DNA of 32,905 bases from a virus. Positions 1 to 32,905 of the stretch are shown piece by piece. The notes under the pieces were generated by a model. The model was not told the origin of the DNA, ran no database searches, and worked only from the letters and a program-made list of their open reading frames with translations. The stretch spans positions 1 to 32,905 of IMG/VR virus record IMGVR_UViG_3300047171_000145; one strand, written 5' to 3'. The first letter of the stretch is position 1; each line of letters starts with the position of its first letter. The translations under genes and the position numbers were made by a program.

Positions 1-354
1 TCAGCATTGAAGTGTCGAAAGACGGGCTTGCTCGCGGCGGATGTAGACCTGATCTTTGCTGCGCTGCGCGAACGCCGCTTCGCGAATCGTCTGCCGCGCG
101 GGACTCAGAATCGGCAGAATTTCAGCCGTGGCGAGCTTGTCGAACCACGCGTCCTCGACGCGATCTTTCACAGCTTGCAACGCGAGAAATTCTTGTCGGC
201 GCCGAGCGACGCACGTCGAATACGTCTGCTGCGAACTCATCGCGAGCGTCGATGTGACGAGCGCCGAATGGACATAGCTTCCGAGGATCGCCGTGCCGAT
301 CGCGAGCGCGATCACGGCATACTCCGCCCAGGTCGGGCGACGAAACGCGAGCAC
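1..354 (-). CDS. Small N-terminally anchored protein, possible inner-membrane spanin
   Basis: The 117-residue product has one clear membrane segment at about residues 12-33, followed by a charged, mostly helical tail rich in Arg, Gln and Glu. It starts at GTG directly after the TAG of the preceding membrane-protein gene and ends with TGA at bases 3-1, so it is complete. A single N-terminal anchor with a long helical domain at the end of the tail operon resembles Rz-type inner-membrane spanins, which join inner and outer membranes during lysis. That is inference from topology and position only; no outer-membrane partner or endolysin is inside the window. Two cysteines (in TCVA and at the C-terminal LQC) could form disulfides. 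It could equally be another phage membrane protein of unknown role. Confidence 0.55.
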   Translation of the reverse strand: MLAFRRPTWAEYAVIALAIGTAILGSYVHSALVTSTLAMSSQQTYSTCVARRRQEFLALQAVKDRVEDAWFDKLATAEILPILSPARQTIREAAFAQRSKDQVYIRREQARLSTLQC

Positions 355-633
355 CTAGATCTCCTCGACCTCGACGTCCTCGAAACGATACCGGCCGATC
401 GCGTAGCCGGCGAGCGAAAAGATCATGTACGTGAAGAGATTGGTGACGAGCCAGAACACCCAACCCTCGGGGCGGATGCGATGGAAGAATCCGAAGGTCA
501 GGATGCACCCGAGCGACATCGCGAGCACGCACGCACAGACCGCGGCTAAGGCGGATTGGTAGGTCCGCTTAACTCTTTGGATCGGAGTTGGGGCGCCATC
601 GTCGACGAGGTCGCTTCCGGTGATGATGATATT
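355..633 (-). CDS. Two-pass membrane protein segment, start unresolved (possible frameshift product)
   Basis: This frame encodes about 92 residues with two strong membrane spans (around LAAVCACVLAMSLGCILTF and WVFWLVTNLFTYMIFSLAGY) and an acidic end, EDVEVEEI. It uses the ATC, GAC, CTC and GTC codons favoured elsewhere in the window, so I judge it coding. No ATG, GTG or TTG with a ribosome binding site precedes it: the first are GTG at 528 and ATG at 519, both inside the first span. The frame is entered naturally by a -1 shift from the upstream gene at an A6 run (637-632). A fused product would be about 188 residues with four membrane spans. Either programmed frameshifting, a homopolymer error or a noncanonical start explains it. 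A holin-like role is possible by position but unproven. Confidence 0.5.
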   Translation of the reverse strand, partial: NIIITGSDLVDDGAPTPIQRVKRTYQSALAAVCACVLAMSLGCILTFGFFHRIRPEGWVFWLVTNLFTYMIFSLAGYAIGRYRFEDVEVEEI

Positions 634-920
634 TTTTCGGGGCTCGGATCGGAGGGATCCGATTGATCGCCAACCACGATTCGCAGAGTCGGAATTCGTG
701 GGTTCGTGGATCGAAGCTCCACGAGAAACGAACGCGTCGCCGTCAGTTTGGTCGCTCCCAGCACCGCCACCGCTATCGTCGCGAACGGCCCTATGTGCTG
801 ATAGTGATCGAACACGATCTCGCAGTAGAGCATCACGCCCACGCCAATAGGCGCGAGTAACGAAATCCACAGCTGCAAGGCTTTGCGGAACGCTATCGCG
901 TCGAAGGACCATCGGCTCAC
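546..920 (-). CDS. Membrane protein, candidate holin-region protein
   Basis: The ORF of 124 residues starts at GTG (920) behind a purine-rich GGAGAAGAG. It has two hydrophobic segments, about residues 15-37 and 44-62, then a hydrophilic stretch. Residues up to about 96 look coding. The last 28 residues (Ser-rich, using ATA and repeated TCA codons) look like the shadow of the overlapping membrane segment in the next frame. The true product may therefore switch frame at the A6 run and continue to base 355. Between this gene and the hub gene lie 134 bases with no convincing gene. Placement right after the tail fibre/hub genes fits a lysis or membrane function, but I do not recognise a family. 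Confidence 0.5.
   Translation of the reverse strand: MSRWSFDAIAFRKALQLWISLLAPIGVGVMLYCEIVFDHYQHIGPFATIAVAVLGATKLTATRSFLVELRSTNPRIPTLRIVVGDQSDPSDPSPEKISSSPEATSSTMAPQLRSKELSGPTNPP
632..637 (-). other. A6 run at a coding-frame switch
   Basis: On the minus strand the codons GAA AAA ATA contain six consecutive A. Upstream coding is in the frame ending at 546; good downstream coding is in the -1 frame ending at 355. Slippage of the lysine codon back by one base keeps perfect AAA pairing and enters the second frame at AAT. I cannot tell a programmed site from a sequencing or assembly indel. Confidence 0.4.
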
Positions 921-1054
921 TCAAAGCGTCTCTTCTCCGACTGGAGGCTAAGCGTAAGGTGAGAACTCGTGTGGAGCCGCGTTCTAAGCTCGTCGCTTCG
1001 CCATGGCAACGATCTTCTTCCGCTTGATCGGCCCAGCGGATTTTTGCGGCGCAC

Positions 1055-3886
1055 TTACGCCGTGCGGATCGCGACGAGCTCGAGCAGATTACCGCGCTCG
1101 AGCGATGCGCTATTCGCGTTGTTGAACGAAAGCGTGACGCTCGGCGTGTCGCCGCCAGCCGCGGTTCCAATGATCTCGACGTAGCTCGGTGCGTCGCTTC
1201 GCGAAGGTCCGTTGGTCTGCGGACTTTCTTGCGAAATCGAGCATCCCGAAAGCGTGAGCTCGAGCACGTAGTTGATGACTTCCGCCGATGCGCGCGCGAT
1301 CACGGTCCACGTGCCAGCCGATAGCGGCCCCGGCAACGCGACCGTTAGCGACGACGTATTCGTGATGCGTGCGACGGCCGGAACGACGCCGCCGATCGGG
1401 ACGAAGCCGGTCGCCGTTGCAGCGCCGTTCGAATCGAGGTAACGCACGCCAGCGGCCGGCACGACTTGCGGTACTGTCGCGAGGATCGTCGACGCCGATG
1501 TGCGACCGAGTTGATCAATCGATCGAAGCTCAAGAGTCCAAAAGCGATCGGATGCGAGGGCGATCCCGACGCTATACGCGTTCGTGTCGTTGGGATCGAT
1601 CTCGATGCTGCGCTGCGGCCCGACAACCGCGGTGCTCGTGCTTGATCCTGACCCGAATCCGCCGCCCTCATTTGGAATCAAGCGGCGCGCGCCCCCGCTC
1701 GTCGCTGCGTAGACGTCGACGACGAACTTGTTGAGATACGGCGACGTGTAGAGCGGATACGACAGCGTGAAGTCGATGCCGAACTGCGTGGTGAGAAATC
1801 CCGTATCCGGACCGTCCGTGACCGCGACGGAACTGACGATCGGCGCGGTGAGCTCGGAATCGGACGCGGTGCCGTACACGAGCGTGCGCACGTCGGTGAC
1901 GAACGGGACGCCGCCCTGTACCCAGATCGAAACGAGATTTTGCTGGACCGCCGTGTTCATCGGCGTCGCGCCTTTGGTGACGACGTATGCGCCTGCCGAA
2001 GTGATCGAGAGCGTATAATGCCCGTCGCCGTTCTGGCCTTCGTTCGCGCCACCGGAATTATCGATGAGTTGCGCGGGCCCGAACCCCGCCGCGTTCACGA
2101 TGCCGACGTTTGGAAAGACGGCTTCGACGGGCGAGGTCGTGATCTCAGCGGGATCAGACGACGTCGACGTCACCTGACCGCCGGCGCGCACATAGATCGA
2201 TTGGCGATTCGCCGGCGTCTCGGTGTTGAGGATCGCGGCTTGCACCGCGACTTCGGTTCCAAGCCGATAGATCGCATCGTCGAGGTACGGAACCGGCGAC
2301 GTCAGCGAGCAGGTCTGCGTGATGCGATCGCCTTTGATCGAGATCTTGACGTCGGAGATCCGCACCTGTTTGATCGTGGCTTCCGCCGATGGGATCTGCG
2401 GCGTTTCCCAGATCTGCACCCAGACGCCGGCTAAGATATCCGGGTTCGGCGTGAGCAGATCAAACGTACCCGTCGCGACCGGCGACGAGTGCAGATCTAG
2501 CTGATTCTTCGCATACGCTGCCGCCGCCGCAGCGGAGCAGATCGACGAGTTCGAAAGCGTTGTCTCGATCGCCGCGCCGAGCGCCGCGATCGACGCGGTG
2601 TCCTCGTACACGCCGTAGACCTGCGCGCCGTTTTCGTCTTGGCCGCCGAACACCGCGACCACGTTGAACACGTCCGCGTATTTCGTCTGCACATCGTAAT
2701 TGACGAGCTGCGCGTCCTTGAACAGATGGATGAATTTGACGCTCGAATCGACGTTCGGATCGGGGTCCGCCTCGACGATGACTTTGCGCGTGAGATCGCC
2801 TTTGGTGCGCACGTGCCAGATAAAGAGCTGGCCCGTCGTATCGTTGCGGCCGATCTTCGTGATTGTGTCGAGCGCATCGCCGAGCGCGACGTTCGTGAAC
2901 TGCGTCGGCTCGAGCGGGAACATCGGCAGCGGCACCGTCGGAGATCCGAAGTACGCGCTCGACTGATAATAATCGAGCAGCGAAAGCGTGAACTGGCCGG
3001 CGTCGAGACTCGGATTTCCGCCGACGCCGGGATTGATGTTGACGTCGACGATTGCGTCGTCGAGCAGCTTGAAGTCGCCGTCGCACGTGACGGTAATCTC
3101 ACCCGTCGTATCGAGTTCTTTTTGCTCGAAATCGGTGAAGTGCCCCGACCAGTACGGATCAGCCGGACGCGGCGTGTAGCGCTGCCAGATGAAGAGTTGG
3201 AAGAGATAGCGGAAGCCCAGCGCGCCGATCGTGTTGAACGGCCGGCGAAAGACGATCGTGCCGGCGGCGCTACCGCCGTTGATGACGTCCTCGACGTCGA
3301 TCGAGGCGATATCGGCCTGCGGGATATCGACGAGCTTGCCGTTCTGGTCGTAGATCAGAAGGGCCCAGACGAACTCGCTATTATTGACGTAATCGAAAGT
3401 CGGCTGCGAGAAGATATCGTCGGTGACGGTGACGTTCGCAACACCGAGCACGTTGGGCAGTCCCGACTGCACGAACGTGGCGATGATCGCCGTATCGTTG
3501 TTCGTGGGACCCGAAGTGAAAAGACCCGTTCCGGAGATAGATCCTTCGCTGCAGCTCCACGTAACTTCATCGGTGACGTCGAGCGTTGAACCCGAGCTCA
3601 GCGTCGCCGTTGCTTTAAATTGCTGCTGCTTCGCGTATCCCAGCGTCGTTTGCGGCGGCGTCACGGCGACCGAAACGATGACTGCGCCTTCAACGAGCGC
3701 TTCGACGTAGATCGATGCCACGCGCGCGTGCGATCTATCTTCGACGAGCGCTTCCGCGTAAACGGACGACACCCGCGCATGCGACGTGTCGGCCACGATT
3801 GCTTCCGCGTAGATCGACGCGACACGCGCGTGCGACGTATCGGCGACGAGCGCTTCCGCGTACGAAGAGGCGTTTCTAACGGCCAT
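1055..3886 (-). CDS. Tail hub / tail-tip protein with tandem repeats and Ig-like domain
   Basis: A 943-residue tail protein, the largest after the tape measure. Residues 6-67 form four tandem 17-residue repeats of the pattern S-x-YAEALVxDxSHARV. Residues about 70-155 read like a bacterial Ig-like (Big2) fold: a value-type sequence with a WSCSEGSISG turn. Residues about 160-560 resemble siphovirus hub or tail-associated (Tal/gp27-like) proteins, and the remaining beta-rich part probably binds the host or carries fibres. It starts at ATG with GGGAG nine bases upstream and follows the lectin-like minor tail gene. Order after the distal tail protein supports a hub at the tail tip. No lysozyme, peptidase or transglycosylase motif is evident. 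Domain borders are by eye. Confidence 0.7.
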   Translation of the reverse strand: MAVRNASSYAEALVADTSHARVASIYAEAIVADTSHARVSSVYAEALVEDRSHARVASIYVEALVEGAVIVSVAVTPPQTTLGYAKQQQFKATATLSSGSTLDVTDEVTWSCSEGSISGTGLFTSGPTNNDTAIIATFVQSGLPNVLGVANVTVTDDIFSQPTFDYVNNSEFVWALLIYDQNGKLVDIPQADIASIDVEDVINGGSAAGTIVFRRPFNTIGALGFRYLFQLFIWQRYTPRPADPYWSGHFTDFEQKELDTTGEITVTCDGDFKLLDDAIVDVNINPGVGGNPSLDAGQFTLSLLDYYQSSAYFGSPTVPLPMFPLEPTQFTNVALGDALDTITKIGRNDTTGQLFIWHVRTKGDLTRKVIVEADPDPNVDSSVKFIHLFKDAQLVNYDVQTKYADVFNVVAVFGGQDENGAQVYGVYEDTASIAALGAAIETTLSNSSICSAAAAAAYAKNQLDLHSSPVATGTFDLLTPNPDILAGVWVQIWETPQIPSAEATIKQVRISDVKISIKGDRITQTCSLTSPVPYLDDAIYRLGTEVAVQAAILNTETPANRQSIYVRAGGQVTSTSSDPAEITTSPVEAVFPNVGIVNAAGFGPAQLIDNSGGANEGQNGDGHYTLSITSAGAYVVTKGATPMNTAVQQNLVSIWVQGGVPFVTDVRTLVYGTASDSELTAPIVSSVAVTDGPDTGFLTTQFGIDFTLSYPLYTSPYLNKFVVDVYAATSGGARRLIPNEGGGFGSGSSTSTAVVGPQRSIEIDPNDTNAYSVGIALASDRFWTLELRSIDQLGRTSASTILATVPQVVPAAGVRYLDSNGAATATGFVPIGGVVPAVARITNTSSLTVALPGPLSAGTWTVIARASAEVINYVLELTLSGCSISQESPQTNGPSRSDAPSYVEIIGTAAGGDTPSVTLSFNNANSASLERGNLLELVAIRTA
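3686..3871 (-). repeat. Four 51-bp tandem repeats encoding 17-residue units
   Basis: Tyrosines at residues 9, 26, 43 and 60 of the hub mark an exact 17-residue period. Copies 1 to 3 keep SHARV, and copy 4 diverges into the Ig-like domain after VEALVEG. The DNA copies remain clearly similar (recurring cttccgcgta and cgcgcgtgcga), pointing to recent duplication or gene conversion. Confidence 0.85.
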
Positions 3887-3906
3887 CGGGTGCGCTCCCT
3901 ACGGCC

Positions 3907-4968
3907 CTAGCTGACGAGCTTTACGGCTGCCTGCAGCGTCGTGAGATCGCCGATCGCCCACGCGGCGGACGTGAGCGGATTCGTTTCGAAAGCCTGGACC
4001 AAGGGTTCGTAGCTTTGGGGCACGCTACGCGCGGCGCCAAACGATTCGGTCGTGCCGTTGCCGACGCCGATCTCGACGGTGTGAGACTGCGTATCGTCCG
4101 TGCGCGCGACGGCGGTTACTTGAACCGCGAGCACGGCCGACAGCGCGACGTCTGCGGGCGCGAATGCTAGCGCGTAGTCGTCGATATCGCCCGCGTTCGC
4201 GTCGCTCACGTATTGCGAATCGCTCGGTTCGGTCGTCGCGACGCACGCGTGATTCGTGGACTGGCCGTTCGGCGTCCAGGCGTTCACGCGACCGTTGCCG
4301 CTGACCGATCCCGTGAGCACGCGCGTCGGCGGAAGGATCCCGGTGTACGGCCCGCTCGTCGGATCGTAGAGGCAGAAATGATCCAAGATCACCTGGGCAG
4401 ACGAGCAGAACCCGCCAACGGCAGCGATGACGGCATCGTTTGAAGTGGTGATATTGGACGCGGTTGCGACCTGCGTGCCGTTCGCGTACAACGTCATCGT
4501 GCCGTTGCTCGATGAGCCCGCCGTGATATCGATATCGATGTAGTTCCAGGAATTCGGATTGAGGGTCGCGCCGGAGGTCTGAGCGCACTCCACCGTTTGC
4601 TGTCCCGAGTTCGGATTGACGTAGCGAAATTGCAGATAGCCTTCGTCGAACTCGATCGTTCCGACTCGATTGCCGTTGAGATCGTAAAACGCAAAAAGCG
4701 TGTTGTAATTCTGTCCCGATGGAGCCCACGCTCCGATATAAAACTCGAGGCGAATGATGATGCGCGCGACCGGATTAGGAATGTCCATATATCCGTTGTT
4801 GTCGCCTTGAGCGGGTCGGCCGCTTCCGTAAACCAAGGCCGGAGTTCCAAAGCGGCCGCCGGTTGGATTGATTGATCCGCCGCGACTGAGCGGGCTGCCT
4901 AGCGGATAATGCTTTGCGAATTGGTCCTGGCCGTATCCGCCGAATCCGTCCATGTAGAAAAGGCTCAC
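3907..4968 (-). CDS. Minor tail protein with LamG/concanavalin-like jelly roll
   Basis: This 353-residue protein starts at GTG with AGGAG five bases upstream. Residues about 1-200 look like a LamG/concanavalin A-type jelly roll: alternating strands, a WNYIDIDI strand, a GTMTLYANGTQ strand pair and a late ILDHFCLYD strand. The last 140 residues form a second beta-rich domain of a kind common next to such lectin folds in phage tails. It lies between the distal tail protein and the hub, so a tip-associated carbohydrate-binding or fibre role is likely. No catalytic motif is visible, and ligand specificity cannot be read from sequence. Confidence 0.65.
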   Translation of the reverse strand: MSLFYMDGFGGYGQDQFAKHYPLGSPLSRGGSINPTGGRFGTPALVYGSGRPAQGDNNGYMDIPNPVARIIIRLEFYIGAWAPSGQNYNTLFAFYDLNGNRVGTIEFDEGYLQFRYVNPNSGQQTVECAQTSGATLNPNSWNYIDIDITAGSSSNGTMTLYANGTQVATASNITTSNDAVIAAVGGFCSSAQVILDHFCLYDPTSGPYTGILPPTRVLTGSVSGNGRVNAWTPNGQSTNHACVATTEPSDSQYVSDANAGDIDDYALAFAPADVALSAVLAVQVTAVARTDDTQSHTVEIGVGNGTTESFGAARSVPQSYEPLVQAFETNPLTSAAWAIGDLTTLQAAVKLVS

Positions 4969-4992
4969 GAGATCTCCTCGCGCGATCGCGCG

Positions 4993-5844
4993 CTAGTACA
5001 GATATGCATCGTTCCAGACGATCGTCCACGTGAAGCCGCTCGACGATGCATTGTTGACGTCGACGGCGTTCTCGCCGCCGAGTAGATACGGAAAGAATTC
5101 CGCGTTTCCGATCGAGTTGAAGATCGCGCTCGCGGTGCTGAGCGTATCGAGTCGCGCGACGCCGTTGTACATGATCGCGTTCGGGCGATTGCGCGGGTTC
5201 GAGTCGATCGCGACGACGTCGCCGCTGGCGAGCGTGAGCGTCGGCGTGACCTGAACGACGCCGCCGAATCCCGCCGGCGAGATGCTGACCGCCGGACACG
5301 GGACATTGTTCGCCGTGGCCGTGATCGTGATGATCGGATACGCGATCGCGTTGCCGACCGCGGTGATCGTCTCGCTACCGGGTGCGAACGGTCCGCCGCT
5401 TCGTAGCGTGGCCGACTGCCACCGCGGATCCTCGGCAACGAAATCGATCTGCACGTCGATCGTCATCGCACGTCCGCCCTGCAGTGGCTTTGCTTTCATC
5501 ATTTTGCGCTGACAGATGATGACGCGCGCATCGGAGTCGCCGACGATCAACGGCTGCTTTCCCTGCGAAAGCGCGAGCTCCATGAGGTTGAGCTCGGCCG
5601 TCGCCTGATCGCGATTGAGGATGTAGTTTCCCGAAGAATCGACGGCGCCGTGCCCACCGATCGTGCCCGCGATCGAGATCGTCTTTGCTTTGCGCGATCC
5701 GATCGGGATGACGGATCCGTCGCGCAGCGGGATCTTCTGATCATCGAGATCATTCTCTTGATCGCGTTCGGACACGTAGAACGCCGCCGGAAAGACGTAG
5801 TCGCCGAACTGGATGAGGCTCGCCTGATATCCGACGACGCTCAT
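4993..5844 (-). CDS. Distal tail protein (Dit-like)
   Basis: The 283-residue product follows the tape measure with an ATGA overlap, the normal position of the distal tail protein, which forms the hexameric ring between tube and tip. The N-terminal half has the expected beta pattern: an early FGDYVFPAAFYVSERD segment, IPLRDGSVIPIG, and a FVAEDPRW segment typical of siphovirus tail-component proteins at the first-domain boundary. The C-terminal half is beta-rich, like the galectin-type domain of Dit. Identification rests on order, size and these general features rather than a diagnostic motif. Confidence 0.7.
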   Translation of the reverse strand: MSVVGYQASLIQFGDYVFPAAFYVSERDQENDLDDQKIPLRDGSVIPIGSRKAKTISIAGTIGGHGAVDSSGNYILNRDQATAELNLMELALSQGKQPLIVGDSDARVIICQRKMMKAKPLQGGRAMTIDVQIDFVAEDPRWQSATLRSGGPFAPGSETITAVGNAIAYPIITITATANNVPCPAVSISPAGFGGVVQVTPTLTLASGDVVAIDSNPRNRPNAIMYNGVARLDTLSTASAIFNSIGNAEFFPYLLGGENAVDVNNASSSGFTWTIVWNDAYLY

Positions 5845-8800
5845 CGCGTCACCAGATACGGCCGACTGCGCAGCAGCACGCGCGTCGCCTCGGCTTGCGC
5901 TTCGGAAATCGCCTGCACGTCGTCGACGCCGTGCATGTGATCGACGTTGATATCGCCCATGTTGATCGTCAGCGGCGCCGTCGCTTCGGACGCAGATGAT
6001 GTTGAAGATCCGGTAGTCGACGGCAACGTCGTCACGCCCGCGCCCGCGGTGAGCTGATTGCCGAGGTTCGTGAGCCCGTTCGTCACCGGAGTCGCGCTCG
6101 CGACGAGCTCTTGGAATGTCTGCTGAAGCGACAGACTTCCGGTCTGCACGGCATCTTGGAACGAGCTCATGATCTCGGTCATCCAGTTGCCGAGCTGCGA
6201 ATACGTCGTATCGTTGCCGTTGACTTCGAGATCGCCGATGTTCGGATCGCCGGGGCGCGTATTAAACGACGAGATCTGCCCCGTGCCGAGCGTCCCTTGC
6301 ATCTGCTCGTACTCCGACGCGCTGATTCCGGGCGGCGGCGCGCTCGCGGAAAACTTATCGAGATAGTCGACGATCGCCTGAAGGCCGTATGACGCGCTCT
6401 GGTTATTGCCGCCGGGCGCGGTGCTCGGCGGCGTAAGCCCCATCGCCTGGATGAACTCCGTGACGGAGCTCTGCGTGTTGTACGACGTTCCGTTCGCGCC
6501 GGCCGACGCGCTGCCCGCGCCGACGAGATTGGCCATCGTCTGCCCGTAGCCGGTCTGGCTCTCAAACATGTCGGGGTCTTTGGCCGCCGTCGGATGTGGG
6601 CCGAAAAAACTGCCGATGATCGAGCCGAGTGCCTGTCCGATCGCGGATCCGACCGGACCGCCGAAGATCGCGCCGACGATCGCGCCCGCGCCGCCGAGCG
6701 TTTCCGAAAACGTGCCGCCCTGGCTGAGCCCGGAAAACACTTCCATCGCGCCCGATGCGATTTGTAGCCCTTCGGTGACTTTTCCGAGCGCGCCGGTAAG
6801 ACCGCCGCTCGACGAGGACGTCGTTCCGGTCGTGATGCTATCGTTGAGATCGTTTACGGCTGAAGTGTTCGCCGACGTCGCATCTGCAGCGTCGCCCCAC
6901 GACCCCGCCGCGGCATCGCCCATATCGGCATCGCCCGCGTCCGAAGGCCCGAGCGGCCCCGTGTATTCGCCCGGAATGCTGCCGTCTGCCGGTGCCGGTG
7001 TGCTGCCGGGGCCATAGCCACCGTAGCCGCTATTGCTCCCGCCGATGTTGAACAGATTTTTGAAGAATCCGAGGATGCCGCCGCCGCCGCTGTTGAGGCC
7101 CGAGCCGATGCCGGCAACGGCAAGAACTTCTTTGAGCGCGATGACGCCTGCGAGAATCTGACCGAGCATCCCGAGCAGACCGCCGCCGAGGTTCGAGTTC
7201 TGCAGCGCGGCGGTGATCGGCGCGTTCCACTGGTCGCTTTGCGAGACGTCGATGGGCTGCGTCGAGAGCGTTGCGATCTTGCCGCTCGCGAGCTCGTTCT
7301 GCGTCGGCAGATCGTGCACGACCTGAATCAGCGGTGCCGTGCTCCCGTCGAGCGCGTTGAAGTTGTCGCTGAGGTTCGAGAGGATCGGGATCATAATCCC
7401 GATGAGCCGCAAGAGCCGCGCGAAGATGTTGTAGATATCGATCACCGCGTTTCCGAACGCGTTGAATACCGTGAGCACGCCGTCGATCACGGGGCGAAAC
7501 GCATCGAGCACCTGCGCGAGCACCTTGACGACCTGCGTTACCTCGGACTGCACATCGCGGTACGCTTTCGATTTTTCGATGATATCGCCGAGCAAAGCGG
7601 ACCAGTCGAATATCGCGGTTAGCCCGCCCTGCGGTGTCTCCGAAACTTTGAGGCCAGGGATGAGCTTCGAGAACGTAACCGCGAGCGTGTCGATCACGTT
7701 CGTGAGGTTGAGCTGCGATTTGCTCAGCGCATCGGTGTACGCCTGATGCGCCATCCGTTCGCTATCGATCGCGACGGTCAGATTGTAGTGCGCCTCTTCT
7801 TCTCTCTCTTGCGCCGCCGCGAGTTCTTCGGGTGATGCGTACGCATTCTCGCGCGCGAGCTCGAGTTCGCGCTTCGCAAGGTCATCCGCGATCTTGGCGA
7901 GCGCGACGTCGAGCTGCTGCTCGCGATCGGCGAAGAGCGCCTCGTTCGCCGGCGTTAATTGCCCCGATCGCTCCGCTTCCGATCGCTGCATGCGCAGCTC
8001 TTCTTGATCGCCGCGCACGCCGCGCGTCGCCATTTCGGCCGCGGCCTTGGCGATGTTGTCCGCGATCTTTTGCGTTTCGTCGGCGACGGCTTTGAATGCG
8101 GCCTGACCGTCGCGACCGATCTTCGCGATCGCGGAGTCGATGCGTTCGTATTCGAGCGCCGTCTGCTGTGCGCTGAGGCGATGCTGCGTCGCCTCCTTGT
8201 TGAGATCGATCGCATGCGACACGCGATCCTTATCCGTCGCCGGCAGATGATCAGCGAGCGCCGATTCCTTTTGGGCCGCCGTCATATATGCTTGTTTTTG
8301 AAGGAGCAACGCGGCTTGCAGATCGCGTTCCTTTGCGATCTCGTCGTTCTGCAAACGATAGAGCTCGAGCGCCTGCGTGAGATTTTGCGGATTGCCGCCC
8401 GGCAGTGAATCTTTGTAGGCGTCGACCTTTGTGCTCGAGCTTTCGAGTGCGACCTTCGCGCTTTCGACGCGCGCGATCGCGGCATCGAGCGCGGCCTGGA
8501 TCTGTGCCTTGGCGAGCGCGAGCGCATCGTCGATCGCTTTCTGATCGCCGCCTGGCTGCTTCTGCTGACCGCCGAGACCCGACCAGTCGGCCTTCGGGAT
8601 CTTCGGCGTCGCGACGATCGAGCTCAGCCAGCTCGCGAACTTCGACCATTCCGATTTTGCAAACGCGATGCCGGCGTCGATCCCGTTCTTGATGCCGTTG
8701 TAGAGCGTCGCCGTGGTTTTCGGCATGTAGATCGCCGCGGCGGACGCGAGCTCGCCGATGCCGACCGTCATCGTTGTGGGGCTGAGCGAATCGACGATGC

Positions 8801-10022
8801 CGCGGAAGAACGACAGCAGCGCTTCCCGCGACCCGAGCACGTTGTTGACGAACTCGCCCCATGCGATCGAAAGGAACGACGTGACCGTCTGCCAGCCGCG
8901 CGCGAGCTGATCGGAATGCTGCAGCACGAGATCGAGCACGAGCACGAGCGCCGCAGCGCCCGCGATTATTGCGAGCAGCGGAGCTTCGACTGCGGCCTCG
9001 CCCGTCGCGAGCGTGACTAGCCCTGTTGCAGCGGCAGAAGCTCCACGCGCGAGCATACCGAGCCCACCCGTCACTAGGCTCAGAGTCGAGCCGAAAATCG
9101 TCAGAAGGCCGCGTATCGCGCCGAATGCCTCGGAGAGAATGCCGACGCCCAACTGCGCGGCGCCGAGCGCGAGCGTCAGCGCGGTGAATCCGAGTGCGGC
9201 GAACGTTAGTGCAGCGACAGCCTGCAATACGGGCGCTGGCAATTTCGAGATCGCCGTGAAGAGATGCGTGATCGACTCGGTGAGGATATCGAAGATTCCC
9301 GCGAGTGCCTGACCGAACGGACCGTCGGAGATCGCCGCGAGCGCGTTGCCGAGTCGTCCGATCGCGCCCTCAAGACCGCGCGCGCGGATCTCGGCATCGC
9401 CGGAGAACGATTCTTCAAGCCGACCCATCGCCGTCGCAAAATCGATCGTTTTGCCGGTGGCGTCTTTGGTTGCGATGCCGTAGCGCGAAAGCATCTCGAC
9501 GTGACCCGACGCCGCCATGACCAATATGTGGGTCGCTTCGGCGAGCGTGATGTTTTTCGCGGCGGCCAGATCCGTCGCATCGGCGAGTAGGCGCTGCTGC
9601 TGCTCGGCGTTCGCGCCGACCGTCGCGAACGATGAAAGCGAATCGCGCATGTCGGCGATCGCGTAGCCGCCGCCACGCGCGCTCTGCGCGAACTTCTGCA
9701 GCCATGCTTCTTGCGTCGCGGCCTCGACCGCGTGTCCCATGTTCTTCGCGGTGTTCGATGCGATCTCGAGACGGTCGGACGCTTCGTTCGCGGCTTCTGC
9801 GATCTTGAGCAGACCCTCGACCATTTCGTAGGCGAGGAACGCTTCGAAGAGATCGTGCCAGAGATCTTTGAGATGCTCTGCGCGCTCGCTAATGCCGTCG
9901 AGCTCCTGCACGACGGTACCGGCCCACGCTTTGACCTCATTGGTAGCGGCGCTGAGCCCCGGCGCAAGCTCGTCGGAGATGAACCGTAGCCGGATCGCGA
10001 GGTCGGAATCGCTTGATGCCAT
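5841..10022 (-). CDS. Tape measure protein
   Basis: At 1393 residues this is the longest gene and lies directly after the G/T chaperones, the canonical tape-measure position. It begins one base after the chaperone TAA. Residues about 1-270 are helical with Ala-rich repeats. Several long hydrophobic stretches at about 270-370 and again around residue 990 fit the membrane-spanning parts thought to help DNA pass the inner membrane. Long charged helices occupy about 480-800. The last 250 residues are Gly/Ser/Thr-rich, with a low-complexity hydrophobic Gly/Ala block near 1110-1160. Length implies a tail near 200 nm. No peptidoglycan hydrolase motif was recognised inside it. Confidence 0.93.
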   Translation of the reverse strand: MASSDSDLAIRLRFISDELAPGLSAATNEVKAWAGTVVQELDGISERAEHLKDLWHDLFEAFLAYEMVEGLLKIAEAANEASDRLEIASNTAKNMGHAVEAATQEAWLQKFAQSARGGGYAIADMRDSLSSFATVGANAEQQQRLLADATDLAAAKNITLAEATHILVMAASGHVEMLSRYGIATKDATGKTIDFATAMGRLEESFSGDAEIRARGLEGAIGRLGNALAAISDGPFGQALAGIFDILTESITHLFTAISKLPAPVLQAVAALTFAALGFTALTLALGAAQLGVGILSEAFGAIRGLLTIFGSTLSLVTGGLGMLARGASAAATGLVTLATGEAAVEAPLLAIIAGAAALVLVLDLVLQHSDQLARGWQTVTSFLSIAWGEFVNNVLGSREALLSFFRGIVDSLSPTTMTVGIGELASAAAIYMPKTTATLYNGIKNGIDAGIAFAKSEWSKFASWLSSIVATPKIPKADWSGLGGQQKQPGGDQKAIDDALALAKAQIQAALDAAIARVESAKVALESSSTKVDAYKDSLPGGNPQNLTQALELYRLQNDEIAKERDLQAALLLQKQAYMTAAQKESALADHLPATDKDRVSHAIDLNKEATQHRLSAQQTALEYERIDSAIAKIGRDGQAAFKAVADETQKIADNIAKAAAEMATRGVRGDQEELRMQRSEAERSGQLTPANEALFADREQQLDVALAKIADDLAKRELELARENAYASPEELAAAQEREEEAHYNLTVAIDSERMAHQAYTDALSKSQLNLTNVIDTLAVTFSKLIPGLKVSETPQGGLTAIFDWSALLGDIIEKSKAYRDVQSEVTQVVKVLAQVLDAFRPVIDGVLTVFNAFGNAVIDIYNIFARLLRLIGIMIPILSNLSDNFNALDGSTAPLIQVVHDLPTQNELASGKIATLSTQPIDVSQSDQWNAPITAALQNSNLGGGLLGMLGQILAGVIALKEVLAVAGIGSGLNSGGGGILGFFKNLFNIGGSNSGYGGYGPGSTPAPADGSIPGEYTGPLGPSDAGDADMGDAAAGSWGDAADATSANTSAVNDLNDSITTGTTSSSSGGLTGALGKVTEGLQIASGAMEVFSGLSQGGTFSETLGGAGAIVGAIFGGPVGSAIGQALGSIIGSFFGPHPTAAKDPDMFESQTGYGQTMANLVGAGSASAGANGTSYNTQSSVTEFIQAMGLTPPSTAPGGNNQSASYGLQAIVDYLDKFSASAPPPGISASEYEQMQGTLGTGQISSFNTRPGDPNIGDLEVNGNDTTYSQLGNWMTEIMSSFQDAVQTGSLSLQQTFQELVASATPVTNGLTNLGNQLTAGAGVTTLPSTTGSSTSSASEATAPLTINMGDINVDHMHGVDDVQAISEAQAEATRVLLRSRPYLVTR

Positions 10023-10023
10023 T

Positions 10024-10296
10024 TTAGTTCGGCTCCGTCAGCCGGCGTAGCGCGTCGAGATCGTCTTGCTTGAGATCGGTGATCTTCTTGATGTCGACGC
10101 GCGGGAAGAGATTCACGCCCGCCTGGACCATCGCGTCGAGCGCGCCCGGCTCATCAGCGCGTAGCGATTTTTGGCGTACGCGGTCGTCGGTCTCGTCGTT
10201 CTCTTCTCCGCTTCCGAACGGACTGGTGAGCCGCACATACTCGCCCATGTCCTCGACGAGCAGATACACTTGGCCCAGCGTGAGCTCGTGCATCAC
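10024..10296 (-). CDS. Tail assembly chaperone, T part (gpGT-type)
   Basis: As a free ORF this is 90 residues from GTG 10296. However, the same frame stays open upstream to a stop at 10456-10458, and the extra residues (GLVWAHYRYTIAHVMHELTL) are typical T-part sequence. That makes it the -1 frame extension of the preceding G gene, as in lambda gpG/gpGT. The tail chaperone and its fusion coat the tape measure and recruit tail-tube subunits during assembly. The ORF ends one base before the tape-measure ATG. No ribosome binding site supports independent initiation at 10296, favouring the frameshift model. Confidence 0.75.
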   Translation of the reverse strand: MMHELTLGQVYLLVEDMGEYVRLTSPFGSGEENDETDDRVRQKSLRADEPGALDAMVQAGVNLFPRVDIKKITDLKQDDLDALRRLTEPN

Positions 10297-10328
10297 GTGC
10301 GCGATCGTGTATCGGTAGTGCGCCCAGA

Positions 10329-10814
10329 CTAGACCGGCTGCATGGGTCGGGTGGAAGTCGACGGCTCCGACTCGCTCGGCGCCGTCGGCGCTGGCGTAGG
10401 GTCCTTTTGCGTTTTCGACAACCCCGCAGCCGCGACGACCTTCGTCCCGAGCCCTTTAAGCAGCTCCATCGGCGAGCACGCCGCGAACCACTCTTCGAAC
10501 ACCGCGACGTCATCGTCCGTCGGCGTCTCGCCGTAGAACGCGGAACGCTTCAGCAGATCGTGCGCGAGATCCAGAAGCTTCGAGATCTCGCCGCCGATCG
10601 TGGCGATGCCATCGTCGGTGCCGCCGCCGCGCATCGCTTTGCTGACCGTCGGGAACTTCTGCAACGTGTCGAGCACGCCCGAGATCTGCGACATGGAGAG
10701 CGCGACGAGATCGAATTCCATGCCGCCGAACTCGAAGATCACGCCCGTCGGCTTGCCGACGACCTGAGCGAGAATCTCCGCGCGCTGATCGGCGCTAAAA
10801 CGACGCTTCGGCAC
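10329..10814 (-). CDS. Tail assembly chaperone, G part
   Basis: A 161-residue mostly helical protein between the major tail protein and the tape measure, where lambda-like phages encode gpG. It starts at GTG overlapping the TAG of the tail-tube gene by one base (TAGTG). The last 25 residues are Pro/Ser/Thr-rich and look like the unshifted tail after the frameshift site. A -1 shift anywhere between bases 10455 and 10332 would fuse it to the T reading frame. Family assignment is from order, length and this frame arrangement. Confidence 0.75.
   Translation of the reverse strand: MPKRRFSADQRAEILAQVVGKPTGVIFEFGGMEFDLVALSMSQISGVLDTLQKFPTVSKAMRGGGTDDGIATIGGEISKLLDLAHDLLKRSAFYGETPTDDDVAVFEEWFAACSPMELLKGLGTKVVAAAGLSKTQKDPTPAPTAPSESEPSTSTRPMQPV
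10403..10416 (-). other. Candidate -1 frameshift region between G and T
   Basis: The minus strand reads GAAAACGCAAAAGG here, in G-frame codons (G)AA AAC... as TCG AAA ACG CAA AAG GAC. It is the most slip-prone tract inside the only interval where a -1 shift can join G to T. It is not a classical XXXYYYZ heptamer, so the exact slip position is uncertain. Confidence 0.35.
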
Positions 10815-11617
10815 TATGCCGCCGCGTTGACGAAGGTCAGCTTCGCGACGTTGCCCGTGGGATCGGCGAACGCGGAGAACTTGCGATCCATGTTCGCGTA
10901 GTCGTTTTCTTTCATCGGCAGCGACATGCTCGCCGGCCGCACCGCGAAGAACTCGGCGATGAGATAGCCGACGGAGTTGTCGATCGGCGAGCGATCGCGC
11001 TTGTAGAGCTTGAGCTGATAGCTCGGCGTCGAATCCTGATACGTTTGCGAAAGCAGCACGCTCTGGCCGTTCGTGTTCGTGTATTCGTACGTCGCCGAAT
11101 ACATCAGGCCCGCATCGCCCGCCGCGAACGTGATCACGCCCAGGGCCGAGACGCTCGCAGCGGATCCGGCCATTTCGGATCCGGCCGCGACGATCGAGTA
11201 AGTGACCGGATACGGTTTACCGTTTGCGCCGACGATGTAGACCGTCAGCTGCAGCGATCCCGGCACGAAGCTCATGCCGTTGGCGAGCGTTGCCGTGTAC
11301 GGCGTTGCCGATGCGACCATGCCCGTTTCGCCGACGACGGCGGCGTCCGCGCTTGCGGTTACGGTGCCGTTGTAGTCCTGGCCGACGTCGACCAAGTTGA
11401 GATTGTAGTTCTTGCAGCTGATATCGATCGTGCGTCGACCGTCCGCCATCGCGACGGCGTATGCGCCTTCGCCGTAGACGCCCTTCTGATCGATCTTGAG
11501 ATCGACCGAGGCGTCATTAAGAATGCCGATGTTCGTGGGGCCCGTGGCACCCGGCAAAAACTTTTGCAAGTACCCGGTGCCGAAGATGATGCGATCTTTT
11601 TGTAGGATCGATGACAT
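10814..11617 (-). CDS. Major tail (tube) protein
   Basis: The 267-residue product is a structural beta-rich protein just before the tail chaperones, the standard place for the tail-tube subunit. I choose ATG 11617, with GGGAG eight bases upstream, over GTG 11626 three codons earlier. The N-terminal region (ILQKDRIIFGTGYLQKF, then a LNDASVDLKID strand) and the C-terminal part (YLIAEFFAVRPASMSLPMKE) fit tube folds. Residues about 95-190 look like an inserted Ig-like domain (FVPGSLQLTVYI ... VITFAAGDAGLMYSATYEY), a common surface decoration of siphovirus tubes. Confidence 0.8.
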   Translation of the reverse strand: MSSILQKDRIIFGTGYLQKFLPGATGPTNIGILNDASVDLKIDQKGVYGEGAYAVAMADGRRTIDISCKNYNLNLVDVGQDYNGTVTASADAAVVGETGMVASATPYTATLANGMSFVPGSLQLTVYIVGANGKPYPVTYSIVAAGSEMAGSAASVSALGVITFAAGDAGLMYSATYEYTNTNGQSVLLSQTYQDSTPSYQLKLYKRDRSPIDNSVGYLIAEFFAVRPASMSLPMKENDYANMDRKFSAFADPTGNVAKLTFVNAAA

Positions 11618-11637
11618 GAGCTCCACTCCCGTCGGAT

Positions 11638-12141
11638 CTATAGCGCGGTAACGCTATACTCGGCTTTCATCTCGTATCGCTGATCGACGTCGTTAAAGTC
11701 GGGGATGCCGGCTTCGATTTCGACGCATTCACGAACGATAAGGGGCAACGTGGTGGAGCTCGCTGCGCGCGATAAGTCCGCCGTGCCCGGCGGAGCGTCC
11801 TGGTCTGCTAGGAAAATACGCGCCCGAATCGCCTCGTAGAGCATCGTCACGTCGTCTGTCGATGCATCGCTGATAATCCACAGATGCAGACGCAGCTCGC
11901 GTTCCATGATGCGCCGCGAGAACGATCGGCGTACGCCTTCGACCGCGAACGCGACCACCGGCATCGGCGGCGGATTGGGAGCGAAATGTTGCGCGAGTTG
12001 CCAGATCGCTTTCGGCACGATCTGCGCAGCCGGCACGATCACGAGCGGCTGCGCGTCGACCTGATAGTTGAGCGGGACGGCCGTGAGCACGGCGTAGATC
12101 GCGTCGCGCAGCGCCTGCGTCGTCGGGTTCGTCGCAATCAT
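11638..12141 (-). CDS. Tail terminator / tail completion protein
   Basis: The 167-residue protein starts at ATG 12141 in an ATGA overlap with the gp10-like gene. An upstream in-frame extension to 12234 is Arg-rich shadow sequence. Its order (gp10-like, this gene, tail tube) and length match tail terminator proteins, which cap the tube and dock it to the head. Two strands around MPVVAFAVEG and LRLHLWIISD, followed by a helix, are consistent with that fold. No unique motif proves it. Confidence 0.65.
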   Translation of the reverse strand: MIATNPTTQALRDAIYAVLTAVPLNYQVDAQPLVIVPAAQIVPKAIWQLAQHFAPNPPPMPVVAFAVEGVRRSFSRRIMERELRLHLWIISDASTDDVTMLYEAIRARIFLADQDAPPGTADLSRAASSTTLPLIVRECVEIEAGIPDFNDVDQRYEMKAEYSVTAL

Positions 12142-12626
12142 TTCGCCTTCGACTCTTCGACCGCGGCGCGCAGCTCGGCGATGATCGCGTCCGCGATAGC
12201 GGCGCCGACTTTGTTCATCACGTCCTTCATCCACGGGCGCGCGATCATCTTCATCGTGCCCTCTTGCAGCCAGCGATCGAGTTGCTTCATCGCGGGATCC
12301 CCGTTCATATCGATGCGGCCCTCGATGATTTCGCCGGGCGTTCCGACGGGCGGCGTCACACGCATGGCGCGCACGTATGCTCCGGTCTGCTGGTGGATGA
12401 TGGGATCCGCGTGCGGCGGATCGGGATGGCGCGTCGCGTACGGATGGCCCATCGCCGCGAGAACTGCAAGCGAATGATCGCCCGCGGTGATCTCTTTGAG
12501 CGATGCGGCGCGCGCCTTCTGCAAGCCGCGCACGACGGCGCCGAACGCGCGCGCTTTCACGCGCGTGTCGAAGTTGCGCAAGCCGCCGATCGTGGCGGTG
12601 AGGCCGACTATCTCCGCCTTGATCAT
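12138..12626 (-). CDS. HK97 gp10-like tail/neck component
   Basis: A 162-residue protein beginning MIKAEIVGLTATIGGLRNFD, with helical N-terminus, a central loop containing many Pro and His, and a basic C-terminal helix. HK97 gp10-type proteins have this pattern (short beta start, long helix, RPWM-like segment near the C-terminus; here ARPWMKDVM). It is followed by the tail terminator through an ATGA overlap. The gene starts seven bases after the SGNH hydrolase stop, so the esterase cassette has been placed between this gene and the head connectors. Confidence 0.7.
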   Translation of the reverse strand: MIKAEIVGLTATIGGLRNFDTRVKARAFGAVVRGLQKARAASLKEITAGDHSLAVLAAMGHPYATRHPDPPHADPIIHQQTGAYVRAMRVTPPVGTPGEIIEGRIDMNGDPAMKQLDRWLQEGTMKMIARPWMKDVMNKVGAAIADAIIAELRAAVEESKAK

Positions 12627-12633
12627 GGCTTCG

Positions 12634-14088
12634 CTAATGGCCCTGGAAGATGATCGTGCTGTTCGTTCCCGCGCTAATCTGATTGGTGTTTTTCAGATAG
12701 GCCATGAGCCAGAGGAACATGAGCTCCGGAACGCCCTGATCGCTCGGATGGCCACCGTCGGTGAGCCCCTGATAGTTGAGATCGGCGAAGGTTTGATTCG
12801 CCGTCGTGTCGCCGATGATTACGCCGCTCGAGACGAGCGCGGCGTAGTTGTACGTGCGCAGCAGCGGAAGTGATGCCGCGCTTCCGGTGCCGAACGCGTT
12901 ATTGAAGCGAACCCAATCGAAGTACGGCGGAAAGTCGAAGTAGATCGTCACGCCGGGTATCTGCGCTTGAAGATAGGCGACGATGCTCTGCATGTTCGAA
13001 AGCCACGTCGCCGCCGTGACGCCGGCGAGCGCATCGTTCGACCCGAGCGTGATGAACACGGTCTTGCTGCCGAGCGCGTTCATGTTCTTGACGAACGCAT
13101 TCATATAGCCGGTCGGCGACGAGTTAAGCCAGTCCGCCGTTTTCGCCCCGGAGAAGCCCATGTTGATTGGGACGTACCGCTGGCTAAGCGTTTGCGAGTT
13201 GAGGATGCGCGAAAATAGGTCTGGAACGGTTTGAAGGGTCGTCGATAGGCCGTACGTCAGCGAATCACCCATGAAACCGAGGTACGTCGGTGAACCGTAC
13301 GACAGTGCGGTATCGGAGTAGATCTGCACCGACGAATACGAATAGGTCGAGCCGCCGCTCACGCCGTCGTACACGCCGATCGAGACGCGTCCGCCGCTTT
13401 GAAGCTCTTGCGTCGTGTCCGAGTTCGAGACCGTTGCGAACGTCGTTCCGGCCGTCACGTCCTTCACGACGCCGGTCAGGGTCGTCGTCGTCGATCCGTC
13501 TCCCGTCGCCGTGAGATCGAGCGAGTAGACGTGACCGGTTGCAACGCTAACGGTCGGCGAGCTGATGAGCGTCGTTACGGTGCCGTTCCCGCCCGAAAGC
13601 CGATCGATCACGACCTGATTGCCGGTGATGCTTAGCACGAGAGCATACTCGTCGGTGTTGTACGTGCCTCTGACGCCGACGAAATACGTCATCGCCGTGC
13701 CCGCCGCCGGCACAGCCGTGGTCGTCGCGACGATCCGCTGATTCGGAGTCGTCGTTAGCGCCGGGTCTTGAAATAGGTGAGCGAAGGTTGCCTTCGTCGT
13801 GCAAGTCGCGCCCGCGCTCGTGATGTTCCAGCCCGTTCCGGGCACCGAGCCGTTCGAGCCGATGTAGTCGTACCAGCCGTTGCCGACGCCCCAGCTGCTA
13901 TTGGGCGGCCCGTAGCTGCCAGTCGTCGCGCCGGTCGGCGTAACCGCGCGCGTCGCGAACGTGTCGGAGAGCACCTGGATCGTCGGCGAGCCCGCGATCG
14001 CGGGCAAAGGCGCGCATACGCAAAAACCGACTATCAGTCCGAGTAGAAGCCGCGTGAATTTACTCATAAGAAATCGTGTAAGCTCCAC
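12634..14088 (-). CDS. Secreted SGNH/GDSL hydrolase with N-terminal jelly-roll-like region
   Basis: A 484-residue predicted esterase. The three SGNH blocks are intact: GDSLTYG (catalytic Ser276), LGSND (Asn351) and DGGHPSD (Asp444, His447). The family removes acyl groups, often acetyl, from polysaccharides or lipids; the substrate here is unknown. Residues about 12-32 form a Sec-type signal peptide ending PAIA-GS. Residues about 35-260 are beta-rich and resemble a concanavalin/LamG jelly roll, perhaps for sugar binding. GTG 14088 is chosen because GAGGAGG sits five bases upstream; ATG 14067 is an alternative that keeps the signal. It overlaps the preceding secreted-protein gene. A signal peptide on a late phage enzyme suggests action in the periplasm, at the surface or outside rather than only as virion part. 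Confidence 0.85.
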   Translation of the reverse strand: MELTRFLMSKFTRLLLGLIVGFCVCAPLPAIAGSPTIQVLSDTFATRAVTPTGATTGSYGPPNSSWGVGNGWYDYIGSNGSVPGTGWNITSAGATCTTKATFAHLFQDPALTTTPNQRIVATTTAVPAAGTAMTYFVGVRGTYNTDEYALVLSITGNQVVIDRLSGGNGTVTTLISSPTVSVATGHVYSLDLTATGDGSTTTTLTGVVKDVTAGTTFATVSNSDTTQELQSGGRVSIGVYDGVSGGSTYSYSSVQIYSDTALSYGSPTYLGFMGDSLTYGLSTTLQTVPDLFSRILNSQTLSQRYVPINMGFSGAKTADWLNSSPTGYMNAFVKNMNALGSKTVFITLGSNDALAGVTAATWLSNMQSIVAYLQAQIPGVTIYFDFPPYFDWVRFNNAFGTGSAASLPLLRTYNYAALVSSGVIIGDTTANQTFADLNYQGLTDGGHPSDQGVPELMFLWLMAYLKNTNQISAGTNSTIIFQGH

Positions 14089-15112
14089 CCGTGCCTCCTC
14101 CGGTGCAGTAGATGCCGTTCGAGCTTAGCTGCTCGAATGGGCCTAGATTGCCGCCCGAAACCTCGGCGGTGGTAGCAACAACGGCGATGACTTGACCAGA
14201 TGCCGCCGTGTTAGCGTAGCAAGTTAGCGCCCCGGTCGTCGTCGGAACCGTCGTAACCAGAATTCGCTCGATAACGTGAATAGCGGAAGCGGCGGCTATC
14301 AGAGCGGGTGTCGATGACACGTAAGAGACGGAGCCGGAAACATCTTCGTAGAGCGCCGCTCCATTATTTCCGACAGCTTCACAATTGGTGCTGGCGACAT
14401 TGCACGTTGCTCCGCGAACGATGCCAGACGAATCGACGTACGCCGGGTTAAAGGACGCTCCGTTGTAGCCGCCCATGCCGACGAACGAGCCGGGGAGCGC
14501 AGTCTGCGAGTATGTGTAGCTATACGGCTGAACCGCGTTCGTCTGATACGTGAGCATCGCGCCGCTTGAAGTCGTCTGGCAAGGAACGGCCTGACCGGTC
14601 GTGAGGCTCAGCGTGGCGGAATTGTAAATGCAGACCATGCCGACGCCGGAGGATTGCAGTGCGGTCTGCCCTTGCGTGACCATCGAGTACGGCTCGCCGA
14701 CCGTCGCCGTAAGTGGACCGAGATTGATGCCGCCGTTCGTGGGCGAACACGTGATCGGGATGACTTGCCCCGACGCAACCGCCGTCGGAACGGCGACGGG
14801 GCAGGCTTCGACGATCGCCGTGTTCGCTGCCGGCGTTTGCGTCGCGCTCGGGAACGGCACCGATGAGTACGGCAAGAAAAGCGAGACGGTGCCGATGTTG
14901 TTCGTACCGGCCGGAAGCGGGCCCGTGATTCCGAAAGCCGAGTTGCCGATCGAGCCGATAGTCGATGAGCCCGGGCCGAGCGGTGGCAGCGTCGGTTGCG
15001 CGATCTGTACGTTCTGACCGTAGGAGCCGTACGATTGCGCGGTCGCTACGATCGGAATGAAAAGAGAGAGCGCAATGAAGGCAAGCGCGCGGAGTGTGAT
15101 GCGATTTTTCAT
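14060..15112 (-). CDS. Secreted beta-rich protein of unknown function
   Basis: The 350-residue product begins with a clear signal peptide: basic MKNRITLR, a hydrophobic core, and a likely cleavage ATA-Q near residue 25. ATG 15112 has AGGAG eight bases upstream; an in-frame TTG at 15130 is less likely. The mature part is rich in Thr, Ser, Gly, Ala and Val, with paired cysteines and repeated SGQV/TGQAVP segments. Its C-terminal 80 residues loosely resemble the end domain of the two preceding genes (SGQVIAVV near a conserved turn). It overlaps the SGNH hydrolase gene, and the two were probably acquired and expressed together. It could be an enzyme partner, adhesin or surface decoration; no family is recognised. 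Confidence 0.7.
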   Translation of the reverse strand: MKNRITLRALAFIALSLFIPIVATAQSYGSYGQNVQIAQPTLPPLGPGSSTIGSIGNSAFGITGPLPAGTNNIGTVSLFLPYSSVPFPSATQTPAANTAIVEACPVAVPTAVASGQVIPITCSPTNGGINLGPLTATVGEPYSMVTQGQTALQSSGVGMVCIYNSATLSLTTGQAVPCQTTSSGAMLTYQTNAVQPYSYTYSQTALPGSFVGMGGYNGASFNPAYVDSSGIVRGATCNVASTNCEAVGNNGAALYEDVSGSVSYVSSTPALIAAASAIHVIERILVTTVPTTTGALTCYANTAASGQVIAVVATTAEVSGGNLGPFEQLSSNGIYCTGGGTGGAYTISYE

Positions 15113-15130
15113 TGCGTTCTCTCCTAGCAA

Positions 15131-15652
15131 TTACGAGTAGATCGCGGTGAACGCAGGCGAGCCGGCACCGGTGTTTGCGTACAGGCTCGTCGAAAACGGA
15201 CGACCGCCGCCGTAGATCGGAACGTCTCCGGGCGGGAAGTTTGCGGGGATCACGGCGATGACTTTGCCCGACGCTCCGTCGGTGAGCGTCGTCGCGACGG
15301 TTCCGCTCGCGCTGACGACGAGACCGTACAGCGTTCCCGCGGTGGATTTGATCGCCGCTGCGGTCGCGGCTGCAGCTACGGCTGCCGTCGACGTCGCCGC
15401 GGAAACCGATCCCGAGGTGACTGCGACGTTCAGCGATCCGCTCGTGAACGTGAGTGAAAGAATGTTGGCGAGGCGAGCGTAGATGCCCGAAAGCCAACCG
15501 CGGATTCCGGTGCCGGGATTGGTGCCGACGCCGTCGGTACCATCGAGTGCCGGCAAGAATCCCGTTGCCGGCGTGATGTAGCCGGGCGATCCGGCGGTGG
15601 TGAGTGGCCCATCGATCAGTCGAGTTTCGAGGGCTTGGCTGGAATCATACAT
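15131..15652 (-). CDS. Decoration- or fibre-like structural protein
   Basis: A 173-residue protein starting at ATG with AGAGG seven bases upstream. A Gly/Pro-rich N-terminal part precedes a short helix (SGIYARLANIL), an Ala/Thr-rich linker and a C-terminal beta domain. That domain carries KVIAVIPANFPPGDVPIYGG and ends SPAFTAIYS; the upstream gene ends with a similar domain (ILAIVPANFPGGDVHI). No signal peptide is present, unlike the next two genes. Position after the head-closure gene suggests a head, neck or fibre appendage. The shared domain indicates duplication within this locus. Confidence 0.6.
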   Translation of the reverse strand: MYDSSQALETRLIDGPLTTAGSPGYITPATGFLPALDGTDGVGTNPGTGIRGWLSGIYARLANILSLTFTSGSLNVAVTSGSVSAATSTAAVAAAATAAAIKSTAGTLYGLVVSASGTVATTLTDGASGKVIAVIPANFPPGDVPIYGGGRPFSTSLYANTGAGSPAFTAIYS

Positions 15653-15682
15653 TGGACGACCTCTTTCCGAACGCTAAGTGAG

Positions 15683-16522
15683 TTAAGGACCTACTCCGAT
15701 CGAGTATGCTGGGGCTAGACCGTTCGGCTTTGCGAACACGTTCGTGCCGAAGAATTTTGGAGTCGCGATGTGCACGTCTCCACCGGGGAAATTGGCCGGC
15801 ACGATCGCGAGGATCGGTCCGTTCTCGCCGTCGCTAAATGTGATCGACGCTTGGCACGCAGGCGTCGGAATAACGGTGATGCTGTAGAGATGAGCGGCGG
15901 TCGAAGTCGCGCCCGGCACTTGCGATGGCGTCACGATGGCAGTCGGTGCCGATCCCGAAGCGACCGCGAGATTTGCAGTAGTCAAGATCTCACCCTCACC
16001 CTCACCCGCTCCTGTGTAGCTTCCAGATCCGCTCGTCGGCGTTGAATTCGAAGGCGGCGCGAGCAACGAAGGCAGACCAGTCCACGCCTTTCCGACCGCG
16101 AGCTCGGCCTGCAGCGATGGCTGAACGATCGTGTACTCCGAAACTGCCATCACCAGATACTCGACGAAATCTTCGTCGACGATCTTGTCGCCGACGCGCA
16201 GATCCGGCATCGCCGATCGACCGTTGCCCGAAAGGCGATAGACGACGCCGTTGAGCGTGAAGAATGCGCCCGGCGTCGTGCCGCTCGGGATCTGCGAGAG
16301 TGGCAGCGGATCAAGAAAGAGCAGGTGCGAGATCGACGTAGCCATCGGGCCCGCGAGTTCGCTCTGGATCATGCCTTTCGCGATCGCGTCGATGAGCGCT
16401 GGTAATTCGTAGCCAATCACGGTCGGGATCGCTGGCACCCGATCGCCGCTCATCGATACGCCCGTGCCTTCGCCTTTGCGCAATATCGTCGCGACGTTGG
16501 GCCGCAAGATCGTTGCCGTCAC
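15683..16522 (-). CDS. Head closure-like protein with appended decoration domain
   Basis: The 279-residue protein starts at GTG in a GTGA overlap with the connector gene. Residues about 1-145 look like a head-closure or adaptor protein: a short beta-barrel pattern with LRVGDKIVDEDFVEYLVMAV, typical of stoppers that close the portal channel. A Ser/Thr/Gly linker (about 150-180, with the GEGEGE run) joins a C-terminal domain containing ILAIVPANFPGGDVHI, shared with the following 173-residue protein. Known stoppers are usually near 100-130 residues, so the second half is an addition, probably exposed on the neck. Confidence 0.6.
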   Translation of the reverse strand: MTATILRPNVATILRKGEGTGVSMSGDRVPAIPTVIGYELPALIDAIAKGMIQSELAGPMATSISHLLFLDPLPLSQIPSGTTPGAFFTLNGVVYRLSGNGRSAMPDLRVGDKIVDEDFVEYLVMAVSEYTIVQPSLQAELAVGKAWTGLPSLLAPPSNSTPTSGSGSYTGAGEGEGEILTTANLAVASGSAPTAIVTPSQVPGATSTAAHLYSITVIPTPACQASITFSDGENGPILAIVPANFPGGDVHIATPKFFGTNVFAKPNGLAPAYSIGVGP

Positions 16523-17424
16523 GCGAGTCGCCGCCGCATGAACGGTCGCAGCACTTCTTTTGCCGGCTGCGGGATCGCGAAGGGCTCGTTGCGCCGATCG
16601 ATCTGCTGATAGCCCTGACGCACGCGAGAGAGCCCGCCAAGCCCGGCCTTTTGCACGAGCGCATAGTCGATCATTTCCGTCGCCGTCATCGTCGTAGCGT
16701 CCTTAATCGCTTGCGGATACTCGGCGGCGTAATAGCCCGCGGTGTAGTACAGCTGCACGATGTTCGCCGTGAAACCGAGATTCGAGATCGCGCCGAAGAG
16801 CGCGTAGCTCGCGACGGCGTACGAGAGGATCTCGATGTATCGCGAGTCGCGGTTAATCACGATATCGTCGGGCGAGAACGTCGCAGTTTCCGACGGCGAG
16901 ATCTCGATCACGAACTGGTTGACCGTTCGGATCGGCGCCTTGTACGGATAGATTCGCCGCGTTGCTTTGCGCCACGGATGCTGCTCGACGAGCGACGTGA
17001 TGCGCACGCCGCCCTGTTCGGAATAGCCGATGTAGGAATCGACGTACGAGCTCGCGCGCCGCAAGATGCTGTCGAGATCTGAGCTCGTGAACTGGCTCGT
17101 GTCGGTGCCTTCGCCTGCGGCCTGATATTCGGCGACTTGCACATACTGCGAAACGATCGAGATCGGAATGCTCACGCTCAAGGTGCCGTCCGCGCTCGTG
17201 ACGACGAGTGATCCGGTGAGCGCGCCGTCCGGCACAATGAACGATGCATCGCTGTCGTCGGCGACGGTGAGCTCGAGCGACGTCGTTACGGTCGAAGGCG
17301 CACCGGTTTGCGGATCGGCTGGACCCTGTTGCGCGAGGACCGCGGTTGCGCCAGTAAGACCGCTTCCCGTGAGCGCGATCGTGTTGCCGACTGCGCCGAC
17401 GATCGAGCGCGCCGATACTACCAC
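16519..17424 (-). CDS. Head-tail connector (gp6-like) with N-terminal TIG-like domain
   Basis: In this 301-residue protein, residues about 100-301 fit the HK97 gp6/SPP1 gp15 connector type: helices with DLDSILRRASSYVDSYIGY, then strands, then QAIKDATTMTATEMIDYAL. Such rings extend the portal. Residues 1-95 read like an IPT/TIG Ig-like fold: NTIALTGSGLTGATAVL, a FIVPDGALTGSLVVTSADGT segment and a closing strand. Connectors of this family normally lack such a domain. The start is GTG 17424 with AAGGA nine bases upstream and a seven-base overlap with the preceding stop. It is followed by the head-closure gene via GTGA. Confidence 0.65.
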   Translation of the reverse strand: MVVSARSIVGAVGNTIALTGSGLTGATAVLAQQGPADPQTGAPSTVTTSLELTVADDSDASFIVPDGALTGSLVVTSADGTLSVSIPISIVSQYVQVAEYQAAGEGTDTSQFTSSDLDSILRRASSYVDSYIGYSEQGGVRITSLVEQHPWRKATRRIYPYKAPIRTVNQFVIEISPSETATFSPDDIVINRDSRYIEILSYAVASYALFGAISNLGFTANIVQLYYTAGYYAAEYPQAIKDATTMTATEMIDYALVQKAGLGGLSRVRQGYQQIDRRNEPFAIPQPAKEVLRPFMRRRLA

Positions 17425-17765
17425 GGCGACGATTCCTTGCGCGTGTTGTCGAGCAGCTCGCGCTTGGATGGGACGAAGCCGTGTTTCTCGGCGATCGCGC
17501 GCGCGAGCTCTTCGTTCTCGACGATCTCCGCGATCGCGGCATCGGTCGCTGCGTCGATCGCATTGCCGATCATGTCCGCTGCTACGTCTTTGCCACGCGA
17601 GCGCGATCGAGGCGATGAGTGCTCGATGACGACCATGCCGGCGGCTGCGAGCTCGTCGGCCTGGTCATCAGTCAGCTCTGTGAGCCCTTCTTCGCCGACG
17701 ACGACTTCGGCGGAAGCGGTCGGGATTTTGATGCCGGCATGATAGCCGACGATTCGGTAGAGCAC
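17418..17765 (-). CDS. Small head-region protein, 115 residues
   Basis: I start this gene at GTG 17765 because GGAGG lies six bases upstream; the in-frame Arg-rich extension to 18017 is shadow of the previous gene. The N-terminal half is beta-like (LYRIVGYHAGIKI, SAEVVVGE) followed by an acidic helix TDDQADELAAAG. The C-terminal half has helices rich in Ala, Glu and Lys. Position between capsid and connector suggests a head or neck accessory role. It overlaps the 3' part of the 61-residue ORF by 94 bases in another frame. Confidence 0.6.
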   Translation of the reverse strand: MLYRIVGYHAGIKIPTASAEVVVGEEGLTELTDDQADELAAAGMVVIEHSSPRSRSRGKDVAADMIGNAIDAATDAAIAEIVENEELARAIAEKHGFVPSKRELLDNTRKESSPW

Positions 17766-17857
17766 TCCTCGCCTCCGATCACGTCTCGCTTGACGAGGGC
17801 GCCTGGCGCGGCGGGCATATTGCCGCCGCGCTTGGTTTTGATGCCGAGTTCTTTCAC
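17672..17857 (-). CDS. Small ORF with a 3' half that overlaps the next gene
   Basis: GTG 17857 forms a GTGA overlap with the preceding stop. Residues 1-31 (GIKTKRGGNMPAAPGALVKR, then DVIGGEE) look like genuine sequence. The last 30 residues are Ser/Lys/Pro-rich and resemble a shadow of the overlapping 115-residue gene. Options: a real 61-residue protein with a long overlap; a short leader whose main role is to couple translation; or the N-terminus of a longer protein joined by a -1 shift near 17767. No classical slip site is present, and a strong GGAGG serves the next gene. Confidence 0.4.
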   Translation of the reverse strand: MKELGIKTKRGGNMPAAPGALVKRDVIGGEECSTESSAIMPASKSRPLPPKSSSAKKGSQS

Positions 17858-18417
17858 GCGCTCGGATCTGAAGAGCCGCCGTTGACGGCTTTCGAGCCGG
17901 TTGGATCGGACGGATCGTTGCCGGCGCCGCCGACGCGCTCGCTGCGCTTCGCGGCTTTCGCTGCCCGCGCGGCGGCGAGCTGATTACGGCGCTTGAGCGC
18001 CGCGCTTTCGGCAGCACCGATCACGGTGTCGCCGTCGCCGACCTGCAGTTGCGCGTTCTCGTCGAGCTCAGCTTTCTGTGCGGCGTTTTCGCCCGCGGCG
18101 TTGATGCCGAACGCGGCGGCGCGCTGCGCCTTCTTCGTCGCGTCACGCGCGGCGGCGGCGCGCTCGTATTCTTCGAAGTCTTTGTTGGGATCGCCAAGCG
18201 GTTGCGGTGCGAGATCCGCGACGGCATTCGCGCGCTCTTCTGCGGACGTGAGCTCGTCGCTCGATGCGAAGAAATCGTCGCCGTAGCCGGCCGTGAGCGC
18301 GGCGTGCTGCTCGTCGGTGATCTTCGTTTTGCGATTCTTGCCGACGGTCACGACGCCGGCAGGCGTCAAGAACCGCTGGCCTTCGCGCGTGTGTGCCGGG
18401 AAAGTGACTTCTTGCAT
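17854..18417 (-). CDS. Head-region protein, Ala-rich, unknown function
   Basis: This 187-residue protein starts at ATG 18417 with GGAG eight bases upstream. The N-terminal 60 residues look folded (VTFPAHTREGQRFLTPAGVV, then KITDEQHAAL). A long helical Ala/Glu/Arg stretch and a disordered Gly/Ser/Pro end follow. It comes right after the capsid gene and a pair of stem-loops. A capsid-associated or connector-recruiting role is possible. I recognise no family. Confidence 0.6.
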   Translation of the reverse strand: MQEVTFPAHTREGQRFLTPAGVVTVGKNRKTKITDEQHAALTAGYGDDFFASSDELTSAEERANAVADLAPQPLGDPNKDFEEYERAAAARDATKKAQRAAAFGINAAGENAAQKAELDENAQLQVGDGDTVIGAAESAALKRRNQLAAARAAKAAKRSERVGGAGNDPSDPTGSKAVNGGSSDPSA

Positions 18418-18451
18418 CGTGATCGCTCCGTCGTCGTTTGTGAAAAGGTTC

Positions 18452-18485
18452 CGTGAGGACGCTCTCTCCACAGAGCGCCCTCACG
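18452..18485 (-). terminator. Strong stem-loop downstream of major capsid gene
   Basis: The minus-strand RNA can form a 14-bp stem (CGTGAGGGCGCTCT with AGAGCGTCCTCACG, one G-U pair) around a six-base loop, followed by GAACCUUUUC. It lies 23-56 bases after the capsid stop and before the next ribosome binding site. It may act as a leaky terminator or a 3' mRNA stabiliser that raises capsid relative to downstream output. Confidence 0.65.
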
Positions 18486-18488
18486 TTT

Positions 18489-18504
18489 GTCCCCCGAGGG
18501 GAAC
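18489..18504 (-). other. Short GC hairpin just after capsid stop
   Basis: GTTCCC and GGGGAC can pair around a CTCG tetraloop, three bases beyond the capsid TAA. Together with the larger stem-loop next to it, it suggests 3'-end protection of the capsid message. No U-tract follows it directly. Confidence 0.45.
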
Positions 18505-18507
18505 TCT

Positions 18508-19797
18508 TTAGCTCGTCTTGAGCTGCGCGCGCGCCATGAACAGCGGTGCGAATTGCACGAGGCCGCCCATGAGGAACGGGATGTAGAGCTTGCGCAGCGT
18601 GCCGTCGGTGCCGACCGGGATCTCGAGGATCGTCGGTGCGGGTCCGCCGAGATACGCCCACGCAAGCATGTCCATGTCGACGACGTACGCGTCTTGGTAC
18701 GTGTGGCCGCCCGTGGAGATCGTGCCGATCGAATCGCCCGGGATCGCGATAAGCGGAAGCTCGGCTTCGCCCGCGACGATCTTCGGCACCGTCAGACCCG
18801 GCACGACTTCGACGGTGTTGTTGATGCGAACCAGCGGCAGCATCTCGTCGACGATGAATTCGCGCGAGCTGATGCTCAGGAGCACGGCACTCGGATTTCC
18901 GCCGGCGTCGATCACGTTGTTTGCTGCGAGCCGGATCGCTTTCGTCGTCGGCTGCTGGCCGACCGCGTACGTTGCGGTTTCGTCGACCGACGCCGTGTTC
19001 GCCGCTGGCGAATTATTGTTGAGCGTCCAACGCATGCCGTTGAACGAGTTCGGGCTGTAGAGGCCGTTCGGCGCCGTTGCCGTCGTCGACGTCGGATCGC
19101 TTTGCTGGTACCGGAACATCGCGGCTTGCGCGCGATGCACGAGCGCAGTAATGCCGCCCTGAATCTCGCGCGTTTCGGGATCGTACGCGACGCCGCCGGC
19201 CCGCACGGCGTTGAGGGCCTTTAGCGTGATGCCGCGCCGCGTCGCGAGAATCGCGATCTCTGCGTACGCACGCGTGTACACGTTCGCGTCATCCGTGACC
19301 GAGCCGGATTCGGTGATGAATTGCGCATCGCCGTAGCTCGTCTGCTGGTTGTACGCGTGCACTTCGCCGTTCGACGGGATCTTATCGATCATGTCGTACA
19401 GCGGGAATTTCTTCACGAAGAGCTCGTAGACGGTCGGATCGAGATCCTGACGGATCAACGGACCGACGCCGAGCGAATCGATCGCCTTTACGAGATCCGC
19501 GGATGCGCCCGAGGCGACGAGTGCGTCGCGCGCGCCTTGCGCCATCTGGCGCTCGAAGCCCTGATAGCTGTACTGCGGCATGTCGTCGAAGTCGAGCGGC
19601 TTCCAGAGCGGATACGCTCCGGCTTCTTTGCGCTCGCGGCGATCGGTATGCAGCGTGCGCGCTAGTTTGTCGATCGCAGCGTCGAGCTTCGATGTGCCCT
19701 GATCGGCGGCTTTAGCTTTGAGGGCGTCGATCTCGGCCTGCAGCGCCGCCATGCGCTCTTCGGGCGATTTGATGACCGGAACGTCGGTGACGGACAT
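18508..19797 (-). CDS. Major capsid protein, HK97 fold
   Basis: The 429-residue protein begins at ATG with AGGAG six bases upstream. A helical N-terminal arm (EERMAALQAEIDALKAKAAD) resembles the delta domain that the protease removes; the protease gene is immediately upstream. Downstream are HK97-type features: an N-arm region, a long spine-helix zone, an E-loop-like VTDDANVYTRAYAEIAI segment and a beta-rich C-terminal P/A-domain area ending FMGGLVQFAPLFMARAQL-like sequence. It packs DNA as the main shell subunit. Gene order protease-capsid is standard. Confidence 0.85.
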   Translation of the reverse strand: MSVTDVPVIKSPEERMAALQAEIDALKAKAADQGTSKLDAAIDKLARTLHTDRRERKEAGAYPLWKPLDFDDMPQYSYQGFERQMAQGARDALVASGASADLVKAIDSLGVGPLIRQDLDPTVYELFVKKFPLYDMIDKIPSNGEVHAYNQQTSYGDAQFITESGSVTDDANVYTRAYAEIAILATRRGITLKALNAVRAGGVAYDPETREIQGGITALVHRAQAAMFRYQQSDPTSTTATAPNGLYSPNSFNGMRWTLNNNSPAANTASVDETATYAVGQQPTTKAIRLAANNVIDAGGNPSAVLLSISSREFIVDEMLPLVRINNTVEVVPGLTVPKIVAGEAELPLIAIPGDSIGTISTGGHTYQDAYVVDMDMLAWAYLGGPAPTILEIPVGTDGTLRKLYIPFLMGGLVQFAPLFMARAQLKTS

Positions 19798-19814
19798 GTG
19801 GTGCTCCTACGGCT

Positions 19815-21224
19815 CTAGCGAATACTGCGGAGTCGAGCGTCGTCGGTCTCGCCGCTTTTCGCTCGCGATAGATCGCGGGCGATTTCATGCGCAGAACGCG
19901 CACGATGCGTCGGGTCCGTCGTTCGGGTTCCGTAGCTTCCACTGGCGTAGGCGGCTGAGCGCCGTCCGAGTGGGATTGCTCCCCTGGTCGCGATCCGAGC
20001 TTCGATCTCCATTAGCTCTTCACGCTTGGTCTCTAAGAGTTTCTGTACGTTGTCGAGCTCGGCGTTGAGCGCTTTGGCGCGATCAGCGATTTGCTGTTCG
20101 GCTTCTTCCGCTGCCTTCGAGATACGACCGGACTCGATCGCCTTCACGTCGATGACCGTTGCGCCCGCCTCTTCCCACTCTGGGGCGTCGCTGTCCTTTG
20201 GCAGAAGCGATCCGATTTTTCCGTGCGCGGCCTTCAGAGACTCCATCGCCATCTTGCAAACGCCGTGGCCGGCTGCGTCGGAGATGTGCTGCATCGCGCT
20301 ACAGAGCACTTCTTGCTGATCGTCGCTGAGGGGCGTTTCCGCGTTCTCGTCGTCGACGCCATCGTCGTCGGTGAGCTCTTTGATGGTGCGCATCAGGCCC
20401 GCGATCGCGGACGGTTTCACTTCGGGTGATCCCGTTGCGGCATCGGCGGCGAGCTGATCGAGCAACTTCGCGATCTGCGGATGCTTTTCGCGGATCTCGG
20501 GATCGACGTTGCGCGCGATCTCGAGCATCTTCGGGGACAGCTTCGGCTTACCGACGGTCGGCCGCGGCGTGTTCTTGATGGCATCGAGGAACGACGAGCG
20601 TTTCGCTGCGAGCTCGTCGGCTGTCGGTTTCGCGGTCGCTTCGGGCCGCACGTCGATCGACTTGCGCAGCGCTTTCGCCATCTGCTCGATGTACGCGCGC
20701 TGGTTCGCGGGAATGCCGACGACCGACACCTCGAACAGATCGATATCGGTGATGATGAATACCCAGTCGCCATCGGGCGTATCCTCGAACTCCCAATCGA
20801 GGATGCGTCCGCCGATCGAGAAGCCAAGCTTCGTTCCCTCGGTGATGTGCGTGTACGCTTTCACCGCCCGATCGTTGTTCTGGTCGACGCGCGCGCGGAT
20901 CCAGAGCTCCGTGCACTGACCCTGTTCGGGATCTTCGGCCGTCTTGAGATAGCTCTCTTCGCACGTGCCGAACACGTCCTCGGGCACTTCGTAGCTGTGG
21001 TTCAGCCAGAGCGTCATCGCTTTGACCTGATTGAGCATCTTCTGCTGGCACGCGAGCGAGATGCGATCGCCGCCGCGATCGATCACGGTCGAGCTCGCGC
21101 AACCCTCGATGTAAAGCTGGTCTTTGCCCGCGTCGTCGGCCGCTTTGCGCAGCTCGAGTTCGCGCGTGAAAATCTTGAAATCGCCCGGTGCTGACGCGCG
21201 CTTGGGAGGCTTGACGACTGGCAT
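19815..21224 (-). CDS. Prohead protease fused to scaffold-like C-terminal region
   Basis: Residues about 20-190 form an HK97-type (S78) serine protease: DRGGDRIS early, catalytic His76 in WLNHSYEVPEDVFG, Ser136 in KLGFSIGGR, and the acidic member probably near DLFEVSVVGIPAN (162-165). It cleaves capsid and scaffold during maturation. From about residue 200 to 469 the protein is long, helical and charged, like a scaffolding domain. The protease is therefore probably made as a protease-scaffold fusion; no separate scaffold gene is present. I start at ATG 21224 because GGAG lies six bases upstream; the in-frame GTG at 21359 has a basic, shadow-like extension. Confidence 0.85.
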   Translation of the reverse strand: MPVVKPPKRASAPGDFKIFTRELELRKAADDAGKDQLYIEGCASSTVIDRGGDRISLACQQKMLNQVKAMTLWLNHSYEVPEDVFGTCEESYLKTAEDPEQGQCTELWIRARVDQNNDRAVKAYTHITEGTKLGFSIGGRILDWEFEDTPDGDWVFIITDIDLFEVSVVGIPANQRAYIEQMAKALRKSIDVRPEATAKPTADELAAKRSSFLDAIKNTPRPTVGKPKLSPKMLEIARNVDPEIREKHPQIAKLLDQLAADAATGSPEVKPSAIAGLMRTIKELTDDDGVDDENAETPLSDDQQEVLCSAMQHISDAAGHGVCKMAMESLKAAHGKIGSLLPKDSDAPEWEEAGATVIDVKAIESGRISKAAEEAEQQIADRAKALNAELDNVQKLLETKREELMEIEARIATRGAIPLGRRSAAYASGSYGTRTTDPTHRARSAHEIARDLSRAKSGETDDARLRSIR

Positions 21225-21398
21225 GAACGTCTCCGATGGAGCTTTGCTGCCGGTGGAGACGGCGAAGCTCTGACGGCGCGCGGTTTCGACGGGTTGAGCG
21301 CGTCTGTCATGCGAAAGCTGAATAATCCGCACTCCACACGGAAGGGTCCCATGAACCACGAAATGCGCGTTCTCGGGAGCCAGCGTGAGTAGGCGATG

Positions 21399-21426
21399 CC
21401 GCCGTAGATCTGCAGATCTGCGGCGG
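21399..21426. other. Near-perfect inverted repeat after head morphogenesis gene
   Basis: CCGCCG and CGGCGG flank two AGATCT copies, giving an almost perfect 28-base inverted repeat (one mismatch) eight bases beyond the TAA of the head morphogenesis gene. The T-rich run TTTCGTTTT follows only on the plus strand, so as an intrinsic terminator it would best stop plus-strand transcripts. The 209-base gap that holds it has no gene, and no promoter I can support. Confidence 0.5.
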
Positions 21427-21433
21427 TTTCGTT

Positions 21434-22147
21434 TTACGCGGCTTGCTCACCGAACGCATCGGCCCAACTCTGCGGATCGGCCGTGATCACGCAGCGGCAG
21501 TGATCGAGACATTCGGTGTCGCCTTGTGCCGGCCACGTGGGGATCGCTTCGATCGTGTACGGTGATCCCGCGGCGAGCGCTGGACAATCTTCGCAGTGTT
21601 CCGCTTCGTCGTCGAGCGTCCACACGAGCTGCACGTCCATCGCGCCGAGCTGATTGCCGTATCCGCTCATGCCCGATGACCACGGCGGATCCGCGTACCG
21701 CGTGACGTCGGTGCCGATCGCGGCGATCTTGTCGTCGACGGCAGCCCAGAATGCATCGGTGTCCGCGTCGTAATCCGGCGCTGATTCGTTCAGCCACGCG
21801 GCGAGATTGCCGGAGATTCGCGCGGGCACGGCTTCGGCGTACTTGCGGCGATATTCGGCCTGCGCGCGACCTAGTGCGTGCGGATCGATCCCGCGATCGC
21901 CGACGTCGGGAACAGCCGCAGCGCCCGCTTTCGCTGCATCAATGTACGGCTTTTCGGCGAGCATGTCGTCGACGAGATCTGCAAGTTCGTCCTCGAAATC
22001 GTCGTCGTCAAACTCGCCCACATCGCGCGCGATCGCTTTCTCACCGACGCGCGCGCGGATCTTGTCTTTGATCAGCTGCGAATGATGCGACCAGGCGCGT
22101 TCGAGGCGCGTACGGCTTGCGGCGATGATCTCGTCGAGCGATCGCAC
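21434..22147 (-). CDS. Phage head morphogenesis protein (Mu gpF/SPP1 gp7-like)
   Basis: A 237-residue protein directly after the portal. The N-terminal half is helical and acidic. The C-terminal part carries the cysteine cluster typical of this family (CEDCPAL then CLDHCRCVI), which is often near a metal-binding fold. Such minor head proteins associate with the portal and are injected or help assembly. GTG 22147 is the first conventional start; the frame continues open and plausible to the portal stop region without ATG, GTG or TTG, so a noncanonical start at ATC next to the portal TAA (22189-22187) cannot be excluded. Confidence 0.75.
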   Translation of the reverse strand: MRSLDEIIAASRTRLERAWSHHSQLIKDKIRARVGEKAIARDVGEFDDDDFEDELADLVDDMLAEKPYIDAAKAGAAAVPDVGDRGIDPHALGRAQAEYRRKYAEAVPARISGNLAAWLNESAPDYDADTDAFWAAVDDKIAAIGTDVTRYADPPWSSGMSGYGNQLGAMDVQLVWTLDDEAEHCEDCPALAAGSPYTIEAIPTWPAQGDTECLDHCRCVITADPQSWADAFGEQAA

Positions 22148-22188
22148 GAGATCGCGCTCGCGCTGCGCGTTGGGGCCGTCGTCCGGGA

Positions 22189-23559
22189 TTACCGCCGCGC
22201 GGGTAAGCCGCGACCGAAAGGGTTCGCGGCCTTGCTACCTCCGCCGTCTTTCGGATCTTCGGGATCGTCGTCGCCACCCGCCGGTTCTTCACCGCCGCCT
22301 TCGCCCGGATGCTCAGGGTTATCGAGCGGCGCCGTCGTCTGCGTCGCGTACGGCTCGTCGCCCCACTCGACGGGATCTTTGCCTTCGCGCTGCCGGATTT
22401 CGTTCGGAAACGTCACGCCGATCGACATGTAGATCTTATCGATCTGCGCCTGCTGGAATTCGTCGCGCGACACGATATCGGCGAACTCGAAGCCGTGATT
22501 CGGGTCGATGAACTGCACGACTTCGCGCGTGAAGTAGCCGGCTACGCATTCGGCGAGCGCGAGTAGCCCGCGATCGGTCTTGCTTGCTGACGTTTTCGAC
22601 GTCGAGCGATTCACATCGGCGATCAGATTCGCATCGGTCAGGTCGAGCTCAAAGATCGTCGTGATGATCTTGGCGAGCCACGCTTTGTACTCCATGCGCT
22701 GCTGCTCGCGATTCGTCGGTCGCAACTGGACCGCTTTGATTTCCGAGCCTTCAGGGCCACCGCCCATAATCGCGGTCGTGCGCGTGCCCGCGATCTCTTG
22801 CTCGTAGTATTCGCGGAACGCTTGCAGCTCTTGCGGTGTCGTGCCGGGACCGAGATCAAGCAGCACGTCCGGCGCCGTCTGCTTCATCGCTTCGTAGTCG
22901 TATTGCTCGCCGTACAGCGCGGCCTCGATGATGCGTACCGTTGCTTCGACCGGCGACCACCCGATCGGCGAGTCCGTCGATGGATTGTGCATCATGTAGA
23001 GCAGCTCGTCGTTCGTCAGCGACGCAATGAGCTGGAAGCCTTCGTACTGGAAATAGCGTGGCTCGTTAGGGTTCGCGTGCGTTTCCCAGCGCGGATCGAT
23101 CGTGATCGTTTCGCCCGCGACCGGCCACAGCGCCACGATCTCGCCGCGCGCGTTGAATTCTTTCTCGATGCATCCCGCGTCGAGCACGAGCAGATCAAAG
23201 AGCACTTTGCCGAGGAGCTCGCGGAACGAGATGCGCGTCGGGTTCGGGTTCGTGAAGAGCTGACGCGCGGCTTTCGCGACTGCGGGATTGACCGGCGCGA
23301 GCGGATCATCCGTGCGCACGATGCGCCACTTCGCCACCTCGAGCGCGTGCCGACGACGAAAGATCGCGTTGGCGACCCACTCGTTGTTGCGCGCGAAGTT
23401 CTTGAGCATCTTCGCCCCGCGCTTCTGTTGGCCGCCGACGGTGATCGCACGCACGGAACGCGCGTACGGCGCGATCGTCTGCGCGCTGCGTGTCGTCGTG
23501 GCGATCGCGGCTGCGGCCACCGGCGGCGCCATCGCGCTCGCCGGCGGTAGCCAGCTCAT
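22189..23559 (-). CDS. Portal protein, HK97 type
   Basis: The 456-residue protein shows the portal layout: a disordered Ala-rich start, a helical clip/wing region with NNEWVANAIFRRRHALEVAKW, mixed strands (EKEFNARGEIVALWPV), TPQELQAFREYYEQEIAG in the stem-crown region, and a charged Gly/Pro-rich end. The dodecameric portal is the DNA channel and terminase dock. It follows the terminase after one 72-residue gene and precedes the morphogenesis gene. ATG 23559 is one base after the preceding TAA. The Gly/Asp/Pro-rich last 50 residues are probably disordered. Confidence 0.85.
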   Translation of the reverse strand: MSWLPPASAMAPPVAAAAIATTTRSAQTIAPYARSVRAITVGGQQKRGAKMLKNFARNNEWVANAIFRRRHALEVAKWRIVRTDDPLAPVNPAVAKAARQLFTNPNPTRISFRELLGKVLFDLLVLDAGCIEKEFNARGEIVALWPVAGETITIDPRWETHANPNEPRYFQYEGFQLIASLTNDELLYMMHNPSTDSPIGWSPVEATVRIIEAALYGEQYDYEAMKQTAPDVLLDLGPGTTPQELQAFREYYEQEIAGTRTTAIMGGGPEGSEIKAVQLRPTNREQQRMEYKAWLAKIITTIFELDLTDANLIADVNRSTSKTSASKTDRGLLALAECVAGYFTREVVQFIDPNHGFEFADIVSRDEFQQAQIDKIYMSIGVTFPNEIRQREGKDPVEWGDEPYATQTTAPLDNPEHPGEGGGEEPAGGDDDPEDPKDGGGSKAANPFGRGLPARR

Positions 23560-23560
23560 C

Positions 23561-23779
23561 TTACGGCTGCTGGAAAACCAGCGACGCGGGGCCGAGCGTC
23601 AGCTGCGACGCGATCGAGTTCGCAACGTCGATCGCGAGCTCTTCATCGCCGATGCCCGCAAGGCCAGCGCCTTCGGTCGACGCCGGGTCGAGCACCGCGA
23701 ACGTGATGTGCGAAAAGTTCTGACCCGCCTGGATGTTCGTGATATCGACGGGGATCGTTGCGATCGTGACTTCGGCCAT
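23561..23779 (-). CDS. Small protein between terminase and portal
   Basis: ATG 23779 overlaps the terminase TAA by one base (TAATG) and has AAGGAG seven bases upstream, so it should be well translated. The 72-residue product is mainly beta: VTIATIPVDITNIQAG, then FSHITFAVLDPAS, and an acidic helix GDEELAIDVANSIAS. It is unusual to find a gene between terminase and portal. It could be a capsid cement or portal-associated protein. No family recognised. Confidence 0.65.
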   Translation of the reverse strand: MAEVTIATIPVDITNIQAGQNFSHITFAVLDPASTEGAGLAGIGDEELAIDVANSIASQLTLGPASLVFQQP

Positions 23780-25209
23780 TAGTTGCTCCTTCGATTCGCG
23801 GTGTCGATCTTGCCCCACGTCCGCCGCGGCGTTCGGTTCATGTATCCGAGCGCGAGGGAGGTCGTGTCGACGAAATCGTCGCGCTTACCCGCATCGAATC
23901 GCAGATGCTGAGAGATCCATTCTGTCAGCCACGGCGACGGTTTGTCGGGGATCGCGCACTTGCCGGATTCGAATAGTGGAGTAATCGCTTCCGCGCGGGC
24001 CAGCTTCGATGCGCGCCCGGTCGGTACTCCTATCACGGGAAAATCCGACGACGGTCGCAGCTCTTGCACCAGCGGAATGCCTGACGCCGCATCTTCGACC
24101 AGTAGCGCCGTCGGCATGAACTCTTCTGCGTAGCCGCGCACGATGCGCTTGAGCTTCGGATAGTCGACGCGCGCTGTCCAGCCGTGCACAAGCGAGAATT
24201 CGCGGCCGAAGCCTTCGGTCTCGTGCAGCGCCCACGTCGCGAGCGCGGACATGTCGTTCTCCACGCCCTCTTTCCACGCGCCGTCGAGCGCGACGTACAG
24301 ACCAACCGCGCGATCGAGCACGTGGTCAAAGTCGCGCCACTTGCGCTCGAGCCAACTCGCGCGAAAAACGTCGCCGTCGGTCGGTGACGGATCGCCCTGA
24401 TACAGCGCCGCGAAGTCTTTGCTCGAGATCTCGCCGAGCTGCACTTGGGGTAGCGGCGGTCCGCCGAGATCTTCGGGCCACAGCGGTTCGCCGATCGTTC
24501 GCCCGAGGGGATCGTCGGCTTCCGCGATCGCGGGCAAACGCAGCAACGTCCACGACTTCCAGCCTTTCGTGTTCATGATGCGCCCGAGTAGATCGTCGTC
24601 GTGCCAGCGCGTGAGGCCGAGCAGCTGGTGAAACGGCGTGCGCGCGCGCGTGCGAGCGACGGTCGTGTACCAATCCCATGCGCCATCGCGGTACGTCAGC
24701 GAATACGCTTGCTGTCGACCCTTGATCGGGTCGTCGATCGCGAGCAGATTTGCGCCGAAACCAGTAAGCGAACCACCGATGCCGGCGGAGTGCATCTCGC
24801 CGCGATAATTCGTCGACCACTCATCCGCACGGCGTTTCGCACCAAGTGTGACGCCCGCGAATGGCCAGCGCGGGTCGTTCAGCTGATCGCGACATTTTTC
24901 GCTCGCAGCGTCGGCGCGCGTGCCCGTGTACGCGCCGATCGCTACCCAGCGCGACGGGTGAACGCCCATGTACCACGCCGGAAAATGCTCACTGAAATGA
25001 TAGCTCTTGCCGTGCTGCGGCGGCATCACGATCGCAAGGTTCTCGATGTCGCCGTCCGCGAGCGCCTGCAGATGCGCGACGATCGCGCGCGAGTGCTCGA
25101 GCGTTGCGTCGTATGCGGGGTCAATGAGCGCCAGATAGTCGGAGAACCGGCGCGTTGCTAGGATCTTACGCGCTTCCGCCGCGATCAGATTGCGCGCTAA
25201 AGAACTCAG
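23779..25209 (-). CDS. terL: Terminase large subunit, apparent CTG start
   Basis: The packaging motor: PPQHGKS (residues 63-69) is the terminase Walker A, LLAIDDPIK (Asp159, Asp160) is the Walker B, and the nuclease half has LYVALDGA (Asp309), LLVEDAASG (Glu372, Asp373) and the acidic DDFVD (Asp444-Asp448) of the RNase H-like fold. The first conventional codon, GTG 25029, would start two residues before Walker A and delete 60 well-conserved-looking residues (helix with ARNLIAAEARKILATRRFSD, then SRAIVAHLQALADGDIEN). The only start-like codon at the frame opening is CTG 25209, which forms a CTGA overlap with the preceding 37-codon gene, matching the local overlap rule. Length becomes 476 residues, normal for the family. 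Confidence 0.85.
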   Translation of the reverse strand: MSSLARNLIAAEARKILATRRFSDYLALIDPAYDATLEHSRAIVAHLQALADGDIENLAIVMPPQHGKSYHFSEHFPAWYMGVHPSRWVAIGAYTGTRADAASEKCRDQLNDPRWPFAGVTLGAKRRADEWSTNYRGEMHSAGIGGSLTGFGANLLAIDDPIKGRQQAYSLTYRDGAWDWYTTVARTRARTPFHQLLGLTRWHDDDLLGRIMNTKGWKSWTLLRLPAIAEADDPLGRTIGEPLWPEDLGGPPLPQVQLGEISSKDFAALYQGDPSPTDGDVFRASWLERKWRDFDHVLDRAVGLYVALDGAWKEGVENDMSALATWALHETEGFGREFSLVHGWTARVDYPKLKRIVRGYAEEFMPTALLVEDAASGIPLVQELRPSSDFPVIGVPTGRASKLARAEAITPLFESGKCAIPDKPSPWLTEWISQHLRFDAGKRDDFVDTTSLALGYMNRTPRRTWGKIDTANRRSN

Positions 25210-25319
25210 AGCGGTCCGTCACCCCAGCTGGCACGCGCCTCAAAACCAAAGCGTTGCAACGCCGCGAGCAGCGCGACGATCGACGCGATGATCACCGCCG
25301 CAATCGCGACGATCCTCAC
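25206..25319 (-). CDS. 37-residue single-pass membrane peptide between terminase subunits
   Basis: GTG 25319 forms GTGA with the small-terminase stop, and its TGA at 25208-25206 overlaps the CTG of the large terminase. The peptide begins MRIVAIAAVIIASIVALLAA, a clean membrane helix, then a short polar end with QRFGFEARASWGDGPL. Codon choice (ATC, GTC, GCG) matches neighbours. It is too short for ordinary gene callers. I do not know a function; it could be a coupling ORF for the terminase, or a membrane peptide. Its exact fit between two overlaps is the main evidence. Confidence 0.55.
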   Translation of the reverse strand: MRIVAIAAVIIASIVALLAALQRFGFEARASWGDGPL

Positions 25320-25768
25320 GACGACTTCGCGAGTTTGACGAGCGCCTCGGTCGGCAGCGCCGCCAACTTTTTCGCGACCTGCGCGAGCTCGGCGCCCGCG
25401 TCGATCTGCACCGGCTTGCCCGGATCACCACCCTCTATCGCGACGGTTTTCTTCCATCCGCTATGACGGCGTTCGAGGATCGCAAGTGCCGCGCGCCATT
25501 CACCATCGAGCGCGGCGCCGTGCACGATCTGCTCGAGTTTAGGCATGACGGTTTCACATGCGCGCGCGACGGCGTCCGCAAATTCGGGGTTTTTCGCCTG
25601 CCACTCATAGAACGTCGCGGGCTTGATTCCGGCCAGTCGAGCCGCGTCGTCTTTGGTGTTGCCGAGCTCGAGCGCCTTGACGATCTTGCGCCGCACGGCG
25701 GGCGTCAGCAGCGTCGGCCGACCGCGTCCGCGCTTTGCTTCCGTCCCCGCCCGTTTCTGCCTAGCCAC
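25316..25768 (-). CDS. terS: Terminase small subunit
   Basis: The 150-residue protein has a basic N-terminus and a helix-turn-helix at about residues 22-65: an IVKALELGNTKDDAARLAGI helix pair, then KPATFYEWQAKNPEF, the usual small-terminase DNA-recognition unit. The C-terminal half is oligomerisation-like helix. It recognises the packaging site and stimulates the large subunit. GTG starts directly after the preceding TAG. Confidence 0.85.
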   Translation of the reverse strand: MARQKRAGTEAKRGRGRPTLLTPAVRRKIVKALELGNTKDDAARLAGIKPATFYEWQAKNPEFADAVARACETVMPKLEQIVHGAALDGEWRAALAILERRHSGWKKTVAIEGGDPGKPVQIDAGAELAQVAKKLAALPTEALVKLAKSS

Positions 25769-26062
25769 CTAGCGCCGTACCCTGCGCCGCAGTTGCGGAT
25801 GCGCGGCGCTCGTGCACTCGATCGCGTTCGGCGCGTCGATCGCAAAGCCGCAATGCTCGCACAGCGCCTGAACGACTTTCGCGATCGCCGCCGATTTACG
25901 CATGCGCGCTTTCTGCCGCCGCTCTTGCTCTGCAGCCACGATGATGAGCGCCGCAACAAGGGCGACCGCGAGCAGCTCGTTGTGCATCGTGAGATAGGCG
26001 AGCGTCCCAAAGAAGGCGGTGATGGCAGCGAGATCGCGCAGATCGCGGATGAAGCGTTTCAT
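25769..26062 (-). CDS. Small membrane protein with CxxC motif
   Basis: A 97-residue protein in an ATGA overlap. Residues about 12-44 are strongly hydrophobic (one long or two short spans), followed by a basic helix and CEHCGFAID, a CxxC that could bind metal. Last gene before the terminase. Function unknown. Confidence 0.6.
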   Translation of the reverse strand: MKRFIRDLRDLAAITAFFGTLAYLTMHNELLAVALVAALIIVAAEQERRQKARMRKSAAIAKVVQALCEHCGFAIDAPNAIECTSAAHPQLRRRVRR

Positions 26063-26229
26063 GAGGAACCCTTCCGGGGTCGGCCTTTCTCTCGAATGAT
26101 ACCAGCTTCGACCATCTGCCGGCGTTTTAAGAACGCGGCGTGACGTGTCGCGTGGCCATCAAGCACCGACGGCAGATACCATCCGCACACGCAGATCTTT
26201 GATGGTGCCGGTTGCGGTTGCGGTCTCAT
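26059..26229 (-). CDS. 56-residue putative C2H2-type zinc-binding protein
   Basis: I start at ATG 26229, which gives the ATGA overlap; an in-frame start at 26259 exists. The sequence ICVCGWYLPSVLDGHATRHA has a C-x-C plus H-x3-H arrangement like a small zinc finger, and the rest is basic with GRPRKGSS at the end. Possibly DNA binding. Unknown family. Confidence 0.5.
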   Translation of the reverse strand: MRPQPQPAPSKICVCGWYLPSVLDGHATRHAAFLKRRQMVEAGIIREKGRPRKGSS

Positions 26230-26426
26230 CGTTTCGGGCCATCGTAGCCGCACGGCCACTGCACGAAAACTTCCGGGTTATTGCAATCGACGACAGCGCG
26301 ATGGGGCGATGGCGCGTGATCCGCGTTCAGCGAGCACCGGAGCAGGATCACCGAGCCTGGAAGCGCCTCGGTGCATAATCCTGCGGCCAGCGCCTGCGCG
26401 ACGCAAACCGCATCTTCCGCGTTCAC
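26226..26426 (-). CDS. 66-residue protein of unknown function
   Basis: GTG start in a GTGA overlap with the resolvase gene. Contains four cysteines (VCVAQ, LCTE, LRCS, DCNN) and a fifth in PCGYDG, without a clear ribbon pattern. Beta-like C-terminus. I can say no more than that it sits in the coupled small-gene block. Confidence 0.5.
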   Translation of the reverse strand: MNAEDAVCVAQALAAGLCTEALPGSVILLRCSLNADHAPSPHRAVVDCNNPEVFVQWPCGYDGPKR

Positions 26427-27001
26427 GATGCCAACCGTCTGTCGCGCTCGCGTGCTACGCGCCGTTGCGATCGCCGCGCGCGCACGCCCTGCCCCCGCGC
26501 CGCCGCCGATGCGTGCACGATCTCACCGGTACGCACCGCCGTCGCGTAACGCCAGAGCGACCATGCGACGAGTTTGTCGATACCGGCATCGTCCTCGAAC
26601 GTGAGTCCGTGGATCTGCTCGACCATGTACGGCAAGTTTTCTTTCGCCGCGTTGCCGACGCCGACGGTGTGATGGCGCAGTGTGGTGACCTGGACCTCGA
26701 GATAGATCACGGTCGCGCCGTATCGCATGTCGGCCACGAGCTCGGCGCGGATCGCGCGCATCAGCGCGCCGATTTCGTAAAGGTGCGATCCCGGTAGATC
26801 GCGCGTGTTGAGCAACGGCGCTTCGATCGCGATCATGATTGCGTCACCTTCGCGCTGATCGATGAACTCGTCGACGCGTTCGAGGATCAAGTCGATGCGC
26901 TCGTCGAGATCCCAGCCCGATTTCGTGCGGATGACCTCGTGGCGCGTACCGTCCGAGATCCCGAAACCACGTAAGCTCGGGTCCATGCCGATGATCTTCA
27001 C
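26423..27001 (-). CDS. RuvC-type Holliday junction resolvase
   Basis: The 192-residue protein opens with KIIGMDPSLRGFGIS, the RNase H-fold first strand with catalytic Asp7. IAIEAPLLN gives the second acidic residue (Glu60), and the C-terminal helix FEDDAGIDKLVAWSLW has the last ones (Asp138, Asp142). This matches RuvC-like phage resolvases that cut branched DNA before packaging. It lies in the recombination/replication-to-packaging transition, with RecT upstream. The last 30 residues are Arg-rich and may be unstructured. GTGA overlaps on both sides. Confidence 0.8.
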   Translation of the reverse strand: MKIIGMDPSLRGFGISDGTRHEVIRTKSGWDLDERIDLILERVDEFIDQREGDAIMIAIEAPLLNTRDLPGSHLYEIGALMRAIRAELVADMRYGATVIYLEVQVTTLRHHTVGVGNAAKENLPYMVEQIHGLTFEDDAGIDKLVAWSLWRYATAVRTGEIVHASAAARGQGVRARRSQRRVARERDRRLAS

Positions 27002-27216
27002 GTCTCAGCCTCGAGACGATCGCGCTCCTGTCGCACGAACGCCACGATGCGATCCCATTCCTCGAACGGAATGAACGACCGCAGCCACGTTTCATTGCCT
27101 TTTTCGTTGTGCGACCGAACGACTACGAAGTTCTCCGCGACGCGTATGCGCAGCGATATAGCTGGCACACTCTCTTTTTCGTCGCCGCAATACGAGATCT
27201 CGAGCCCAGCTTTCAT
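26998..27216 (-). CDS. 72-residue protein of unknown function
   Basis: ATG in an ATGA overlap. Beta strands (ISLRIRVAENFVVVRSH) are followed by a helix FEEWDRIVAFVRQERDRL. A small soluble fold, no motif recognised. It precedes the resolvase and may be its partner only by position. Confidence 0.5.
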   Translation of the reverse strand: MKAGLEISYCGDEKESVPAISLRIRVAENFVVVRSHNEKGNETWLRSFIPFEEWDRIVAFVRQERDRLEAET

Positions 27217-27467
27217 ACGCGCGCGCTCCGCGGCCGCTTACGATGCATGCCCGCGCTCGGACACGTCGCGAAATGCGAAAAGTATCGGGCGACCGGGAAC
27301 AGCTCGACGTCGCGCGGGATCACGCGCGCGATCGTCGTCACGCCGTTTAGCTCGAGCCCAAGATTTCCGCGATCGTCGGGCCTCACGTCGACCGGTATCC
27401 GAGCGCCCTTTTCCGTGATCGCCCAGTATATCTCTGCGCCGCACGAGGCGCATACGCTCTTCTTCAC
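27213..27467 (-). CDS. Small zinc-ribbon-like phage protein
   Basis: GTG 27467 gives the local GTGA overlap; GTG 27476 is possible three codons earlier. CASCGAEIYWAITEKGARIP is a CxxC turn followed by a TEKG-IPVD-RPD pattern seen in many phage small proteins, and HFATCPSAGMHRK near the end supplies further Cys and His ligands. Probably a one-zinc protein. Role unknown. Confidence 0.6.
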   Translation of the reverse strand: MKKSVCASCGAEIYWAITEKGARIPVDVRPDDRGNLGLELNGVTTIARVIPRDVELFPVARYFSHFATCPSAGMHRKRPRSARV

Positions 27468-27649
27468 GCGGCACACTCCTCGATCACCATTGTTGATCGC
27501 TCGATGTCGCCGAGAAGCTCGCGCAGTAGCCGAGCCGTCGTCGTGTTGCCGACTTCGGTCTCAAGATCAGCATAAAGCCCGAGCGCGTGGAGGAGCAGCT
27601 CTTGTTCGCGCCGCGCCAACGGCCGAGTGCGCCGTCGATCAACGATCAC
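27464..27649 (-). CDS. 61-residue helical protein of unknown function
   Basis: GTG start in a GTGA overlap and GTGA end. Two helices (AREQELLLHALGLYADLETE and ARLLRELLGDIERS). Too short to assign; the fit between two overlaps and acidic helix content support it as real. Confidence 0.5.
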   Translation of the reverse strand: MIVDRRRTRPLARREQELLLHALGLYADLETEVGNTTTARLLRELLGDIERSTMVIEECAA

Positions 27650-28002
27650 GATTTGAACGTCTTTCGGATCAACGCCTCGTCGATGACCCGTCGCACGAGC
27701 TTGTTGAGCTCGCGCAGTTCGTCGACGACGTCTGCAAGCGCGTCCCGCGTTCCGATCGCGACTTCGAACTCGACGCGCTTTACCGCAATCTCAGCTCGGC
27801 CGACTTCGGAGAAGTCCGAGCCGTCGTCGCCCTCGACGCTTTCGATCGCCTGATCGAAGTCTGCGAGTAATTCGTTGCGCTCGCGCCACAGGCTTTCGGG
27901 CTCGACGTCGACGCAGTCCGCGCATTTATTGCACGGCCCATTGCCTTCGTCGCATTCGAAGACGTTCGAATCCTCGGGAGCTTTAAGATTGCCAACGGTC
28001 AC
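27646..28002 (-). CDS. 118-residue protein with N-terminal cysteine cluster
   Basis: GTGA overlaps at both ends. Residues 17-30 contain C-x6-C-x2-C-x2-C ([14 protein letters not shown]), a likely metal site. The rest is helical and acidic, probably a coiled coil ([17 protein letters not shown] then [20 protein letters not shown]). Unknown function. Confidence 0.55.
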
Positions 28003-28676
28003 GCCGACGCTCCTTGCGCCGCTGCGGCGTCAGCTCGAATGCTCTCGATCGCGTCCGCGTTCGACGCGTAGAAATTCGGCACGCGCATCCCCGGTCGCGA
28101 AGTTGCGTAGATGAGCGCGCCGGCGCCCGCGGGACCCATGACTTTCTCAAGCGCGTATCCGGGTTCGCCAGCTAGCGCGATCGCCCAACCCGCGCGGCAG
28201 TGCGTTGTGCCGCATGACTTGTGCCAGACAGACATGTCGAACGCTTCGGGCTTCGCCTCGATCGCGGCGAGGATTTTGCCGTCGATGTTTTCCACGACCG
28301 GTATCTGCATCTTCGTGCGGCGGAGATCCGCGCCGCTGAGATTCGCGCGGATGAGATTCGCGCCGCTGAGATACGCGTTGCTGAGATCCGCGCCGCTGAG
28401 ATTCGCGTTGCTGAGATTCGCGCGGCGGAGATCCGCGCCGCTGAGATTCGCGTTGCGGAGATCCGCGCCGCTGAGATTCGCGCGGATGAGATACGCGCCG
28501 CTGAGATTCGCGCGGATGAGATTCGCGCCGCTGAGATTCGCGTTGCTGAGATTCGCGCGGCTGAGATCCGCGCCGCTGAGATTCGCGTTGCTGAGATTCG
28601 CGCGGATGCCGCCGACGCGGCCAGCTATCCAATCCGCGTGAATCTTGAGAACTGCGGCTAATTTTTCCGTCTCCAC
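27999..28676 (-). CDS. Pentapeptide-repeat protein
   Basis: I start at GTG 28676, one base past the previous stop; longer upstream reading is Arg/Ser-rich shadow. The start [20 protein letters not shown] matches the lead-in usual for phage pentapeptide proteins. Nineteen A(N/D)LSx pentapeptides follow (residues 24-118), predicting a right-handed quadrilateral beta helix of almost five turns. A C-terminal domain of about 105 residues carries [20 protein letters not shown] and [12 protein letters not shown], also known from phage pentapeptide proteins. Family members such as MfpA/Qnr mimic DNA and protect gyrase, but that activity cannot be assumed here. 225 residues; the usual phage role is unknown. 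Confidence 0.8.
28323..28607 (-). repeat. Nineteen 15-bp tandem repeats coding pentapeptides
   Basis: Units such as CTGAGATTCGCGCGG, CTGAGATTCGCGTTG and CTGAGATCCGCGCCG (plus strand) recur with few variants. Because the unit is 15 bases, spurious ORFs stay open in other frames. The DNA identity exceeds what the protein repeat needs. Confidence 0.9.
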
Positions 28677-28677
28677 G

Positions 28678-29208
28678 TTACGCCGACTTTCTCGGAAACA
28701 GAGCCATTTGCGGATCGATCGGCTCGCCGCTTGCAAAGCGTGCGCCGTGCGTGATGCATAGTGCCTTTTTGCGATCGCTTTTGACCTTGCCGCACTCGCC
28801 GCAAGAGCTCTCGTCAACGATCGCGACGACCGCGAGCGCGCTGCAGCCAATGCGTCGACCGTTCGTGATGTGGACCTCTTCGCAGAACACGCTCTTAGTG
28901 AACGGCTGCTTGAGTCCGACGAGCTCGCGCGTCTCGATCGCCGCCGACAGATTCTTGACGTGCTGCACCGTCAGCGACGGCGGCGACACGCGATCTTCGT
29001 CCGCGATCTTGGCTTTAGCCGGCTTCTTCTCCGGAGTCTCCTCGACGATCGGTGCACCGGTTTTGCCGCTGATCACCGGCTTGCCCGCGTCGAGATAGCC
29101 GGAGTTCGGGCAACCCTCTTCGTGCGGCTTGCCCTTCGCAACACCGCATGCGTTGCACTTACGGGATTTTGGCGCCATCGTCGCGACGCCGGTCTGAACT
29201 GCGCTCAT
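28678..29208 (-). CDS. 176-residue protein with two putative zinc sites
   Basis: ATG in an ATGA overlap; ATG 29178 is an in-frame alternative. N-terminal C18-x2-C21-x7-H29-x3-C33 resembles a zinc knuckle. A second site is C136-x2-C139-x11-C151-x2-H154 near the end ([10 protein letters not shown] then LCITHG). The middle is charged, then folded. Could be a nucleic-acid binding early protein; no family known to me. Confidence 0.6.
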
Positions 29209-29399
29209 GGATTCGGTCCTTTCGGTCTAGCGAATACGGTGTGAAGAGCAAACCATTGCTCGGGACTGAGCTCGAGCGTGCCGCGTTCGAAGCGGATGAC
29301 GCCCTCGGAATCGGTGCAATAGGTGGTCTCGACGGCGCCAAGATCGCGTGCGCGGATCTCGCGGTGCGGCGGTGACTGATCAAAAAGCGGCAGCGTCAC
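29205..29399 (-). CDS. 64-residue protein of unknown function
   Basis: GTG in a GTGA overlap; ends in an ATGA overlap. Starts TLPLFDQSPPHREIRARDLG; a small beta-like region GVIRFERGTLELS then a helix. No motif recognised. Confidence 0.5.
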   Translation of the reverse strand: MTLPLFDQSPPHREIRARDLGAVETTYCTDSEGVIRFERGTLELSPEQWFALHTVFARPKGPNP

Positions 29400-29833
29400 G
29401 CATCACCGCCGAGTCCGCGTAGCGCCCAGCTGGCTGTCGCGCGAACGCGTAGCCAGTGCTCGTTACTGATCTCGAGCTCGAGACGCGCCTGCTCGAGATC
29501 GGCTAGCGTCATCGCTGGCACGCCAAACTTTCGGCCGTGCCGTTTCGCGACCACGCACTGCGCGGTCATCGCGATATAACGCCAGAGCTGATACTCATCG
29601 GCGCGCTGCGCGAGCTCGAGCAGCCACAAGCGCGTCGCGAGCACGCCGAGCTCCCACGCGATCGCCGACCGCTGAACGCCGAGCGCCGCGAGATCTGCGA
29701 TCGGATCCCACTGCTCGGCCGCGTCTTTTGCGACGATGAGGCGATCGAGCGCCGCAAGCTCGGCGCGCTGCCGGTAAAACCACGCGCGGTAGTCGTCGTG
29801 ATATAACCGCGCGAGATCCGCCGCGGCCATCAT
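29396..29833 (-). CDS. 145-residue helical protein of unknown function
   Basis: ATG 29833 is the first of two adjacent ATGs and gives the ATGA overlap with the helicase-like gene. The product is almost entirely helical, with Trp- and Leu-rich amphipathic stretches (AIAWELGVLATRLWLLELAQ) and no membrane span. The tight coupling to the ATPase suggests a replication-associated partner, by position only. Confidence 0.55.
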   Translation of the reverse strand: MMAAADLARLYHDDYRAWFYRQRAELAALDRLIVAKDAAEQWDPIADLAALGVQRSAIAWELGVLATRLWLLELAQRADEYQLWRYIAMTAQCVVAKRHGRKFGVPAMTLADLEQARLELEISNEHWLRVRATASWALRGLGGDA

Positions 29834-30663
29834 GAGGTGGCCTTCGCTTTCGGCTTGCAGCACTGCAGCTGCTCGAGCTCTTCGGGCGAGAATTCCCAGA
29901 AGGTCATCGTCTCGCCAGACCAGCGATAGTGAACTTTTGCACTCGGTCCCCAGCGATTTTTCCGGATGCGGATCTCCGCGACCTTATCCTCGCGGAGCCC
30001 GCGATGCTTGAACGGCCGGAAAACCGTCAGGCTATTGAATGCGCGCTGTTCGAACGCCGTAGAATCCTGAAATCGCCACTCGTTGGGGCCCAGCCGATAC
30101 GATTTTGGATCAAGCTGCTGTAGCGCGAGGATATGCACGCCGTATCGCTGCGCGAGCTCGGTGATTCGCGCGGCGATGTTGTGCGCGTCGGATCCGCCGG
30201 CGCTCATCATCACGCCGTCGATGTTGCGGCAGTCGTCAATGATCACGAGCTGATGCTTGCCACGTCGCACGATCGCCTCGAGCATGTCGATCGAGCGTTT
30301 TTTCGGCTGAAAGATATCCAGATCGCGCGCCGCGAGTTCTTGCTTCGTGATCAGGTCGAGACCGCCGCGGTTGAACGAGCCGATACTCGTGCGCGCGATC
30401 TTCGCGCCCATGCGCAGCCGCGTGAGATCTTCGCCGAGTTCGTAGGTCAGGTAGAGCGTCGGGCACCCGGAGATCGACGTCCAGAGCGCGACCTGTTCCG
30501 CGAACGCCGACTTCGCCTGACCCGTGAACCCGCCGATCATCGTGGATTCTCCGGGGCGCACGCCGCCGTCGAGCGCGCGATCGACCGCCAAAAAGCCAGT
30601 CGCGATCGGACGCACTCTTGGGCGACGAAAGTACGCCTCGAGCTTTTCGCCTTCAGCGCCCAC
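29830..30663 (-). CDS. DnaB/RecA-type replicative ATPase
   Basis: A 277-residue RecA-fold ATPase. Residues 44-52 (GGFTGQAKS) form a Walker A with Ala in place of the Gly before Lys51; IIDDCRN (Asp143, Asp144) is the Walker B. A later LALQQLDPK segment and the basic end with IRKNRWGP resemble DnaB C-terminal domains (sensor and arginine-finger region). There is no N-terminal primase-interacting domain. It may be a minimal helicase, loader or RecA-like replication ATPase. The GTG follows the preceding TAG directly. Confidence 0.7.
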   Translation of the reverse strand: MGAEGEKLEAYFRRPRVRPIATGFLAVDRALDGGVRPGESTMIGGFTGQAKSAFAEQVALWTSISGCPTLYLTYELGEDLTRLRMGAKIARTSIGSFNRGGLDLITKQELAARDLDIFQPKKRSIDMLEAIVRRGKHQLVIIDDCRNIDGVMMSAGGSDAHNIAARITELAQRYGVHILALQQLDPKSYRLGPNEWRFQDSTAFEQRAFNSLTVFRPFKHRGLREDKVAEIRIRKNRWGPSAKVHYRWSGETMTFWEFSPEELEQLQCCKPKAKATS

Positions 30664-31386
30664 CTAGCGCACCACGTCGTCATTCTCGTCCCAGAACGGC
30701 TCGAAGATCTCTTCGGCGGGCGCGTTCTTTGCGGCGTCTTGCGCGATGCGATCTTGCAGCGACGAAAGCTTGATGATCGGGATGCCCGTGCGGTTGTAAT
30801 GCGCGAGCCATGCGTCGACGGCTTGATCTGGCGTGACGCCGGCATCGGAAAGATCCGCGGCGACGTTGGTCCAGACCATCTTCCAGCGCGAGATCGTCAT
30901 GCCGCGAAGGTGTGGCTCGACGATGCGCGCGATCGCGTCACGGATCGCCCACGTTCGCAGCTGCTTCTCGGTCGGCTCCGGCTTGAGAGCACGGCGACGT
31001 TTTTTGGTCCCGCTCACATCGAGCAAAGTCATTTGCTCGGACGGTGAGGAGACGGAGGTCTCTGTAGCTGCGTTAGCGGCTACAGAGACCGTAGTCTCTG
31101 AAGCGTCTACTAAACTAAATCCGTTGAGATCTGCGCGCACGCGATCATCTAATGCGGCGATGGCAGAAATATCACGGTTGAGTCCCGGCTGCGTCCCGCA
31201 CGAGGGAAAATCGCGTCCCGGGTGAGTCCCGGCCTGTTTTTTGAGCGATTCGCGAACTCGCTCTGCGCGCACGCCGCGGCCACCATTCGCGAGCTGAATC
31301 ATCGCTGCGATGGGCCGGTAACTCGGCACGTGCCCGCACTCGCGGAACGCTTCGGAAAGTAGGGCTACCACGCGATCGAGATCCAC
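30664..31386 (-). CDS. DnaD-like replication initiation protein
   Basis: GTG 31386 starts a 241-residue protein; the longer ORF to 31491 is shadow. The N-terminus (LDRVVALLSEAFRECGHVPS then ANGGRGVRAERVRESLKK) may be a winged helix. A disordered Ser/Thr-rich middle follows. The last 100 residues (RTWAIRDAIARIVEP, ADLSDAGVTPDQAVDAWLAH) resemble DnaD/phage replisome-organiser C-termini that load helicase. The ATPase gene is immediately downstream, supporting an initiator or loader. Moderate certainty. Confidence 0.5.
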   Translation of the reverse strand: MDLDRVVALLSEAFRECGHVPSYRPIAAMIQLANGGRGVRAERVRESLKKQAGTHPGRDFPSCGTQPGLNRDISAIAALDDRVRADLNGFSLVDASETTVSVAANAATETSVSSPSEQMTLLDVSGTKKRRRALKPEPTEKQLRTWAIRDAIARIVEPHLRGMTISRWKMVWTNVAADLSDAGVTPDQAVDAWLAHYNRTGIPIIKLSSLQDRIAQDAAKNAPAEEIFEPFWDENDDVVR

Positions 31387-31390
31387 ACGA

Positions 31391-31609
31391 TCAGAGCCCT
31401 TGCGCGCGCGCGGCAGTAGCCGCAGCGCGTGCCAAATGCACCCAGATCTGATACGTCGCCTCGATCGTGAAGCAGACGACAACGAGCCCAATCAGGATCC
31501 GTTCGAGGAGCGGGTGATCTTCGCGCGTCCAAAGCGCGCGTGTGAGCCAATCCTCGCGATCCTCGACCGCCGGCCGCGCGTACTTATAGCGTTGCTCTCG
31601 ACGAGTCAA
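31391..31609 (-). CDS. 72-residue one-pass membrane mini-protein, TTG start
   Basis: TTG 31609 forms a TTGA overlap with the helix-turn-helix gene; longer in-frame sequence is Arg-rich shadow. The product has a basic lead-in, TREDHPLLERILIGLVVVCF and a membrane span of about 22 residues. Unknown role in an otherwise soluble replication block. Confidence 0.5.
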   Translation of the reverse strand: MTRREQRYKYARPAVEDREDWLTRALWTREDHPLLERILIGLVVVCFTIEATYQIWVHLARAAATAARAQGL

Positions 31610-31989
31610 ATCGCACCACCGATCTCGTGCGCGCGGATCCAGCGCTGCAGCTCGCCGCGGCGGATAAAGCGCGTGCCGGACGGCTCGAACTGGACGTAAC
31701 GCAAAGGCGTCTTGCAATCCGTACCGCTCATCGCGTCGTACAAGCGCGACTTCGAAAGGGCGGGGTACTGCGTGTAGATCTGCGCGAGCGTCAGTGGCTC
31801 ATCATCGCCTGACGTTGACGCGCTCGGACCCGAGCTAAGCGCGAGGCGATCGTGAATCGCCACGAGTGCGTCGATCGCGATCGCGAGCAACTGCTCGAGG
31901 CGTGTCGGTGCGTCGGCACTCTGCAGAGTCGTGCGCACGCGACCGTCAACGTCGTTCGCGAGCTCGCGAAGTGCGCGAACGCTACCCAC
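31606..31989 (-). CDS. Helix-turn-helix (excisionase-like) protein
   Basis: 127 residues from GTG, overlapping the RecT stop by eight bases. The N-terminal 60 residues are helical. Residues about 69-122 (TLAQIYTQYPALSKSRLYDA, then TRFIRRGELQRWI) match a small MerR/excisionase-type winged HTH. It may regulate transcription, or be an excisionase; no integrase is visible here. Confidence 0.65.
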   Translation of the reverse strand: MGSVRALRELANDVDGRVRTTLQSADAPTRLEQLLAIAIDALVAIHDRLALSSGPSASTSGDDEPLTLAQIYTQYPALSKSRLYDAMSGTDCKTPLRYVQFEPSGTRFIRRGELQRWIRAHEIGGAI

Positions 31990-32905
31990 GCGTCGCGTAC
32001 CCCCGCTTTTTCGAGAAGCGGCGCACGAGCTCGCGCTTCTCCTCGATGCGCAGCTGTCGCCAGTCGTACGTCACCGTGACGCCGCCGTCACTGCTCACTT
32101 GACCGGTAAGCTCGAGTAGATCAACGTCGTCGCTCGGCACCTGATATTTTGCGAACCACGTCTCGATCCAGGCGGTAATCGCGGCATCGTCGCCCTGCGC
32201 ATCTGCCGGTTTGCCCTCAGAAGAACTCGCTAAGGCTTGCGTTTGCTCCGGCTCGACCTGAGTATCGGATTCAGGTTCGGATTGCGTTGTAGCGCCCGCA
32301 ATCGCGTTTTCGATCGGCGCTGGTTGCACGGCTGGCGCAACGGAGATCTCGGCGATCGGCTCCGGTGCGTCAGGCGCGTTAAGCTCTTCAGGTGTATAGA
32401 CGGCGCCGTTAAAAACGTCGGGGCAATACATGCGAGCTCCGCGCGTCATGGCGCGCGAGCGATACATGTCGCGCGGATACTTCTGCCACGTGTTCTTCTG
32501 CAACAACTTCGCGCGCTCGGCGTCGACCTCGAGAAACGTCGACAGCCCAAGCGACTCGCCGCGCTCGAAGAACTCGATTTCGCAACCCTTCTCGTCCGAT
32601 CGGCGGATGCGATAGTCATATCGGCCCGACTGCTTGATGCGCGCAGCGATAAGCGATGCGTCCAGCGACGGCTTGCCTTCGACGATGTGAACACCCGCGA
32701 TCGCGGCCATCGGCCCGATTTGCAACTCGGCGCCGTAAAGGATCTTCACGAACGCCTGCTCGGCTTTTTCGATCCCGGCGAAGTACGACGACCCCGCGAT
32801 CGCGCGAGCAATCGTTTTCATCTCGTCAATTGATAAACCGCCGACGCGCGGTGCCTCGACGTTCGCCGGCTGCGCGACGGCTAGCGGCGTGATTGCGCCG
32901 CTCAT
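31982..32905 (-). CDS. recT: RecT-like single-strand annealing protein
   Basis: The ORF reaches the window edge with an ATG at its last three bases; 307 residues could be complete or slightly truncated. The central SYFAGIEKAEQAFVKILYGA and the later RDMYRSRAMTRGARMYCPDV followed by FNGAVYTPEEL are characteristic of phage RecT-like proteins, which anneal homologous single strands during recombination. The C-terminal 100 residues are low complexity, then a short folded tail. It opens the recombination/replication block with the RuvC-type resolvase further downstream. No companion exonuclease is inside the window. Confidence 0.8.
   Translation of the reverse strand: MSGAITPLAVAQPANVEAPRVGGLSIDEMKTIARAIAGSSYFAGIEKAEQAFVKILYGAELQIGPMAAIAGVHIVEGKPSLDASLIAARIKQSGRYDYRIRRSDEKGCEIEFFERGESLGLSTFLEVDAERAKLLQKNTWQKYPRDMYRSRAMTRGARMYCPDVFNGAVYTPEELNAPDAPEPIAEISVAPAVQPAPIENAIAGATTQSEPESDTQVEPEQTQALASSSEGKPADAQGDDAAITAWIETWFAKYQVPSDDVDLLELTGQVSSDGGVTVTYDWRQLRIEEKRELVRRFSKKRGYATRG

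Follow-up and report, generated by a model that had tools for sequence, protein, structure and literature searches.

A gene cassette encoding a putative Sec-exported SGNH esterase between the head and tail genes of a phage record

SGNH hydrolases act on many substrates, and bacterial secreted SGNH carbohydrate esterases commonly consist of a signal peptide, an accessory beta domain and the SGNH catalytic domain. In phages, SGNH proteins located in tail fibres are tested esterases or deacetylases (PMC13123978, PMC8471582). The SGNH tail fibres and tailspikes, such as G7C gp63.1, Aristophanes gp41 and the receptor-binding proteins of Klebsiella prophages (PMC8471582, PMC13123978), are encoded within the structural block and form distal parts of the tail, and the removal of O-acetyl groups from surface polysaccharides has been shown or proposed for them; the text of PMC13123978 mentions no signal peptide. 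At the opposite end of the tail, excerpts of PMC4759559 describe the neck passage structure of the lactococcal 936 phages, whose accessory neck genes vary between relatives, and the virion of phage Milano, including its neck and collar, is rich in disulfides (PMC10491603). Neither an enzyme nor a signal peptide is described for these neck structures in the excerpts of the two reports. Among glycoside hydrolases, a characterised GH187 enzyme from a marine bacterium is described in an excerpt of PMC11943901.

The DNA analysed here (the window) comprises an entire virus record of 32,905 bases from an uncultured tailed phage, with a G+C content of 62.5%. A portal search identified the closest related phage, L039/L040 (60% identity), and L042 is the remainder of the L039 record; L039 and L042 together are referred to below as the sister. 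The cassette region was compared with this one sister record, L040 as fetched ending before that region. The head-tail genes of the window were all on the minus strand. The terminase, portal, protease, major head, tape measure, Dit and hub-type proteins were assigned from profile matches and gene order, and the others as stated in parentheses:

23779-25029, minus strand: terminase
22189-23559, minus strand: portal
19815-21359, minus strand: protease
18508-19797, minus strand: major head protein
16519-17424, minus strand: head-tail adaptor, flanking core gene (phrog_442, E 1.5e-4; 61% identity to the sister)
15683-16522, minus strand: probable head-closure protein, 279 aa (named from its position between the adaptor and gp10)
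15131-15652, minus strand: 173-aa protein without a signal peptide (C-terminal domain paralogous to that of the head-closure protein)
14060-15112, minus strand: 350-aa Ser/Thr/Gly-rich beta-type protein with a predicted Sec signal peptide (residues 1-25)
12634-14067, minus strand: SGNH/GDSL hydrolase, 477 aa (PF13472, PF07675, motifs and signal peptide)
12138-12626, minus strand: gp10-like tail completion/Neck1 protein, flanking core gene (phrog_5, E 1.3e-4; 58% identity to the sister)
11638-12144, minus strand: tail terminator (by position)
10814-11614, minus strand: protein in the tail-tube position (gene order)
5841-10022, minus strand: tape measure
4993-5844, minus strand: Dit
3907-4968, minus strand: LamG/polysaccharide-lyase-like protein, 353 aa (between Dit and hub)
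1055-3886, minus strand: hub-type protein

The terminase frame runs on upstream of its first GTG (25029-25240, minus strand) and resembles the N-terminus of the sister terminase there; this stretch holds no common start codon before the next stop, so that an unusual start or a frameshift may be involved. The hub-type protein opens with tandem repeats, each about 18 residues long (YAEALVADTSHARVASI), and residues 163-803 are its only part common to the sister. No significant relative of the protein in the tail-tube position was found among the viral contigs searched. A pentapeptide-repeat protein (27999-28850, minus strand) matched Alr5209/HetL below the cut-off and, more weakly, Qnr/MfpA-type proteins, likewise below the cut-offs. 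A PADLOC search gave no match.

The head-tail genes of the sister were collinear with those of the window and 34-67% identical (terminase, 50%; portal, 60%; head protein, 67%; adaptor, 61%; gp10, 58%; terminator, 54%; tube, 54%; Dit, 56%; tape measure, 34-38%; hub, 57%), whereas the terminase relatives L002-L034 were too distant for a comparison of synteny. In the window, a cassette separates the head-closure gene (15683-16522) from the gp10-like gene (12138-12626). The initial annotation had described the range 12634-15652 as two signal-peptide genes that interrupt a compact run from head closure to tail. Both genes are present in this range, but it contains three genes in all, since the gene of the 173-aa protein without a signal peptide also belongs to it. 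None of the three was detected in the sister, and a search of its record for an SGNH protein was empty. In the sister, the adaptor gene is followed by a single 526-aa open reading frame (L039:15406-16986), and the gp10 gene overlaps its stop; the direct overlap of the head-closure frame and gp10 bears out the interruption. The cassette would thus be a lineage-specific insertion at the neck.

The SGNH and 350-aa open reading frames are intact and oriented with the head-tail operon. The start of the 350-aa protein was assigned to the ATG at 15112, with AGGAGAG located six bases upstream. For the SGNH gene, a start at 14088 was replaced by the ATG at 14067, which overlaps the preceding stop by 8 bp (ATGAGTAA). 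This overlap and the poor ribosome site of the SGNH gene suggest that its translation is coupled to that of the preceding gene. Scans of 11600-17500, which covered sigma-70 promoters and intrinsic terminators only, found neither. Because of the start/stop overlap and the absence, within these scans, of the promoter and terminator that a moron carries of its own, the cassette appears to be cargo of the late operon rather than an independent moron, which suggests that it is read together with the late genes. In codon use, the SGNH gene was no different from the core genes, and the head-closure, 173-aa and 350-aa genes were slightly atypical; a foreign origin was not concluded from these values.

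These features bear on the possibility that the SGNH protein is cargo for the benefit of the host, that is, a bacterial exported esterase for the use of environmental polysaccharides (an auxiliary metabolic gene) or for a change of the lysogen surface. The order of leader, beta-sandwich and SGNH domain is a common layout of bacterial secreted carbohydrate esterases, and the lineage may be temperate, since the sister record has host-like DNA: L042:1-5300 encodes malate synthase, a cluster of Tyr, Gly and Thr tRNAs and an NHL-repeat protein whose leader is lipoprotein-like, and is probably host DNA at a provirus end. Two groups were searched with the sister malate synthase; no match was obtained at E 1e-80, which is uninformative on the host. 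However, expression in a lysogen is unlikely for genes that have a start/stop overlap amid neck genes and no promoter or terminator of their own, and the core-like codon use of the SGNH gene also argues against this origin. We regard host-benefit cargo as improbable.

The 477-aa protein matched PF13472 above the cut-off (E 2.2e-14) and contained all four SGNH motif blocks in order (GDSL at residue 267, NMGFSG at 302, LGSND at 341 and DGGHPSD at 437) in a domain spanning residues ~266-446, in agreement with its description as an intact SGNH hydrolase. The jelly-roll-like region that had been proposed for its N-terminal part is consistent with a match of residues ~77-153, within the region 27-260, to the beta-sandwich family Cleaved_Adhesin (PF07675; 23.8 bits, above the cut-off of 21.4; E 4.8e-5). 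No PDB match was obtained at E 0.01 with the whole protein, and the best match of the SGNH domain alone was an SGNH esterase (E 0.42). The predicted model of the mature protein alone had a mean pLDDT of 35.5, too low to be usable. Among phages, the SGNH domain was most similar to Klebsiella tail fibre proteins (E 5e-3), a similarity at the domain and superfamily level only; in phage BUCT541, the match falls in a 2454-base gene for a putative tail fibre. No significant relative of the SGNH protein was found in viral contigs and phages, nor was anything significant found in genome contigs and plasmids. A search of ~840 genomes of three groups yielded no more than four matches to the SGNH region, all of them weak, and their loci contained one ordinary bacterial SGNH protein and otherwise nothing useful. 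The layout of the protein is that of the bacterial secreted SGNH esterases, but the protein is phage-borne within a structural block and has no close homologue in the genomes searched. It shares the catalytic superfamily and the location in a structural block with the SGNH tail fibres and tailspikes. Those are distal tail parts, whereas the window gene occupies a neck locus, and the N-terminus of its product is a signal peptide followed by the Cleaved_Adhesin-like region instead of a virion-attachment region; the protein was therefore not grouped with the tail-fibre esterases. The neck locus and the Sec leader set it apart from the known phage SGNH esterases.

Signal peptides were scored with a simple home-made rule (pass, 4.0) and not with SignalP, and the base rates are rough. 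As had been claimed for the two neighbouring genes, typical Sec/SPase-I leaders were found on the 350-aa and SGNH proteins. The leaders are MKNRITLRALAFIALSLFIPIVATA, followed by Q, and MSKFTRLLLGLIVGFCVCAPLPAIA, followed by G. In both, the scoring script recognised a charged n-region (+3/+2), a hydrophobic h-region free of charged residues and an AXA site at residue 25; neither has a lipobox or a twin arginine. These two proteins were the only ones to pass among the 25 likely genes of the window. The same rule was passed by 6 of 446 open reading frames from loci retrieved through their terminase (bacterial DNA is present in some of these loci) and by 1 of 68 frames of three annotated phage loci. 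Such leaders, which had been called unexpected on virion parts, are thus rare by this rule elsewhere. Near virion genes they are not unique to the window, since a protein encoded between Dit and hub in the sister also has one.

The mature chain of the 350-aa protein has 8 Cys residues (104, 122, 161, 178, 237, 244, 298 and 336), compared with 0-1 in its neck neighbours. Disulfides formed after export would fit this composition. Since virion proteins can also have many disulfides, as in Milano (PMC10491603), these residues are no proof of export. No family was assigned to the 350-aa protein in Pfam, PHROGs or NCBIfam, and neither it nor the 173-aa protein had a significant relative in viral contigs or phages. 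The C-terminal domain of the 173-aa protein aligned with that of the head-closure protein (BLASTP E 2e-11; 36% over 97 aa), and on this alignment the two domains are taken as paralogues. The C-terminal ~85 aa of the 350-aa protein may possibly share this domain; its score against the domain of the 173-aa and 279-aa proteins was reached by 3 of 1000 shuffles (BLASTP E 0.042), which is a hint at most. The predicted model of the domain from a three-row alignment had a mean pLDDT of 38.9, again too low to be usable. If the 350-aa protein does carry this domain, its origin may lie in a virion part. The DUF6093 protein of phage MinS1 gave no BLASTP alignment with the head-closure protein.

Residues 1-147 of the head-closure protein are conserved in the sister (47% identity), where they form the N-terminal part of the 526-aa frame. 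Residues ~161-443 of this frame resemble a glycoside hydrolase of the GHL15/GH187 (endo-1,3-fucanase) type and matched PDB 9nhf (E 3.3e-7) and 8rg3 (E 4.4e-7) and, just below the cut-off, Pfam GHL15 (1.6e-5). This domain, found in the sister only, is a TIM barrel unrelated to SGNH, and the fusion protein has no signal peptide. The fusion agrees with the polysaccharide link suggested in the initial annotation, in that a glycoside hydrolase domain is carried at the same site. Judged from the sequences, both phages apparently have a polysaccharide-active enzyme domain at the neck site, with unrelated folds and different delivery: in the sister as a fusion to a virion part, and in the window as separate proteins with Sec leaders. 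The sister fusion is possibly the more striking find, as its implication is that the neck of a siphophage-type virion carries an enzyme.

The SGNH and beta proteins may be mounted in a neck collar or whisker, as the sister hydrolase presumably is through its fusion, with leaders that stay uncleaved or with the proteins joining the virion at lysis after a stay in the periplasm. The sister fusion at the same locus points in this direction, and the recurrence of the head-closure C-terminal domain in the 173-aa protein, and perhaps in the 350-aa protein, is expected of a collar built from paralogues. In addition, the cassette resembles the variable accessory neck genes of the lactococcal 936 phages as excerpted in PMC4759559, a likeness of position only. 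On the other hand, canonical cleavable Sec leaders would remove the proteins from the cytoplasm, where heads and tails join; moreover, the similarity of the 350-aa protein is weak, and no domain common to any virion protein was detected in the SGNH protein. Virion mounting is the main rival of the export reading given below but is rather unlikely for the window proteins. It is favoured as the older use of the slot, because the sister enzyme forms one chain with a virion part and lacks a leader.

We tentatively prefer the reading in which late Sec export of the esterase edits the host's own surface polysaccharide, with a benefit for release and against rivals, although we would give it slightly less than an even chance. 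Both proteins would be made with the late structural proteins and leave the cytoplasm via Sec before lysis, the SGNH protein as an O-acyl esterase whose N-terminal beta-sandwich probably binds glycan, and its co-translated 350-aa partner as a probably disulfide-bonded beta protein. The esterase would take acyl, probably acetyl, groups off the host envelope or capsule polysaccharide. The likeliest gain would be that the infected cell and its debris neither recapture progeny nor let rivals adsorb. The two clean leaders, the intact SGNH motifs, the adhesin-type N-terminus, the Cys content of the 350-aa chain, the start/stop overlap and the sister, with its enzyme at the same site and its own exported-looking protein, speak for this reading; the fusion of the sister enzyme to a virion part speaks against it. 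We infer late expression, actual export, activity, substrate and benefit alike. Periplasmic export would also fit a helper of lysis or release that acts on O-acetylated peptidoglycan or other periplasmic envelope polymers, and the SGNH family is known to include a peptidoglycan O-acetylesterase (PDB 4K7J, a template in PMC8471582). However, the SGNH gene lies outside any lysis cassette, with no lysis gene recognised beside it, and a long beta-sandwich and a Cys-rich partner are atypical of lysis proteins; this role is highly improbable.

Under the preferred reading of surface editing, some phages would edit the host surface from outside before lysis, which would affect release, the exclusion of rivals and host range. 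We propose that the neck slot is a plug-in site for swappable polysaccharide-active enzymes; as it is based on two genomes only, this is a proposal and not a rule. The tail tip is where phage enzymes acting on surface polysaccharides are usually looked for, whereas those considered here are encoded at the neck locus of two related phages, and the neck loci of uncultured phages would, if the proposal is true, be worth mining for carbohydrate enzymes. In a decidedly improbable extension, the neck of this siphophage lineage would be a modular enzyme platform, some parts of which pass through Sec, are oxidised outside and join virions at lysis; the head-closure protein would then carry either a fused glycoside hydrolase, as in the sister, or a docking domain for the paralogous beta proteins and the esterase, as in the window. 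If true, the assembly of a tailed-phage virion would be completed outside the cytoplasm.

A second variable slot was found between Dit and hub. In the window, its 353-aa product (3907-4968) matched phrog_2448 (2.8e-25) and, both below the cut-off, Pfam Laminin_G_3 (4.1e-5) and Polysacc_lyase (1e-4); it had no match in the sister. The same slot of the sister encodes a 499-aa repeat protein (L042:10428-11927, minus strand) with the Sec leader MHRKLIAIVLALVLTPVAVAAG, 12 Cys residues spaced as pairs and a tail-fibre-like stretch (DIFPIDHGGATYQMPLS). Its homology to the 350-aa protein was unsupported, the score lying within those of shuffles. By their predicted leaders and composition, exported-looking Cys-rich proteins occur among the structural genes of both members of the lineage. 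In a distant virus (L043:7005-12558, minus strand; 24% portal identity), the hub-type gene is also followed by genes for a large protein whose N-terminus has a hydrophobic segment and for a protein with a lipoprotein-type leader.
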